Below, piece by piece: positions 1 through 61,564 of a stretch of DNA of 61,564 nt (the stretch's first letter is position 1; the number at the start of each line of letters is the position of its first letter). The stretch lies in the NCBI GenBank assembly GCA_005772855.1, contig SXIK01000137.1, positions 1 through 61,564 of the forward strand. The letters run 5' to 3'. Source of the DNA: Planctomycetia bacterium (GTDB lineage: Bacteria; Planctomycetota; UBA8108; SXIK01). The notes under the pieces are model-generated. The model searched no databases and was not told the DNA's origin. It saw only the letters and a list, made by a program, of their open reading frames with translations. A program made the position numbers and the translations under genes.

Positions 1-1
1 C

Positions 2-238
2 ATCGCACAGCCCACGCTCGCGCTGTCCCGCGTACCCGTGATCACGGGAGATCACTTCGAGGGGCGGCACGTGGACCTGAGGCCCTACATTCTCTACGGG
101 AAGGACATCTACGTCCTGCCCGGCGGGCTCACCCGGGTGGCCCTCAAGAAGGGATCTCTCGTCGTGAACTCCTCCCAGGGAGGCGGAAGCAAGGACACGT
201 GGGTTCTTTCGTCGGATGGAGGGTCTAGGACGTGCTAA
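2..238 (+). CDS. Circularly permuted ATP-grasp type 2 protein, C-terminal end (5' truncated by window)
   Basis: Only the last 78 residues are present; the reading frame is open at the left edge. The visible part has the hallmark C-terminal motifs of the COG2308/DUF407-DUF404 circularly permuted ATP-grasp family: a HVDLRP stretch, then [11 protein letters not shown], then [11 protein letters not shown] close to the end. Members are predicted ATP-dependent carboxylate-amine (peptide) ligases. The stop codon overlaps the GTG start of the following alpha-E gene by 7 bases, the usual tight pairing of these two families. A second, fused copy of the same family lies at 4628-7225. The catalytic part is off the window, so activity cannot be judged. 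Confidence 0.9.
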
Positions 239-1203
239 GTCGAGTTGCAGAAGCCGTCTATTGGTTGAGCCGATACATAGAGCGTGCGGAAAACGTGGCG
301 CGGTTTGTTGACGTCAATCTGCAGTTCACGCTGGACCAGCCGACAGGAACAGAAGCTCAGTGGGAGCCGCTGGTGGCCACGACTGGGGACTCGGCGCTCT
401 TCCGGGAGCGATTTGATGACCCCAGCCGCGAGAACGTGATCCACTTCTTGACGTTCGACGAGCAGAATCCCAATTCCATCCTGTCGTGCCTACGCTCGGC
501 GCGCGAGAACGCACGCTCTGTCCGCGAGGCGATCTCCTCCGAGATGTGGGAGCAGGTGAACAAGTTCTACCTCATGGTAAGCGCAGCGAGGACGGACGGA
601 CGGGCGACCAGGTCACCCCACGATTTTTACAGCGACGTCAAAAACGCGGCGCACCTCTTCGGCGGCGTCACCAACGCCACGCTCTCGCACAACGAGGGCT
701 TCCACTTCTCCAGGCTCGGTTGTCTCATCGAGCGGGCCGACAAGACCACGCGGCTTCTCGACGTCAAGTACTTCGTGCTGCTGCCATCGGTTAGCCATGT
801 GGGCACAACGTACGACGATATTCAGTGGGCGGCCGTACTCCGCTCGGCAAGTGCCTTCGAGATGTACCGCAAGAGATTCGGCCGCATCTCTCCCCCACAC
901 ATCGTCGAGTTTTTGTTGTTGGACCACGAATTCCCCCGATCCGTTCACTTCTGCCTGATGAAGGCGGATCGGTCACTTCATGCAATCACCGGGACCAACC
1001 CAGGATCCTTCCACAACGCCGCGGAGCAGCGCCTGGGACAGATTGTGGCGGAGCTCTCCTTTGCGCAGATCAGCGACGTGCTTCGTTCCGGCTTTCACGA
1101 ATTTCTCGACGGCCTTCAGATCAAGCTAAATGTTGTCGGTGATGCGATTCACGACACGTTTTTTGCCTTGCGGCCGATCGGCAACGGCGCCTCCGTCGGT
1201 TGA
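232..1203 (+). CDS. Alpha-E domain protein (DUF403)
   Basis: The protein has 323 residues, the usual length for a stand-alone alpha-E protein. It opens with the diagnostic [20 protein letters not shown] motif and later carries the second family signature around [18 protein letters not shown], followed by a long all-helical region. The function is unknown. The family is nearly always encoded beside circularly permuted ATP-grasp ligases and transglutaminases and is thought to help that peptide-modification system. It starts at a GTG inside the end of the ATP-grasp gene and its stop overlaps the next reading frame, so it is probably translated by coupling. A second alpha-E domain is fused to the ATP-grasp at 4628-7225. 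Confidence 0.93.
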
Positions 1204-1247
1204 CCTCGGAGGTCGCCGTCGTCTGCCCACCCCTTGAAACCACCCAC

Positions 1248-4200
1248 ATGCCAATTCTCATCGCTCTGCGCCACCTCACCGAGTACAGGTACGATCGTCA
1301 GGTCGAGCTCCTCCCGCACGTGGTGCGTCTCCGCCCTGCGCCTCACTGCCGGACGCCTATTCTGGGCTACTCGCTCAAGGTCGAGCCCTCGAACCACTTC
1401 ATCAACTGGCAGCAGGACCCCTACTCCAACCATCTGGCCCGCCTTGTTTTCCCGAAGAAGAGCGACAATCTGCGGATCGAGGTGGAACTCCTGGCCGAGC
1501 TCCGGGCGTTCAATCCATTTGATTTCTTCATTGATCCATCGTTTGAACAATATCCCTTCGTCTACGAACCCACACTCTCCCGTGAGCTGAGCCCGTATCT
1601 CGAGGCGGGCGATCGCGGACCGCTTCTCAACAAGGTTCTCTCGACGCTACGGCGCGAGAGGGTACGCACCATCGACTACCTTGTCGAGATCAACCAATTC
1701 TTGCAACAGCTTGTGCGCTATCTCATCCGCATGGAGCCAGGTATCCAGACCTGCGAGGAGACGTTGCAGAGCTCGAGCGGGTCATGCCGCGACTCGGCTT
1801 GGCTCATGGTGCAGATCCTGCGCGGACTGGGCATCGCGGCGCGGTTTACGTCCGGCTACCTGATCCAGCTCGTGCCGGACGAAAAGCCCGTCGATGGCCC
1901 GAGCGGTCCACCCGCGGACTTCACCGACCTACACGCATGGGCCGAGGCCTACCTTCCGGGCGCGGGCTGGATTGGCCTGGATCCGACCTCCGGCCTCATG
2001 GCAGGAGAGGGGCACATCCCGTTGGCGTGTTCCGCGGATCCGATCACTGCCGCGGCCATCTCCGGATCTTACCTCTGGGATCGGCTACCGGGAGAGGGAG
2101 AAGACGCTCGCGCCACTGAGGAGCTGACCTTCCAGATGGCGGTGACCCGGTTCGACGAGTCTCCGCGTTCAACCAAGCCCTACACCGATGCAGAGTGGAA
2201 GGCCATCGACACGCTGGGGCACAAGATCGACGCCGAACTCGAGTTGGCCGATGTCCGGCTCACACTCGGTGGCGAGCCGACCTTTGTATCGACGAAGAAC
2301 CGCGATGCGCCGGAGTGGAATACCGCCGCGCTGGGTGACGAGAAACGCCGTATAGCGGACGAGCTCCTCCGGCGGCTGCAAGCCCGCATCGCACCCGGCG
2401 GCTTACTCTTCCACGGCATGGGCAAGTGGTATCCCGGCGAGCCAATACCGCGCTGGGGGTATGGCTGCTACTGGAGAAAGGACGGGGACCCAATCTGGCG
2501 GGATGTCGAGCTGTTCGCAGTGGAGGGCCGGGGGGGGCATTGCGGGGAGTCGGAGGCCCGTCAGTTTATCCGCCGTCTCGCTGAGCGGCTCGAGCTCGAT
2601 CCGAGCAGCCCGATTGCGGCTCACGAGGATGCCTGGTACTACCTCTGGCGCGAGCGTTGTCTGCCGATCAATGTCGACCCCTTCGAATCCAGGCTCGAAG
2701 ATCCGGAGGAGCGCAAGCGCCTTCAGCGCGTGTTTGACCAGGGCCTACGCGCCGTCGTCGGGTATGTGATGCCGCTGCGCAGGGAAGTTGCTTCGAGCGG
2801 CAGCCGACGCTGGCAGAGTGGCCAGTGGACACTGCGTGAAAAGCGCCTTTACCTGCTACCCGGGGACTCGCCCATGGGTTTCCGTCTCCCGCTCGACGCG
2901 CTGCACTGGGAAGCGCAGGAGAGAATCCATCAGGTCCTGGAGCGTGACCCTCTGGAGCCGCGAACTGATCTCCCGCGGTATCCCTGTCGGGACACCGAAA
3001 CATTCGGACAACCTCGCGTCATTGCCCAGGCGCCCCCGGGCATGGCTACTTTCTCGGCGGCAAGAGCCGCCGGCGGCAACCAACCAATCGTCCGTACCGC
3101 GCTGTGCGTGGAGCCGCGTGGAGGCATCTTGCACATCTTCCTTCCACCGGTCTCGCTGGTGGAGGACTGCCTGGATCTCCTGGCGCGCATCGAGGAAACC
3201 GCGCACGACCTGAGTCTTCCGGTAAGGATCGAGGGCTACGCTCCACCTTACGACCCGCGCCTTCAGCACCTCCAGATCACTCCGGACCCGGGTGTTCTCG
3301 AGGTCAACGTGCACCCGTCAGGTAGCTGGTCGGAGTTGGTCAAGAACACGAGTGTGCTCCATGAAGAGGCACGCCAGCTCCATCTCACCGCAGAGAAGTT
3401 CCTGCTCGACGGACGCCCCACCGGAACGGGCGGGGGCAACCACATTCTACTGGGCGGGCCCACTCCTCAGGACAGTCCAATCCTGCGCCGGCCGGACCTC
3501 CTGCGGAGTTTGATCGCGTACTGGCAAAACCACCCGGCGCTGTCCTATCTCTTCAGCAGTGTCTTTATCGGACCCACGAGCCAGGCACCACGGGTCGACG
3601 AGGCCCGCAACGACAGCCTTTACGAGCTGGATATTGCCTTCCGCCAGCTTTCGAACGGAAGTGTCGACCAGGGATCAAGCCCCCCGTGGATCGTCGACCG
3701 CCTCTTCCGCAACTTGCTGGTTGATGTCACCGGCAACACGCACCGCGCCGAGTTCTGCATTGACAAGCTATATTCTCCCGAGACCGCGAGCGGCCGCCGC
3801 GGCCTCCTCGAGATGCGCTCCTTTGAGATGGCTCCCCACGAGCGGATGAGTCTGTCGACCCAGCTCCTCGTGCGGGCGCTCGTGGCCTGGTTCTGGAGGA
3901 CCCCGTACCGGCAACCCCTCGTCCGCTGGGGCACGCAGATCCACGACCGATTCATGCTCCCGCATTTCTTGCAGCAGGACCTCGAGGAAGTCGTCGAGGA
4001 CCTGAGACGGGCGGGCCACATGGTCGACCCGGCCTGGTTCCGGCCTCACCTCGAGTTTCGATTTCCGCAAATCGGCTCCGTGACATGCCAGGGCGTGCAC
4101 CTGGAGCTCCGGCCAGCCCTTGAGCCGTGGCCAGTACTGGGTGAGGAACCAGGGGGTGGAGGGCAGGTGCGGTTTGTCGATTCGTCCGTCGAGCGGCTTC

Positions 4201-4631
4201 AGGTAATGATCGAAGGGCTCACGGAAAAACGCCATGTGGTGACGTGCAACGGCAGGCGTGTCCCTCTCCACCCCACAGGGGCGACCGGGGAATTCGTTGC
4301 GGGTGTGCGCTTCCGTGCCTGGCAGCCGCCTGCCTGTCTTCATCCAAGGATCCCCGTCCATGCGCCCCTCGTTTTCGACCTCGTCGATGCGTGGCAGGAG
4401 CGTGCGATTGGAGGCTGCACCTACCACGTGGTCCACCCCGGCGGCCGAGCCTTCGACACTCTCCCCATCAACTCGCTCGAGGCCGAGAGCCGCTGGCGAG
4501 CCCGGTTCTGGCCGTTGGGCCACTCGATCGGTACCGTGCCCGTGCCGCCCGAGGAGCGGCAAGTGGAGTATCCCATGACCCTGGATTTGAGACGGCCCGA
4601 GTCTGCGTGCCTCAAGGTGCCTGCCGGATGA
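1248..4631 (+). CDS. Transglutaminase-like protease fused to DUF2126 domain
   Basis: This is a 1127-residue two-domain protein. The first 300 residues or so are a transglutaminase-like fold with a small N-terminal beta domain. The catalytic triad is visible: Cys180 in GSCRDSAWL, His229 in DLHAWAEAYLPG and the Asp of GLDPTSG. The rest is DUF2126 (COG4196), beginning near VRLTLGGEPTFVS and containing GMGKWYPGEPIPRWGYGC; as I recall, it has been proposed to be an amidoligase-like domain. The ATG at 1248 is preferred because the family-typical start MPILIALRHLTEYRYDR follows it; a TTG at 1200 would add 16 unrelated residues. The gene sits between an alpha-E gene and an ATP-grasp/alpha-E gene and overlaps the latter at ATGA. 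It probably cleaves or ligates peptide bonds made by the partner ligases; the substrate is unknown. Confidence 0.92.
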   Translation: MPILIALRHLTEYRYDRQVELLPHVVRLRPAPHCRTPILGYSLKVEPSNHFINWQQDPYSNHLARLVFPKKSDNLRIEVELLAELRAFNPFDFFIDPSFEQYPFVYEPTLSRELSPYLEAGDRGPLLNKVLSTLRRERVRTIDYLVEINQFLQQLVRYLIRMEPGIQTCEETLQSSSGSCRDSAWLMVQILRGLGIAARFTSGYLIQLVPDEKPVDGPSGPPADFTDLHAWAEAYLPGAGWIGLDPTSGLMAGEGHIPLACSADPITAAAISGSYLWDRLPGEGEDARATEELTFQMAVTRFDESPRSTKPYTDAEWKAIDTLGHKIDAELELADVRLTLGGEPTFVSTKNRDAPEWNTAALGDEKRRIADELLRRLQARIAPGGLLFHGMGKWYPGEPIPRWGYGCYWRKDGDPIWRDVELFAVEGRGGHCGESEARQFIRRLAERLELDPSSPIAAHEDAWYYLWRERCLPINVDPFESRLEDPEERKRLQRVFDQGLRAVVGYVMPLRREVASSGSRRWQSGQWTLREKRLYLLPGDSPMGFRLPLDALHWEAQERIHQVLERDPLEPRTDLPRYPCRDTETFGQPRVIAQAPPGMATFSAARAAGGNQPIVRTALCVEPRGGILHIFLPPVSLVEDCLDLLARIEETAHDLSLPVRIEGYAPPYDPRLQHLQITPDPGVLEVNVHPSGSWSELVKNTSVLHEEARQLHLTAEKFLLDGRPTGTGGGNHILLGGPTPQDSPILRRPDLLRSLIAYWQNHPALSYLFSSVFIGPTSQAPRVDEARNDSLYELDIAFRQLSNGSVDQGSSPPWIVDRLFRNLLVDVTGNTHRAEFCIDKLYSPETASGRRGLLEMRSFEMAPHERMSLSTQLLVRALVAWFWRTPYRQPLVRWGTQIHDRFMLPHFLQQDLEEVVEDLRRAGHMVDPAWFRPHLEFRFPQIGSVTCQGVHLELRPALEPWPVLGEEPGGGGQVRFVDSSVERLQVMIEGLTEKRHVVTCNGRRVPLHPTGATGEFVAGVRFRAWQPPACLHPRIPVHAPLVFDLVDAWQERAIGGCTYHVVHPGGRAFDTLPINSLEAESRWRARFWPLGHSIGTVPVPPEERQVEYPMTLDLRRPESACLKVPAG

Positions 4632-7225
4632 GGCCGGCAAAGCTCAACAACGCTCGAGCGCCGCAGCCCGGAGTGATCTCTGGCATCCAGTACACCTGTG
4701 CCTCGGATGGGTTGGACGAAATGGTGGATGCGACGGGCAGCACGCGAGCTCACTGGCTGCCCTTTGTTCGATCTCTCGAGGGGATGGGAATGGAGCAGGT
4801 GAATCAGAGCTGGCAAGAAGCACGCCACCTCATTCGCGAGTACGGCGTGACGTACAACGTATATGGTGATCCACACGGCACCGAGCGTCCCTGGGAGCTC
4901 GATCCAATTCCCCTTTTAATCCCTCAAGAGCAATCGAGGGGCCTGGCGGATGCGCTGGCGCAGCGCGCACGCCTCCTCGAGCTGACTCTCGCGGATCTTT
5001 ATGGTCCCCAGACACTGCTCCGGGAGCAAATTCTTCCGCCCGAGCTCGTCTTCGCAAACCCCGGGTTTCTGAGGCCCGTGCATGGCGTGCGTCCCGCGGG
5101 AGGTCGATACCTTTCCATCTATGCCGCCAACCTGGCCCGGGCGCCCGACGGGACGTTCTGGTGCCTCGGGGATCGAACGCAAGCGCCATCGGGTGCCGGC
5201 TACGCACTCAAGAACCGCATCGTCCTCTCGCGAATGCTCCCGGATGTGTTTCGCGAGCTCAGAGTCGAACGCCTCGCCCACTTCTTTCAAGGGCTGCGAC
5301 AGTCCCTGCGCGAGCTGTCGCCGACAAATTGCGAGGAGCCGAGAGTCGTCCTTCTCACTCCCGGGCCCTACAACGAAACCTACTTCGAGCACGCCTTTCT
5401 GGCCCGCTACCTCGGCTTCACGCTGGTGGAAGGAGCGGACCTCACCGTGCGGGACAACAAGGTCTACCTGAAGCTGCTCGAAGGCTTGCAGAGGGTAGAT
5501 GTGATCTTCCGACGCCTCAACGACGATTTCTGCGACCCCCTCGAGCTGCGGGGAGACTCCTTCCTCGGCGTGCCGGGACTTGTCCATGCGGTAAGGCAAG
5601 GCAATGTGGCTGTAGCCAATGCACTCGGAAGCGGGCTGGTAGAAGCGCAAGCGCTTACGCCATACCTCGACGCACTGTGCCGGCATCTCCTGTCGGAAGA
5701 TCTGAGGGTTCCATCCGTCCCCACCCTGTGGTGCGGAAATCACAATTCTCTACAGATGGTCCTCTCACGCCTCGATCGGATGCTGATCAAGCCAGCGTTC
5801 GGAGCGACACGGATGGAGCCGATTTTCGGCGACAGCCTCACGGCGGACAAGCTGAAGGAGCTTGAGACGAGGCTGCGCACCACGCCCGAGGCCTTCACAG
5901 CCCAGGAGATCACACCGCTCTCAACAGCACCCGTGCTGGTCGACGGCAGGCTCGAGGCAAGGCCCGTGGTCCTCCGCACATTCCTGGCAGCCCGCCAGGA
6001 CTCCTACTCGCTCATGCCGGGTGGGCTCACCCGCTTCAGCGCGGCGACGCTCACGCGGACTGTCGCCATGCAAGATGGTGGCGGCAGCAAGGATACCTGG
6101 ATGCTGTCGAATGAGCCTGTCGGATCGTTCAGCCTTCTCCCGCAGCGGGCCCAGCCCATCGAGATCACGCGCGGCGGTGGCGACTTGCCCAGCCGCGTTG
6201 CAGACAACCTGTTCTGGTTGGGCCGCCACGCCGAGCGGACCGACGGGCTTACGCGGCTCTTGCGCGGAATCCTGGTGAGATGCACGGAACGCTCGGGGCT
6301 CACGGAGACGCCAGAGCTCCCGGCACTTCTCACGGCACTCCCGCCATCCTCGCAACTCAACGCCGACACCTTCGAGGACCCGCGTACTGCCCTTGAAACC
6401 CGAAGGGGGGTACGCCCCGAGGATCTGCTGGAGCTCATCTTGAATCCGAACCGCACCGGAAGCCTGGCCTTCGCGCTGAGCACGGTACAACAGGTCGCAG
6501 GAATGGTGCGAGACTACCTGTCCGTGGACATGTGGCGCGTCCTCGCGGGGCTTGGAGTGGACCGGACTCAAGCCTCCGCTGGCCCCCCCCCCCAGACGGC
6601 ATGCGAAGACGCCCCTCGCCTCCTGAGCGAAGGCCTGGATTTTCTCGATACGACAGTCGAGTCGCTGGCCGCGTTCAGCGGACTTGCTGCCGAGAGCATG
6701 ACCCGCGGAGCCGGCTGGAGATTCCTCGACATGGGTCGGCGCCTCGAGCGCTCCGTTCACCTGCTAAGCCTGCTGGAACATGCGCTGGGGCTAACTCGTG
6801 GAAATGAGGGGCCACTCCTCGAGGCCGTGCTCGAGGTGGCGGACAGTTCGATGACCTACAGGCGCCGGTATCTGGGCGACCTCCAGGCCGCCGCGGTTCT
6901 CGATCTCCTTCTCACCGACCGGACGAATCCGCGCTCGCTGATTTTCCAGCTCCTCGCGCTGGCGGACGATGTGCGGAACCTTCCGAGCCGAAAGGACAAT
7001 TTCGAGGAAACACTCGCCCTCGAAACCCTTGCCGCACTGAGACTCGCGGAGATGGAAGAGCTGGCGGTCGCGGACAAGAGAGGGCGCCGATCGAACCTCG
7101 TGGCCCTTCTGCGAAACCTTTCGTCGAAGCTGCCCGTATTTTCGGATCTGATCACCGAGCGCTACTTGAGCCACTTACAGGCCTCTCGACACCTCGGCGG
7201 AAATCGCTCCGGGGGGAGAGAATGA
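4628..7225 (+). CDS. Circularly permuted ATP-grasp type 2 fused to alpha-E domain
   Basis: The fusion protein has 865 residues. Residues 1 to about 500 are the circularly permuted ATP-grasp module (for example VTYNVYGDPHGTERPWELDP near the start and LPGPYNETYFEHAF-like motifs in the middle), ending with MPGGLTRFSAATLTR and [10 protein letters not shown]. From about residue 520 an alpha-E domain begins with SRVADNLFWLGRHAERTDGL. The predicted activity is ATP-dependent peptide ligation. The ATG at 4628 overlaps the upstream stop (ATGA) and the last codon overlaps the start of the next transglutaminase. An in-frame extension upstream to 4244 exists but lies wholly inside the DUF2126 coding region, so it is not used. 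Having both a stand-alone ATP-grasp/alpha-E pair and this fusion makes the operon internally paralogous. Confidence 0.93.
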   Translation: MRPAKLNNARAPQPGVISGIQYTCASDGLDEMVDATGSTRAHWLPFVRSLEGMGMEQVNQSWQEARHLIREYGVTYNVYGDPHGTERPWELDPIPLLIPQEQSRGLADALAQRARLLELTLADLYGPQTLLREQILPPELVFANPGFLRPVHGVRPAGGRYLSIYAANLARAPDGTFWCLGDRTQAPSGAGYALKNRIVLSRMLPDVFRELRVERLAHFFQGLRQSLRELSPTNCEEPRVVLLTPGPYNETYFEHAFLARYLGFTLVEGADLTVRDNKVYLKLLEGLQRVDVIFRRLNDDFCDPLELRGDSFLGVPGLVHAVRQGNVAVANALGSGLVEAQALTPYLDALCRHLLSEDLRVPSVPTLWCGNHNSLQMVLSRLDRMLIKPAFGATRMEPIFGDSLTADKLKELETRLRTTPEAFTAQEITPLSTAPVLVDGRLEARPVVLRTFLAARQDSYSLMPGGLTRFSAATLTRTVAMQDGGGSKDTWMLSNEPVGSFSLLPQRAQPIEITRGGGDLPSRVADNLFWLGRHAERTDGLTRLLRGILVRCTERSGLTETPELPALLTALPPSSQLNADTFEDPRTALETRRGVRPEDLLELILNPNRTGSLAFALSTVQQVAGMVRDYLSVDMWRVLAGLGVDRTQASAGPPPQTACEDAPRLLSEGLDFLDTTVESLAAFSGLAAESMTRGAGWRFLDMGRRLERSVHLLSLLEHALGLTRGNEGPLLEAVLEVADSSMTYRRRYLGDLQAAAVLDLLLTDRTNPRSLIFQLLALADDVRNLPSRKDNFEETLALETLAALRLAEMEELAVADKRGRRSNLVALLRNLSSKLPVFSDLITERYLSHLQASRHLGGNRSGGRE

Positions 7226-8082
7226 AACTCCAGGTCATTCACCGGACTATCTACGCGTACTCAAAACCTGTCTCGCTATGCCACAACGTGGCGCACCTGT
7301 CGGCTCGCGCAACTGCGCAACAGACCCCGCTCCACAGAGAGCTGGAGGTGCAACCAAGCCCAAGGAGCTTCGCGACGTTCACAGATTTTTTCGGCAATGC
7401 AGCCCACTTCTTTTCGGTGGAAGAGTCTCACCAACAGCTCAGTGTGACCGCGGCACAGACGGTGGAGGTCACACCGCACTCTACGGTCGACCCGGGCGTC
7501 TCCCCGCCCTGGGAGGAAGCGCGCACCAGCTCAAGCAAGTCCCTCGAGGTCCATCCCTTCACCCTGGCCTCAACCTACATCAAGCCATTTGCCGAGATAG
7601 CGGCCTATGCGCTGGTGTCGTTTCGACCCGGCCGCCGGATGCTCGATGCCGCGCTCGAACTGACGCGGCGCATCCATGAGGAGTTCGAATACGATCCGAA
7701 CGCCACGACGATCAGTACTCCGGTCCAGGAAGTCCTAGAGAGGCGACGCGGCGTCTGCCAGGACTTTGCGCACCTTGAGATCAGCTGCCTGCGGTCTCTG
7801 GGGCTAGCGGCACGCTACGTGAGCGGCTACCTCCGCACGCTTCCTCCGCCCGGGGAGCCACGCCTCGTCGGCGCCGATGCGACACACGCGTGGGTTTCGG
7901 TGTACTGTCCGAGCCTGGGCTGGGTGGATCTAGATCCAACGAACAACTTGATCCCCTCGGAGGGTCACGTGCTCCTCGCCCATGGCCGCGATTTTGACGA
8001 CGTCACTCCCATCAAGGGAGTCATTCTCGGGGGCGGTGAACACTCCGTCGCGGTGTCTGTCGACGTGTGCCCGGTACCGTAA
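7222..8082 (+). CDS. Transglutaminase family protein (small form)
   Basis: The protein has 286 residues, with an N-terminal beta domain followed by the transglutaminase core. The triad is visible: Cys179 in GVCQDFAHLEISCLRSLG, His222 in DATHAWVSVYCPSLGW and the Asp of DLDPTNN. This is the short form found in most ATP-grasp/alpha-E operons. The gene starts 4 bases before the upstream stop (ATGA overlap), which implies translational coupling. It is the last gene of the operon; an inverted repeat at 8111-8158 follows. It is probably a cytoplasmic peptidase or ligase acting on peptide tags. The natural substrate is not known for the family. Confidence 0.93.
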   Translation: MKLQVIHRTIYAYSKPVSLCHNVAHLSARATAQQTPLHRELEVQPSPRSFATFTDFFGNAAHFFSVEESHQQLSVTAAQTVEVTPHSTVDPGVSPPWEEARTSSSKSLEVHPFTLASTYIKPFAEIAAYALVSFRPGRRMLDAALELTRRIHEEFEYDPNATTISTPVQEVLERRRGVCQDFAHLEISCLRSLGLAARYVSGYLRTLPPPGEPRLVGADATHAWVSVYCPSLGWVDLDPTNNLIPSEGHVLLAHGRDFDDVTPIKGVILGGGEHSVAVSVDVCPVP

Positions 8083-8110
8083 ATGGCACCCAGTTGACAG
8101 AGGCCTGCGA

Positions 8111-8158
8111 CACCTACTCAGCCGTCCGTGGCCAGGGCTACAAACAGCCGAGTAGGTG
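8111..8158 (+). repeat. Inverted repeat after transglutaminase operon
   Basis: CACCTACTC (8111-8119) and GAGTAGGTG (8150-8158) are perfect 9-base arms separated by 30 bases. The site lies 28 bases after the last stop of operon 1. It could form the stem of a terminator or processing site, but no T-run follows, so the role is unproven. Confidence 0.4.
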
Positions 8159-8628
8159 GTGTCTGCAATCGTTCGAGAGCGTGCCTTGCCTTACCTCGGC
8201 ACTCGAAAGCAAGGTGCTCTGGCCGCCCCGCACGCCGTCTCGAACAGACTCATTTACACATGACTTTCCCGGCAAGCCTTGCCACGATCAGGAACTCTCG
8301 GATCGTCCTACAAGCGACACTTCTCGGGGCATCCGACGATCACGACAGCTGGTGAGAAACCGTCACTCGGGCGGCACACGCACACGCTGGCGATCGATGG
8401 CCGACATTCCATCATTGGCCTCCTGTGGTCTTGCCTCATCCAGTGGAGTCAGCTTTCCAAGAATCCAGTTCTTAAACGCCCTGTTGGCTGGCAACCATCC
8501 ACGCGCAAACGTCATTCCACAGATCACCTGGGGCGCTTGAAATAAGGAATAGCGCTTGAAGATCCCCAGCCTCATGCTGCCTGAACGCCTCTCCCTCGAA
8601 GCGTGAGCCACGCGCGTAATTCCCCCTA

Positions 8629-8834
8629 GTGGAGAACTTTTGGTCCACGAAGAACCTGTGCTTTTTTCACCTCGCCATTGACCTCGAGGCGAGATCAGTC
8701 GGGCTTGCGGCCCGACCTGGACTGTAAACCCTCTTTCTCGATCCGCCGCCACGCGAGTGAAGACTCCCTTCACACGGAAGGGAGGTCATTCTGGCGAAGG
8801 TGCACTGACTTCGAGAGCCCACCGGGCTGCACCC
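8629..8834. other. Cluster of five consecutive stem-loops
   Basis: Reading along the plus strand, perfect stems are: GTGGA/TCCAC (8629-8648), CTCGCC/GGCGAG (8671-8692), GTCGGGC/GCCCGAC with a 5-base loop (8698-8716), CTCCCTTC/GAAGGGAG with a 5-base loop (8764-8784) and a two-part stem, GGTGCA/TGCACC enclosing AGCCC/GGGCT (about 8799-8834). The density is higher than in other gaps of the window. It could be a structured RNA or leader element. No known RNA family is recognised. Confidence 0.3.
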
Positions 8835-9010
8835 CAATGATCGCCTGGTCATCGGTCACGTCCGCCGCGGGGAAAATCCCATGGATATCAAAATCCTGCG
8901 CGTCTTCGGCGCAAGCCATGGACTTAAATTGAATTCATGGAGCGAGTAGGAGTTCCCGGAAACCTCTCGTGGCTCCGCGGCATAGCTTTTGCCGGTTGGT
9001 TCAGCTTCGC

Positions 9011-10387
9011 ATGCCTGCTTTGAGTGAAGAGACTTGGATCGCCCTCCTGTATTCCGCGCTTGCGCTTGGCGCACTCTTTTGCTTGCTCGGCATCTGGCAG
9101 CGGAGGATTCGACAGCACGCAACCGCCCTGGCCCGCGCAGAGATTCAGGACGCTCGAGAGCGGCGCGTGGACGCACCCATGGCGCAGCATCCGCAGATCG
9201 ACGTTCTTCGCTGCATCGGCTGCGGAAGCTGCATCCGCGCCTGCCCCGAGGACCAAGTCATTGGGCTCATCAGTGGCGTCGCGCACATCGTGCAAGGCTC
9301 CCGATGCGTCGGCCACGGGCTCTGCGCCGAAGCGTGCCCCGTGAACGCGTTGACGATCGGGCTCGGCGACTTGGCTCTCCGACCCGACATCCCTGTCGTT
9401 ACGTGTGACCTCGAATCGAACGTACCTGGCGTGTTTCTTGCCGGCGAGGTCGGCGGGATGGCCTTGATCCGCAATGCCGTGGACCAGGGCTCTGGCGTTG
9501 CTTCCAACATTGCACATCGCCTCGGGCTGAGAGGTAGGGCCAACGATTCGCGCGTGGCTGATGTACTCGTGGTCGGAGCTGGGCCTGCCGGCATCTCCGC
9601 AATATTGAAGTGCGTGGAGTTGGGCCTCAGCTACATCGCGATCGATCAAGAAGACGCCGGTGGCACGATCCTCAAGTACCCACGGCGCAAGCTCGTCATG
9701 ACGCAGCCAATTGATATTCCTCTTTACGGCTCCTTGAAAGGCAAGGAGCACTCAAAGGAGGATCTACTCGCGCTCTGGCAAAAGATCGTTCAAGATTTTC
9801 GGCTCGAGATCCGCACGCACGTGAAACTGCTTGGGCTGAGCGGCGCGGAAGGGCTCTTCGAAGCGATGACGTCGGCGGGCGCCATTCACGCTCGCCATGT
9901 GATCCTTGCGCTCGGGCGACGCGGCACGCCCCGCAAGCTCGGCGTGCCTGGTGAGGAGCTTCCGAAGGTCCTCTATCAGCTCATGGATGCTTCCACCTAC
10001 AGCGGACAGAGAATCCTCGTAGTGGGCGGTGGCGACAGTGCCGTCGAGGCGACGACGGCGCTCGCTGATCAGCCCGGCAACGAGGTCACGCTCTCCTATC
10101 GCAAACCATCGTTCGCGCGCCTCAAACGGCGCAACGAAGAGCGAATTCAGAGCTACGCGAAGGCGGGGCGAGCCCGAGTGATCTACTCGTCGAACGTCGC
10201 ACGGATCAGGCCAAGCTCCGTCGAGCTTGCAATCGACGGGGAGGAGGTTCCACTCGTGCTCGAAAATGACTACGTGCTCGTCTTTGCTGGCGGCGACCCA
10301 CCCTTTGCACTCCTCCGGGAAATGGGGATCCGATTCTCTGGCGACAAGCAAGACTCCCCCACCACCAAGGCGAGGGCACTCGCGTGA
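9011..10387 (+). CDS. Membrane-anchored 4Fe-4S flavoprotein oxidoreductase
   Basis: The protein has 458 residues. A single N-terminal membrane segment (about residues 8-28) is followed by a ferredoxin-like part with CIGCGSCIRACP and a second set, CVGHGLCAEACP, in which the usual second Cys is His. Then come two dinucleotide-binding motifs, VLVVGAGPAGIS (FAD) and ILVVGGGDSAVEA (NAD(P)H), as in thioredoxin reductase and YpdA-like enzymes. The element NVPGVFLAGEVGG, normally near the C-terminus of such enzymes, lies before the FAD motif, so the domain order looks permuted. The ATG at 9011 is chosen; a GTG at 8969 would add 14 residues. The stop overlaps the next start by 4 bases. It probably passes electrons from NAD(P)H to the downstream membrane cytochrome. 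Confidence 0.85.
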   Translation: MPALSEETWIALLYSALALGALFCLLGIWQRRIRQHATALARAEIQDARERRVDAPMAQHPQIDVLRCIGCGSCIRACPEDQVIGLISGVAHIVQGSRCVGHGLCAEACPVNALTIGLGDLALRPDIPVVTCDLESNVPGVFLAGEVGGMALIRNAVDQGSGVASNIAHRLGLRGRANDSRVADVLVVGAGPAGISAILKCVELGLSYIAIDQEDAGGTILKYPRRKLVMTQPIDIPLYGSLKGKEHSKEDLLALWQKIVQDFRLEIRTHVKLLGLSGAEGLFEAMTSAGAIHARHVILALGRRGTPRKLGVPGEELPKVLYQLMDASTYSGQRILVVGGGDSAVEATTALADQPGNEVTLSYRKPSFARLKRRNEERIQSYAKAGRARVIYSSNVARIRPSSVELAIDGEEVPLVLENDYVLVFAGGDPPFALLREMGIRFSGDKQDSPTTKARALA

Positions 10388-11277
10388 GAACCGCCACGGA
10401 GAAGCAGCTACGCCTCACTCGAGCGCTCCTGGTGCTCGGCGCTGCCGTCATTGCCGCCTGCGCCTTCCTCGCAGGATCCGGTTGGAGCTACTACCTACTC
10501 CCCATTCACGAGCGGCCATTTCATCCCGAGCATTCAGTGCTTCGGCCTTCGGGCACCTGGGGGCTCACGTTTGGACTCGTCGGCACGCTGTTCATGATCC
10601 TCAATCTCGGCTATCTCGTGCGAAAGCGGCTCGTTTCAGTGGGTTGGCTCGGCTCGCTGCGAAGCTGGATGGGGTTCCATTTGTTTACAGGGCTCGTGGG
10701 GCCAGCGTTGATCGTGCTTCACACCGCGTTCCAACCGTCCAGTGCTCTCGGAACGCTAGCGTTCGCGGCGATGCTCATCGCCGTCGCCACCGGTGTCGTT
10801 GGGCGCTATGTCTACGCGCACATGCCTCGCTCCATCGAAGGGCGGGAACTTGAACTCGGTGAAGCCAAGAAGCGCCTCGATGTCTACCGCCTGGGCCTCG
10901 AGCGCCTGGGAGTGAGACTCCCCACGACCACCCTCGCTGTCGCAGCACAATCCGGGCAGACGATGGAAGTCTGGAGCGCCTTTCGAGCCCTCTTCCAGGC
11001 CGAGCGCGCCGCGCGCCAGGAGTTTGCGCAGTTCCGAAAGGACGTGCTCGCAAACGCGGAGCTCCGAGCTCGCGCTCCTGCGATTCTCCCGGTTGCAAGG
11101 GCGCTCTGCAGAGAACGCCAGCGCATTGCCAGGTATCTCGAGCTCAAATTCCTCATGAGCTCCTGGCGTTTCTTCCACCGCTGGCTCGCCATCGTGATGC
11201 TCCTGGTGGTCCTCTTCCACGTAACGCTCGCGCTGGTGTACGGGGACCTCTGGATCCTGGGAGGTCGGAGGTCCTGA
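10384..11277 (+). CDS. Cytochrome b-type integral membrane protein
   Basis: The protein has 297 residues and about five membrane helices (roughly residues 13-33, 63-83, 95-116, 122-143 and 262-285). Histidines are suitably placed for b-heme ligation: GFHLFTG and VLHTAF in the third helix, and FFHRW and LFHVTL in the last. A charged, helical insert separates helices four and five. The gene starts at a GTG inside the end of the flavoprotein gene, and its stop overlaps the ATG of the next cytochrome (TGATG), so the three are co-translated. Context suggests it carries electrons across the cytoplasmic membrane to periplasmic c-type hemes. Similarity to cytochrome b561 or ferric-reductase folds is inferred from the pattern only. 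Confidence 0.75.
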   Translation: MRTATEKQLRLTRALLVLGAAVIAACAFLAGSGWSYYLLPIHERPFHPEHSVLRPSGTWGLTFGLVGTLFMILNLGYLVRKRLVSVGWLGSLRSWMGFHLFTGLVGPALIVLHTAFQPSSALGTLAFAAMLIAVATGVVGRYVYAHMPRSIEGRELELGEAKKRLDVYRLGLERLGVRLPTTTLAVAAQSGQTMEVWSAFRALFQAERAARQEFAQFRKDVLANAELRARAPAILPVARALCRERQRIARYLELKFLMSSWRFFHRWLAIVMLLVVLFHVTLALVYGDLWILGGRRS

Positions 11278-12989
11278 TGCTCCAGGATCCGCGAGCCCCC
11301 TTTGTCGTCGGCATCGTCGCAATCTTCGCGCTTGCGGCCTACCTGGCCACCAGGCATCCATTGCCAGGCGATCTTTCGGCATCGCATGCGCAAGTGCACG
11401 GCCTCAACGAACTCCGAAACTGCAAGAGCTGCCACGCAGAAGGCGGCCTCGCGTCAGGCTGCCTCGAATGCCACGAAGAAATTCAGGCTCAGCTTGAAGA
11501 ACAGAACGGTTTTCACTTCGCACTGCTCAAGGAAAAACCGCGCGACTGCGCCAGCTGCCATCCCGAGCACCACGGCAAGGATTTTGAGCTCACCACCGAG
11601 CTTTCCTGGCGGGGGCGAGGGCCGGATTATTTCGCTCACGCACACACCGTCTTCCGTCTCACCGGTGCGCACGCACCTCTTGCTTGCGAGGCTTGCCATT
11701 CAAGAAAGCTCCCGAAGCCGTTCTCGCTCCCCAGGCATCAAGACCTGCACCGAAAACACACGTTTATCGGCCTTGAACAAGCCTGTTCCTTCTGTCATGC
11801 GGATGTTCATGCGGGCGGGCTCTCTCCGGCATGCGAGACTTGCCATTCGCAGGACACCTTCCGACCCGCCCCTCTCTTTGATCACGCGAAGTTTTTCCCG
11901 CTTGCGGGCGTGCATGAGCGCGTCGCGTGTTCCCGCTGCCACCTTGTGCCAGATGCAGCTGCGACTGGTGGCGAAGCGGCGATTCAACGGCTTCCTTTCG
12001 ACAAGGTACGGGGAAAGATCTGCGCGGAATGTCACGAGTCGCCTCACAGCGCGACCATTTCTCGTGACTGCGTTGGCAGTCACGCGCCGGATGAGCCCTG
12101 GACAGATGGGCGGAAGAAGTTCACGGCTGAGATTCATGCGACGACCGGCTTCCGACTCGACGCCCCGCACGATCGAGTCGACTGCACCAGGTGTCACAGG
12201 CCAGAGCTGATTTTTCGAGAGCGCTACCCGAGCCCAGGATCGCCGAATTACGCGCGCTCGCAGAACGCGTGCGAAGGCTGCCACGCGGATGTCCACAAGG
12301 GACAATTTCTTGCCAAGCACTCCCGCTCTATCGACTGCCACGAGCCCACGAGATTTGCTCCGGCGCTCTTTGGGCTCAAGGATCATGCGAGCACGTTCGC
12401 ACTTCTTGGCGCGCATGTCGCAGTTCCCTGCCTGGAGTGCCACAAGGGTGAGACGATCGGAGCGCGGGTCTTCGTCGGAACGGCGAGAACGTGCAAGGCT
12501 TTCCATGTGGACACGCATGGCGGGCAATTCACAAGGGATCTGGCCTCGGGCGATTGCACTGCTTGCCACGCCGGTAATGCGACCACGTTCGCGATCCGGC
12601 CCTTTGACCACGCGGCACGGGCGGGGTACGAGCTTCTGGGAGCACACACAAAGGCAAGCTGCAACGACTGTCATCACGCCGCCGATAACGCGCCCAGGGC
12701 CTATCGCGGCACGTCTCAAGAATGCTCCGCGTGCCACCGGGACGTACACCGAGGCCAGTTACGAGTGAACACCGAGGATCGCTGCGAACGATGCCACGTC
12801 TCGGCCTCGAAGTGGAGCACCATTGCATTTGATCACAGCCGTGAATCCAGGTTCGCTCTCGACGGTTCGCACTCGAAAGTGCCGTGCGCAAGCTGCCACA
12901 AGGCCATCGCGCTTCCCGATGGAGAGAAACTGATTCAATTCAAACCCCTGGGGACGAAGTGCGAGGACTGTCATGCCTTCACGAAGTAA
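11277..12989 (+). CDS. Multiheme cytochrome c (17 intact CXXCH motifs)
   Basis: The protein has 570 residues, with an uncleaved-looking N-terminal membrane anchor or signal (about residues 9-25). I count 17 canonical CXXCH heme-binding motifs, for example CKSCH, CLECH, CASCH, CEACH, CSFCH and CETCH. Three further positions are degenerate but keep the His: CVGSH, SIDCH and CKAFH. Repeated elements of the type H-x-F-x-L-x-GAH precede many motifs, as in cytochrome c3/class III-like modules. It is probably periplasmic and receives electrons from the membrane cytochrome b encoded just upstream (overlap TGATG). The next multiheme gene starts 17 bases before this stop. The three lost cysteines are each explained by one base change from a Cys codon. 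Confidence 0.93.
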   Translation: MLQDPRAPFVVGIVAIFALAAYLATRHPLPGDLSASHAQVHGLNELRNCKSCHAEGGLASGCLECHEEIQAQLEEQNGFHFALLKEKPRDCASCHPEHHGKDFELTTELSWRGRGPDYFAHAHTVFRLTGAHAPLACEACHSRKLPKPFSLPRHQDLHRKHTFIGLEQACSFCHADVHAGGLSPACETCHSQDTFRPAPLFDHAKFFPLAGVHERVACSRCHLVPDAAATGGEAAIQRLPFDKVRGKICAECHESPHSATISRDCVGSHAPDEPWTDGRKKFTAEIHATTGFRLDAPHDRVDCTRCHRPELIFRERYPSPGSPNYARSQNACEGCHADVHKGQFLAKHSRSIDCHEPTRFAPALFGLKDHASTFALLGAHVAVPCLECHKGETIGARVFVGTARTCKAFHVDTHGGQFTRDLASGDCTACHAGNATTFAIRPFDHAARAGYELLGAHTKASCNDCHHAADNAPRAYRGTSQECSACHRDVHRGQLRVNTEDRCERCHVSASKWSTIAFDHSRESRFALDGSHSKVPCASCHKAIALPDGEKLIQFKPLGTKCEDCHAFTK

Positions 12990-14244
12990 GCTTCAAGACC
13001 GATTCAGGAGCATCGCTTCCATGGCCATCCTGATGGCCTGGGCGATGATCTCGCTCGATTGTGAGTCACCGGTACCGCGAAACGGCTGGAGCGAGCAATG
13101 GGGCCCGCTCGTACCGCACGACACCTTCCCAAGAGACTGCGGCATTTGTCACGTACCGGAGAGCTGGCACATCTTGCGGGCCGACTTTTCCTATGACCAT
13201 GAGAAGGAAACGGGCTTCGCGCTCGTGGGCGCTCACGCCCGGGCGGCATGCCTGAGGTGCCACAACGACCGCGGGCCTGTATCCGTCTATGTGGCGAGGA
13301 GCTGTGGTGGATGCCATCCGGACCCGCACAAGTCGCAGCTCGGGCTCGATTGCACCCGTTGCCACGATACAACGACGTGGCGCCCTCAGGGGCTCATCTC
13401 CGAGCACGCCCGCACCAGCTTCCCGCTTTTCGGGGTGCACGCTGCGACGCCCTGCGAGAGCTGCCACTTGCAGGCTGCGGTCGGCGACTTTCGCAACGCG
13501 CCCCTTCAGTGCGAACTTTGTCACTCAAGGGATCTCGCACGAGCCACATCGCCCGATCATGCCGCCAGTGGCTGGATCCATCGCTGCGAGCGATGCCACT
13601 CACCGATGGGCTGGGGCAGCGCGAACTTCAGCCACGCGTTTTTCCCGCTAACAGCAGGCCACGCCGGCGTGGCCTGCGTTGCATGCCACACGAGCGGCAC
13701 TTTCGGGCCGATTCCGTCGGACTGCTATTCGTGCCACAGGAACGACTATCAGCGTGCCCCGGATCACGTGGCGCTGGGCTACCCGACCGATTGCACCCGC
13801 TGCCACACCACCGCCGGCTGGACTGGCAAGAGCTTTAACCACAGTTTTTTCCCGCTCACCGGCGGGCACTCCGGCGTGGCTTGTAGAGGTTGCCACACAA
13901 GCGGAAGCTTCACATCAATTCCGACTGCCTGCAACTCTTGTCACAACGACGATTATCAGAGCGCTCCGAATCACCCCGCGCAGGGCTATCCGACCGACTG
14001 CACGCAGTGCCACACGGTCACGAGCTGGCGCGGCGTGGCTGTCCAACACCGCTTCCCGCTGCGAGGGCCGCACAACGTCTCATGCACCACGTGCCACCAG
14101 GGCGGCAGCTTTGCCGCGTTCACCTGCCTCGTTTGCCATGCGCACAGCCAGACAAGCATGGACTCGAAGCACCGCGGCCGCTCCGGCTACAGCTACAACT
14201 CAGAGGCGTGCTACCGGTGTCACCCCAATGGAAAGGGGGACTGA
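12973..14244 (+). CDS. Multiheme cytochrome c (16 CXXCH motifs), probable lipoprotein or secreted
   Basis: The protein has 423 residues and 16 intact CXXCH motifs, giving one heme per 26 residues or so. The second half has near-repeats of about 50 residues, each with HSFFPLTGGHSGVAC-type segments and CHTSGSF. The N-terminus has a hydrophobic signal (AILMAWAMISLDC); the Cys could be a lipidation site, although Asp before it is not typical of a lipobox. The ATG at 12973 overlaps the previous gene by 17 bases; an ATG at 13021 is an alternative closer to the hydrophobic core. It lies between the 17-heme cytochrome and a beta-barrel protein. This arrangement is expected of the cytochrome that plugs an outer-membrane porin-cytochrome conduit. 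Confidence 0.92.
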   Translation: MPSRSKLQDRFRSIASMAILMAWAMISLDCESPVPRNGWSEQWGPLVPHDTFPRDCGICHVPESWHILRADFSYDHEKETGFALVGAHARAACLRCHNDRGPVSVYVARSCGGCHPDPHKSQLGLDCTRCHDTTTWRPQGLISEHARTSFPLFGVHAATPCESCHLQAAVGDFRNAPLQCELCHSRDLARATSPDHAASGWIHRCERCHSPMGWGSANFSHAFFPLTAGHAGVACVACHTSGTFGPIPSDCYSCHRNDYQRAPDHVALGYPTDCTRCHTTAGWTGKSFNHSFFPLTGGHSGVACRGCHTSGSFTSIPTACNSCHNDDYQSAPNHPAQGYPTDCTQCHTVTSWRGVAVQHRFPLRGPHNVSCTTCHQGGSFAAFTCLVCHAHSQTSMDSKHRGRSGYSYNSEACYRCHPNGKGD

Positions 14245-14247
14245 ACC

Positions 14248-15915
14248 ATGCGTGGTCCAATTGTTGCCGGACTCCTGATGGGTCTCCTGGCATCAGCTTC
14301 CGATCAACCAGCCCTCGCCGCGGAATCGACGCTTGAGGCAAGAATCCTCCACGAGATGGCCGATGGACTTTACGTTGATGCTGGCTCGAACCGCGGCGTC
14401 AAGGTTGGCGACAACGGAATGGCTCTTCACAACGGGGCAGAGGCTGCGCGGGTCGAGGTCACTGCGGTGAACCTGAGGTCTTCGCTCGTGAGAGTCATGG
14501 CATGGACCTCGAGCGAGCGGCTGCTTCCAGGTGACATCGTTCGGATCACCACGACGGGCGTCAGCGAGGCAGACCGAGGTGCGGACGGGCAAGGCTCTGG
14601 CGAGAAGCCATCGACGCTCAAGCCACAAACGGACGACAAGGGCGAGTTCGTGCCGCTACTGGCTCCGCCAGTCAAGAGTGTTGCCCTGGCCGCGGATCCA
14701 GCGAACGCGTTCCACGGCCGAGTCTGGCTACGTCAGCTCTACCAGATGGACTCGAAGAGCTCGCAGGACTACGCCTTCACGAGGGTCGGGAGCTCGGGAA
14801 GCATCGAGAGGATTGAAGGCGGCCGCTGGACGCTCGAGTGGTCCGGGGCGCTTTCGTACCGCACCGGAAGCGCGTTCGATGGATCGCGAAATGACGCGGA
14901 GATCCGCCCAGACCTCTTCCGCTTCTCACTCACACGGAGCTTCGAGTCAGGCGCGCTCCTGCGCCTCGGCAGGTTCCTTCCACCAGAGCTCCCGGCCGTC
15001 GGCTACCTCGACGGTGCACAGGGCGAGGCTCTGCTCAACGGACACCTTCGCATAGGTGGGATGCTTGGCTTGAAGCCGACCCGACGCGACCTCGGGGTCT
15101 CCGTACGCGAGCCAACAGCCGTCGCGTACGCCACCGTTGAAGCCGGAGAGCGAGAATCACTCCGCTACTCCGGCACCGCCGGTGTGCTGGGCTCGTTGTA
15201 CGACGGCAAACCGGACCGATTAGCCCTCTTCCTCGACCAACGCCTGGGGGTTAGCCGCTGGCTTTGGCTCTACTCGACGACCGAGGCCGACGTCGACATC
15301 GGCGGCGCCGATGTGCGCAACGGGATACGGCTTACTCGGGAAGACCTGTACGCAACCGTTCCAGTAGCCCCATGGCTCGAGCTGCGCGCAGGCCTCGACC
15401 ACTACGAACGTCCTGACACCGAGGCCGAGCGCGACATCCTCCGCGTCCCAACTGATCAGATTTTTGACAACGGCTACTGGCGCTACTGGAGCGGCGCCAC
15501 GCTACGGCTGCCCCTGGGCTTGGAACTCGGCGGTGAGGCCGGCTACATCAATTCGCCTGGCGACGACGGCGTTCACTGGCGCGCCTCGGCAGCGAAGATG
15601 GGCCTCTTCTCGTGGTCGAACGCAAGCGTGCGCGCCACGATCTACAACCTTCTCGGAGCTGATGCCGATGGATATGGAGGCCGATTCGGCGCCTATCTGC
15701 CCTTGCGGAACAGCACAATTTTCGTGGAGCCCTCCGCCGGAATCCGTCTCCTTGGCACCGACCAGACGAGTCAGGACTTCGAACTTACCGACGTCGCCCT
15801 TCGAGCTTACTGGCAAGCCACAAGTTCCTGGAGCCTCGACGCTGGGATCACGTACATGACGGGGACTGCGGTGGAGGCATGGCTTGTCGACATCGGCGTG
15901 AGCTTCCGGTGGTAG
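14248..15915 (+). CDS. Outer-membrane beta-barrel protein (candidate porin of cytochrome conduit)
   Basis: The protein has 555 residues. A clear signal peptide ends near ALAAES. Residues 30-110 form a small beta domain (LYVDAGSNRGVKVGD and LLPGDIVRITT), followed by a linker. From about residue 150 to the end there are alternating short strands with aromatic residues (for example VWLRQLYQMDS, WTLEWSGALSYR, FSLTRSFESGALLRLGRF). The last residue is Trp in GVSFRW, as is common for outer-membrane barrels. A GGGGGA ribosome site precedes the ATG, 4 bases after the 16-heme cytochrome stop. Barrel proteins next to large multiheme cytochromes form electron conduits in metal-respiring bacteria; the sequence family here was not matched to a known one, so the role is inference. 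Confidence 0.75.
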   Translation: MRGPIVAGLLMGLLASASDQPALAAESTLEARILHEMADGLYVDAGSNRGVKVGDNGMALHNGAEAARVEVTAVNLRSSLVRVMAWTSSERLLPGDIVRITTTGVSEADRGADGQGSGEKPSTLKPQTDDKGEFVPLLAPPVKSVALAADPANAFHGRVWLRQLYQMDSKSSQDYAFTRVGSSGSIERIEGGRWTLEWSGALSYRTGSAFDGSRNDAEIRPDLFRFSLTRSFESGALLRLGRFLPPELPAVGYLDGAQGEALLNGHLRIGGMLGLKPTRRDLGVSVREPTAVAYATVEAGERESLRYSGTAGVLGSLYDGKPDRLALFLDQRLGVSRWLWLYSTTEADVDIGGADVRNGIRLTREDLYATVPVAPWLELRAGLDHYERPDTEAERDILRVPTDQIFDNGYWRYWSGATLRLPLGLELGGEAGYINSPGDDGVHWRASAAKMGLFSWSNASVRATIYNLLGADADGYGGRFGAYLPLRNSTIFVEPSAGIRLLGTDQTSQDFELTDVALRAYWQATSSWSLDAGITYMTGTAVEAWLVDIGVSFRW

Positions 15916-16072
15916 GAGCAACCGGGCAACCTGTTGCCTTGCGCTCGGTGCTACGGTGCTGCCCCCAACAAGTTAGCGCAAAGGTTCCTCCCAGCGCGGT
16001 GCCGATGGCAACCCTGCAAATTTTCATGGAGTTCGAAGCACAAAGGGCTCAGGAGAACGGCCATGACGGTAC
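15916..16072. other. Short convergent gap
   Basis: The gap is 157 bases between the barrel gene and the minus-strand pseudogene. A 5-base stem (GGCAA/TTGCC at 15925-15938) follows the barrel gene without a T-run. Nothing else is recognised. Confidence 0.4.
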
Positions 16073-17278
16073 TCAGTCATTTACGCGGGGCCATGAGTGG
16101 CAGAGCGTGCAGGTCACGACCTGCCCCTTCGTGAGACGCACAATCTGATGATCCTCGATTCGGAACACCCGGCCTGCCGAGACCCGCGCGAGCGGGCTTC
16201 CCACCTTGAGGTCTGTGCCATGGCAAGCCTGGCATTCCTTCGCCTGGTGCTCCCACACGTTTCCGTGCCGGCCCTTGACCCACCGCAAGTCATTCACAGG
16301 GTGCATGCCAGGAGGTCCAACGAGGCCCAGGGCGACGCTGGCGACTTCGTGGCACGCGCTACACTCCGTGAGCGTCCCCGTGTGCCCCTGAAGCTGCGTG
16401 GCGGCCACGTTGTCGTTGGGGCCGGATCGGCGTTGGCCCACTCGGCGTGCGCGCTCCCGTGGCAGCCCTCGCAAAGTACCCCCCCATGGCCCTTCGAGAA
16501 TCGGAAGAGCGTGCTGTCATTTTCGGCAAACCGCTTGTTCGACGCCAGAATGGGCGACGCCGATTCGTCATCGATGCGGAATGCCTGCTTGAAGCGGAGG
16601 CCGTCGGGTGCCTTCAAGTACTGCGGGCCTTCAAGGTGATCCAGGGCATCCCCCGTGTGGCAGGACTGGCAGCGGGGCAAGGCGGTCCAGGCTCGGCGGG
16701 ACTTACCGTCGTTCTGGCCGTCAAGACTGCCCCCGACGAGCAACGGTCGGACGCTGCCCACGGTAAGCATCTCGCCGTGGCAACTGTTGCACTCCATTGC
16801 TCCGGTCCGCATGGCACCGCGCAGGCACTGCGTTGTCTTGCCCGGGTGGCACCTGTCCACTCACGAATAGTTGGGCCGTCTGGCCAACCATGGAAATCGT
16901 CAAGGGGGACGGCTCCACCGAGAGCTCTGTGATCGGCCAACTGGCGCAGGGAAGATCGTCGGCCGTGGGATCCACGCCGGCGTCAGGAGACGGGGGCGGA
17001 AGGGGGTCCCCCCCGAGGAAGAGGAAATTCAAAAGGAAAACGGCATCAGTCAGGGCCACTGTACCGTCGTCATGGGTGTCAGCAGCGTCGAGGCAAGCGG
17101 GCACATCCTGGCCGAGGAAAAGGTAGCCGAGAAGGGTGACCGCATCGGCGATATTGACCAGGGAGTCGGGGTTGACCCGGCCTCACACGAAGACCTCCGC
17201 CGACACAAGGCCGCGGTTGGCGAAAAGGAGTGGCACGATCAGAACCATGGAGGTGCAGGAGATGTTGGAAAGTTTCAA
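16073..17278 (-). pseudogene. Decayed dockerin-like / multiheme cytochrome gene
   Basis: The gene begins well: GGAGGA at 17286-17291, a 7-base spacer, then TTG at 17278, and a signal peptide (MKLSNISCTSMVLIVPLLFA) ending near VSAEVFV. An in-frame TGA follows at 17183-17185. The same frame then resumes with a dockerin/EF-hand-like repeat pair (VNIADAVTLLGYLFLGQ, then VALTDAVFLLNFLFLGGDP). Near 16860 coding similarity moves to another frame with multiheme motifs (QCLRGAM, ECNSCHG, RCQSCHTGD, LCEGCHGSAH). Near 16420 it moves again (ECSACHEV, ECQACHGTD, TCTLCHSW, ending at 16073). One nonsense change, at least two frame changes and a probable internal deletion make it a pseudogene. The second Cys of its first heme site is kept (DRCH) but the first is lost at the junction. 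Confidence 0.75.
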
Positions 17279-17584
17279 AGTATTTTCCTCCTTCTTGCCT
17301 ACCCGGATGGAGTAATTATTCGTGGCGACGTGCGCTCATGGTTTCTGCCACGCAATCCGGAGGCCACCTGCAAGATCCCCAATCGTGTGCGTGAAATATG
17401 CAACCCTCTGTCATCCGAGTCCAGGCAAGACAAACTCCGGCTTGCGAATGTGCAGCCGACCGTGAAGAGACTCTTCACATGCCTTCTGTGAGGGGCGGTA
17501 GCGCCTCGGGGAGTTAGGAACCGCCCCTGAAAGGCGGGGGCTTGCCGCTCATGACCGTCAACAAGTACGCAGAAAGGAATCGAC
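17279..17584. other. Intergenic region with palindrome and paired hairpins
   Basis: The gap is 306 bases between the divergent pseudogene and the beta-helix gene. It contains a perfect odd palindrome (GTGAAGAG 17462-17469, CTCTTCAC 17471-17478) and then a 9-base inverted repeat, AGGGGCGGT (17491-17499) with ACCGCCCCT (17520-17528). The second arm overlaps a following hairpin GCC/GGC around 17523-17540. The tail resembles the right-end hairpin region of IS200/IS605-type elements, but no transposase or TnpB frame is present. Confidence 0.4.
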
Positions 17585-19576
17585 ATGATGATGACAGCCC
17601 TGCTCCACCTGACTCTCCTGCTTCCGGCCGCGGGAGTGGCCCCAGGTGTGGTCTTCCACGTGGCCCCAAATGGCACCGACGACGGTACTGGAGCCGCGGA
17701 TAAACCCTTCCGTACCGTCGAGCGAGCGCAAGAGGAAGTGCGCAGGAGCATCGCCCTAAAATCGGCAGGGGACATCACCGTCCTCTTGCACGGCGGCCGG
17801 TATGAGCTCTCGAAGCCGCTGCATTTCGGTCCGGAGGACTCCGGCACCGCTACTCGAGCCGTGGTATACGCTGCGAGTCCTGGTGAGGCCGCGATTCTGA
17901 GCGGTGGAAGAATCATTTCCGGCTGGAGCAAGGGGCCAGACCAGCAGTGGATGGCCCACGTTCCCCTGGTGAGGGAGGGCCAGTGGTACTTTCGCCAGCT
18001 CTTTGTGAACGGCCGGCGGGCCCAGCGCGCGCGGACGCCGAACGGGGGGTTTTTCCGCATCGATGGGCCGAGCTCCCAGGAGAACCCCTTCCGTTTGAAG
18101 TTTCATGGAAGCGACCTCAAGAAGGCATGGGCCTCGGGGCCCACTGCCTCCCAGGATGACGTGGAGGTCGTCGCAATGCTCGCCTGGGCTGAGCTTCGGA
18201 TGCAAATTCGCGATGTCGATGAATCTGCGCGCATCGCGGTGCTGAGCGGCAACGCGCGCCCCTCGAACCGAGAGACCGACGCGCAGTACTACGTCGAGAA
18301 CGCACCCGACGGCCTCGATGCCCCCGGCGAGTGGCGGCTCGATCGCAAGAAGGGCATTGTCTTCTACTGGCCCCTGCCCGGGGAAGACCCGGCGACGGCA
18401 ATATTCATCGCGCCGGCTCTTCCGTCCCTGGTGCATCTGGACGGCGAGCCCGCGAGCGGAAAGCTGATCCGGAACCTTCACTTTCGTGGACTGACCTTCA
18501 GCCACACCGACGTGCCGCTCGATTCGAAAGGCTACGCGGACATACAGGCCGCTGTAGCCATTGGCGGTGATCTGCGCGCAACCGGAGCCGTTGACTGCTC
18601 GGTGGACCAGTGCGTCTTCACGCATCTCTCTGGCTACGGGATCGAGCTCGGAAGAGGCTGCAAGCGCAACGCGATCACCCGGAATGAGATCTTCGACATG
18701 GGCGCCGGAGGCGTGAAGATTGGAGAGACCACGCAACGCCAGAACGAGGCTGACCGCACGGTCGGGACCACGCTTGCAGACAACAGCATCCATGACTGTG
18801 GGCTCATTTTCCACTCCGCGGTGGGTGTCTGGGTAGGACAGTCGAGCGGAAACGTCATCTCTCACAACGAGATCCGCGATCTCTTCTACACGGGCATCTC
18901 CGTCGGCTGGACATGGGGCTACGGACCCAATCAGTCGAAGGACAACCTTGTGGAATTCAACCACATTCACCGGATCGGAAAGAACCTGCTGAGCGACATG
19001 GGGGGGATCTACACGCTCGGCGTGCAGCCAGGGACCGTGCTGAGACAGAATCTCATCCACGACGTGTCCGCCTTCACCTATGGCGGATGGGGCATCTACC
19101 CCGACGAGGGCTCAAGCGAAATCCTGATCGAGAAGAACGTGGTTCATGGATGCAAGAGCTCGAGCTTCCGTCAGCACTACGGCCGGGAGAACATCGTCCG
19201 CAACAATATCTTCGCATTCGGGAAGGAGAACCAGCTCATGAGAAAGGTCATGGAGGACCACCGCTCATTTACACTCGAGCGCAATATTATCTACTGGAGC
19301 GAGGGCGCACTTCTCGGCGGCACCTGGAGCGACGACAAGTACAAGCTGGACCACAATGTCTACTGGAAGCCAGGTGGCGGCGAGATTCGGTTCGCCGAGT
19401 GGTCGTTCGACGACTGGAAGAAACGTGGTCAGGATGAGAGCTCGGTCATCGCTGATCCACTCTTCATGGATCCCGCAAGGCGTGACTTCCGGCTCAGGCC
19501 TGGCTCCCCCGCACTCGAGAGGGGCTTCCAGCCGATCGACCTTCAGGCCATTGGCCCTCGGCCCGTCTCGAAGTAA
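17585..19576 (+). CDS. Exported right-handed parallel beta-helix protein
   Basis: The protein has 663 residues. A signal peptide (LLHLTLLLPAAGVAPG) leads into FHVAPNGTDDGTGAADKPFRTVERA, the standard opening of pectate-lyase-like beta-helix enzymes. From about residue 290 to 560 there are repeated helix coils with Asn/His-rich turns (NLHFRGLTFSHTDV, NAITRNEIFDMGAGGVKIG, NVISHNEIRDLFYTGISVG). The C-terminal segment DPLFMDPARRDFRLRPGSPA is typical of planctomycete and Bacteroidetes polysaccharide-acting beta-helix proteins. A ribosome site (AAAGGAA) lies 7 bases before the ATG run. It probably binds or cleaves a polysaccharide outside the cytoplasm; no catalytic residues can be assigned. It is the first of several exported carbohydrate-type genes. 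Confidence 0.88.
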   Translation: MMMTALLHLTLLLPAAGVAPGVVFHVAPNGTDDGTGAADKPFRTVERAQEEVRRSIALKSAGDITVLLHGGRYELSKPLHFGPEDSGTATRAVVYAASPGEAAILSGGRIISGWSKGPDQQWMAHVPLVREGQWYFRQLFVNGRRAQRARTPNGGFFRIDGPSSQENPFRLKFHGSDLKKAWASGPTASQDDVEVVAMLAWAELRMQIRDVDESARIAVLSGNARPSNRETDAQYYVENAPDGLDAPGEWRLDRKKGIVFYWPLPGEDPATAIFIAPALPSLVHLDGEPASGKLIRNLHFRGLTFSHTDVPLDSKGYADIQAAVAIGGDLRATGAVDCSVDQCVFTHLSGYGIELGRGCKRNAITRNEIFDMGAGGVKIGETTQRQNEADRTVGTTLADNSIHDCGLIFHSAVGVWVGQSSGNVISHNEIRDLFYTGISVGWTWGYGPNQSKDNLVEFNHIHRIGKNLLSDMGGIYTLGVQPGTVLRQNLIHDVSAFTYGGWGIYPDEGSSEILIEKNVVHGCKSSSFRQHYGRENIVRNNIFAFGKENQLMRKVMEDHRSFTLERNIIYWSEGALLGGTWSDDKYKLDHNVYWKPGGGEIRFAEWSFDDWKKRGQDESSVIADPLFMDPARRDFRLRPGSPALERGFQPIDLQAIGPRPVSK

Positions 19577-19626
19577 TTGGCGCCGGTGGTTTCCCAAACC
19601 GCAGGTGCCCCCGCAGGGGCTCCGCA

Positions 19627-20060
19627 TCAGGAAGGTCGCACCCTGGCCAGATGAATTGAGGTTTCATCGCAAAGAGGCCCTGTGTAGTAGACGACAAGGA
19701 CGTCGCCCTCGTGGGTCAAGGCAGTGGCCTGCAGGCCGACGGAAAACTTCCCCCCTTTCAAACCAGCAGTCATTCATTCCAGACTTGGATGTGCCTTGCG
19801 GCGGCAGCGGAGCGGCGTGCGGAGTCATCTCGCTGGCGTCTGGCCAGCTCTGGCCTCCGTCATCGTTGGTCCGCACCTTGATGGTCGGCGAGCCCGTCCG
19901 ATCAACCTGGACCAACCCGATACGGCCGTCCCGCAAAGACCCGGGCGCGACCGGCCGCCGGGCCACGGACGACCAGAAGCTTGTAGCTCCCGGAGGAGCT
20001 GCGAGCTTGTCTTGGCAGGAAAGTTAACGTTCCGTGCTCGCAAGATGACAATGTTGGCCA
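19627..20060 (-). pseudogene. Remnant of a sialidase (BNR / Asp-box) family gene
   Basis: Protein-like segments occur in three successive frames on the minus strand. The first is KLLVVRGPAAGRARVFAGR (from about 19982). The second is DGRIGLVQVDRTG with an Asp-box, TNDDGGQSW (from about 19930). The third is ATALTHEGDVLVVYYTG, then CDETSIHLARVRPS and a stop at 19627-19629. The order and content match the C-terminal part of exo-sialidase-like beta-propeller proteins. The frames differ from one another, so at least two frameshifts separate them, and no start with a ribosome site is seen. The upstream limit is uncertain. It fits the surrounding exported carbohydrate genes as a lost member. Confidence 0.55.
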
Positions 20061-20192
20061 AACCTTGAGGCAAACCGCAGTATCTCGGTGCAGGATACGT
20101 AGCCCATGATTGCGGCGCTCGTGGCGGCGGCCCGGAGGATCCGCGTCGCATCGATGCACCAGGACTTCGCAAATTCCAGGAAAGCTTCCTCA

Positions 20193-20894
20193 ATGAAACT
20201 TACGGTACGCAGATCAAATAACCGAGGCCACGCCGACCACGGCTGGCTGAGCTCGCGACACACATTCAGCTTCGCTGGCTATCATGACCCTGCGCACATG
20301 GGCTTTCGTTCGCTTCGCGTCATCAATCAGGATCTCGTCGCTCCTGGCGGCGGCTTTCCCACGCACCCGCACCACGACATGGAGATATTCAGCTACGTCC
20401 TGGCGGGCTCACTCGAGCACAGGGACAGCCTCGGCAATGGTCGCCAACTGAAGCCCGGACAGATCCAACTCATGAGCGCCGGGTCCGGCGTCACGCACAG
20501 CGAGTTCAATCCCTCCAGGAGCGAGCCATTACACTTTCTCCAGATCTGGATCTTGCCCCAAGAGCGCGGCCTGAAACCAAGCTACACCGAATGGCACCCT
20601 GACGCGGCCCGAGAGCGGGAGTCAAAGGTGCTTGTGATCTCCCCGGATGGACGGCAGGGGTCGGCCACAATCCATCAGGACGCCGATGTGTACCTGCTGC
20701 GGCTCGAGAAAGGGCAGTCAGTAACCCACGAAGTCCGTGCCACTCGTGGCATCTGGTTTCAGCTCATCCAGGGCACGGCCGTGGTCAACGGAAGGGAATT
20801 GGCGGCGGGAGATGCCGTCAAAACAGAGGACCTGGGGACGCTCGGCGTGGCTGCAGGCGCGGTCGTCGAGGGGCTGCTCTTTGATCTCGCCTGA
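20193..20894 (+). CDS. Pirin family protein (quercetin dioxygenase-like cupin)
   Basis: The protein has 233 residues, the usual length for YhaK/YhhW-type pirins. It opens with the family signature RRSNNRGHADHGWLSSRHTF, followed by the metal-binding cupin motif FPTHPHHDMEIFSYVL (two His and Glu) and SAGSGVTHSEFNPS with another His. The second cupin half is degenerate, as is normal. The ATG at 20193 is chosen because it precedes MKLTVRRSNNRG and follows AGGAAA by 10 bases; an upstream ATG at 20106 lies in non-coding sequence. Family members oxidise flavonoids or act in redox stress; the substrate here is unknown. It converges on a radical-SAM gene. Confidence 0.92.
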   Translation: MKLTVRRSNNRGHADHGWLSSRHTFSFAGYHDPAHMGFRSLRVINQDLVAPGGGFPTHPHHDMEIFSYVLAGSLEHRDSLGNGRQLKPGQIQLMSAGSGVTHSEFNPSRSEPLHFLQIWILPQERGLKPSYTEWHPDAARERESKVLVISPDGRQGSATIHQDADVYLLRLEKGQSVTHEVRATRGIWFQLIQGTAVVNGRELAAGDAVKTEDLGTLGVAAGAVVEGLLFDLA

Positions 20895-21024
20895 AGGCTT
20901 CTCCTGTCGCATGGATTGCAGGAGCGGGCTCGAGTCCCAAACATAGCGGAGGACCGCGCCGTCGACGATGGCAAGCTGAGGAAAGCGATCGTCCCGGACG
21001 ACAGGAAGGGCGAGATCGATCAGC

Positions 21025-22926
21025 TCACGTGACCGGCGAATTGGGCGTGGCTGCCGGGGCAGAGCCGATCCTCCCTCTTGCCGTTTCGGGCGCCGCGGGC
21101 TGCCAGACCCATTCTCCAGGCTCTTCGCCCCCGTTGAGCCTCGCACCATGAGGTTGCGAGGCATTGACGCCCGGGGATCGCCAGACGAGGTCCGTGTGCT
21201 CCAGCGCTCCGAGGACCCAGTCCTGCTCAAGCTCCTCGCGCGCCGCGTGGGGCAAGATGGTGACGATTCGCGTGGCGCCGGCCCGAGTACCTGGTGTCAT
21301 CTCAAAAAATCGGTCCAGGTAGATGTTCACGGGGCGCGAGGCAACAGCTTGCAGGCGCCTGAAGACGTCAAACGGGAAATCCTTCTCCGTCTCGAGAACG
21401 ATTTGCACGGTGGAGAACGGGTTTTTCGCGAGGTGCGCCCTCAGTGCCGCTTCGGCGGTGGGGAGGGATTGATAGGCATCCCTGGCCTTGATCCAGACCG
21501 TGAAGGCCTGGGCCACCGGACCCGCCGGCGGAAGTCTTCGTGCCCTGTCAACGTCGATCCGCAAGAGTCGCACAACTCCCTGAGGGTTCTCGAGGTCAAG
21601 GGCCGGTGGGGGCGCGGTGTCGAAGCGCGTCTCGAAGACCTCCTCCGCTTCCTTGAGGAGACCGAGCATGTCGTCGAGCCCGAGCGTCGCCGTCCGAGTC
21701 ACATAGTAGGGCGGGCGCGACTGATGCTCCAGCCCAAGCCGGGTCGCCTCCTCACGAAAGGAGGTCCCGGGCAGGACGCTGAGTTGAAAAACCTGAATGT
21801 CGTCGTACAGGCGGTTCTCGGCAAGGTAGTGCATGCCCCGCCGTACCGAGTCCACCGTGTCACCCGGCAGTCCAACGATCAAATCCACGAGCACGCGGAG
21901 GCCCTCCGCCTGGAGCGCTTTCACACCCCGCTCAAAGGCCTTCAGACTGTTGCGGCGATCCATGAGCTCCTGCGCGACGGGGTCAATCGACTGGAGCCCG
22001 ATCTCAACCTGCTTGAAGTTGGCCTCGCGCATGAGCCTGGCCGTCTCCGCGTTAATCCCCTCGCCCCGCAGCTCCGCGTGGTACTCGAGGCGCCCGTCCG
22101 GGTTGCCTTCCTTCAGCCAGCCAAGAAACTCGGTGAAGTCCCGCCTCTGGTTAAGCGTCGGATCGAGGAGATAGACCTCGCGGGCGCCGTTGTCTCGGGC
22201 GTGCTGGAGGTTCTGCAAGACCTTCTCCTTCGAGACAAAGTAGAGTGCGTCGTAGGCCTTGGGGTAGTAGCAGAACTTGCACTTGAAGATACAGCCGCGA
22301 ATCGTCTCGAGAAGAAGCTGCTCCTGGTCCCCGGCATTCAGGATGCCCGCGAGGTAGGGCGACGAGATCTCATCGAGCCGGGGAAGGGGTGAGCGAGGTG
22401 GACCAAAGCGGGCGCCCTCGGAACCGCAGATCACGAGACCAGGAATTGCAGAAAGATCGAGAAGCGAGCTCCAGCTCCCGGCTCCCACCTGTGGCCCGAG
22501 GCCCGCGAGCAGCTCCGCGAAGGTCTGCTCGCCTTCCCCGACGCAGGCGAGATCGATCACGGGGCTCTCGAGCACCCAGGCGTTGTCCCGCGTCACCTCC
22601 GGACCTCCCAGGAGGACGAGCGTGCGGGGCCGGACTTCCTTCACTCGCGCCGCGATCCAGAGCGTGCGCTCGATGTTCCAGAGATAGCAGGTGAATCCGA
22701 GCAGGTCCGGTGCCCGCTCGACGATCGCGTCCACGAGGCTCGCATCCGAAAGAAGATTGACCTCTCGGGGCGAAAGGATCTCGACATCGAATATCGACTC
22801 GATGCCACGGAGCCTCGCGAAGAGCTTGAGGTAGGCCGCGGCGAGGGGAACATTGCCCCGGATGGGCTCGGGACCCAGCGGGGGAATTGGAAGCTGGACG
22901 AGGAGGACCTTGGGGCGGCGCGACAT
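21025..22926 (-). CDS. B12-binding domain / radical SAM protein
   Basis: The protein has 633 residues. Residues 1-170 form a cobalamin-binding Rossmann-like domain (VLLVQLPIPPLGPEPIRGNV, LVLLGGPEV, ACVGEGEQTFAELL). The radical-SAM core follows with the cluster motif GCIFKCKFCYYPK (CxxxCxxC), then GLQSIDP and a typical elongator-like segment (LIVGLPGDTVDSVRRGM). About 200 C-terminal residues are poorly conserved. The ATG is at 22926. It probably generates a 5'-deoxyadenosyl radical for methylation or another modification of an unknown substrate. Beyond the stop, a different frame down to about 20920 still looks protein-like (IDLALPVVRDDRFPQL, VDGAVLRYVWDSSPLLQ), so the present stop may result from a frameshift. 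It is divergent from the DUF1080 gene. Confidence 0.88.
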   Translation of the reverse strand: MSRRPKVLLVQLPIPPLGPEPIRGNVPLAAAYLKLFARLRGIESIFDVEILSPREVNLLSDASLVDAIVERAPDLLGFTCYLWNIERTLWIAARVKEVRPRTLVLLGGPEVTRDNAWVLESPVIDLACVGEGEQTFAELLAGLGPQVGAGSWSSLLDLSAIPGLVICGSEGARFGPPRSPLPRLDEISSPYLAGILNAGDQEQLLLETIRGCIFKCKFCYYPKAYDALYFVSKEKVLQNLQHARDNGAREVYLLDPTLNQRRDFTEFLGWLKEGNPDGRLEYHAELRGEGINAETARLMREANFKQVEIGLQSIDPVAQELMDRRNSLKAFERGVKALQAEGLRVLVDLIVGLPGDTVDSVRRGMHYLAENRLYDDIQVFQLSVLPGTSFREEATRLGLEHQSRPPYYVTRTATLGLDDMLGLLKEAEEVFETRFDTAPPPALDLENPQGVVRLLRIDVDRARRLPPAGPVAQAFTVWIKARDAYQSLPTAEAALRAHLAKNPFSTVQIVLETEKDFPFDVFRRLQAVASRPVNIYLDRFFEMTPGTRAGATRIVTILPHAAREELEQDWVLGALEHTDLVWRSPGVNASQPHGARLNGGEEPGEWVWQPAAPETARGRIGSAPAATPNSPVT

Positions 22927-23165
22927 GTTGTGGCTCGAGCCGCAAAGGATAGCAGGTGCTCAGCCTGAATTCGCGCTTTCCCTCGAATCTTCCCGGACCA
23001 GGCAAGGTGTCAGTGGGCGTGGCGATCCAGTTTCCCCTGCCATGACCACCCTGGCGTCGATCGTCCACTCCCCTACGAGGGCCCCATCGGTTATTCTGGC
23101 AACTTTCGCATTGGAGACGGTGACAAGTTCAGCAGGGGGGCGATCAACTCTGAAGGAGAAGAAAA

Positions 23166-24011
23166 TTGGAGAAGCAACGAGGCCTTGGCAAATCCTTGCC
23201 CTTTTGGACGCTGGCGATTGCAGTCGCCGGTTACGCCGCCTACTCGCAGGCATTCGCGGAGGAAGGAGCTGACTCGAAAAATGGTCTGACGCGCCAGCGG
23301 AGGAGCCACTGGGCTCCCTATGATGAATCGAGGCCACTCCCGCCCGTCGTTACGCCCGGCAGAGCCCCGGGAGATCCACCCTCGGACGCCATCCGGCTTT
23401 TCGACGGCAAGGATCTATCGAAGTGGAGGAAGCGGGACAAGGATGAGCCCGCAAGCTGCAAGGTCGAGAACGGCTACTTCGAGGTGATCAACTCGGGTTA
23501 CATCGTGACCATCGAGAAGTTCCGCGACGTGCAACTTCACATCGAGTGGCAGGCCCCCTCGCCACCCAGGAACGATTCTCAGTTTCGCGGAAACAGTGGG
23601 ATCTTTTTCATGGACCGATACGAGCTCCAGATACTGGACTCCTACAACAACAAGACCTACGCGGACGGTTCGGCGGCCGCAATCTACTCTCAGCACCCAC
23701 CCATCGCAAACGTTTGCAGGCCCCCTGGAGAGTGGCAAACCTACGACGTCGTCTTCCGTGCACCACGTTTCAAGGAAGGAAAAATCGTCGAGTCCGCTCG
23801 CCTCACGGTCTTCCACAACGGTGCGCTGGTTCATCACAACGCCGAGGTGTATGGCCCGACCCTCCAGGCCCCGACAAGCTATGGCGCGAAGGACGATGTC
23901 AAGGAGGGGGCGATCTCGATTCAAGATCATGGCGACAATCAAGTGGTCCGTTTCCGAAACGTCTGGGCGAGAAAATTGTCTTTGACCGAGGAGTCCAACG
24001 AAAATGAATGA
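23166..24011 (+). CDS. Exported DUF1080 (3-keto-disaccharide hydrolase-like) protein
   Basis: The protein has 281 residues with an N-terminal signal or anchor (WTLAIAVAGYAAYSQAFA). The DUF1080 concanavalin-like fold follows: AIRLFDGKDLSKWRKRD, NGYFEVINSGYIVTIEKFRDVQLHIEW, GNSGIFFMDRYELQILDSYNN, and at the end IQDHGDNQVVRFRNVWARKL. The family includes 3-keto-glucoside hydrolases and is expanded in Planctomycetota, Verrucomicrobia and Bacteroidetes. The start is TTG at 23166 with a strong ribosome site, AAGGAG at 23153-23158. The last 8 bases overlap the next gene, so the two form an operon acting on exported carbohydrate substrates. Confidence 0.9.
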   Translation: MEKQRGLGKSLPFWTLAIAVAGYAAYSQAFAEEGADSKNGLTRQRRSHWAPYDESRPLPPVVTPGRAPGDPPSDAIRLFDGKDLSKWRKRDKDEPASCKVENGYFEVINSGYIVTIEKFRDVQLHIEWQAPSPPRNDSQFRGNSGIFFMDRYELQILDSYNNKTYADGSAAAIYSQHPPIANVCRPPGEWQTYDVVFRAPRFKEGKIVESARLTVFHNGALVHHNAEVYGPTLQAPTSYGAKDDVKEGAISIQDHGDNQVVRFRNVWARKLSLTEESNENE

Positions 24012-25116
24012 ATCACCATCGCACTTGAACGAGTCCGTCCCGGCAGCCCTGCATCGACGTGCATTCGTGGGCAGCGCCGTGGCCACTCTCATGTCAGGCC
24101 TGACCATCTCAAGGTCGCACGCCAGGGACCGTGATTGGTCCGGCAAGAGCCCGGTCCGTTACCCTGACTCTGACATCGTGGTTCTCGACAAGCGTTTTGA
24201 GAAGTACAAGATCGGTACCACGTCGATTCACCGCATCCACACGGGCACGCTTTGGGCCGAGGGCACCGCCTGGAGCTCGCAGGGCAAGTACCTTGTCTGG
24301 AGCGACATCCCCAACGACCGCCAGCTGCGATGGATGGAAGATGACGGTCACGTGAGCGTCTTCAGAAAGCCTGCGGGCAACTCAAACGGCAACACCTTCG
24401 ATTTCCAGGGCAGGCAAATCTCATGCGAACACGGCAACCGGCGCGTCGTGCGCTACGAGCACAATGGGGCACTCACGGTGCTCGCGAGTCAGTGGCAGGG
24501 GAAGCCCCTCAATGCCCCCAATGACGCCGTCGTCCACCCCGACGGGGGTATCTGGTTTACCGATCCCGGGTACGGCAGCATGGGGAACTATGAGGGCAAC
24601 AAGGGAGCGCTCGAGTGCAAGGAGGCTGTCTACCGGATCGACCCAAGGTCAGGGAAGCTCGACATGGTGTCCGACGAGCTCCACAAGCCGAACGGGCTCT
24701 GTTTCTCGCCGGACTGGAAAAAACTCTATATTGCTGACAGCGGAGGAGACGCTCCGAAGCCTGTGAATGTCTGGGACGTTGTCGACGAGACGAGGCTGGC
24801 CCGCGGGCGCCAGTTCGTCTCCATGGCTGCGAAACTGCTGCCCGACCCCAAGTTCCAGAACGAGCTCGGTGGCCTGGCCGACGGCATGCGCTGCGACGTG
24901 GACGGCAACCTGTGGGCTGCAGCCGGCTGGGTCGGCGACGGCTACGACGGAGTGCATATCTTTGCACCTGACGGCACCCGCATTGGCATGATCCTCCTGC
25001 CAGAGATCTGCGGAAACCTGTGCTTCGGAGGCTCAAGGCGGAATCGACTCTTCATGGCCGGGAGCCAGTCACTCTATACTGTCTACGTCGAAACCCAGGG
25101 CGCAGGCGTGAGCTGA
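24004..25116 (+). CDS. SMP-30/gluconolactonase/LRE family protein, Tat-like export signal
   Basis: The protein has 370 residues. The N-terminus carries HRRAFVGSAVATLMSGLT, a twin-arginine-type signal followed by a hydrophobic stretch. The rest is a six-bladed beta-propeller lactonase: WAEGTAWSSQGKYLVWSDIP with a metal-ligand Glu, NAPNDAVVHPDGGIWFTDPGYG with the Asn and Asp ligands, KPNGLCFSPDWKKLYIADSGG, and DGMRCDVDGNLWAAAG. These are the calcium or zinc ligands of SMP-30 enzymes. It probably hydrolyses a sugar lactone in the periplasm. It overlaps the DUF1080 gene by 8 bases and converges on the exported FAH-type hydrolase, so the three may act in one pathway. Confidence 0.92.
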   Translation: MNESPSHLNESVPAALHRRAFVGSAVATLMSGLTISRSHARDRDWSGKSPVRYPDSDIVVLDKRFEKYKIGTTSIHRIHTGTLWAEGTAWSSQGKYLVWSDIPNDRQLRWMEDDGHVSVFRKPAGNSNGNTFDFQGRQISCEHGNRRVVRYEHNGALTVLASQWQGKPLNAPNDAVVHPDGGIWFTDPGYGSMGNYEGNKGALECKEAVYRIDPRSGKLDMVSDELHKPNGLCFSPDWKKLYIADSGGDAPKPVNVWDVVDETRLARGRQFVSMAAKLLPDPKFQNELGGLADGMRCDVDGNLWAAAGWVGDGYDGVHIFAPDGTRIGMILLPEICGNLCFGGSRRNRLFMAGSQSLYTVYVETQGAGVS

Positions 25117-25172
25117 AGCGCCCGGAAGCTTATCGCTCCATGAGCTGAATTGCTGAACGGGCTGGTGGGTTC

Positions 25173-25880
25173 TTACTGCCCCACCACCGGACACCTCAAG
25201 GTGCCGATTCCTTCGATTTCGACCTCAACAACATCGCCGGGCTGCATCCTTGGAATCGCCTGGCGAGCACCAGTAAAGATCACGTCGCCGGGCTCGAGCG
25301 TCACTGTTCGGGAGATCTCGCTGACGATCCTCGCCGGATCCCAGATGAGATCCTTCGAATGGGATCGCTCGACCTCCTTTCCGTTGATCTTGAGCACGAT
25401 CAAGTGCCCTTCGGGCCTCAACTCCTTTACAAGCTTCGGTCCCACGGGGGCAACACCGTCAGCGGACTTGCCGGCGATCGATCGAGCCACGTCTCGCTCC
25501 CCCTTTGCATCCTTCACGAGCGGGGATCCATCCATGCCGCAGGTATAGCCGAGTATGTAGTCCCTCGCCTGTGCCGGAGTGACCCTTGTGGCCCGTTTAC
25601 CGATGACAATCGTCAGCTCGCCCTCGTAGTGGACGTCCGCGTAAGCCGTTGGAATGACGATGGGATCACCTGCCTTGCCAATCGAACTAGCAGAGCGAAC
25701 GAAGAACCCCGGGGGGCCCTGCGTCTTCGAAGGGTCCATGGGAGGAAAATTGAACATCATTCCGATGCCCTTCGTGGGGGCTGGAACATCCGCGAGCCAG
25801 GTCTTCGATGAGCCACCCGCACCCGAGGCCACCCAGGCCACGGAAAAAACGAACAGTGCAAGCAGAACAAGCTTTTTCAT
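25173..25880 (-). CDS. Exported fumarylacetoacetate hydrolase family protein
   Basis: The protein has 235 residues. The catalytic FAH fold is clear: MMFNFPPMDPSKTQGPPGFF, ADVHYEGELTIVIGKRATRV with the metal-binding Glu pair, GYTCGMDGSP, and LEPGDVIFTGARQAIPRMQPGD at the end. FAH enzymes cleave or decarboxylate 2-oxo-acids using Mg or Mn. Unusually, it begins with a strong signal peptide, MKKLVLLALFVFSVAWVASG, so it should act outside the cytoplasm. The ATG at 25880 has GGGAGG about 10 bases upstream. It is divergent from the PLP lyase gene 51 bases away. Confidence 0.88.
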   Translation of the reverse strand: MKKLVLLALFVFSVAWVASGAGGSSKTWLADVPAPTKGIGMMFNFPPMDPSKTQGPPGFFVRSASSIGKAGDPIVIPTAYADVHYEGELTIVIGKRATRVTPAQARDYILGYTCGMDGSPLVKDAKGERDVARSIAGKSADGVAPVGPKLVKELRPEGHLIVLKINGKEVERSHSKDLIWDPARIVSEISRTVTLEPGDVIFTGARQAIPRMQPGDVVEVEIEGIGTLRCPVVGQ

Positions 25881-25955
25881 GTTGAGAAAACCTCCCTGGA
25901 GATAAGTTGAGATCGCGTATCATACTCATTCTTGCTGGATTCTGAGAGGTTTGAC

Positions 25956-27350
25956 TTGCAAATTCGAGATTACCTGGACCCCACCTGCTCGCCGGCAACA
26001 AGGCCATCGTTGAGCGCCATGTCGCCCGCAACGCGGACGCTGCACGAATCGATCGACCGTGCAATCCGTCGCTCTGGCATTCCCTACCTGCACCCCGAGG
26101 GCCCCACACTGCAGCTCGATTTGCTTGGCTCTGAGCGCATGAAAGTGTGGCAAGAGGGGAAGGCCAGCTTCCTCTTCGACGGGGAAGGCTGCTGGTCGGA
26201 GCTACCACAGGTCTATGCCCGCTACGGGGTTGAAACCACTCGCAAGCTGCTCAGCGAGGTAAGGCGCCTCGAGAACGCAAGGGGAGCGATCCTCACCGAC
26301 TGCGGCATGCAAGCCTGCGCTCTGCTCTTCGACATCCTACTGAAGCCGGGAACGCACGCCCTATTGATGCGCCAAGTTTACAACAAGACCCGCAAGTACT
26401 GCGAGTTCCTCGCGAGCCGTCTCCGCAGCGAGGTCACCATTGTCGACGACGGTGACCTCGAGGCCAGGGAGGCCGAGGTGCGCCCGGAGACCGTCATGAT
26501 CTTCGCTGAGACCTACACCAACCCGCTCACGAGAGCCGTCGACCCGGAGCGTTTGGGGTCGCTCGTGGCCCAGCGAAGGCAGGAACGATCACCCGGCCTG
26601 CGGCTCGTGCTCGACGACACAATCGCCTCGCCCTGGGGTTCTGCAAGGCCCCTCCTCGACTGGCCAGGTGTCGACTTCGTGGTCGCCTCCGGAACAAAGT
26701 CGCTTGCCGGCCAGGACCGCGACCTGTGGGGCTATGTCGCCTCGAATCGCTGCGACTCCCTCAATGAGCTGATGGACCTGCAGGCAATGCGAGGCGGGAT
26801 TCTCGACTGGCGCAGGGCCGAAGCCATACTCGAGGGCCTCTCGAAAGCACGGGAAAACTTTGAGAGAAGGTCACAGACAGCTTCAAGAGTTGCCAGATTC
26901 CTCGCTTCACACCCCAGGGTGAGCGAGGCCCATCACCCGAGCCTCCCCTCGCACCCGGACCGGGCCGTGATTCATCGACACTACAAACTCTTCGGGTCCC
27001 TACTGAGCTTTCGCCTCAAGGACGCTGACGAGGAGCAAGCCAGGCATTTCTCCGATGTTCTCGCGACCTCCATCGTGCCCCGTTACGCCCTCAGCTTCGA
27101 TGGACTCACGACAAAGCTCAATCACCACCGGACTGTGAGCGAGTACTTCACTCCCGTCGCCGAGCTCGAGCGCGCTGGCATTGACCGCCTCGTGCGGGTC
27201 GGAATTGGGCTCGAGGAGGCTGACGACATCATTGCCTGCCTCAACTGGGCGCTCTGGCACCACGAGAGCGTGAGCGCGGAAGAGGTCGCAGGGTGGCAGG
27301 CCGCCAGGGCCCTGGATCTGGGGATTTACGAAGCTCGTGGCGGGGCTTAG
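25956..27350 (+). CDS. PLP-dependent Cys/Met metabolism-type enzyme
   Basis: The protein has 464 residues and belongs to the trans-sulfuration (Cys/Met metabolism PLP) fold. The PLP lysine is in VVASGTKSLAGQDRDLWGYV; TDCGMQACALLFDILL supplies the phosphate-binding loop and RLVLDDTIASPWGSARPL the Asp that contacts the pyridine nitrogen. C-terminal VRVGIGLEEADDIIACLNWAL is the usual family ending. The TTG at 25956 is preferred because GAGAGG lies 5 bases before it; a TTG at 25932 or an ATG at 26019 are alternatives. Family members are cystathionine gamma-synthases, beta/gamma-lyases or methionine gamma-lyases; the exact reaction cannot be told. The N-terminal 60 residues are atypical. Confidence 0.85.
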   Translation: MQIRDYLDPTCSPATRPSLSAMSPATRTLHESIDRAIRRSGIPYLHPEGPTLQLDLLGSERMKVWQEGKASFLFDGEGCWSELPQVYARYGVETTRKLLSEVRRLENARGAILTDCGMQACALLFDILLKPGTHALLMRQVYNKTRKYCEFLASRLRSEVTIVDDGDLEAREAEVRPETVMIFAETYTNPLTRAVDPERLGSLVAQRRQERSPGLRLVLDDTIASPWGSARPLLDWPGVDFVVASGTKSLAGQDRDLWGYVASNRCDSLNELMDLQAMRGGILDWRRAEAILEGLSKARENFERRSQTASRVARFLASHPRVSEAHHPSLPSHPDRAVIHRHYKLFGSLLSFRLKDADEEQARHFSDVLATSIVPRYALSFDGLTTKLNHHRTVSEYFTPVAELERAGIDRLVRVGIGLEEADDIIACLNWALWHHESVSAEEVAGWQAARALDLGIYEARGGA

Positions 27351-27428
27351 ACTCTACGCCCCTCGCGAATACACCCGTCGAGGCACCCAGCCCAAGAAAA
27401 CCAAGCAAAACATTTCCGGAGACTGCTC

Positions 27429-27869
27429 ATGGCCGTGATGGTCCTCGAGTTTCACAACTGGCGCAAGACGAAGGCTGATGACGACAATGAGCTGAAGGTC
27501 CTCTTTCTGTTCTCCCTTCAGCCCGAGGGAGAAAGACAGGGGAGAGTGAAGCTTGACCACACAAAAACCTTCTGGACCGAGGTTCGTCTCTCACGAGACC
27601 TCGGTAAACGGGGCCGCTGGGCTCCGCTCCCGGAGGAGCAGAAGGTGAAGGCCATGTTTCGGTTCGCACAGGAAAGGATCGTCGAGGCTGGCAGAAAGCT
27701 AAGGGAAGCGCCAATGTTTTGGACGCCGACCGGATCTCTCAAGGACGGGCCACCCTGGGATCTCTCCAAGACAACGTTCCCGAAGGCCCCGCCCATCGTT
27801 TTCGAGACTCGACCTCTGTCAGAGAGCTCGACCCTTCTGGCACGCAAGGCAGCGGGGTTAACCGCATGA
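27429..27869 (+). CDS. Hypothetical protein, 146 residues
   Basis: No family is recognised. The protein is soluble, basic in the middle and lacks a signal peptide or membrane segment. It has the features KVLFLFSLQPEGERQGRVKL, WTEVRLSRDLGKRGRWAPLP and a conserved-looking helical part (KAMFRFAQERIVEAGRKLRE). A ribosome site (GGAGA) lies about 8 bases before the ATG, which supports a real gene. Its last 12 bases overlap the 3' end of the convergent amidohydrolase gene. It lies 78 bases after the PLP enzyme and may share its transcript. Confidence 0.55.
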   Translation: MAVMVLEFHNWRKTKADDDNELKVLFLFSLQPEGERQGRVKLDHTKTFWTEVRLSRDLGKRGRWAPLPEEQKVKAMFRFAQERIVEAGRKLREAPMFWTPTGSLKDGPPWDLSKTTFPKAPPIVFETRPLSESSTLLARKAAGLTA

Positions 27870-29162
27870 TCGGCCCCACAACACTTGGCCGTCGACCATC
27901 GTAAACACAACGTCACCGGCCGAGGCAGAAAACACCATGGCAGACTCCGGCTCGGCATCCGCTGCGTGCTGAAGACGAGACAGGTCGACAGCAATAAGGT
28001 CAGCCCGCTTCCCGCATTCGATGGAGCCGATCACTTCTTCGAGCCCGAGAGTAGCAGCGCCCCCGAGCGTCAGGAGGCGTAGCGCCGCACGGGCGTCAAG
28101 CGATTCGAGGCCTCTGCGAGGAGCATCCGCCCTTGCCCGTTGAGCCAGGACCGCGAAACGAGCTTCCTCGAAGAGATCGCAGTTATTGTTCGAGACTGCA
28201 CCGTCTGTGCCGAGGCCTACACGCACGCCGGCCTCGAGCATCTCGAGAAGCGGCGCCGTTCCGTGGCAGAGTTTCGCATTCGACTTGGGACAGTGGACAA
28301 CGCTCGAACCCGAGTCGCGAAGCAGATCAAGGTCCCGTCCGTCGATGTCGATCGCATGGATGAGAAGAGGCCGGGCGGCCAGCAGACCTGTCCATGACAG
28401 GTACCGGATGGGGGACAGGCCCGGTGCTTGCCACGGAATCCCCCGATTCCGCAATCGATCCGCCATCGGGCCCGCGCCCTGCCGGATGAGAAGCCCCTCC
28501 GCTCGCGACTCCGCCGCATGGACAGCCACGGGCAAGCCCCGATCGAGCGCAAGTCGCGCCACGGCTCTGAAGAGCCGCTCCGAGACCGTGTAGGGAGCGT
28601 GAGGAGAGACACCCAGTCGCACCAGTTGGCTCGCGATCGGTCCCTGGCGATCCAGCTCTGCACAAAGGCCCTCCATGGCGGCTTCGCACCGAGAGTCCTC
28701 CGGGCCGAATACCTCCTGGTAGACGACCCCTCGTAGTCCCACCTCCGAAATCGCCCGGGTTACTTGCCCACTGGAGGAACAATCGCCCACGGTCGTCACG
28801 CCGGATCGAATCGCCTCGCTGGCCCCTTGCCGTGCGGAGGCGAGAAAATCGTCAGCAGCAAGAGTTTCCTTTTCAGCCGTTAGCCGCCGGATCCAGGCAA
28901 GGAAGTCGAGGTCCTCGAACCGACCGCGAAATCTGGTCAGCTCGAGATGCGTGTGGGCGTTGACCAAACCGGGGAGAAGAGCAACGTTTCCGAGGTCGAT
29001 CCTGCGCACCGCACCCGAAGACTCCTTGACAGCATCTCGCGGACCCACTTTCACTATTTGACCATCACGGATCAGTACCGCCCCTCGATAAATCGGCTCG
29101 CCCACAACCGGAAGTACCCACTCGGCGCTCAAGGAGAACTCGGGGACAGGTCCGGGCAGCAT
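27858..29162 (-). CDS. Amidohydrolase family protein (possible aminodeoxyfutalosine or related deaminase)
   Basis: The protein has 434 residues. The metal-dependent deaminase ligands are visible: LPGLVNAHTHLELTRFRGR (HxH), LPVAVHAAESRAE (His), LLIHAIDID (His) and VGLGTDGAVSNNN (Asp). The C-terminal domain ends with IECGKRADLIAVDL and VVFTMVDGQVL, typical of the TrzN/SsnA/MtaD subgroup. The motif LELTRFRGRFEDLDFLAWI resembles proteins annotated as aminofutalosine deaminase in the futalosine menaquinone pathway, but no other menaquinone gene is nearby, so the substrate stays open. It is encoded downstream of the sigma factor, with an intrinsic terminator on the minus strand between them. Confidence 0.85.
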   Translation of the reverse strand: MLPGPVPEFSLSAEWVLPVVGEPIYRGAVLIRDGQIVKVGPRDAVKESSGAVRRIDLGNVALLPGLVNAHTHLELTRFRGRFEDLDFLAWIRRLTAEKETLAADDFLASARQGASEAIRSGVTTVGDCSSSGQVTRAISEVGLRGVVYQEVFGPEDSRCEAAMEGLCAELDRQGPIASQLVRLGVSPHAPYTVSERLFRAVARLALDRGLPVAVHAAESRAEGLLIRQGAGPMADRLRNRGIPWQAPGLSPIRYLSWTGLLAARPLLIHAIDIDGRDLDLLRDSGSSVVHCPKSNAKLCHGTAPLLEMLEAGVRVGLGTDGAVSNNNCDLFEEARFAVLAQRARADAPRRGLESLDARAALRLLTLGGAATLGLEEVIGSIECGKRADLIAVDLSRLQHAADAEPESAMVFSASAGDVVFTMVDGQVLWGRSCG

Positions 29163-29190
29163 GGCAGCATTGTCATGGCCTTGAACGCCA

Positions 29191-29238
29191 AAAACAACAC
29201 GCCGGGCCCGGGCTGAAGGTTGCCCGAAGGCCCGGCGT
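29191..29238 (-). terminator. Strong intrinsic terminator of the sigma factor gene
   Basis: On the minus strand the arms ACGCCGGGCC (29238-29229) and GGCCCGGCGT (29208-29199) form a perfect 10-bp stem, extended inward by CGGGC/GCCCG (29226-29222 with 29213-29209). An 8-base loop closes it. It is followed by GTTGTTTTTGG. It lies 30 bases after the sigma factor stop and separates it from the amidohydrolase gene. Confidence 0.85.
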
Positions 29239-29269
29239 ATAGCGACGGAGGGGTCGTTGGGTAGGGCTA

Positions 29270-30502
29270 CTAGTTCCGAGTCAAGGTCTGCCCGCTCACG
29301 ACGGTGTCAAGGTCTTCATAAACCTCCATCAAGTCCTGCGAGCGCCGCATCCTGGCGAGCGCCTCCTGTTCAATCTGGCGAATGCGCTCTCTCGAGAGTT
29401 TCAGCTGCACTCCGATCTCCTCCAGGGTTTGCGCCCTTTCCCCGGCCAAACCAAATCGTCGCTGAACAATATCACGCTCGCGGGAATTGAGTTCCTTGAG
29501 CGCGTCCTGTACGCGATTTGGAATCACACCGGTGTGAAGCTCCTCGCCCAGCTCGGGGTGTGAGGAGTCCTTCACGTCGAAGGCATGGCGATCGCTCGAA
29601 TCTTCCGATTCCCCGTAGGAGAAGAGGACAGTTTCGCCCATGATCTTGCGAACACGCTCTCTCTCCACCGGATTCATGGTGCTCTGCACCTTTCGAAGCT
29701 CCTCCTGAACCGCCTGCGGCACACGAATCATGCGGGACTTGTCGATCAGGCTTTTCCTTATGGACTGGCGAATCCAATAGGTAGCGTAGGTCGAGAAGCG
29801 GATATCTCTCGTTGCATCGTAACGGTAGACGGCTTTTTGCAGGCCCAAGACACCTTCCTGGAACAAGTCACTCCGCCTCATACCGCTGGGTTGATAGCGA
29901 AAGACCTCCTTCATAACCAGCCGGAAGTTGGGCATAACGAGACGTTCACGCTCTGTCTCGAGAGCCTCCATTACCTTGCGAAGGATTCGCTCCACCTTGC
30001 GAAAGTACTCGAGCTGAAAAAGCGTGCTCTTTGGACGCAGGGTCAGCACCTCTCTGGACCACTGGGTAAGGGTCTCGGGATCCAGCGTGTAGGTCAGAAG
30101 GATCTTGGCGCCCGTCTTGAGTGCCAAGACCGCTCTCTTCGATTGCTTTGATGCGAGTGCCTCGGCCTTGAGCAACGCCTTTGAAGCCAATTCGTAGTCA
30201 GTCGCCATGCGGTTTCGCAAGGACAGCCAAGAGAACATGAGTCCAGCGCCTTCGCGCACACCAACCATTCGAGCGAGGAACCTGTGATAGCCCATGGGGT
30301 GCAAGGGCAGCAGCTTGATGAGCCGATCAAGACAGACGCGTATGCGCCTTCCACTCTTGAGCTCCTGCGACTTGGTGAGTAGAGCTTCCACGGGGATCTC
30401 GAGGTCGGAGAACGAAAGCACTTTCGACTTCCCCTTCCTGGCCGCACTTGCCAGGACGTTCGCGATCTTTTTTCGTCGTGCAATGGCTGGACTCTTCGAC
30501 AT
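29270..30502 (-). CDS. RNA polymerase sigma-70 family factor with long N-terminal extension
   Basis: The protein has 410 residues. Region 2 lies near residues 195-270 (LVMPNFRLVMKEVFRY, SDLFQEGVLGLQKAVYRYD and FSTYATYWIRQSIRK). A short region 3 follows (RMIRVPQAVQEELRK). Region 4 is near residues 340-400 (LNSRERDIVQRRFGL, TLEEIGVQLKLSRERIRQIEQ). The first 190 residues are a basic, helical extension that lacks sigma region 1.1 and is not recognised. The ribosome site AGGAGGAG sits about 8 bases before the ATG at 30502. This is a group 2/3-type alternative sigma factor. Its own terminator shows it is a separate unit. The target regulon is unknown. Confidence 0.88.
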   Translation of the reverse strand: MSKSPAIARRKKIANVLASAARKGKSKVLSFSDLEIPVEALLTKSQELKSGRRIRVCLDRLIKLLPLHPMGYHRFLARMVGVREGAGLMFSWLSLRNRMATDYELASKALLKAEALASKQSKRAVLALKTGAKILLTYTLDPETLTQWSREVLTLRPKSTLFQLEYFRKVERILRKVMEALETERERLVMPNFRLVMKEVFRYQPSGMRRSDLFQEGVLGLQKAVYRYDATRDIRFSTYATYWIRQSIRKSLIDKSRMIRVPQAVQEELRKVQSTMNPVERERVRKIMGETVLFSYGESEDSSDRHAFDVKDSSHPELGEELHTGVIPNRVQDALKELNSRERDIVQRRFGLAGERAQTLEEIGVQLKLSRERIRQIEQEALARMRRSQDLMEVYEDLDTVVSGQTLTRN

Positions 30503-30968
30503 GGGAATCTCCTCCTACTTGCGCCTTGAGGGCCGAGACAGCCGACAATCGTCGGACAGACGCCGTTAGCAAGCTTCACCAATGAACCGCTCCAGAACGC
30601 TCTTCTTAACAAGAGCTATTGCCGACAGGAGCTCACTGGCATCTATGACGAGCAAAGCACGTTCCTGTTACAGACTATTCCGTTCCAATTGGAGGCGTGG
30701 ATTCGCAAGAAATTCGCCAGCGGCAGGATCGAGCGAGCCAAGACAGCCCGCTGGCGTGGTTTAAGACATGTCGCGAGGCATGAAAACACTTTAAGGCCAA
30801 CCGCTCTGATGCACGCTCTGGCGCTGTCGCCCACCCACATCACCGCCCGCCAGCCCCCAATTCACCTCTTCCAGGGCTGCCAGCTTTGCGCAGGTGTGCA
30901 GCAATGGACCGGGAAATGGCAGGCGGGGGACCCTGTCCCTGGCGAGCTTTGCCCCGTGACACGGGACA
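30503..30968. other. Intergenic region upstream of the sigma factor
   Basis: The gap is 466 bases with no convincing gene. It holds a CTCTT/AAGAG repeat pair near 30598-30613 and a 13-base palindrome at 30953-30965 just after the proline dehydrogenase stop. A clear sigma-70 promoter could not be picked out. Confidence 0.5.
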
Positions 30969-31895
30969 TCACGGATCGAGGTGCCCACGGTCGAGGACCG
31001 CGCCCGTAAAGAGGTTCTTCAGGATGTAGCCCGCCATGCGCGGGTTCTCTTTCAGACGGCGCAGGCTGTAGGCGTACCAATCCGGACCGTACGGGCAGTA
31101 GAGTCTCAGGGGGCTGGAAGCTCTCAGGATCTGCGATCGGAGCGCCTCTCCAACGCCCAGGAGCATCTGAAACTCGTACGACTCGGGCCCCACGCGCCTC
31201 GATCGCAAGAGTTCCTGGCACCTGTCAACAAGCCAGGAATCATGCGTCGCCATTGCAAGGTACCCGTCTCCATTCGCGACAAGAGCCACTATCTTCATGT
31301 AGTTCTCTCGAATTGCACGGCGATCCTTGAGTGCCACCGTTTCTGCCTCGTTGTAAATTCCCTTACAGACCCTTATGGCCGGCCGCAAAGCCAGGAGCTC
31401 CAGCACATCCTTCAAGCTGCGGTGCAAACAGGCTTGAATCGCGATGCCAATACGAGGAAACCCGGCGTGGGCATATCGATAGATTCGAAGAGTCGCATCG
31501 GTCGTCGACGTATCCTCCATGTCGAGGAAGACCCCCACTTTCGAGCTGGCCGCCTTCTGTGTGACCTGGAGCAGGTGCTCAAGGGCCAACCTCTCGTCGA
31601 GCCGGAGGCCCAGGAGAGATAGTTTGACGCTCACCTCGGGAGAATCTCCGGTGCCAGAAATCTCCTGAATAACGCGTAGGTATTCCTCGGTCGCGCGCTG
31701 GGCTTCTTCGGGGCTCGCGACGTTCTCACCGAGGACGTCAACTGTCGTCCGAAGCCCTTCGGAGTGAAGCCTCTTGACAACCCGCAGTAGCCCTTCGCGA
31801 GTCTCCCCGGCGATGTAACGTCCGGCCACGCGTCGCAACAGGGAGCGAGGTACGAGCGGAAGCGAACTCAGGATAGCGCTGTGAAAAAGATTCAT
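30969..31895 (-). CDS. putA: Proline dehydrogenase
   Basis: The protein has 308 residues, the monofunctional PRODH size (the first half of the PutA reaction). It oxidises L-proline to pyrroline-5-carboxylate with FAD on a TIM barrel. Visible motifs are TTVDVLGENVASPEEAQRA, SVKLSLLGL, GVFLDMEDTSTTDATLRIYR, CKGIYNEAETVALKDR and the C-terminal YCPYGPDWYAYSLRRLKENP with the substrate-binding Arg pair. The ATG at 31895 gives the family-typical start MNLFHSAILSSLPLVPRSLL; a start at 31940 would add 15 residues. It is the last gene of the ECF sigma operon, 52 bases after the coiled-coil gene. The P5C dehydrogenase partner is not in the window. Confidence 0.9.
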   Translation of the reverse strand: MNLFHSAILSSLPLVPRSLLRRVAGRYIAGETREGLLRVVKRLHSEGLRTTVDVLGENVASPEEAQRATEEYLRVIQEISGTGDSPEVSVKLSLLGLRLDERLALEHLLQVTQKAASSKVGVFLDMEDTSTTDATLRIYRYAHAGFPRIGIAIQACLHRSLKDVLELLALRPAIRVCKGIYNEAETVALKDRRAIRENYMKIVALVANGDGYLAMATHDSWLVDRCQELLRSRRVGPESYEFQMLLGVGEALRSQILRASSPLRLYCPYGPDWYAYSLRRLKENPRMAGYILKNLFTGAVLDRGHLDP

Positions 31896-31947
31896 GGCGT
31901 CGGTGAACGCCCTTCTATTACAGCCAGGTTCTCGGCGCAAGCGCCGC

Positions 31948-32646
31948 TTACTTCTGCTCGGCGGGGGCAGGTGCCGTTGGGCCCAGCAGTTCTCTCAGCT
32001 TCAACTCAACCCCCCTCTCGCGATCCCATCTGGAGCTGCGCGCATCGAGAGACCGCTTCAACGAATCGAGCTCCACACGAAGGCGATGGATCTGACGCTC
32101 TCGAGAGCTCTCACGCAATTCGAGCAGGTCGTGCAATACGCCCCTCAGATCGTTCTCCACCTCCAGGGACTGCCGTGCCCGTTTCTTCTCGGCCTCGTCG
32201 TCCCTCGTTGTGTCCACGCCCTTTTGTTTCTGGAGTTCTTTCCAGCGCAAGACCAGCTCGTCCTGTTTCTTGTGGAGTTGCTGGTGGCGGTCCTCCAGAG
32301 ACACTGCCCTCCTCGGCTCGGCCTTCACGGGGCCCTTCCGGTCAGGCTCGGGCCTGGCGGGCCTGCGCTCTCCATCCGACTCCAACTGACCCTTGACCCT
32401 CCTGAGCCTTTGTTCCAGCTCCGAGAGCTCTTTCCACAAAGCATCCTCAATTGCACGAATGCGCGCTTCCCGCTCGTCGTCCCGGCCCTGTTTCTCCCGA
32501 TCCACCGGCGGAGGGACGAGCGGCTTGCCTTCCTTGCGCTCCTCATTACCGGTGCTGGCAGGATCTGTGGGGGCCTGCGCGGCTAGTTGGAATACGAGGA
32601 GGGGCAGTGTCGCAATTGCCATCAACAAGCAACGAAGCTGCGACAT
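31948..32646 (-). CDS. Exported coiled-coil protein of unknown function
   Basis: The protein has 232 residues. A signal peptide (MSQLRCLLMAIATLPLLVFQ) ends near LAAQAPT. The rest is highly charged with long predicted coiled coils (IRAIEDALWKELSELEQRLR and LRVELDSLKRSLDARSS) and a Pro/Lys/Arg-rich linker in between. No enzymatic motif is visible. The ATG at 32646 shares one base with the stop of the anti-sigma gene (TGATG), so translation is coupled. It is probably periplasmic and may act with the anti-sigma factor in sensing or signalling, but this is inference from position only. Confidence 0.75.
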   Translation of the reverse strand: MSQLRCLLMAIATLPLLVFQLAAQAPTDPASTGNEERKEGKPLVPPPVDREKQGRDDEREARIRAIEDALWKELSELEQRLRRVKGQLESDGERRPARPEPDRKGPVKAEPRRAVSLEDRHQQLHKKQDELVLRWKELQKQKGVDTTRDDEAEKKRARQSLEVENDLRGVLHDLLELRESSRERQIHRLRVELDSLKRSLDARSSRWDRERGVELKLRELLGPTAPAPAEQK

Positions 32647-33134
32647 CACCAGGAGCCCTCGCCGAGCGCAAGAAGCTCGGTCTCGATCGCGTCCAGCTCG
32701 ATATCGACGGGGTCGACACCAAAAACCCTGGACGGACTTGCCCATCCAACCAGAAATGGTCCAGCATCGTGCAGACCGGGCGGCGTGTCACCCGCAGCCG
32801 CCACGGACCCCACGTCGCTCTGAGTCTCACTTTCCTTGAGCCTGCCAAGGACAATCCAGGCAGCCACAAGGAGCACAACAGCAGCGGCCACAACTCTCAA
32901 GAGGAGATTCCCACGCCGTGAGTGCCGCCCCAGTGACGAGGGACTTGCTCTTGAATCTGGCGCCATCACAGCCGAGATCCAGTCTCCAACCTCCCGCAGC
33001 TCCTGAAACTCACCGCGGCAACGCTGGCAAGCCCGGAGGTGCTCACCCAATCGAGCCGCTTCCGGGTGTGGTTCCCCGTAAACCATGGCGATGAGAACCG
33101 GTCGAAGCATCTTGCAATCCCTGCTCGATGCCAT
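32646..33134 (-). CDS. Membrane-anchored zf-HC2 anti-sigma factor
   Basis: The protein has 162 residues. The N-terminal zinc-binding anti-sigma motif is EHLRACQRCRGEF (H-x3-C-x2-C). One membrane helix follows near residues 78-98 (LLLRVVAAAVVLLVAAWIVL), then a short exported tail with VGWASPSRVFGVDPVDIELD. It should bind and hold the ECF sigma factor encoded immediately upstream. Its ATG at 33134 shares one base with the sigma factor stop (TGATG), the same coupling seen at its own 3' end. A start at 33170 would lie inside the sigma gene and is not favoured. Confidence 0.85.
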   Translation of the reverse strand: MASSRDCKMLRPVLIAMVYGEPHPEAARLGEHLRACQRCRGEFQELREVGDWISAVMAPDSRASPSSLGRHSRRGNLLLRVVAAAVVLLVAAWIVLGRLKESETQSDVGSVAAAGDTPPGLHDAGPFLVGWASPSRVFGVDPVDIELDAIETELLALGEGSW

Positions 33135-33739
33135 TATCCAGGCCTCCCGGGTGATCGTCCCTCGCCCCAACCCTCCTCGATGACCGCATGACGGATGCGC
33201 TTCATGGCCCTGTGCATTCTGCTGAGCACGGTATTCAAGGGGGCGCCCACTCGATTCGCTATCTCTCGAAACGGCAGCAACGCCTGAGTACGCAGCAGAA
33301 AAACCTCCCGCTCCGGAGCAGGCATTCGACGCATTACTTGCTGAACGAGCGCCGAAAGCTCTCGGCTCTCAAGACAGCGATGGGGAGTCTGTCCGCACGT
33401 GACCTCTAGCCTGGGCTCAATTCCTGCCACCGAGAGTTCGCTGAAAGATGCGGCCTGCGCACTGCGGCGCCGGATGACGTCCACGGAAACATTGCGTGCC
33501 ACGGCAAAGAGCCACGCCTCGATTCGAGGGTGGCAGATGAGGCCCTTGGCCCCTGCGAGAAGCCGCAGAAAAGTCTCTTGAAGACCTTCCTCAGCCAGAT
33601 CTCTCCGCCTGAAGCGTCCAAGAAAGTAGCGGAGTAGCGATTTCTCGTACCGGGCCACGAGCATCTGTGCGCCCCTCTTGTCCCCTGCCAGGTAGCTCTC
33701 GAGCAAGGCGCTGTCGGTCGGTGGCAAGCTGCGGTTCAT
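33134..33739 (-). CDS. ECF RNA polymerase sigma factor
   Basis: The protein has 201 residues. Region 2 has AGDKRGAQMLVARYEKSLLR, DLAEEGLQETFLRLLAG and HPRIEAWLFAVARNVSVDVI. Region 4 has QQVMRRMPAPEREVFLLRTQ and PFREIANRVGAPLNTVLSRM. A 30-residue linker separates them. It is the first gene of a four-gene unit with its anti-sigma factor, a coiled-coil exported protein and proline dehydrogenase. A weak possible promoter (TTGTAG, 16-base spacer, TAATGT) lies just before the ATG, which would leave almost no leader. The signal sensed is unknown. Confidence 0.9.
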   Translation of the reverse strand: MNRSLPPTDSALLESYLAGDKRGAQMLVARYEKSLLRYFLGRFRRRDLAEEGLQETFLRLLAGAKGLICHPRIEAWLFAVARNVSVDVIRRRSAQAASFSELSVAGIEPRLEVTCGQTPHRCLESRELSALVQQVMRRMPAPEREVFLLRTQALLPFREIANRVGAPLNTVLSRMHRAMKRIRHAVIEEGWGEGRSPGRPG

Positions 33740-33786
33740 TGCGACACATTAGAAATCGTTTGTCGCCCTACAATATTGCAAGAAAA

Positions 33787-35922
33787 CTAATATTCTCTTG
33801 TCGTTCGCAGGGCCCGGACAAGGTCATCCACTTGTGGAAGGGTCGCTTTCTCAAGGACGGGCGAGTAGCCGACCGGGGTGTCTTGCGCTGCCACACGCGC
33901 CACGGGTGCATCCAGGTCGCCAAAGAGCTCATCGGCGATGCGGGCAGCGATCTCAGCGCCAAAGCCGTGGCTTCGGTTGTCCTCGTAAGCAACCACAACC
34001 CGGTTCGTCTTTTGCACGCTGGCAGAGATCGCGTCCCAGTCGTAGGGCTGAAGCGACCGGAGATCAATCACCTCGGTTTCGATTCCATCTTCCGCAAGCT
34101 TATCTGAGGCCCGAAGACTCTTTTCGACCAGAGCTCCAAAAGTGATTACGGTGACGTCACGACCGGCGCGAGCTGTCCGAGCTTTTCCAAGCGGCACCAG
34201 GTAGTTGGGCCCGGGGTCAGGTGAACGCGAGTAGCTCTGCCGATAGATATGCTTGTGCTCGAGGAAGAGCACTGGGTCACCACACCGTATGGCCGTCCGA
34301 AGGAGACCCGCGGCATCACGGGCGTTCGAAGGAAGGACCACCCTGAGGCCCGGACAGTGGCAAAAAATCGATTCGCCGCACTGGCTATGATAGATTCCGC
34401 CGCCTGTAAGGTATCCCCCGATGGGAACTCGCAAGACAACGGGCGCCGTGAACGAGTTATTCGACCTCCAGCGCAGGATGCTTAGCTCGTTGCGGAGTTG
34501 CTGCATCGCCGGCCAAATGTAGTCAAAGAATTGAATCTCGACGATCGGAACAAGGCCTCGCACAGCCAATCCAAAGGCACGGCCAACAATACCTGCCTCG
34601 GCAATGGGCGTGTTGAACACTCGGTGATCGCCAAACTTGCGCTGAAGGCCCTGCGTGACCTTGAAGACTCCGCCTTTGCCGGAGACCTCACGAATGTGCT
34701 TCGATCGTGAGAGATCGGCCACATCCTCCCCAAAAATAAGGATGCGTGGATCTCGGGCCATTTCGCGCTCGAGCGTCTTGTTGATCGCCTCCACCATCGT
34801 GATCGGTTGACCCGTCGATTGTGGCTCCGACTCGACCTCGACAACCGTTGTTGGGTTGAACACAAATCTGCTGACCGTCGCGGGATCCGGATCAGAAGCT
34901 CGCAGCGCCTCCTCCACGGCTCGCTCGATCTCTTCCTTCGTCTCTGCCCGGACCAAGTCCAGCTCCGCAGCCTCAAGATACCCTTCTCGAAGGAGGAGGC
35001 TCTCAAAAGCCGGGACCGGATCGCGGGCGACTTCAGCGACTTTTTCTGCGGCAGTCCTGTAGAGTTTATCGTCGTCCGAGTCGGAGTGAGGCTTGAGTCG
35101 GAGGACATGGGCGTGCACGAGAGCAGGCCCCTGGCCGGAACGTACGTAACTGACGGCATGCTTGAGTGCCGTGTAACTCTCAATTACGTCGAGCCCATTG
35201 ACTTCCTCGACGAAGAAGGACGGGAAACCCCGCACGAGGGCAGACACGCTACCGCCCGGCGTCTGGTGCTCGCTCGGCACGGAAATGGCGTACTCGTTGT
35301 CCTGTATCAGAAAAAGGACGGGGAGCTTACGCAGTGAAGCTGCGCTCAAGGCTTCGAAAAACTCTCCTTCGCTCGCGGAGCCCTCACCGCCGGAGACATA
35401 CACGAGCTCGTCGCGCTCAAAGCCAGGAAGAGGCGGGGCTTTCTTCGTGAGATCCGAAAAGTGGCCGGCGCCATCGCCCTGAGATTGCCGGACGAACCAG
35501 CCAACCTCGGCCGTACCCACCGCCTGTAGGTACTGGGTACCCGTGGGGCTGGATTGGTTGATCACGTGCAACGCCGGCGAACCGAAATGACCCGGCATCT
35601 CCCTGCCTCCCGAGCTCGGATCGCTTCCCTTGCCCATGGCTTGAAGCAACATCTCAACAGGCCGTATTCCGAGCCCCAGGGCCAGCACTCGATCACGGTA
35701 GTAGGGGTAAAACCAGTCATGCCCAGGCTGCAAGAGGAGTGATGCCGCGCCCTGCACAGCCTCGTGGCCCGCGCAGCTCAGTTGAAAGAAGGTCTTCTGA
35801 CGCCTTTTCAAATTGAGCTCGGCATCGTCAAGAGCTCGAGAGAGAACCATGAGACGGTGAACTCTCAGGAGGCTCAGCCGGTCCAGGCCTGCTAAGTTAT
35901 GGGCTCGCAACTTTGTCGGCAT
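33787..35922 (-). CDS. 2-oxoacid dehydrogenase E1, alpha-beta fusion (branched-chain type)
   Basis: The protein has 711 residues. The alpha half (1-330) carries the thiamine diphosphate site [20 protein letters not shown] through [12 protein letters not shown], using the GEG and DN variants found in fused enzymes. The beta half (from about 370) has [51 protein letters not shown] and [14 protein letters not shown]. It should decarboxylate 2-oxoisovalerate-like acids or pyruvate and pass the acyl group to a lipoyl E2, which is not in this window. The ATG at 35922 gives [16 protein letters not shown] with a GAGGGTG site before it. A consensus promoter lies at 35988-36016. Confidence 0.92.
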
Positions 35923-35987
35923 GGCATCACCCTCTGGTTTCCAGGGAGGCACTTCTTACACCCCACCCACTTTCGGTCGCCGTTGAG

Positions 35988-36016
35988 ATCATAAGCCCCT
36001 CGAATGGAGCGGGCAA
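35988..36016 (-). promoter_or_regulatory. Sigma-70 promoter of the E1 gene
   Basis: On the minus strand TTGCCC (36016-36011) is followed by a 17-base spacer and TATGAT (35993-35988). The leader to the E1 start at 35922 would be about 60 bases. The site lies after the cysteine synthase stop, so E1 can be transcribed independently of that operon. Confidence 0.65.
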
Positions 36017-36084
36017 CTCGCGCAAAGTGCTGCATGGAAAAGGACTTGGCTGCCCATCGTGGGCGCCGATGCAACGCATGGAGG

Positions 36085-37038
36085 TCAATCATTCCGTCCC
36101 CAGAGGCCCGTTGAAAAATATCTTTCCCCAAAGTCATTGAATACCGTGACCACCACTCCACGGTCGATTCGCTCCACGACCGATTCCACTCCTTTAATGT
36201 AAGCGCCCGAGGATTGCCCCACAAAAAAACCAATCCGAGCCAATTTCTGGCAATAATCGTACGCTTCCTCGATGGAGACCTTCACCTTTGTGTCCACAAC
36301 GGACGGATCGAAAATCTCCGGTACAATGTCTTCAGGACTTTCGAGCGGCTTGAGACCCTCGATGCCAGGAAACGCGTCCGGCATGATGCAGACGACCTCG
36401 ATGCTCTTCAGCTCCTCCTTTAGACGGCGGCCAACGCCCGTGATCGTGCCCCCGGTGCCGACTCCTCCAACGAAGTGAGTAACTTTGCGATTCGTCTGCT
36501 CCAGGATTTCGTGCGCCGTCGTATAGAAATGCGCCCGCCAATTGTTGTTGTTTCTGTACTGATCGCAGAAGAAATACTTCTCGGGTGAAGCTTCGGCCTG
36601 TCGGTGCACCTCTCGCAAAGCCTCGTCATAGCCTTCCAACGGGTCCGTATAGTGAATTTCAGTGCCATGCGCCCGGATGCGAAGCTTCCGCTCACTGGAA
36701 GCGTTCCCGGGCATGACGAGCTTGACCTTGTAGCCGAGCGCCTTTCCAATCATCGAATAGGCAATCCCGGCGTTGCCAGAGGTTGAGTCGAGGACCGTCT
36801 TGTCAGGACTCAGGCACCCGTCACGAATCGCGTCGAGGAGCATCCAGAGCACCGAGCGGTCCTTGATCGAGCCTCCAGGGTTAAAGTATTCGACCTTCGC
36901 ATAGACCTCGACATTGGGCTTCTCGAGTCCGGGAAGACGAATCCTCACGAGGGGAGTGCCCCCAATTAATGAGAGGACGGGGCACTTCTCAAGGAAAGGC
37001 TTGTGCGCTGCGGGCAAGTGGACTGGGCCGGATTTCAA
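36085..37038 (-). CDS. Cysteine synthase / CysM-like PLP enzyme
   Basis: The protein has 317 residues of the fold II PLP family. The PLP lysine is in YFNPGGSIKDRSVLWML, the substrate loop is LDSTSGNAGIAYSMIGKAL, and the phosphate loop is VGGVGTGGTITGVGRRLKEE. C-terminal FFVGQSSGAYIKGVESV is also typical. It makes cysteine from an activated serine. Its gene follows a rhodanese-E1 enzyme (3-base gap) and a ubiquitin-like sulfur carrier, the set known from the CysO-CysM route, in which a protein thiocarboxylate replaces free sulfide. Whether it uses O-acetylserine or O-phosphoserine cannot be decided by eye. Confidence 0.92.
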   Translation of the reverse strand: MKSGPVHLPAAHKPFLEKCPVLSLIGGTPLVRIRLPGLEKPNVEVYAKVEYFNPGGSIKDRSVLWMLLDAIRDGCLSPDKTVLDSTSGNAGIAYSMIGKALGYKVKLVMPGNASSERKLRIRAHGTEIHYTDPLEGYDEALREVHRQAEASPEKYFFCDQYRNNNNWRAHFYTTAHEILEQTNRKVTHFVGGVGTGGTITGVGRRLKEELKSIEVVCIMPDAFPGIEGLKPLESPEDIVPEIFDPSVVDTKVKVSIEEAYDYCQKLARIGFFVGQSSGAYIKGVESVVERIDRGVVVTVFNDFGERYFSTGLWGRND

Positions 37039-37041
37039 ATG

Positions 37042-38610
37042 TCATACCCTGCAGAACTCTGCGTAGTCGGTGTACCCGGGAAAATCGCGACCGTCGGCAC
37101 AATAGGCACAGTTGGCGTCTCTGCGAATCTTCAGCTCGCGGAAACGCATGTCCAGAGCGTCAAACATCATTAGCCTTCCCACCAGCGGGCTGCCTTTCCC
37201 CAGGATGATCTTGATCGCCTCATTGGCCTCCAGAGCCCCAACGATCCCCGGAAGTACACCCAACACCCCGGCCTCGGCGCAGGACGGGGCCATTTCGGGA
37301 GGAGGTGGCTCCGGATAAAGGCAGCGATAGCAGGGGCCCTTCCCGGGCCAAAAGACGGTAACTTGGCCCTCGAAGCGGTAGATGCTTCCGTGCACGTTCG
37401 GCTTCTTGTGCTTGACGCAAGCATCGTTAACCAGGTAACGAGTCGGGAAATTGTCGCAGCCGTCAACAACAAGGTCGTACCGGGAGAGAATCGAATCCAC
37501 GTTGGCGCTCGTGAGACGCTCATTGTGCGTCACGACCTTGATGTCGGGGTTCAAACTCTCGAGCGTGCGTCGGGCAGACTCGGTCTTGAGCATGCCAATT
37601 CGCTCGTCGGAGTGCAAGATCTGCCGCTGCAAGTTGGACCGGTCAACGACATCGTAGTCGACGATACCGAGGGTGCCAGTGCCGGCGGCAGCCAGGTAGT
37701 ACGCGGCAGGTGAGCCAAGCCCCCCCGCACCAATACAAAGGATCCGGGCCTTCTTCAGCCGGAGCTGACCCGCCTCCCCCACCTCGTCCATCGTGATATG
37801 CCGCATGTAACGCTCGCGCTCTCGATCAGTGAGCAGCTCCGGCACTTCGACCGGCAGCCCCTCCGCCGCCCAGCGCTCGTAGCCGCCGGCAAGCGAATGG
37901 ACCCCGCCAAAACCCATCCGCCGGAGCGTGTCTGCGGCGAGAAGGGAGCGGACACCCTGGGCAGAGTAAACCACCAGCGTCCGCATCGGATCCAGGAGCT
38001 TCCCCTCGGCCTGCAGCTCCAGGTGGCCGCGGGCCAGGTGCATGGACCCTGAGATGTGGCCTTGACGGTATTCATCGCCCTCACGAATATCGAGGAAAGT
38101 GACCGGGGCCCCACCTGAAGCCGCCAGGGCTTGCGCATCCCTGGGAGAGATTTCGTCGACGTCCGAATGTAGCCGGGGTAATTCGGCACTCAGGGAGGCG
38201 GGTACCTTTTCCGACTCCTGCCGCCTCTCAAGAGGCCCGGCAGACGAAACCACAAAAGGGTGCCCGTTTTGCTTCCAGCGAGAGTAACCGCCGGCCATAC
38301 TGATCACGTTGTCATAGCCCAGCTTGCGCAAACTTTGAGCCGCGAAGAGCGAGCGAAGGCCTCCCTGGCAGTAGGCAATGATTCGGCTTTTCTTGTCCGG
38401 CACAACGTCCTCCGCCCTGAGCTCGAGGAAGCCCCTGGGAAGGTGCTTGGCGCCTGGAACGCTTCCCTGGCGAAATTCGTCGGACTCGCGAACGTCAAGG
38501 ACGGTGACGCCTCTTCCGTCGGAATCGAGGGTCTTCTGGACGTCCTCGGGGGAAATCTCGGGGATCTCTCCCCGCAGCTTCATGAGCCACTGATCCTTCA
38601 CGCTTGTCAT
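37042..38610 (-). CDS. Double rhodanese fused to ThiF/MoeB-type E1 adenylyltransferase
   Basis: The protein has 522 residues. Two N-terminal rhodanese domains lie at about residues 17-120 and 150-255. The first has an active-site Cys (IIAYCQGGLRSLFAAQSL); in the second the same position is Ser (LVVYSAQGVRSLLAADTL). The E1-like domain follows, with CIGAGGLGSPAAYYLAAAGT for ATP, LQRQILHSDERIG, a conserved Cys in PSCAEAGVLGVLPG, and two zinc CxxC pairs (GPCYRCLYP and ANCAYCAD). It should adenylate the C-terminus of the ubiquitin-like carrier encoded upstream and move sulfur onto it. The rhodanese-first order differs from MoeZ, where rhodanese is C-terminal. It lies in an operon with the carrier and cysteine synthase. 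Confidence 0.9.
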   Translation of the reverse strand: MTSVKDQWLMKLRGEIPEISPEDVQKTLDSDGRGVTVLDVRESDEFRQGSVPGAKHLPRGFLELRAEDVVPDKKSRIIAYCQGGLRSLFAAQSLRKLGYDNVISMAGGYSRWKQNGHPFVVSSAGPLERRQESEKVPASLSAELPRLHSDVDEISPRDAQALAASGGAPVTFLDIREGDEYRQGHISGSMHLARGHLELQAEGKLLDPMRTLVVYSAQGVRSLLAADTLRRMGFGGVHSLAGGYERWAAEGLPVEVPELLTDRERERYMRHITMDEVGEAGQLRLKKARILCIGAGGLGSPAAYYLAAAGTGTLGIVDYDVVDRSNLQRQILHSDERIGMLKTESARRTLESLNPDIKVVTHNERLTSANVDSILSRYDLVVDGCDNFPTRYLVNDACVKHKKPNVHGSIYRFEGQVTVFWPGKGPCYRCLYPEPPPPEMAPSCAEAGVLGVLPGIVGALEANEAIKIILGKGSPLVGRLMMFDALDMRFRELKIRRDANCAYCADGRDFPGYTDYAEFCRV

Positions 38611-38684
38611 GAGGTCGTTTCAGACTAAGGGTCGCTCACACCAATGGTTCCGCAAGCTCGCGTGTCCACGAAACATTGACTCAC

Positions 38685-38969
38685 TCAATCGGCACGTCCA
38701 CCCGCAATGGCGGGAACAATGCTAAGCTCATCTCCTGGCTCGACAGAGGTGTCGGGACCCTGAAGGTGCCGAACATCCTCTCCATTCACGAAAACGTTGA
38801 TGAATCGCCGAATCGTGCCGGCCTCGTCAAAGACTTTCTCTCGAATCCCCTTGTGGACAGAATCAATATTGTTAAAGACCTCCCGAACACTGCTTCCGTC
38901 AACCTCCACCTCGGCTTTGCCGCCAGTGAATTTACGAAGTGGAGTGGGGATTCGGACCATCACACCCAT
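38685..38969 (-). CDS. Ubiquitin-like sulfur carrier (MoaD/ThiS/CysO family)
   Basis: The protein has 94 residues with the beta-grasp pattern VRIPTPLRKFTGGKAEVEV, RRFINVFVNGEDVRHL and TSVEPGDELSIVPAIAGG. Canonical carriers end in Gly-Gly; here three more residues (Arg-Ala-Asp) follow, so the tail must be trimmed before activation. The ATG at 38969 is chosen because it starts right before the first strand; a TTG at 39032 lacks a ribosome site. It is the first gene of the sulfur-transfer operon, with a consensus promoter at 39064-39092. No JAMM-type protease that could trim it is encoded nearby. Confidence 0.88.
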   Translation of the reverse strand: MGVMVRIPTPLRKFTGGKAEVEVDGSSVREVFNNIDSVHKGIREKVFDEAGTIRRFINVFVNGEDVRHLQGPDTSVEPGDELSIVPAIAGGRAD

Positions 38970-39063
38970 AGGTTCTCTCAGTTCAGATGCTGGTTTGGCT
39001 TGGTTGGCAAGGGAAGAAGGGGCAGCAGCCAATGACGCGAAGGCCCAGTGATTTTAGACCCAA

Positions 39064-39092
39064 AGTATAGCTTCACGCCATGCCCAACGCAA
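39064..39092 (-). promoter_or_regulatory. Sigma-70 promoter of the sulfur-carrier operon
   Basis: On the minus strand TTGCGT (39092-39087) is followed by exactly 17 bases and TATACT (39069-39064). The transcript would begin near 39057, about 88 bases before the ATG of the carrier gene. No other minus-strand gene start lies between. Confidence 0.7.
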
Positions 39093-39177
39093 TGGCCGGG
39101 GCCCAGTGGAGACTCTCTCTCTGTGCCAGCTCCAAGTGCTGAGCAGGGTGGTGCAGTCCTCGGGCAAGCCGGAGAGC

Positions 39178-40752
39178 CTAGTCTAGCGTATAGCTAAGCT
39201 GTTGTACTTCCGCGAAGCGCCGAAGCCGCTCCCGCTCGGCGAGGACGAAGTCCGAGTGAACCCCCATGACGTGGCTGTAACGGATTGAGTAGTGCGGTAT
39301 GCCCTTCTCGAGCAACTCTTCAGAGAGGTCGCGGTCTTCCTGCAGAATGGTTTTCTTCCGCTCCTGCCACTCTTCCCAGGTAAGCGATTCGATCTCGTCC
39401 ACCAACTTCTGATAAATAGGCGCCGAGGGCCAATCCGAGAGGGCATTGACCCACCAATGGCAGGCCTTTGAGACTTTCTCGAGCCAGACGTCATGGTCAC
39501 CGCCAAACTTGAGGCAAGTGCCATCGAAGTAGTTGCCGAGTCGGTTCATCTTTTCGAAGTCGATCAAGTTGTTCTGGCTTGCAATCGTGTAGCCCGCAGT
39601 TCCGGGGAATGGGAAAAATAGAGCCCAGCGAAACCGTCCCATCTTGATCCGCGAACAGAGGGCAAGAGTTTCGAGGACTTCGGCGCGGCCCTCGTGTGGC
39701 AAACCAAACATGATAAAGGCCGAGGTGTGCAGGTCGAACTTGTGAGCCGCAGCAAAAGCTCGCTCAATCGTGGAGTTCGTCATGTACCGCCAAAGGACCT
39801 CACGCCGAATCTTGTCGCTGCCACTCTCAAGACCATATTTCACGATCATGCAGCCAGCTTCCTTCAAGGCACTGGCGATCTCATCATTGAAAACTTGAAC
39901 GTGGGCGTTAACTACAAAGGGGATGCCAAGCTCGCTTTTCTTGTAGGCATCACAAAATTCAAGCACGTAGGACTTGTTGAGCGTGAAGAGGTCGTCGTCG
40001 AAGATGATCGTGTTCACACCTGGGTGGCGACTCTTGAGGATCCGGATCTCTTCAAGTACTCGCTCGATGGGGTAATGCCTCAGATACTCCTTGGCGTTCT
40101 TGACGCCGCCGTCCTCGAGGTACTGATCAACAATCTCCTTGTTGAAACAATAGGTGCATTTGTACGGGCAACCACGCGAAGTCAGCAGGCTCAGCCACCC
40201 CTTCTTGACCTGGAGAATACGCTCCATCTCAAAAACGTCCCAGTCCATATCTGGCAAAGTGGCCAGGTCGGGGAAAGGCCCGACGCAATTCTTGATGCTC
40301 TTTCCCCCTGGCCGGTAGATGCGCATGTTGGCCACGCTCGAGGTGTCCTCGCCTCGCTCCAGCCGGTTTACCAGATCGAGGAACGGATATTCTGCCTCAC
40401 CCACAGCCACGTAATCCCAGAGGCCCGACTCGGTAACCTGTTCCGGCACCATCGTGCAATGTACGCCGCCAATGCACATGGGGGTGGTAATTCCTGCGGC
40501 ACGGATATCCCTGGCCAGCTCACAAGACCAGTCGTATTGCTGACTCATGACCGAGAAGCCAATGATCCCGGGCTGGTACTCGCGGATTTGCTCGACGATC
40601 TCCGCATTCGAGGGGATCGGCCAGAGGTGCTCACAGACGTGGACGAGAGAAGTCTCGTGGCCCGCCCTCTTCAGCACGGCCGACAGAGATGCAATTCCAT
40701 GGCTCACGCCCGGCGGACAGTCAATGCTGGGGTAAACAAAGAGGACTTTCAT
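39178..40752 (-). CDS. B12-binding domain / radical SAM protein (second copy type)
   Basis: The protein has 524 residues. The N-terminal cobalamin-binding domain opens with MKVLFVYPSIDCPPGVSHG and has GFSVMSQQYDW and the metal-adjacent GGVHCTMVPEQV. The radical-SAM core has LTSRGCPYKCTYCFNKEIV (CxxxCxxC), IIFDDDLFTLNK and KYGLESGSDKIRREVL. It belongs to the BchE/PhpK-type class of which some members are methyltransferases. It is not close to the first copy (21025-22926). The ATG at 40752 has GGAGG upstream; a 9-base direct repeat TATCGGAAG (plus strand 40798-40806 and 40834-40842) lies in its promoter region. The substrate is unknown and no biosynthetic partner is adjacent. Confidence 0.88.
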   Translation of the reverse strand: MKVLFVYPSIDCPPGVSHGIASLSAVLKRAGHETSLVHVCEHLWPIPSNAEIVEQIREYQPGIIGFSVMSQQYDWSCELARDIRAAGITTPMCIGGVHCTMVPEQVTESGLWDYVAVGEAEYPFLDLVNRLERGEDTSSVANMRIYRPGGKSIKNCVGPFPDLATLPDMDWDVFEMERILQVKKGWLSLLTSRGCPYKCTYCFNKEIVDQYLEDGGVKNAKEYLRHYPIERVLEEIRILKSRHPGVNTIIFDDDLFTLNKSYVLEFCDAYKKSELGIPFVVNAHVQVFNDEIASALKEAGCMIVKYGLESGSDKIRREVLWRYMTNSTIERAFAAAHKFDLHTSAFIMFGLPHEGRAEVLETLALCSRIKMGRFRWALFFPFPGTAGYTIASQNNLIDFEKMNRLGNYFDGTCLKFGGDHDVWLEKVSKACHWWVNALSDWPSAPIYQKLVDEIESLTWEEWQERKKTILQEDRDLSEELLEKGIPHYSIRYSHVMGVHSDFVLAERERLRRFAEVQQLSYTLD

Positions 40753-40907
40753 GCGTTTTGACCTACCTCCAAGTGCCTGGCAACTTATCCACACACTATC
40801 GGAAGTAAAGGAAAAACTGAAACTTATGGACCGTTATCGGAAGAGTCACCCCGGGGGCGATCGTGGGCCTGCCCTCACCCACCCCCTTGGCAAGTCGAGG
40901 TTCTGCT

Positions 40908-41897
40908 TTACCTGGGCGCGTTGGGCGACTCTGCGTAAGGCTTGCAGAAGCGGCGCCATTCTTTTTCCCATCCCCTGACAATGACTTGCCGCAGTTTCAG
41001 GCTCCGGGGGTCCTCGGCGGCAATATCGAGGCTCATGCGACTGACCTTCTGAAAGATCTCCTCCAGGGCCTTGTCAGCAATGTGGAAGACCCGGAGATCG
41101 TCAGATCTCCCGGTAAGCCCTGGATAGCTGGCTGGAATTCGGACGCTTCGATTGTCCGTCAAGGCCTCGATCAGGTAGGGGACGGCGGGAAAGCCGATCT
41201 CGGCCAGCTGTTTGACCACCTCCTCTGTGGTTACAGGTTCATCCTTGTTGGGTTGGAGAGGCAACAAACCCAACTGCAACACCACGTCGGGGTTTGACAG
41301 AGTCTTGCCCTGAAACATGAGCTGGTCCCAGAAAATCTTCGCCACACGCCGTCGGAGGTTAAGAACCGTCGAATCCTCACTCTTGACGTTTTCTTCCAGA
41401 AGCTCCGGAAGTGGGTATGCCTCCAGTTCGACTCCGGAGGCCGCAAGGAGCCGAATTGAGGCCGCGCCCTTGTACCTGTAGCCAGCCGCACGGTCGAGCA
41501 CCCGGATCACGGTGACGAATTGCGCATCAAAGCTTCCCTCGATCTCGTACTTGGCATCCCGGGGATTCTCGACAATCGGGTGCCCAGCGCGTCGCAAATA
41601 CTCTTCCAAATATCGCTCGAGCACCTTTACCGCTGGCGCTGAAACCACTCCGGCCTGATTCTTCACCTGCTCGGAAATGCTGACATGTACGGGCTCGCGC
41701 AAATACTGGCTTTTTGCTGGATCTGGCTTTGTCCTGGTCGAAGGGGGAAGTTCCGATGCCGCGAGCCTATGCAACGGCTCCGCCCCCGGGACTGGCAGGG
41801 GAGGATCCGACTTCGACTCCGAAACCCCGAGACAGCCAAGGAGAAGGAGCAGGGCACAAGGACCGACGATGTTCGAACCCTGTGGTTTGACTTTCAT
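40908..41897 (-). CDS. Lipoprotein of unknown function
   Basis: The protein has 329 residues. It opens with MKVKPQGSNIVGPCALLLLL, and the lipobox LLLGC follows, so the mature lipoprotein begins at that Cys. The rest is mixed alpha/beta with KVLERYLEEYLRRAGHPIVE, VTVIRVLDRAAGYRYKGAAS and a C-terminal HEAT-like part (IGFPAVPYLIEALTDNRSVR). The ATG at 41897 is chosen because it starts the signal peptide and has GGAGA about 12 bases before it; open frame continues upstream to 42551 but only through repeat-like, GC-rich sequence. No family assignment is possible. It is probably attached to a membrane facing the periplasm. Confidence 0.8.
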   Translation of the reverse strand: MKVKPQGSNIVGPCALLLLLGCLGVSESKSDPPLPVPGAEPLHRLAASELPPSTRTKPDPAKSQYLREPVHVSISEQVKNQAGVVSAPAVKVLERYLEEYLRRAGHPIVENPRDAKYEIEGSFDAQFVTVIRVLDRAAGYRYKGAASIRLLAASGVELEAYPLPELLEENVKSEDSTVLNLRRRVAKIFWDQLMFQGKTLSNPDVVLQLGLLPLQPNKDEPVTTEEVVKQLAEIGFPAVPYLIEALTDNRSVRIPASYPGLTGRSDDLRVFHIADKALEEIFQKVSRMSLDIAAEDPRSLKLRQVIVRGWEKEWRRFCKPYAESPNAPR

Positions 41898-42066
41898 GAT
41901 GGTGTCTCCGGATTCTTTGGCCCTTGCTTCCTTGGAGCCTGCCTCCGCTGGTCCTGGTGGCCCAGGACCGAACGAACTCCTCTCGGGCAGCGGCTCCCTG
42001 GAAACAAATGAAAATGGGACGCTGTACGACTGAATTATCTTGCGCGCTTTTCGGCGCCGGAGACGG

Positions 42067-42187
42067 CAACTATACTCCACGCGGCCATGATTGGGACATC
42101 CTGGCCAACGCTCCCCCGCCATCGGCGCCGGAGGAGCCCGCTGCGGGGGAGGTCTTCCCGGCCCGCGAGGGGTATATATACCGCACG
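42067..42187 (-). repeat. Intergenic element, copy A
   Basis: Read on the minus strand, block 1 (GGTATATATACCCCTCGCGG and then GACCTCCCCCGC) is followed about 30 bases later by block 2 (GGATGTCCCAATCATGG, CGCG, GGAGTATAGTTG at 42106-42067). The same two blocks occur in copy B (49916-50114); block 2 also occurs in copy C (42428-42540). It lies 170 bases upstream of the lipoprotein start at 41897 and points towards it. Confidence 0.55.
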
Positions 42188-42427
42188 CGGGCAATGATGA
42201 GACCTTTTGCAGCCTGCGAAAGGTTGCGGCTGCTCGCGCCAGAGGCGCCCGGCGCCCATCAGGCGCCGAGGAGGGGGTTTGCGGTGAGCTGGCGGAGCCG
42301 CAAACGGCTCGGAGGGAGCCGGCGCCAGCGAGAGCTGGCGGCTCCCGAGAGCCTGGCCCGGAGGGGCCGCGTGGCGTTGTTGCCTCCGCCCTCGCTCCGC
42401 CCTCGCTCCGCTCGGAGGCGAGCCGTC

Positions 42428-42540
42428 GTGGGGGAGGGTCCGTCTCCCCCACTATCAGAAACGAGCCACAGACTTGAGATGGTCCTCCTCTGCCCATTCG
42501 GAATGTCTCACGTGTGGGCGCGCGAGGTATACTGCCCCCC
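42428..42540 (+). repeat. Intergenic element, copy C, upstream of dapF
   Basis: A hairpin with 10-base arms (42428-42437 with 42443-42452, one G-T pair) is followed by block 2 (GAATGTCTCACGTGTGGGCG at 42501-42520, then CGCGAGGTATACTGCC). TATACT at 42528-42533 lies 7 bases before the dapF ATG, so a transcript from it would be almost leaderless. Confidence 0.5.
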
Positions 42541-43404
42541 ATGCGCTTCACAAAAATGCAGGGGGCTGGAAACGACTATGTGTACGTGAACTGCTTCGAG
42601 GAGAAGGTTGACCGGCCAGCCGAATGGGCCGTCCGGGTCAGTGACCGGCACTTCGGGATCGGGAGCGACGGGCTGATCCTCATCTGCCCGCCCAAGAACG
42701 CCGGCTCCCACTGCCGCATGGAAATGTACAACGCGGACGGAAGCCGGGCGCAAATGTGCGGCAACGGCATTCGATGCGTCGCGAAATATGTCCATGACCA
42801 CGGAATCGCCCGCACGAGGGAAATCCGCATTGACAGCGACGCGGGCGTCAAGGTAGTTCGGATTGAGACCGGCCCCGATGGCAAGGCAGCCCAGGTGGAG
42901 GTAAATATGGGTCCGCCAACCCTGGAGAGAGGCTCCGTTCCCTTCGTCGACGGAGGCAATCCGAAAGAGCCAGCCCGAAACGTGCCTCTGGAAGCAGCGG
43001 GTCACACCTTTCGAGTGACGGCGGTCAGCATGGGAAACCCCCACGCAATAATCCGGATCGAGGAGCATCCCGGCATTCCGCCCCTGGCCGAGTTGCCCCT
43101 TCGGGAGTGGGGTCCGCTGTTCGAGCGCCACCCGTTTTTTCCGCAGCGCACCAACACGGAATTCATCTCAGTTCGCTCGCCGAAGGAAATGGATTTCCGC
43201 GTCTGGGAGCGGGGGAGCGGCGAGACACTTGCCTGTGGCACCGGCGCCTGCGCAGCCGTGGTAGCCGGCGTGCTCAACGGTTGGTGCGAGCGAGATACGA
43301 CTGTGCACCTGCGAGGCGGCGACCTTCGGATCCGCTGGAGCGAGGACGGAGCCGTCTTCATGACGGGGCCGGCGGCTGAAGTATTTTCGGGCGAGATCCC
43401 TTGA
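42541..43404 (+). CDS. dapF: Diaminopimelate epimerase
   Basis: The protein has 287 residues. It converts LL- to meso-diaminopimelate for lysine and peptidoglycan. The two catalytic cysteines are visible: Cys73 in MCGNGIRCVAKYVHD and Cys232 in GSGETLACGTGACAAVVAGV. Start motifs RFTKMQGAGNDYVYVN and HFGIGSDGLILI are textbook. The ATG at 42541 is chosen; an upstream in-frame ATG at 42514 would overlap the putative promoter box. The last 47 bases overlap the 3' end of the convergent TPR gene on the other strand. Confidence 0.96.
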   Translation: MRFTKMQGAGNDYVYVNCFEEKVDRPAEWAVRVSDRHFGIGSDGLILICPPKNAGSHCRMEMYNADGSRAQMCGNGIRCVAKYVHDHGIARTREIRIDSDAGVKVVRIETGPDGKAAQVEVNMGPPTLERGSVPFVDGGNPKEPARNVPLEAAGHTFRVTAVSMGNPHAIIRIEEHPGIPPLAELPLREWGPLFERHPFFPQRTNTEFISVRSPKEMDFRVWERGSGETLACGTGACAAVVAGVLNGWCERDTTVHLRGGDLRIRWSEDGAVFMTGPAAEVFSGEIP

Positions 43405-44023
43405 CCCCGATTGCGACGTTTCCCGGAGCCTCCTGGCGGGACTTGGCGGGATCGGGAGGGCCACGAGACTCAGCCTGCTGCACAGTCCCCTGCGGCTGTA
43501 ATCGTTTCATCTCTCGCTCCAGCTCCCAGATCCACTTGTCTTCCAGATCGTGCTTTCTCGCTCGCCGAAGCCAGGCTCGCGCACTCCTGGGATCACCCGA
43601 CCGAGCGCAGACAACACCCAGGCGAAAGAGGGCCTCGACGTCACCGGGATCGGCATCAATGCAGGTCAAGAAAGCCTTCTTGGCCGCTTCCGTGTCGCTT
43701 CGAAGGTAGGAGATCATGCCATTGCGAAGCGATATCATTCGTTGCTCCTCGTGCGCCCTGACTCGGCCCGGGCTCGTGAGGCGCAAGATCTTCACCCAAT
43801 TCCACAAGGTGATCCCGACAAGGACGAGGAGCGCCAAGGCGATGAGGCTGCGTCGTCCAGCACCGAAGTAAATGTAGAGCCCGTTCAACAAGCAGAAGCC
43901 AGCCACCGCAAAGATCGTGAAAATCGAGAGGCCCGCCTGCTCGCGCCCCCAGTAGACGAACCCCCACCCGGGCACCAGCGACAGGAACAGTGCTACGGGG
44001 CGAGAACGGGATCGGACACTCAT
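43358..44023 (-). CDS. Membrane protein with TPR-like region
   Basis: The protein has 221 residues. Three membrane segments lie near the N-terminus (VALFLSLVPGWGFVYWG, LSIFTIFAVAGFCLLNGLYI and LIALALLVLVGITLWNWVKIL). A soluble tail follows with a TPR pair (YLRSDTEAAKKAFLTCIDAD and ALFRLGVVCARSGDPRSARA) and a charged end. The ATG at 44023 precedes MSVRSRSRPVALF; TATAAT on the minus strand (44039-44034) lies only 10 bases before it. The gene overlaps dapF tail-to-tail by 47 bases and is divergent from thiE. The function is unknown. Confidence 0.75.
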   Translation of the reverse strand: MSVRSRSRPVALFLSLVPGWGFVYWGREQAGLSIFTIFAVAGFCLLNGLYIYFGAGRRSLIALALLVLVGITLWNWVKILRLTSPGRVRAHEEQRMISLRNGMISYLRSDTEAAKKAFLTCIDADPGDVEALFRLGVVCARSGDPRSARAWLRRARKHDLEDKWIWELEREMKRLQPQGTVQQAESRGPPDPAKSRQEAPGNVAIGVKGSRPKILQPPAPS

Positions 44024-44083
44024 TGCGAGGCGAATTATAGTTTGTTGGCGGGAAATTGGGGAAGGACAATTCATCCTTCAATC

Positions 44084-45163
44084 ATGCACGAACAAGATCA
44101 ACATAGCGTTCTCCGTATCCTCGATGTCAATCTCAACCGGGTCGCAGAGGCCCTTCGGGCAGTCGAGGAAGTCTGTCGGTTCCACTGGAACGCGAAGGGC
44201 CTCGCAAGCGACTTGAAATCCCTCCGCCATGAAGTGCTTGGAGCCGTCGCGCCGACTGCAATGCGAAGAGCCGCGCTTTTCGAGGCTCGCGACATTGCAG
44301 GGGATGTTGGAAGAGGGACCCCGTCGCCATCCGGAGGCTCAGAACCTGATGAGATGGCGATTCGGAACCTGCAGCGAGCCAAGGAGTCCTTGCGAGCGCT
44401 GGAGGAGGCGAGCCGCGTGGCCGGTATCTCCTCTGCGGAACAGCTCGAGGCAGCCCGTTACAGTCTCTACGCGATCGAAAAGGCGCTGGGCCGCTTCGTG
44501 GTCTCCGGCACGGACCGGCAACACTTACTCCGGCGCGTCTTGGAATCGCGACTCTGCCTTCTCGCCACCGCCAGTCTGAGCCTCCGGCCGCTGCAGGAAG
44601 TCGTTCACGAGGCTATCGAGGCGGGCGCCGGCATGGTGCAGCTTCGAGAGAAAGGCGTCAACGACCGGACTTTGCTCAAGGAAGCGAGAATGCTGCGGGA
44701 TCTAACCGCACGATGGGGGGCGCTTTTCATCGTGAACGATCGGCCCGACATCGCGATCCTTGCCGAGGCGGACGGTGTGCATCTCGGCCAAACAGATCTG
44801 CGCCCTACGGAGGCCCGCCGCATCGTCGGAAAGGGGCGGTTGGTGGGTGTCTCGACGCACTCACTCGATGAGGCTCGCGGCGCGGAGAGAGACGGTGCCG
44901 ACTACATCGGCTTGGGCCCCTTGTTCCAGACCTCGACAAAGGACGCGGGACCGATCTTCGGGCCAGAGCGGCTTCGAGAGGTGCTCGAAAAGGTCTCAAT
45001 CCCTGCCTTTGCCATTGGTGGAATCAATGCCGATCGGGCCTCGCTGATCCGCGAATCGGGGTGCGGGCGCGTTGCGGTCAGCTCGGCTGTCCTGTGCTCG
45101 CAGGACCCTGGCGGTTCGGTCCGGGACATCATCCAGGCACTGACTACCGCGCGCCATAAATAA
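44084..45163 (+). CDS. thiE: Thiamine-phosphate synthase with N-terminal ThiD2-like domain
   Basis: The protein has 359 residues. Residues 1-140 are a helical domain (LRILDVNLNRVAEALRAVEE, ARDIAGDVG, NLQRAKESLRALEEASRVAG) that matches the ThiD2 family, reported as a hydroxymethylpyrimidine-phosphate kinase often fused to ThiE. Residues 150-359 are the ThiE TIM barrel: GAGMVQLREKGVNDRTLLKEA, LFIVNDRPDIAILAEADGVHLGQTDL, YIGLGPLFQTSTKDAGP and FAIGGINADRA. A fusion would join the last two steps before thiamine phosphate. A 6-base hairpin (GAAGGA 44061-44066 with TCCTTC 44074-44079) lies just before the ATG at 44084 and could mask the ribosome site. No TPP riboswitch is seen. Confidence 0.92.
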   Translation: MHEQDQHSVLRILDVNLNRVAEALRAVEEVCRFHWNAKGLASDLKSLRHEVLGAVAPTAMRRAALFEARDIAGDVGRGTPSPSGGSEPDEMAIRNLQRAKESLRALEEASRVAGISSAEQLEAARYSLYAIEKALGRFVVSGTDRQHLLRRVLESRLCLLATASLSLRPLQEVVHEAIEAGAGMVQLREKGVNDRTLLKEARMLRDLTARWGALFIVNDRPDIAILAEADGVHLGQTDLRPTEARRIVGKGRLVGVSTHSLDEARGAERDGADYIGLGPLFQTSTKDAGPIFGPERLREVLEKVSIPAFAIGGINADRASLIRESGCGRVAVSSAVLCSQDPGGSVRDIIQALTTARHK

Positions 45164-45276
45164 GTGTCTGAAATCACCTGGAGGCGCGCGGTACTCTTGA
45201 GGGGGGCCACGCTGCCCCCCCTCACACTCCCCCTGGCGAGTACCGCACAAGAGCCACATTTTCAGGCACTAACTTA
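45161..45276. repeat. Nested inverted repeat between thiE and nrdJ
   Basis: Three nested arm pairs are present. Outer: TAAGTGTCTGAAAT (45161-45174) with ATTTTCAGGCACTAACTTA (45258-45276), imperfect. Middle: GCGGTACTC (45188-45196) with GAGTACCGC (45238-45246), perfect. Inner: GAGGGGGGC (45199-45207) with GCCCCCCCTC (45214-45223). The thiE stop codon is the first base triplet of the outer arm. A further GCGGTACT follows at about 45283. It could act as terminator, attenuator or small palindromic mobile element. Confidence 0.6.
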
Positions 45277-45303
45277 CGGTGGGCGGTACTTACAGGCTAA
45301 AAT
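45274..45303 (+). promoter_or_regulatory. Possible promoter of nrdJ
   Basis: TTACGG (45274-45279), an 18-base spacer and TAAAAT (45298-45303) lie directly before the ATG at 45310. The transcript would be nearly leaderless. The match to consensus is moderate. Confidence 0.35.
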
Positions 45304-45309
45304 CTCTTG

Positions 45310-47082
45310 ATGCAGATTCCGGCCCCAAATGCTTGGTCGCCAAACGCCCTCGCAGTGTTTCGAGCCCGTTACTTGAAACGGGACGAGCACACCCATGCGC
45401 CCTCCGAGACGCCAGAGCAGCTCCTTCGCCGTGTCGCAAGGCACGTTGCAGCGGCCGAGCTTGCCTGGGGCGCGAGCGAGACGGAGCGTCTCGGGTGGGA
45501 AGAGAACTTCTTTGCGCTCCTGTGCCGGGGAATCTTCCTGCCCAACAGTCCCACACTCATGAACTCCGGGCGAGAGCTGGGACTTCTCAGTGCCTGCATC
45601 GTGCTGCCCATCGAGGACTCCATCGAGAGTATCTTCGAAACCCTGAAACACACGGCACTCATCCAGAAGGCTGGCGGCGGCACGGGATTCGACTTCTCGC
45701 GCCTGCGGCCGAGGGGTGATCTGGTGCGCTCAAGCGGGGGCAAGGCCTCGGGGCCAGTCTCGTTTCTCCATGTCTACAGCACGGCAACCAGCGCCATCCA
45801 GCAGGGGGCCTTCCGCCGTGGCGCCAACATGGGGATTCTGCGAACCGATCACCCCGATATTGTTGAGTTCATCCGTTCCAAGGACGACCGGCAAAGTCTC
45901 ACGAACTTCAACATCTCGGTCTCGATCCCGGATGAGTTCATTCGGCAGGTCGAGTCGGATCCGCGAGGCCCTCATTTTGTCAGAAACCCACGCACCGGGA
46001 AACACCATCGGCTCGCAAGAGGTGGGAGGACCGGGGAGTACTGGACAGCAGGCGAAGTGTTCGACCTGATCACCGAACGAGCTTGCGCGACCGGCGAGCC
46101 CGGAGTCATCTTCCTTGACCGGATCAACCGCGACAACCCGACTCCTGCCCTGGGAACGATTGCGGCAACCAACCCCTGCAGCGAGCAGCCCCTCCTGCCG
46201 TACGAGGCTTGCACGCTTGGTTCCATCAACCTGGTCAAGTTCACAAGTGGCGCCGGACTCGACTGGGCAAACTTTCGCCAGACGGTACGGACGGCTACAC
46301 GGTTCCTCGACGACGTGGTGGAGGTGAACCGCCTTCCCGTTCCCGAAACAGAGCGCCTGTGCCGCCTGAACCGCAAGATCGGCCTTGGCATCATGGGATT
46401 CGCGGATGCCCTCTTCGCCTTGAGCCTGCCCTACGATTCGGACGACGCCGTGGCGCTCGGCGAGCGGATCATGGAGACACTGAACGAGACCGCTCATGAC
46501 GAAAGCGAGGCCCTCGCGCGAGTCCGCGGCCCATTCCCGGCCTGGAAAGGCAGCCGGTGGGATACCAAGGAGGGCCGACCGCAACGCAACGCCACTGTCA
46601 GCACCATTGCCCCAACCGGGACGATCTCCATCCTTGCAGGCTGCTCGGGTGGAATCGAGCCCGTCTTCTCGCTCGCTTTTCACCGAAACATTCTGGACGG
46701 TGGCCGTTTTCTTGAGGTAAATCCGATCTTCATTCAGGCGGCCAGGGAGCGAGGGTTCTACTCTACCCGGCTGGTAGAACGGCTGCTCGAGACCGGAACT
46801 CTTCAAACACTCGAGGAGCTCCCCTCCGACATGAAGCAGGTCTTTCAAACAGCACGGGACGTGTCACCCGAAGCGCACGTACGTATGCAAGCCGCCTTCC
46901 AGCGACACTGCGACTCCGGGATCTCAAAGACGATCAACTTCCCGGGCTCCGCGACACCGGCCGACGTGCGATCGATCTACCTCAAGGCTTTTCACGCTGG
47001 CGTCAAGGGGGTCACTGTCTACAGGGACGGATCACGGCCCCATCAGCCGATGGCGCTCAACCATTGCAAGGGATGCGAGTAA
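45310..47082 (+). CDS. nrdJ: Adenosylcobalamin-dependent (class II) ribonucleotide reductase
   Basis: The protein has 590 residues. It reduces ribonucleotides to deoxyribonucleotides using adenosylcobalamin. Key motifs are [25 protein letters not shown] (substrate site and first Cys), [42 protein letters not shown] with the active-site Cys and Glu, and [22 protein letters not shown]-terminal HCKGC provides the redox cysteine pair; there is no added zinc domain, so it is a compact form. TTG at 45307 and ATG at 45310 are adjacent; ATG is chosen. It needs B12, as do two other enzymes in the window. Confidence 0.95.
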
Positions 47083-47090
47083 TCGCCGAA

Positions 47091-47684
47091 CTACGCCCAG
47101 CCGGCAACCTTCGCCCGGAGTCCGCTTACCATTAGATGGGCTTCGATCATGTGGCAGTTCTCGGCGATCTCCATGTCAGAGACCCCGCTGTGGAGTACGA
47201 TTTGCGCCAAACTTTTTAGCTTACCCCCAGAGAAGCCAGTAAGCCCACAGGTAAGAAGACCATTGTGGTTGGCCCACTCCACGGCGTGGACTACATTGGG
47301 ACTATTTCCGGAGCCGCTGATCGCAATCGCAATGTCGCCGGCTGAAGACAGCGTGACAAGCTGCTCACGAAAAATGTATTCGTAGCCCCAGTCGTTACCG
47401 AGAGCCGAGATGAAAGGCACGCAGTCGGTGAGACTTTGGACCCGCAGCCGTCGGGGTACGGTCATGTCCTTGACAGTGCTCTTGGCCAGATCCTCGGCAA
47501 GGTGCGACGCAGTCGCGGCCGATCCTCCATTGCCAAAAATGAAGACTCGCTTGCCGGTCAGGTAAGCGTCGTGGAGCCGCTCGACCACTTGGGAGACGAC
47601 GGCATAATCAATTTGCTGAAGCATCTCGCGAGTTTTGAGGACTTGGTCCTGCATCCCCCGCACCAAGAGCGACGTCTCGGTCAT
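47091..47684 (-). CDS. gmhA: SIS-domain phosphoheptose isomerase
   Basis: The protein has 197 residues. It isomerises sedoheptulose 7-phosphate in ADP-heptose (LPS core) synthesis. Motifs are RVFIFGNGGSAATASHLAEDL, ISGSGNSPNVVHAVEWA and ENCHMIEAHLM, with the metal or catalytic residues in place. The ATG at 47684 has a strong GGAGGAG ribosome site about 9 bases upstream. That start lies 77 bases inside the 3' end of the upstream activator gene in another frame, so the two are probably cotranscribed. It converges on nrdJ with an 8-base gap. Confidence 0.9.
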   Translation of the reverse strand: MTETSLLVRGMQDQVLKTREMLQQIDYAVVSQVVERLHDAYLTGKRVFIFGNGGSAATASHLAEDLAKSTVKDMTVPRRLRVQSLTDCVPFISALGNDWGYEYIFREQLVTLSSAGDIAIAISGSGNSPNVVHAVEWANHNGLLTCGLTGFSGGKLKSLAQIVLHSGVSDMEIAENCHMIEAHLMVSGLRAKVAGWA

Positions 47685-49680
47685 CTGAGCTCTCCTCCAA
47701 ATCGCCGAACCTGTCGGCTAGAATTAGCGGTTCTTGCTGATCCACCGTGGGGGAAGCCGTCGAGGCGTCGCGCGGCTTTTCAATCTGGTACAAGCGGATC
47801 TTCTCGTAAAGCGTCGAGCGGTTGATCCCCAAGATCTCGGCGGCGCGCCGCTTGTTCCAGTTGACGCTCTGGAGTACTCGACGAATGTGCTGAGCCTCCA
47901 CCTCTGCCAGCGACCCGAACGGTTGCGGCACGTCATCCCGGCGCAATTCGCCGGGAAGGTTCTCGGGATAAATAGTCCTCCCGTTCGACAGGAGGATCGC
48001 CTCCTCGATACAGTTCTTGAGCTCCCTCACGTTACCAGGCCAGCGGTAGGCAAGCAGGAGCTCCCGAGCCCTCGGGGAAAACTCCATCAGCCCGCGGCCC
48101 TCCGTCTGCTGGAGCATGAGGAAGTGCTGACAGAGGGGCAGAATGTCTTCGCGACGCTCGCGAAGCGGCGGGAGCTCGATCTTGAATACCTTGAGCCGGT
48201 AGTAAAGATCTTCCCGGAAAGCCCCCTCCATTACCGCCTTTTCAAGCACCTTGTTCGTGGCAGCCACAATTCGAAGGTCGACCCGAACCCCCTCGCTGGC
48301 CCCCAAAGGGTTAACAATCCGGTCCTCCAGAACTCGCAGGATCTTGGCCTGCGTCGAGAGGCTCATGTCGCCGATCTCATCAAGAAAGAGCGTGCCTCCA
48401 TTCGCCAGCTCGAACTTGCCGAGCTTGCCCCTGGGATCGCTGCCAGAAATACCCGATTTGGGGGCATAGCCAAAGAGCTCACTTTCGAGCAGCGTTTCGG
48501 GGATTGCGGCACAATTTACTGCAATGAAAGGGTTAGCTCTGCGAGGAGAGCGATCATGAATCGCCCGTGCCACAAGCTCCTTGCCCGTGCCGCTCTCGCC
48601 CAAGATGAGCACTGTGGTGTCGAAGGCCGCAACCCGCTTCGTCTTGCGGAGAAGCTCCTTGGCGACTGGGCTGACCCCAATCAGGCGATTCTTCTGGTGC
48701 AGAATCGTCTTCAGCTCGATGTTCTCTTCCTGAAGCTTCTGGTAGAGCTCCTCCTTCTCAATCGCCAAGCCAATCAGATGGGAAAGTATGTTGGCGAAGT
48801 AGAGGTCCTCCTGGGAAAAGCTCTCCGAGCTCTCCCGATTGTCCAGGTAAAGAACACCCGCCACCTGATCCGCCCGGAAGATCGGGAGGCACATCGCACT
48901 CTTGATATTGAGCCTCACGACACTTTTCGAGTCGAGCATGCTTGTGGCGCCGACAGACTCTTCGGGTGCCGCGGAGAAGAGGATGGCGACGGCCTCACGC
49001 CGCACGCGCTGAACGATGGAGCGGCTGTGCGACACACTGCGACTGAGCCCCTGGTTCCGCTCGACCCGAATCTCGAGCTGATCTTGTGGTGAGAAGAACC
49101 CAATGAAGCCCCGCTTGACTTGCAGGTTATCGAAGACTGCGTCGAGGGCCACTGAAAGAAGCTTTTGGTGGTCGGAAAGGCTGCGGATGAGCTCGCTGAA
49201 ACTCTGCAAGATCCTCAAGTTCTTCTGGGAGCGAACCTCGCCGGCTCGAGCGACGACACTCAGGGCTTCCGACATCGTTTCTTCGGGCGAAGTCGCGTTC
49301 GACCGACAGGCCTCCCGGAAGCGTTCAATCGATTGACGCGCGTCCATCACCGTGGGCGTGGCGCCGTCCGAGGGAGGGCTGGAGGCTCTCGAGGTCGAGC
49401 TACTGAAAAATAGCGAAGTCTCCCCGATTTCAATCAAATCGCCCGGCGAGAGCACGTGGCTCAAGACCTCTTTGCGGTTCACGCGAACTGGATTTCGGCC
49501 GCCGATGTCCTGAAGCACGAAATCGGATCCCCTGGTGATGATCACCGCATGTTGGCGCGAGACCAATGGATCGCCGAGCACAAGGTCCATGGAACGGTCG
49601 CGCCCCAAGAAAACCGAGGCCTTGTCGCTCTCGAAATGGGAAGGCTCCTTCAACTGATAGCTAATTTCAAGACGTAGCAT
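47608..49680 (-). CDS. FHA-GAF-AAA+-Fis regulator lacking the GAFTGA motif
   Basis: The protein has 690 residues. An FHA domain lies at about 15-90 (ASVFLGRDRSMDLVLGDPLV, SRQHAVI), a GAF domain at about 140-310, and an AAA+ domain at about 340-575 (ILGESGTGKELVARAIHDRS, GGTLFLDEIGDMSLSTQAK, and a C-terminal Arg-rich part). A Fis-type helix-turn-helix is at about 605-650 (KRRAAEILGINRSTLYEKI). The sigma-54-contact motif GAFTGA is replaced by SGISGS in ELFGYAPKSGISGSDPRG. It should be an ATP-driven transcription activator that senses phosphopeptides and small molecules, but sigma-54 contact is doubtful. The ATG at 49680 precedes MLRLEISYQLKEPSHF. A consensus promoter lies at 49735-49763. Its 3' end overlaps gmhA by 77 bases. 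Confidence 0.88.
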   Translation of the reverse strand: MLRLEISYQLKEPSHFESDKASVFLGRDRSMDLVLGDPLVSRQHAVIITRGSDFVLQDIGGRNPVRVNRKEVLSHVLSPGDLIEIGETSLFFSSSTSRASSPPSDGATPTVMDARQSIERFREACRSNATSPEETMSEALSVVARAGEVRSQKNLRILQSFSELIRSLSDHQKLLSVALDAVFDNLQVKRGFIGFFSPQDQLEIRVERNQGLSRSVSHSRSIVQRVRREAVAILFSAAPEESVGATSMLDSKSVVRLNIKSAMCLPIFRADQVAGVLYLDNRESSESFSQEDLYFANILSHLIGLAIEKEELYQKLQEENIELKTILHQKNRLIGVSPVAKELLRKTKRVAAFDTTVLILGESGTGKELVARAIHDRSPRRANPFIAVNCAAIPETLLESELFGYAPKSGISGSDPRGKLGKFELANGGTLFLDEIGDMSLSTQAKILRVLEDRIVNPLGASEGVRVDLRIVAATNKVLEKAVMEGAFREDLYYRLKVFKIELPPLRERREDILPLCQHFLMLQQTEGRGLMEFSPRARELLLAYRWPGNVRELKNCIEEAILLSNGRTIYPENLPGELRRDDVPQPFGSLAEVEAQHIRRVLQSVNWNKRRAAEILGINRSTLYEKIRLYQIEKPRDASTASPTVDQQEPLILADRFGDLEESSDDRDVALGAGDAGPSPQNSRDASAN

Positions 49681-49734
49681 GAAGTGCTTTCGTGGCCTGT
49701 GGGGAATTACTACAAGGGCCCAATATGTTGCAGG

Positions 49735-49763
49735 AGGATAGCCTGGGGCAGATTGCCTGTCAA
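49735..49763 (-). promoter_or_regulatory. Sigma-70 promoter of the FHA-AAA regulator
   Basis: On the minus strand a perfect TTGACA (49763-49758), a 17-base spacer and TATCCT (49740-49735) give a leader of about 48 bases. The presence of a sigma-70 promoter means the regulator itself is not expected to need sigma-54. Confidence 0.7.
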
Positions 49764-49772
49764 TTGAATGTT

Positions 49773-49829
49773 GGTTTTTCGGACAGCGGAAAAACCACCA
49801 AGCGGACAAGGAGCCATGGCCATGGCTCC
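49773..49829. repeat. Hairpin and perfect 20-base palindrome upstream of regulator
   Basis: GGTTTTTC (49773-49780) and GAAAAACC (49789-49796) form an 8-bp perfect stem with an 8-base loop. A perfect 20-base palindrome follows at 49810-49829 (half-site GGAGCCATGG). Both sit just upstream of the regulator promoter and are plausible operators. Confidence 0.5.
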
Positions 49830-49915
49830 ACCAGCGACTCAATTGGCGATAACTTTTTGATTAGCGGGCCCCAGAAGATGAGGTAATCTTCAGCCCCGCA
49901 TGCACAGCCACCCAG

Positions 49916-50114
49916 TTTGCATACTCCTGGCGGGGGAGGAAGGCCTCCCCCGCACCGGCCGCCTGGCGGCGCCTTTTCCTCTCGCGCTTCGCACTCGCTC
50001 CGGGTCCCCTCAGGTCGCACGCTGCGAGTGTGACTCCGGGTCATGCTCTCGGGAGCCCACGGTGACGGATCGCTCGCCAGGATATCCCCATCATGGGCGC
50101 GAGGCGTATGGCAC
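49916..50114 (+). repeat. Intergenic element, copy B
   Basis: Block 1 has a perfect 10-base hairpin (arms 49930-49939 and 49944-49953) after GCATACTCCTG. Block 2 (GCCAGGATATCCCCATCATG at 50076-50095, then GGCGCGAGGCGTATGG) ends near 50114. It matches copy A in both blocks while the sequence between them differs. It lies immediately upstream of the TPR lipoprotein operon and overlaps the tentative start of its first gene. Confidence 0.55.
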
Positions 50115-50871
50115 CCAGTTCACCTGCCAAGCTTCCGCAATTGTCTTGCTCCTCCTCCTCGCAAGTGGGTGCGCTGGATTTGAGACCTTCCCGCTGCCCA
50201 CCGGCCTTGCCCATTCACAAAGCAACTACCAGGAGAAGGAAGGCCTCTCGATCGCAGCTCAAATGCTCCACTCCTCACTAACATCCCGCTACCATTTCGG
50301 GCCAGACGTGCGCAAGGCAGGCTATCTCCCGGTCTTTGTGAGCTTCGAGAACCGAGGAAAAAGCAGCTTTAATGTCCAGAGACGGAACTTCTGGGTAGTT
50401 CTTGAGAACGGCGAACGACTCGAGCCGGTCCCACCCGAGGAGATTTTCGCGAAAGTAAGGCGATCGACCTTGCCAGCATTCATCCTGGCACCCCTCGTGT
50501 TGCCAGCCATATGGCTGCACCATCATCTGGAAGCGTACAATTTCAAAGCTGCGAAAACGATGTACGAAAAGTCACTCCCGTTGAGGCTGCGGCTCGAGAA
50601 AAACGACATGCCTTTTACTCGAGTCGTCTTTTTTCGCGATCTGGCAGGAGCGCAAACAGCCCCGCGAAACCTTGCGAGCAGCGTGCTCCACGTGCTCGTT
50701 GAAATCGAGGGGTCGAGACCTCCGGCCAGTCGGTCGGTGGCAACCCCAGGAGGAACCGAGCCAGCGAACGCGACGCCGACGGAAGTCGTGGAGACAACGC
50801 CAAGCGGTCCCGACCGAATCGTTGGCAGCTCCGTGACATTTACAGTCTCCTTGAACCTGGAGGACGGGTGA
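50062..50871 (+). CDS. Lipoprotein of unknown function
   Basis: The protein has 269 residues from the GTG at 50062, which is tentative: no ATG lies close to the signal peptide, and an ATG at 49900 would run through repeat sequence. The signal ends in the lipobox LASGC. The mature part has SIAAQMLHSSLTSRYHFGPD, YLPVFVSFENRGKSSFNVQR (a beta-sandwich-like strand set), a hydrophobic hairpin (AFILAPLVLPAIWLHHHLEA) and a Thr/Pro-rich tail. No family is recognised. The stop overlaps the GTG of the next lipoprotein (GTGA), so the two are coupled. Confidence 0.7.
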   Translation: MTDRSPGYPHHGREAYGTQFTCQASAIVLLLLLASGCAGFETFPLPTGLAHSQSNYQEKEGLSIAAQMLHSSLTSRYHFGPDVRKAGYLPVFVSFENRGKSSFNVQRRNFWVVLENGERLEPVPPEEIFAKVRRSTLPAFILAPLVLPAIWLHHHLEAYNFKAAKTMYEKSLPLRLRLEKNDMPFTRVVFFRDLAGAQTAPRNLASSVLHVLVEIEGSRPPASRSVATPGGTEPANATPTEVVETTPSGPDRIVGSSVTFTVSLNLEDG

Positions 50872-52676
50872 AAGTCGCAAGTGGGCTCATGGTGTTGGCA
50901 GCGTGGACCCTGTGCGGCTGCGAAACCCTTCCGCACCCCGAGAGCCAGACTCCTTACGAGCTCGGACGGGACGCGGCGAAAATGAAGGACTATGCAACTG
51001 CGGTCACGCAGCTCACTGTCGCGATCAACAATGCCCGCGACTATGTCTTTACGGAGGCGTACTTTGAACGAGGTGAATGTTACCTCCAGATGGCCATGAA
51101 TACCGAGGATCCGCCCGCAAGAGACCAACACCTTCAACTCGCCCTGGAGGATTTCAATCACGTGCTGAAGAGCGAAGAGCTGGGAGCCTGCAACAACTCC
51201 CGCGCAAACGTTCTCATCGGAAGGACTTTCATGGCCAAGCTCGACTTCAAGGCAGCCGAGCAGGCCTTCAGAAAGGTCTTGGAGTTCGAGGTTGAGCCCT
51301 CCGCACGCGAATCCATCCTTGCAGCTCACCGGGACCTTGGGTGGATCTTGCTCGAAGCGGCCAGGACGAGCTTGAAGCCAGATCTCACCGCAGAGGAGGA
51401 GATCAAGCTGCAGGAGGAATTTCGGAAAGCGCAAGAGCACTTCTCACGTGGCCTAGAAATCCATGACGAGGACGAGGAGTGTAACTTGGGAAAGGGCATT
51501 TGCCTCCACTGCCGGGGCCAAGATGGAGAGGCAATCCGCTATCTCAGGAAGAGCACGGATCTTAGCGAATCCCGCAACTCGGCGAACCCCCGCGGACACT
51601 ACTATCTCGCGCTCGCACTCGAACTTCAGCACGGATATCAGGACAAGGCCCTCGAACATTACCGGCGTGCCGTGGAGCAGGACTCAAGACAGTCGTTCAC
51701 TCAACTCTACAATCACCTCGTAAAGGTTCTCCTCGTCTATGTGCCCTTCGAAGCTCCACAATTCCGCTGGTTCTTCGACAACATGCTGGCATTCACCGGT
51801 GGCGATCGAACCTATTGGTCCAATGTGGAAGAGTTCGCAGGGGGACTGATCGAAGGACGCACCGTCGGCATGAAAGAAGCTGGGTTCCTGGCCCGTGCAG
51901 TTGCCCGGGCGAGAAATCTCAAGGTGGACGCGGCCGTCTCCGATGCGCTCCTCCTGAGCGACCAGCCAGATTTCCTTCAACTCCTCATTCGAATTTTCCC
52001 CAACCAGCCACGACGCGCCGAGAGCCTTTACGGCCGCGCGCTGACTCTTTTCGGGTCGAAGCGACACAAGGAATTGGCCAATTTTTTCAAGGAACCGGCA
52101 TTCGAAACTCCCGATCCAGCCCTGACGGAAAGCGAGTACTTCCAAAAAGCACTGGTAATTGATGGCCGCAACATCCTGGCGCTTTGGCTCGAGAGAGGCT
52201 CCAGAAACGGACCGCTCACGGTTGGGCAAAAGACAGAACGCGACAGCTACCTCTCCAGGGCGATTGCAGCATTCCAAACCTATCTCACAAGTCACCCTGA
52301 CGATCGAGAAGTGGCCCTGGCGCTCGGCGGAGCACAGGAAGAAACCGACGACTTCTCGAAAGCCTCGGTTCGATATGCTGAGCTCGGCAAGAAAAACCCC
52401 GCTGACGACGAAGTATTCCGGAGACTCGTGCGGCTCCACACGGGCCGCCTGCTGAACCCGCAGCAGATGACGGACGCATGGGTCGCACTGCTTCGCTATG
52501 CCGGGAACGATCCCGAGATTCGCGAATACGTTCAGCGGCAGAAAGACGCGCTAGTATCCCAGATCACTCTTTACTGCAGGGGATGCGGCAGAAAGGGGTC
52601 AGAGGGCGACGTCCTCTGTCTGGAGTGCGGAAAACAGATCGGGGTTGCTACCGCGCCGCTGACAGGCAGCGAGTAG
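50868..52676 (+). CDS. TPR lipoprotein with C-terminal zinc ribbon
   Basis: The protein has 602 residues. The start GTG overlaps the previous stop. The signal ends at AAWTLCGC (lipobox). Many TPR units follow, for example ELGRDAAKMKDYATAVTQLT, LDFKAAEQAFRKVLEFEVEP, RAIAAFQTYLTSHPDDREVA and DDFSKASVRYAELGKKNPAD. The last 35 residues hold a zinc ribbon (YCRGCGRKGSEG, then LCLECGKQIG). Zinc ribbons are usually cytoplasmic, so one at the end of an exported lipoprotein is unusual. It probably organises a protein complex at the membrane. Terminator-like hairpins follow at 52752 and 52869. Confidence 0.82.
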   Translation: MKVASGLMVLAAWTLCGCETLPHPESQTPYELGRDAAKMKDYATAVTQLTVAINNARDYVFTEAYFERGECYLQMAMNTEDPPARDQHLQLALEDFNHVLKSEELGACNNSRANVLIGRTFMAKLDFKAAEQAFRKVLEFEVEPSARESILAAHRDLGWILLEAARTSLKPDLTAEEEIKLQEEFRKAQEHFSRGLEIHDEDEECNLGKGICLHCRGQDGEAIRYLRKSTDLSESRNSANPRGHYYLALALELQHGYQDKALEHYRRAVEQDSRQSFTQLYNHLVKVLLVYVPFEAPQFRWFFDNMLAFTGGDRTYWSNVEEFAGGLIEGRTVGMKEAGFLARAVARARNLKVDAAVSDALLLSDQPDFLQLLIRIFPNQPRRAESLYGRALTLFGSKRHKELANFFKEPAFETPDPALTESEYFQKALVIDGRNILALWLERGSRNGPLTVGQKTERDSYLSRAIAAFQTYLTSHPDDREVALALGGAQEETDDFSKASVRYAELGKKNPADDEVFRRLVRLHTGRLLNPQQMTDAWVALLRYAGNDPEIREYVQRQKDALVSQITLYCRGCGRKGSEGDVLCLECGKQIGVATAPLTGSE

Positions 52677-52751
52677 CGCTGCCGCAGCGAGCCACTCCGG
52701 CCAGTCCGTCACGCCGAAAGGGCATGAAGCTCTTGTCAAGACCCTCAGAAA

Positions 52752-52789
52752 GCGAAGAAGGCCGGTGGAAGAGTTTGCCGGCCTTTCGC
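52752..52789 (+). terminator. Long hairpin after TPR lipoprotein operon
   Basis: GCGAAGAAGGCCGG (52752-52765) pairs with CCGGCCTTTCGC (52778-52789) with one bulge, giving about 12 bp. A T-run comes only 25 bases later (around 52813), so it may be a partial or processing signal. Confidence 0.4.
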
Positions 52790-52868
52790 TCAAGCCTCTG
52801 GGGGCTCCTCACTATTTTTTCTCCTCGTGGAGGGTCCTTGGCTCTTTTCGCTTCACCTTGTCAGGAAG

Positions 52869-52897
52869 CAACTCGTTGAGAATGAGTTGATATTTTT
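52869..52897 (+). terminator. Intrinsic terminator after TPR lipoprotein operon
   Basis: CAACTC (52869-52874) pairs with GAGTTG (52884-52889) and is followed by ATATTTTTC. The stem is short (6 bp) but the T-run is in place. It separates the TPR operon from the lipoprotein at 53005. Confidence 0.5.
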
Positions 52898-53004
52898 CTA
52901 CTTGTTTGTGCTTGTTTGATATTATCACCACAATCCATCTCCTGTCTACTGCCTACCTCAAGGACTCTCGTCCCTCAATAAACCACGTGAAAGGATGCCA
53001 ACGT

Positions 53005-53718
53005 ATGCCGAAACCAAATTCGCGGGCCACCCTGAGCCTCGTCACCGCCGTGCTTCTAGGCTGCTCTCCATCGCCGAGACAAACGCCTGAGAATCTGCCA
53101 CAGCCTCCCTCGTCCGCACAACTGACTCCGACACCCGCCGTCACCGCCACCGGAACGACGCCCCCTTCGCCGACAGCGAGCAAGGGGGAGATTCCCCCAG
53201 CCATCAGGGAGTTGAGGGCAAAGCTTGAACCCAGTGGCGAGGTCAAGGCACCCGCCACAAGCGCTCCCATACCGACAGCGCCGCCCACCGAGGTAGCCGC
53301 TCCAATACCGGACGCCGAAAAGCTCACCCAGTCAGCAGCCAGAGTGATCAGTGAACTTTCGCAGGCGCTGGAACAAGGCGATTTCAAGCAAGCCGAGGCC
53401 CTCTGCATCCAGCAATCCGATCTTGGAAAAGTCCTGGGAGCCAGCTACGTGCCCATCATCGGCAGTGGAGTGCCAACGCAGAACGCGGCAGCCATCCAGC
53501 ACTTGATTGCTGGCCTGAAGGGCAAGAAGTGGTCCTCGGATTTCCAACCCGGGAGGCTGAGTCGTGCCCCCGGGAGAAGTGCCTTCCTGGGGGGGCTGAT
53601 CCTCATGAGTGGCTCCATAGTGCGCTTCAGATCCGAAGGCGTGACGATCGAGGCCCACCTTGAGGAGCTAACGCACTTCGGTGAAGACTGGCGAATCTTC
53701 CGCCTCAGAGCGCCGTAA
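53005..53718 (+). CDS. Proline/threonine-rich lipoprotein
   Basis: The protein has 237 residues. The ATG at 53005 follows AAGGA by about 10 bases; the signal ends in the lipobox VLLGC. Residues 20-110 are a low-complexity Pro/Thr/Ala linker (PTPAVTATGTTPPSPTAS). A folded C-terminal part follows, with RVISELSQALEQGDFKQAEA and ITLEAHLEELTHFGEDWRIF-like segments resembling small lumazine/SnoaL-type folds, though this was not established. No function can be given. It stands alone between two transcription units. Confidence 0.7.
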   Translation: MPKPNSRATLSLVTAVLLGCSPSPRQTPENLPQPPSSAQLTPTPAVTATGTTPPSPTASKGEIPPAIRELRAKLEPSGEVKAPATSAPIPTAPPTEVAAPIPDAEKLTQSAARVISELSQALEQGDFKQAEALCIQQSDLGKVLGASYVPIIGSGVPTQNAAAIQHLIAGLKGKKWSSDFQPGRLSRAPGRSAFLGGLILMSGSIVRFRSEGVTIEAHLEELTHFGEDWRIFRLRAP

Positions 53719-53910
53719 GAACCCAGATAAAGATTCGCCTTCGAGCCCGGCCGTAGCGACGCGGAAACAAGGTGCCCGCCGCGCCCCGGTCAAGAGGAGC
53801 CCCAGGCTTCGAACCTGGCCACGTAGGCCATTGTGCCCTCGACCTGCTGCAATTCCGCGAGGCTTTCGTCGTTCCGGTCTCGTGACCGGAAAAAAGCCTC
53901 CGTCAGAAAA
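53719..53910. other. Intergenic stretch with hairpin
   Basis: The stretch lies between the lipoprotein and the small RNA unit. A perfect 8-bp hairpin, TTCCGGTC/GACCGGAA, occurs at about 53873-53892 but is followed by A bases, so it is not a plus-strand terminator. No gene is recognised. Confidence 0.4.
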
Positions 53911-53945
53911 TAAAAAAAGGACGTCTCAGAGGAGTTAAGACGCCC
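53911..53945 (-). terminator. Intrinsic terminator of the small RNA
   Basis: On the minus strand GGCGTCT (53944-53938) pairs with AGACGTCC (53926-53919) with one bulged T, followed at once by TTTTTTTA. The stem is 7 bp with an 11-base loop. No minus-strand protein gene ends close by; the nearest stop is at 54349. Confidence 0.7.
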
Positions 53946-54100
53946 TTAGAAAAGAAGTGAAGAGAAAACCTAATATTTGAAAGAACTACTGCGTATGGCC
54001 TCGGCTACAGCCTCAAGAACTCTCATAAACCTGTCTCTAAAACCAGGACTCGCAGCTCACACTTCGGGCTACTTCAAGCAAGCAGTCCCAATCCGCGAGC
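53911..54100 (-). ncRNA. Candidate small RNA, about 190 nt
   Basis: A minus-strand promoter (54105-54133) and an intrinsic terminator (53911-53945) bracket about 190 bases that encode no protein. The RNA would begin near 54100 with GGGCTCGCGG. Its 5' part closes as a domain: GGGCTCGC (54102-54095) pairs with GCGAGTCC (54053-54046), one G-U pair, enclosing a hairpin around GGGACTGCTTG and AAGTAGCCC. The sequence does not match tmRNA, RNase P RNA, SRP RNA or the end-pairing pattern of 6S RNA. It lies downstream of, and on the same strand as, the large TPR gene, but has its own promoter. Confidence 0.6.
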
Positions 54101-54348
54101 CCATACTATAGCCAGGTCAGCATTTTGTGTCAAGAGTTCGCGCAAAGAATTTCACAACGTTTCAACAACCATCTAACAACACCCAAGATTTTACTGTAAA
54201 AGCACTAAGCGCTCTTCTCCGGAATCACATGACCGATTCTCCGAATTTCTTGGTCCCAGAAATCCGGCACGACGAGCTCTCCGGATGGCCACGGCAGCCC
54301 TCAGCAGTCGCGAACCCAAACCTGCGGCCACTCGGGCAGCGCCGAGGA
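54101..54348. other. Gap between small RNA promoter and the large TPR gene
   Basis: Apart from the promoter, no feature is seen. It includes an A/T-richer segment (about 54140-54200) that is unlike the coding regions around it. Confidence 0.4.
54105..54133 (-). promoter_or_regulatory. Near-consensus sigma-70 promoter of the small RNA
   Basis: On the minus strand a perfect TTGACA (54133-54128), exactly 17 bases, then TATAGT (54110-54105). It matches 11 of 12 consensus positions and is the best promoter in the window. No protein start follows for more than 300 bases. Confidence 0.8.
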
Positions 54349-57300
54349 TCAGACGGGAATGCTCTCTTGAACGGGAACTCGCCGCCGCCACCGAAGATGC
54401 TTGATGGGCCGAGGAAGGGAAGACTTGACGATCAACTCGATCTCTTCGGCTCGCTGACGATACGCCTCCGAGAGATCGTCCTTGCCCCTCAGCAGGTAAA
54501 CCTGGGAGATGTCGCCCAGTACCTCCCAGCGAAGACGGGGGCATTTTCGGGCTTCCGAGCCTCCCATGGCCTGCTCGAGCGCTTCGAGCGCGCGCAGGAA
54601 GTTCTTCCTCGGGTTGCTTGACGAGCTCTCCACCACGCCCAGCAAGTGAAGAAACTCCTCCACGAGGGGCGAAAGGCCCAGGGTCCGTGCCAGCTGAATG
54701 CCCTCTCTCCCTTGCTTGAGCGCACCCTCGAAGTCCAGCTCGTAAAAAGCGAGCCAGCCAGCCTCCAGCTTGAATCGAGCTGACTCGATCGGCAGCTCCA
54801 GACGATCGACAAGCTCTTTCCATCGTCGGAAAGATTTTTGCGCGGCCTCAGGATTGCCATGTCCCGCCTGGGTCCGTGCCAGAAGTCTCCAGCCAGAGAG
54901 TTCCAGGCTGGGGAGGCGAAAAACCCCTGCCGCCTCGATGAGATCCTGAGCCACAGACAGCGCCGGAACGCACTGGCCCGTCTCCTCCAGGAATCTGCCC
55001 ATACATTCAAGCGATAGCAGCACAACCGAAACGGTGCCTACCTCCAGGGCGGCACAAACTCCGCGCCTGAGGTACTCAAAGGAACGAGCCAGGTCGCCGC
55101 GGGTCAGAAAGACTGAGCCTGCCTCGAGGTAGGCGATCGCCAGTGCTTCCCTGTGGGGTGGGCCCATGTCACGCTCAAGAGCCCCCTCGAATCGCGACAG
55201 CGCCGAGTCGTAGTCCCCGGCATGGGCAGAAATACGCCCAAGCGCAAAGCACACCTTCGTAAGTAGCTCGGGAGCCAGGGGTGGCTCACGCCGGAGGCTA
55301 GCACGACAAACGTTGTGCGCATCCGAAAGCCGGCCGTCAGCCTCCAACAGTGTGGATAGTTGCACAACCTCGGCGTCCTCGAGAAATCGACCACTCCTCG
55401 AGCACTTTTTCTCGAGCTGGCGAATCTTCTTCCTCCGAGGCAAGGGCGAGAGATTGTCGCCCGACGCCGTTCTTGCCCGATCAATCTCCTCATGGGAGGG
55501 ATCCCAGCCGGAAAGGTAGGCTCTGATGGCTTGAGCAGCAGCATCAAAATGGCCGAGCTCAAGCTCGAGCCCAGAGATTGCCGAGACGGTCTGGCCGAGG
55601 CACTCGGTCTTGCCCAGATCAAGCAGCAAGAAATGAGCCCTTCGAAGACTCTTCAGGGCACCCTCTGGATCCCGTCGATTCCGCTGAAGATGGCCGTAGG
55701 CGCCAAGGGCACGAGCGTAAAGCCACCTTGACCCCGTGGATTTCGCCAAACGGACTGAGTCGAGGAGATACGCAGCGGCATCATCCCACTCATTCCTGAG
55801 GGCATGGAGATGCGCCAGGTGACGTTGGCTTTTCAGAATCCCAAGGATGTTTCCACTTGTTTCGCATAGTCGGAGGAGGCATCGCTCAAATTCCGCCGCC
55901 TCCACGTAATCCGAACGATGAAAGTGCACTTCTTCTGCAAGGCGATAAACCTCGATGTAATTGGCGTCGCTCGAGAGCCCCTGAGATGCAACGACTTCCA
56001 GGCACTGGTCGAGATAGCTAAGGCTCAAATCCAGTTGCTTTGTCTCCAGTTGAAATCTGGCGAAAGCCGCGAGCAACTTAAGACGTTCCAGAGACCCTGG
56101 CGAGCCCTCAACACAGCGCAGCCCTTCGCCGTAGGCTTGAATACTCAATTCATGTTCCTGGAGCCTTGCATGCAGGTCTCCTAGGAGGCGGAAAACACGG
56201 CTCTTGACCTCAGCCTCCAACGGTGAGCGAGATAGCGACACATAAGCGTCGATGGCCTCGCGAAAATTTCGGGTTTCCGTCAAGAGCTCGGCGCGGCGGA
56301 GCTGGAGGTCTATTCGAGGCAACTTGCCTGCGGCCAACTCGGCCGCAATCAGGTCCTCAAGCAAGAGCAAGGCGGAATCCGTGGATCCCAGAGCCTCCAG
56401 AGCTGTCAGGGCAGGCTCAAGGACTCCGCCAGCCGCCTCGAGATCCCCCGCAAGCTGAAACATCCCGAAAGCCAGTGGTAGCCAGAGATCATCCCGGGCT
56501 CCAAGTTGCTTGAATTCACTCCCCAGCAACCCGTGCAAGCCAACACGTTCCTGGGCGGGAAGGGACTCGAGGACCGTTTCGGCCACCAACTCGTCAGCGA
56601 TTGCAAAAACGACTCCCGGCGGCGTCTCCAACTCCTCGTTGGTCCCCGCAAAATGGACCGAATCAAGATCAGGCGTCGCAACCAGCCAGCCCCGGGCCAC
56701 AAGCGAAGAGGCCAGTCCAACGACGCTCGGAATCTCCGTTGCCGGAGTTCCCGCCGAGGACACCGGTGGATGGCCAACGCTGCCGCCGGATTCGTCCCTG
56801 AGAGCCGACTCGACAAACTTGGGGCTGCAAGGAACCCCCGCGGCAGCGAGAAAGCCCACGGCGCGCTTTTCAAGGATCGAGAGCCGTGAGAATCGCTCCT
56901 TTACGAGCGCCACGAAGTCAGGCCTACCCTCCAGAATTGCACTGGACTTCAACCCTCCCTGCTCCTCGAGGTTCCACAAGAGCCACTTCGTGTAGCGAAC
57001 ATTACCCCCGGTGACTTGCAGGACTCTTTCACGAAAGGAGAGAGTGCCCTGCACTTGAGAGAAGCTGGAAGCAATGTCCTTCAAGTCGTCTCTCGACAAG
57101 CCACGGGTCCGAACACGGAAGGCCTCCAACTCGTAGAGGCCGGCGTCTCGCAGCTCTCCAAAACTGGACAGGTCAAACTCCGGGGGAACGGCTGCGATTA
57201 CAAGAAGCCTGGGCACCCATTTCTGGAAACGTCGAATAGCAAGGATCCTGATGAGTTGGCAAAACACCTCTCGGGTCACGGGGTCGAGGCTCGTGAGCTC

Positions 57301-58008
57301 TTCGACCAGGAGGAGGGTAGGTGCCCTGGCGCTCAGCTCAAAGAAGGATCGTGCCAGCCCATCAACGAGCCTCGAGCGGTCCAACCGTGGACCGATGGAA
57401 ATTGAAGGCTCTGCACCCCTTGGCGGCGAGCCGCCTCGCCGAGCGACCTTTCGAATCTCACTCAAGATTTCCGGGGAGAATCGTGATGCGCTTCCCTGGG
57501 CCTCTGACAAATTGGCATCGAGCCGCAGGCACTGGAGAGCCAGATCCCTCGCGCCTCCGGGGGGAAGCAGTCCGGGGGCGGACGCCGGACACCGCAAGAC
57601 ATGAATCCCGGACTCCCGACAGGAGACATGAAGCGCCCGCAGCAGCTCCCGTTGCCCCTGACCTGGCTCTCCTTCAAGGAACCCCAACGAGCCAGGCGCG
57701 GAGCCATCCTTCGTCGCGATGCGAGCCAGCCAGCCCTGAATTCCATCAACGAGCAGTCTCAGCTCTCGCTGCGGCATTCCAGCACCAGGGCTGCTGGCCG
57801 CTGGCCCGAGCCCTGCCGCTGGACGCACGGGTGCCGCCACTGACACTGGACTGCATTCAGGGGAGTGGAGGTCTTCAGACGACCGGGAAGCCGCGTTATC
57901 AACAGGCTCTTGCAACTTCGTTCTCCAGAATCTGGACCACGGGGTCGTCTCAAAATCCACTGGCGTGTGCCCGGTGCCCAACCGAGTCAAACCAAAAGAC
58001 CTACGCAA
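54349..58008 (-). CDS. Large STAND-like NTPase/TPR protein with defective Walker A
   Basis: The protein has 1219 residues. An N-terminal AAA/STAND-like domain lies at about 75-420: the P-loop position reads GFLEGEPGQGQRELLRAL, where the Lys-Ser/Thr of GxxGxGK[ST] is Gln-Arg; the Walker B position reads TLLLVEELTSLDPVTREV. A winged-helix-like part follows (ILEKRAVGFLAAAGVPCSPK). From about 530 to 1190 there are many TPR units (AIDAYVSLSRSPLEAEVKSR and HLAHLHALRNEWDDAAAYLL). This architecture is shared with LuxR/MalT and AAA_16-TPR signalling proteins, but there is no output domain at the C-terminus. It probably serves as a scaffold rather than an ATPase switch. It is divergent from the PATAN-HDOD gene. 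Confidence 0.85.
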   Translation of the reverse strand: MRRSFGLTRLGTGHTPVDFETTPWSRFWRTKLQEPVDNAASRSSEDLHSPECSPVSVAAPVRPAAGLGPAASSPGAGMPQRELRLLVDGIQGWLARIATKDGSAPGSLGFLEGEPGQGQRELLRALHVSCRESGIHVLRCPASAPGLLPPGGARDLALQCLRLDANLSEAQGSASRFSPEILSEIRKVARRGGSPPRGAEPSISIGPRLDRSRLVDGLARSFFELSARAPTLLLVEELTSLDPVTREVFCQLIRILAIRRFQKWVPRLLVIAAVPPEFDLSSFGELRDAGLYELEAFRVRTRGLSRDDLKDIASSFSQVQGTLSFRERVLQVTGGNVRYTKWLLWNLEEQGGLKSSAILEGRPDFVALVKERFSRLSILEKRAVGFLAAAGVPCSPKFVESALRDESGGSVGHPPVSSAGTPATEIPSVVGLASSLVARGWLVATPDLDSVHFAGTNEELETPPGVVFAIADELVAETVLESLPAQERVGLHGLLGSEFKQLGARDDLWLPLAFGMFQLAGDLEAAGGVLEPALTALEALGSTDSALLLLEDLIAAELAAGKLPRIDLQLRRAELLTETRNFREAIDAYVSLSRSPLEAEVKSRVFRLLGDLHARLQEHELSIQAYGEGLRCVEGSPGSLERLKLLAAFARFQLETKQLDLSLSYLDQCLEVVASQGLSSDANYIEVYRLAEEVHFHRSDYVEAAEFERCLLRLCETSGNILGILKSQRHLAHLHALRNEWDDAAAYLLDSVRLAKSTGSRWLYARALGAYGHLQRNRRDPEGALKSLRRAHFLLLDLGKTECLGQTVSAISGLELELGHFDAAAQAIRAYLSGWDPSHEEIDRARTASGDNLSPLPRRKKIRQLEKKCSRSGRFLEDAEVVQLSTLLEADGRLSDAHNVCRASLRREPPLAPELLTKVCFALGRISAHAGDYDSALSRFEGALERDMGPPHREALAIAYLEAGSVFLTRGDLARSFEYLRRGVCAALEVGTVSVVLLSLECMGRFLEETGQCVPALSVAQDLIEAAGVFRLPSLELSGWRLLARTQAGHGNPEAAQKSFRRWKELVDRLELPIESARFKLEAGWLAFYELDFEGALKQGREGIQLARTLGLSPLVEEFLHLLGVVESSSSNPRKNFLRALEALEQAMGGSEARKCPRLRWEVLGDISQVYLLRGKDDLSEAYRQRAEEIELIVKSSLPRPIKHLRWRRRVPVQESIPV

Positions 58009-58183
58009 AAAGCTACAACACGCCGGGTCGACCGGCCAACCATGCAGACCTCCAGAGCTCCCGGTTGCCGCCCGTGCCCAGGATGATAGTCTTCGCGGGC
58101 AATCAGGCGCCCTCAGTGCTTTTTAGGATCACCGGCCAGTTAACCGGGGGATTCGGGATACTCGAGGGCGATACCGGTGAACG

Positions 58184-59704
58184 ATGGCGGTCCAAGGAAG
58201 CCTGAAGACAATCAAGATTCCGGAGCTGTTCTCACTGCTCCATCAACTACGGAAAACCGGAGTCCTGACTCTCGTCACGGAAACGGACGAGCGCAGCTTC
58301 TTGCTTCACAGAGGGGACTTGGTCTACGCGACAGCGCACGATGACACCCGACGCATGGGAAGTTATCTGGTGCGACTCGGACTGATCACGGAGAAGGATC
58401 TCAACGACTTCTTGGCCGAGGAGAGGTGCGGAGAAGCCTACTTCGGTCAGAGATTGGTGGAAGCCGGCAAGCTAGGGCGAAGCGAAATTATTCCCGTCAT
58501 TGAGGCCCAGATACTGGACATTCTCGGCGAGGCACTCACCTGGACCTCGGGCGCGTTCCAGTTTGACGATGGGGAGATGCCCTTCGTGGTTCCAGACGGA
58601 GCCGTCTCGACACATTCGGTCATTCTGGAGGCGACGCGGCGAGCCGATGAGCGAAACAAGACAAAGAGCATCTTCCCGGACCTGAAAGTCGTGTTGTCCA
58701 TTCAACAACCCGTCTCAAGGGAAGCGCAGTCGGACTCCGAGACGCAAACGATGGCCCTTGTCAACGGCCAGCGTACTGTGGAGGAGATTCTCTACTCGAG
58801 CAACGAGCAAGAGAGCACCACGATCGCGACGCTCAAGGATCTCCTCGACAAGGGTATCCTGGAAACACTCTCCCTCCAGACCGCTCTCGCCGTATCAAGC
58901 GGCGCTGAGGAATTGAGAGACCTGCCAGTGGCCCCCAATGTTCCAGGAAACCTTTTCTCGATCTTGAACAGCGACTGTGAAAAAGTTTCACGGATCGCTG
59001 CTGTGCTGGCTCTCGACCCCAATCTCGCCGCCAAGGTCTTGAGAGCCGCAGCCCGGGGAGGGCAGGAGATCCCACGCAGTGACCTGAGTTTGCGGCAAAT
59101 CGCGAACTTGCTTGGCAGCTTCGAGCTACGGTCGATCCTTGTGCCAGAAGTCCTTCGCGGGCTTTTCTTTTCCAAGCCAGCGCCCTTCTGGAAAGAGAAT
59201 TGGGAACATTCCGTCCATTGCGCCCAAGTCTGCCAGAGCGTTGCAAAACTGTCTGAGTACCCCTATCCGGAGGAGGCCTACATCGCCGGATTGCTCCACA
59301 ACCTCGGTGTTTTTATCCTCTCCCATCACAATCCGCAGCGCTATCGCAGTATTGTCATGGAGTCCCTCACCGAGAAGAAGGACATCGAGGCTCTCGAGGA
59401 GCAGACTTTTGGCATCTCGCATTCCAGATTGGGAGGCCTCAGGGCAGAGAAGTGGAATTTTCCACGCAGAATTACTCAGGCCATCCGTGGACACCACAGC
59501 ACTGATCCCAATGCGGGAACCCCCCTGCTGCACATCCTTTCGATCGCTTGCGGGCTCGCGAACGAACACGGACTCCAGGTCGGTTTTCACCCGGCGCTGC
59601 CGCAGCAATACAAGGGGGCGCTCAAGAAACTCAACCTGAATCAAAAAAAGATCGCGTCACTCATGCCCCGGGCTCCCCGAACGGCAGTGGAGCCTGTCGC
59701 ATGA
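58184..59704 (+). CDS. PATAN (DUF4388) - HDOD protein
   Basis: The protein has 506 residues. Residues 1-110 are a DUF4388/PATAN domain (SLKTIKIPELFSLLHQLRKT and SFLLHRGDLVYATAHDD), found in signalling proteins of Deltaproteobacteria and Planctomycetota. A middle region (RTVEEILYSSNEQESTTIATL) is winged-helix-like. From about 250 to 460 comes an HDOD domain with HD remnants (YIAGLLHNLGVFILSHHNPQ) that lacks a full set of metal ligands, as is normal. Such proteins act as adaptors in stress or motility signalling. The gene is divergent from the large TPR protein gene and 36 bases upstream of clpC. Confidence 0.87.
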   Translation: MAVQGSLKTIKIPELFSLLHQLRKTGVLTLVTETDERSFLLHRGDLVYATAHDDTRRMGSYLVRLGLITEKDLNDFLAEERCGEAYFGQRLVEAGKLGRSEIIPVIEAQILDILGEALTWTSGAFQFDDGEMPFVVPDGAVSTHSVILEATRRADERNKTKSIFPDLKVVLSIQQPVSREAQSDSETQTMALVNGQRTVEEILYSSNEQESTTIATLKDLLDKGILETLSLQTALAVSSGAEELRDLPVAPNVPGNLFSILNSDCEKVSRIAAVLALDPNLAAKVLRAAARGGQEIPRSDLSLRQIANLLGSFELRSILVPEVLRGLFFSKPAPFWKENWEHSVHCAQVCQSVAKLSEYPYPEEAYIAGLLHNLGVFILSHHNPQRYRSIVMESLTEKKDIEALEEQTFGISHSRLGGLRAEKWNFPRRITQAIRGHHSTDPNAGTPLLHILSIACGLANEHGLQVGFHPALPQQYKGALKKLNLNQKKIASLMPRAPRTAVEPVA

Positions 59705-59740
59705 AAATGCACCACACACAACCAAGGGAACGTTAGCGCC

Positions 59741-61564
59741 ATGGCAGTCAAATTCAGCGAAAAGGCGGAGCAGGTTCTACTGACCGCCGGAGATGAGGCG
59801 AAGACGCGATCGCACGATTTTGTCGGTACCGAACACCTCCTCCACGCCATCCTCTTGCAGCCAGACAGCATCGCCGTCCAGGCGATTGCTCATTGCAACG
59901 TGTCGGTCGAGGACCTTGGCCGAACAGTTCAGGAATCCCTCGAACGGGTGCCCGCGAAAAAGCTGTCGAACAACATCCCGTTCACGCCGCATGCGAAAAG
60001 ATGCATCGAGCTCGCTGGCGAAGAGGCGATCCGCTGGGGCCACTTTTACATCACCACGGAGCACCTGCTCCTGGGCCTCCTTCGCGAGGAGGAAGGCGGC
60101 GCGGCCACGATCTTCACCAATTTCGGAGTTCGGCACGAAGTCATCGAGGAGTCGATCTCTGCAATGCTGGGTGAACCCAAGGAGCCTTCAAAGGACCCGA
60201 AGTATCAGTTCCTGCAATCCCAGGCGCCCAAGCTGACAGTGCTCGAATCGTTCAGCATCGATCTCACGGAGCAGGCCGCCCTCAACAATCTGGACCCCGT
60301 GATCGGCCGAGAAAAAGAGATCCAGCGGATTATCCAGATCCTGAGCAGGAAGACAAAGAACAACCCCGTCGTGCTCGGCGAGCCCGGGGTTGGCAAGACC
60401 GCCATTGTCGAGGGCCTCGCTCAAAAGATCGCCAACCGCGATGTGCCCGAGATACTCGCCAACAAGCGAGTGATCAACCTCGACCTGGCGGCTGTGCTTG
60501 CCGGAACAAAGTACCGTGGCGAGTTCGAGAAGCGCCTCAAGGCCATCATCAAGGAAGTCGTGGATGCGAAGAACGTGATCCTCTTCATCGACGAGCTTCA
60601 CACGATGATGGGTGCCGGAGCCTCGGAAAGCTCCCTCGACGCCTCCAACATTCTCAAGCCGCCCCTGTCTCGTGGCGACATCCAGTGCATCGGCGCCACA
60701 ACCCTCGACGAATACCGCAAACACATCGAGAAGGATGGCGCCATGGAGCGTCGGTTTCAGGTCCTGATCGTGGACCCGCCCAGCGAGGCCGAGACGGTCA
60801 AGATACTCACCGGGTTACGGGATGGATTCGAGGCCCACCACCGCATTCGCATCACGGACGATGCAATCATCGCTGCCGTCGAGCTCTCGTCACGGTATAT
60901 CTCGGGACGGTTCCTGCCTGACAAGGCGATCGACGTGATCGATGAGGCCTGCTCGCGTGAGCGGCTCTCCCGCACGACGAGGCCACCCGACTTGACGAGC
61001 CTCGAGTCAGAAATCACCCGGATCGACCGCGAGAAGGACCAGGCAGTGCACAACCAGGACTTCGAGCTGGCTGCCCAGCTCAGGGATCGCGTCGAGCAGC
61101 AGAAGCGCCGAAAAGAGGAAATCGGCCTTCTGTGGAAGAGGTCGTCGAAGGAGATCGACGGCTTGATCGATGCAAGCGCGGTCGCCGAGACAATCGCTTC
61201 CATGACGGGCATTCCCAGCTCGAACTTGAGGGCTGAAGAGACGGAGCGGCTCGGGAAGATGGAGGAAGAGCTCCACAGCATGGTCGTGAGTCAGGACCGG
61301 GCTGTCGAGACAGTCTCCCGGGCCATCCGGCGGTCTCGTGCAGGCCTCAAGGATCCCAATCGCCCACTGGGGTCCTTCATTTTTATCGGCCCCACCGGGG
61401 TCGGAAAGACACTGTTGGCCAAGGCTCTCGCCAAATTCCTCTTCGGCAACGAAGATGCGCTCATCACCCTCGACATGTCGGAGTACATGGAGAAACACAG
61501 CATCTCACGCCTGGTCGGCTCACCGCCAGGGTACGTCGGCTATGAGGAGGGCGGCCAGCTCACC
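59741..61564 (+). CDS. clpC: ATP-dependent Clp protease ATP-binding subunit ClpC (3' truncated)
   Basis: 608 codons are present and the frame runs off the right edge. Two N-terminal Clp repeats ([14 protein letters not shown] and [18 protein letters not shown]) are followed by the first AAA+ module with [20 protein letters not shown], Walker [15 protein letters not shown] and [14 protein letters not shown]. The middle domain has the UVR motif [20 protein letters not shown], marking it as ClpC rather than ClpA. The second AAA+ module begins with [20 protein letters not shown]. It unfolds substrates for the ClpP protease. The ATG at 59741 has AAGGGA about 12 bases upstream and gives [20 protein letters not shown]. 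Confidence 0.95.

Follow-up and report, generated by a model that had tools for sequence, protein, structure and literature searches.

The window, by which we mean the whole 61,564-nucleotide stretch of Planctomycetia contig SXIK01000137.1 that was analysed, holds at 9011-15915 five intact open reading frames on the + strand, which overlap or lie 3 bp apart, as the initial annotation had described. They encode a flavoprotein, a cytochrome b, two multiheme cytochromes (MHC-A and MHC-B) and an outer-membrane barrel protein (Table 1), and the 17 and 16 hemes assigned earlier to the two cytochromes are exact by CXXCH motif count. The unit is flanked by a transglutaminase-type gene that ends at 8082 and by a broken multiheme gene on the opposite strand.

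Table 1 Features of the five-gene unit in the window, with the basis of each assignment.
Feature	Position	Strand	Basis or remark
Flavoprotein	9011..10387	+	Pfam Pyr_redox_3 1.2e-39, Fer4 2.1e-10; PDB sequence matches; fold; conserved residues
Two Fe-S motifs, CIGCGSCIRACP and CVGHGLCAEACP	9212..9340	+	In the second, His replaces the second Cys
FAD and NADP(H) binding domain (predicted)	9560..10345	+	SYRK..FxR motif, typical of NADPH preference
Five-helix cytochrome b, two b hemes (predicted)	10384..11277	+	Weak Ferric_reduct 4e-4, DUF4405 2e-5
TM3 WX3HX13H (W95, H99, H113)	10666..10722	+	Both His in 73/73 sequences
TM5 WX3HX13H (W261, H265, H279)	11164..11220	+	Both His in 72/72 sequences with that column
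MHC-A, inner-membrane-anchored periplasmic cytochrome, 17 CXXCH	11277..12989	+	Anchor helix, motif count
Degenerate heme motif CVGSH (MHC-A)	12069..12083	+	CXXCH in relatives
Degenerate heme motif SIDCH (MHC-A)	12327..12341	+	CXXCH in relatives
Degenerate heme motif CKAFH (MHC-A)	12492..12506	+	CXXCH in relatives
MHC-B, 16-heme lipoprotein	12973..14244	+	CXXCH count; lipobox Cys at 13060-13062
10-heme conserved core of MHC-B, predicted barrel insert	13138..13806	+	Common to all 11 aligned homologues
Six-heme C-terminal extension of MHC-B, predicted exposed outside	13807..14241	+	In long homologues only
Outer-membrane barrel protein, 555 aa	14248..15915	+	AlphaFold2 pLDDT 86.5, pTM 0.76; Foldseek

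For the flavoprotein, which has an alternative start at 8969, we favour the start at 9011 because the family begins at the first helix. Behind this N-terminal membrane helix come positively charged residues, then a dicluster ferredoxin domain and finally an FAD/NAD(P) domain. The histidine of the second Fe-S motif (His116) occurs in 57 of 64 relatives and is present in Emticicia too. By its sequence, the FAD/NADP(H) domain belongs to the TrxR/YpdA/FNR type. Across the alignment of 64 relatives, no conserved cysteine besides those of the Fe-S motifs and no conserved redox dithiol were found, and two NADPH-type arginines are retained almost throughout (R378 in 64/64, R384 in 63/64). Both PDB sequences and the fold of a fused relative place the domain nearest to Bdr/YpdA and to ferredoxin-NADP reductases, and its scores fall below the cut-offs of the YpdA family model (154 bits vs a curated 339.9) and the TrxR family model (60.7 vs 343.45).

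The charge pattern of the cytochrome b loops, with short positive loops and one large positive loop that would be cytoplasmic, predicts an N-in/C-out topology. All four predicted heme-b ligands (H99, H113, H265 and H279) are invariant, and two WX3HX13H motifs together with [STA]GXXG were found in nearly all relatives. The protein scored 20.9 bits against Pfam Ferric_reduct, below the cut-off of 28, and a comparison with PDB sequences returned nothing informative. Hydrogenase-linked relatives on Alteromonadales plasmids were set aside as distant. The initial annotation had counted an NAD(P)H-type flavoprotein as part of the unit, and this is confirmed by 25 loci in which flavoprotein and cytochrome b are fused as a single open reading frame. 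Mapped onto a tree of the flavoproteins, fusion takes two changes of state, of which one falls on a large Planctomycetota clade and the other on a pair of loci, L094 and L102, with the titles Deltaproteobacteria and Myxococcaceae. An AlphaFold2 model of a fused flavoprotein-cytochrome b reached a pTM of 0.63.

Export of both multiheme cytochromes, also proposed earlier, is borne out by the anchor helix of MHC-A and by the lipoprotein signal of MHC-B, whose lipobox-like cysteine (C30) is nearly invariant among homologues. The 17 hemes of MHC-A stand as a count, yet the number is a reduced one for the family, since its kin mostly carry 20, 23 or 26. Among the other ten seed relatives, CXXCH is found at all three sites that are degenerate in the window copy, except in one that lacks the third stretch, and the codons that replace the lost cysteines are AGT, TCT and TTC. 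These losses could break the electron chain in the window copy. They may also be sequencing errors, against which speaks the otherwise intact state of the five reading frames.

Homologues of MHC-B come in two builds. Short forms, with 7-10 hemes, stop just past the 10-heme core and are usually accompanied by an adjoining gene for a separate 11-heme lipoprotein; long forms, with 13-53 hemes, share a conserved tail (GYxYxSxACxxCHPxG), in which the extension of the window protein also ends, and never have the separate lipoprotein gene. Among loci with enough sequence, this gene accompanies 10/11 short forms and 0/40 long forms (Fisher p 9e-10), a figure that comes down to just two independent contrasts once the tree is considered, so we treat the link as a hypothesis rather than as statistical proof. 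The pattern suggests that the part of MHC-B that lies within the barrel and crosses it is limited to the first 7-10 hemes, with the remainder replacing a surface cytochrome; the initial annotation had placed the whole 16-heme protein inside the barrel, which is probably not so, given the short homologues that end after the core. Searched against the PDB, the MHC-B profile matched best to 6r2q chain A (E 3.5e-4), which we take to be MtrA in MtrCAB, and the separate 11-heme surface lipoprotein had no match in the PDB.

No match to the 555-residue protein came from Pfam, NCBIfam or PDB sequences, and a search of plasmids for the barrel found none. The protein has a signal peptide and Trp as its last residue. 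Its AlphaFold2 model, built with 52 homologues, comprises an N-terminal beta domain (~26-103) and 22 strands (154-554), and Foldseek related this fold to porins and usher pores, at a best E of 2.3e-9 and TM values of about 0.3-0.5. Structure prediction thus bears out the outer-membrane barrel with a terminal Trp that had been proposed. The protein is modelled as a barrel, though not as a recognisable MtrB: in profile searches for known barrel families, the MtrB and PioB models of Pfam and NCBIfam were left unmatched. Overall, the earlier interpretation is partly supported; neither of the outcomes that it named as counting against it, a 555-residue protein that is not a barrel or cytochromes that lack export signals, was found.

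The five-gene unit is a widespread cassette and not a one-off. The same genome carries a second copy on another contig (C83), with flavoprotein, cytochrome b, 20-heme MHC-A, 10-heme MHC-B, a barrel gene with one in-frame TAG, and then a 932-aa, 11-heme lipoprotein; the cassette is also present in six further genomes of the host phylum. With MHC-B as query and one genome per species, we retrieved 103 relatives and kept 80. These lie mostly in Planctomycetota metagenome-assembled genomes, others being titled Elusimicrobia, Acidobacteria, Myxococcota, Krumholzibacteriota, Eisenbacteria and Kiritimatiellales, among others, and the most distant relatives occur without the cassette. Flavoprotein, cytochrome b, MHC-A and MHC-B stand together in 33 of the 34 loci longer than 19 kb, most of which also have a relative of the barrel. 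Such recurrence of gene order and content in other genomes is far above chance. A strong cytochrome b match (E < 1e-20) was obtained in 52 of 392 sampled genomes (reported for uncultured Planctomycetota), and plasmid pEMTOL02 of the cultured Emticicia oligotrophica DSM 17448 bears a cassette, with a 23-heme MHC-A and a 40-heme MHC-B, next to a ccsA gene.

Taken together, these observations are best explained, with a probability that we put at roughly two in three, by a PCC3-like porin-cytochrome conduit that would have its own NADPH entry. We regard the unit as a real, conserved and probably complete NADPH-linked trans-envelope conduit of this kind. NADPH would reduce the FAD of the cytoplasmic flavoprotein, whose two Fe-S clusters would pass electrons to the cytoplasm-side heme b; two stacked b hemes would carry them across the inner membrane to the anchored MHC-A, acting as a wire in the periplasm, and from there they would reach MHC-B, a lipoprotein that would sit in the 22-strand barrel. 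Exit would be by the extracellular MHC-B hemes or, in sister cassettes, by the separate 11-heme surface lipoprotein. The fusions, the invariant histidines, the conserved arginines and the likeness to FNR and YpdA favour this route from NADPH through FAD, Fe-S and heme b to the periplasm, and in the best reading the cytochrome b receives its electrons from a dedicated NADPH:Fe-S flavoprotein, either in place of quinol or in addition to it. While gene content and order, the fusions, the conserved ligands and the barrel fold were found as described, we infer the linkage of the parts into one chain, its ability to bypass quinone, and the direction of electron flow, which the initial annotation had given as from cytosolic reductant to outside acceptor. 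NADPH is a strong electron donor, yet an intermediate could make one step of this path uphill. The host encodes complex I, a heme-copper oxidase, one NapC-type match and cytochrome c assembly genes; the last of these, together with the ccsA gene adjoining the Emticicia cassette, support an NADPH-linked conduit, and the presence of complex I and the oxidase implies that it is not the sole respiration of the host.

Electrons might instead come from outside, donated for example by Fe(II), a mineral or a partner cell, and be fed inward to a flavoprotein that makes NADPH or reduces ferredoxin. Such reverse flow to NADP+ is chemically possible, and the ferredoxin-NADP reductases to which the flavoprotein domain is close can run both ways. 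However, reducing NADP+ with Fe(II) runs steeply uphill, and in the cassette we saw no site for coupling (ion pump or quinone bifurcation), so we consider uptake unlikely. Published proposals bear on this alternative and on a further one, since PCC3 and PCC4 clusters have been put forward as Fe(II) oxidation routes and their inner-membrane proteins as having quinone activity (PMC5566968). The cytochrome b could still draw electrons from quinol, with the flavoprotein as an accessory or regulatory redox partner; quinone is often bound by bis-heme cytochromes b, and the host has a quinone-type chain. We nevertheless find a quinol-fed conduit rather improbable, as the NADPH/Fe-S module sits directly on the cytochrome b in the 25 fusions and the flavoprotein is present in 33/34 long loci.

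A different concern is that the window cassette may be a paralogue of the C83 cassette that is altered or no longer functional, in line with the three heme cysteines lost from MHC-A and the broken multiheme gene alongside. All five reading frames are intact, however, MHC-B, barrel, flavoprotein and cytochrome b retain their conserved positions, and the in-frame stop lies in the C83 barrel rather than in that of the window, which makes decay of this copy very unlikely. Extending the NADPH-fed conduit beyond this locus, we propose, somewhat tentatively and at a little under even odds, a quinone-independent, single-operon wire running directly between cytosolic NADP(H) and extracellular acceptors or donors. 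Such a wire would be widespread across Planctomycetota and a number of other phyla; its barrel would be filled by only the first 7-10 MHC-B hemes, and the others, up to about 40 in addition, would project outward or be replaced by a separate surface cytochrome.

To our knowledge, the extracellular electron transfer chains studied so far start from quinol. If NADPH does have a dedicated entry at cytochrome b, biosynthetic redox balance would be tied directly to minerals or partner cells, a source of electrons would be suggested for the unexplained inner-membrane proteins of PCC3 and PCC4, and likely electroactivity would extend to many uncultured Planctomycetota. With E. oligotrophica DSM 17448, a cultured carrier of the cassette makes the conduit idea testable.

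Among known systems, the closest is PCC3, which consists of a porin, an extracellular MHC, a periplasmic MHC and an inner-membrane protein (He et al. 2017, PMC5566968). Judged from published descriptions of gene content, heme counts and cytochrome b motifs, the unit resembles PCC3 of Sideroxydans, Leptothrix and others in its porin, its large periplasmic MHC and its extracellular MHC of variable heme number. Five helices, SGXXG and a WX3HX13H motif that occurs twice mark the inner-membrane proteins of PCC3 (about 300 aa) and PCC4 (PMC5566968); since the cytochrome b here carries this full signature, a PCC3-like conduit is the best reading of the unit. Likewise, the 21, 24 or 27 periplasmic and 10-35 extracellular hemes of Gallionellaceae PCC3 (PMC10734462) parallel those of MHC-A relatives (mostly 17, 20, 23 or 26) and MHC-B (7-53). 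PCC3 has, however, been found in Proteobacteria, and the flavoprotein, which occurs in 33/34 long loci here, is the element missing from the published descriptions that were consulted; because it is present, we call the unit PCC3-like rather than PCC3. PCC4 is similar in porin, MHCs and inner-membrane motifs but has three smaller MHCs (4, 5 and 10 hemes) and no large wire cytochromes, and the main text of PMC5566968 does not itemise other redox genes; its subgroup II, which includes Planctomycetes, carries a gene for an Fe-S protein upstream of that for the inner-membrane protein (PMC5566968). The initial annotation, which compared the unit with Geobacter and Shewanella conduits, is corrected here in that both cluster types, with their like cytochrome b, were published in 2017 (PMC5566968), PCC4 subgroup II and its Fe-S protein gene among them. 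A literature search of partial coverage returned no description of the cassette.

The Geobacter OmbB-OmaB-OmcB system and the Verrucomicrobia porin-MHC clusters, the latter reported to have eight-heme periplasmic cytochromes (PMC5615132), share the barrel and the periplasmic and surface MHC but have other inner-membrane partners and no described flavoprotein. For MHC-B and the barrel, the decaheme cytochrome within the barrel of MtrCAB/MtoAB (Shewanella, Sideroxydans) serves as a working analogy, although MHC-B scores only 26.4 bits against the DmsE/MtrA model (cut-off 192.2). In the NADPH oxidase/ferric reductase family, an NADPH-flavin module passes electrons across the membrane via two b hemes on HX13H helices. 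The cytochrome b of the window has the two HX13H helices that define this superfamily, with heme binding predicted, whereas its partners differ: the flavoprotein is an Fe-S-containing one of the TrxR/FNR type, and electrons would be accepted by a chain of c hemes.

One cysteine is gone from each of three heme motifs of the window's anchored periplasmic cytochrome, MHC-A, all of which are kept in relatives. Among homologues of the outer-membrane lipoprotein cytochrome, MHC-B, CXXCH motifs number 53 at locus L068, 52 at L077, 46 at L082 and 40 at L089, and in an acidobacterial MAG (L072) the flavoprotein and a 19-heme MHC-B lie within a single ORF, representing either a true fusion or an assembly error.

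Upstream of the window cassette, genes of the Alpha-E, transglutaminase, DUF2126 amidoligase and circularly permuted ATP-grasp types form a group, and on its other side a dockerin-like N-terminus is joined to a multiheme cytochrome; this latter gene is split across two frames, carries an in-frame stop and is probably a pseudogene. The same genome encodes another complete cassette on contig C83, with 20 hemes in MHC-A, 10 in MHC-B and an additional 932-aa, 11-heme surface lipoprotein; a single in-frame TAG interrupts its barrel gene.

Positions of the features discussed
Sequence	Position	Strand	Feature
Window	232-8082		Genes preceding the cassette
Window	12069-12083; 12327-12341; 12492-12506		MHC-A motifs lacking a cysteine
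Window	16073-17300	-	Dockerin-like/multiheme gene
C83 (L004)	1-10085		Second cassette
L068	9524-13735		MHC-B homologue
L072	4428-7847		Flavoprotein/MHC-B ORF
NC_018749.1 (L105)	72380-91129		Plasmid cassette

A plasmid of the cultured Emticicia oligotrophica also bears the cassette, adjoined by a ccsA gene, making this bacterium a possible model organism. Distant cytochrome b relatives on Glaciecola (L107, CP002527.1) and Methylophaga (L106, NZ_CP095734.1) plasmids have genes for a ferredoxin-type protein and a cytochrome c as neighbours, with a [NiFe]-hydrogenase also adjoining in Glaciecola, and may represent a hydrogenase-linked form of the cassette's membrane module.
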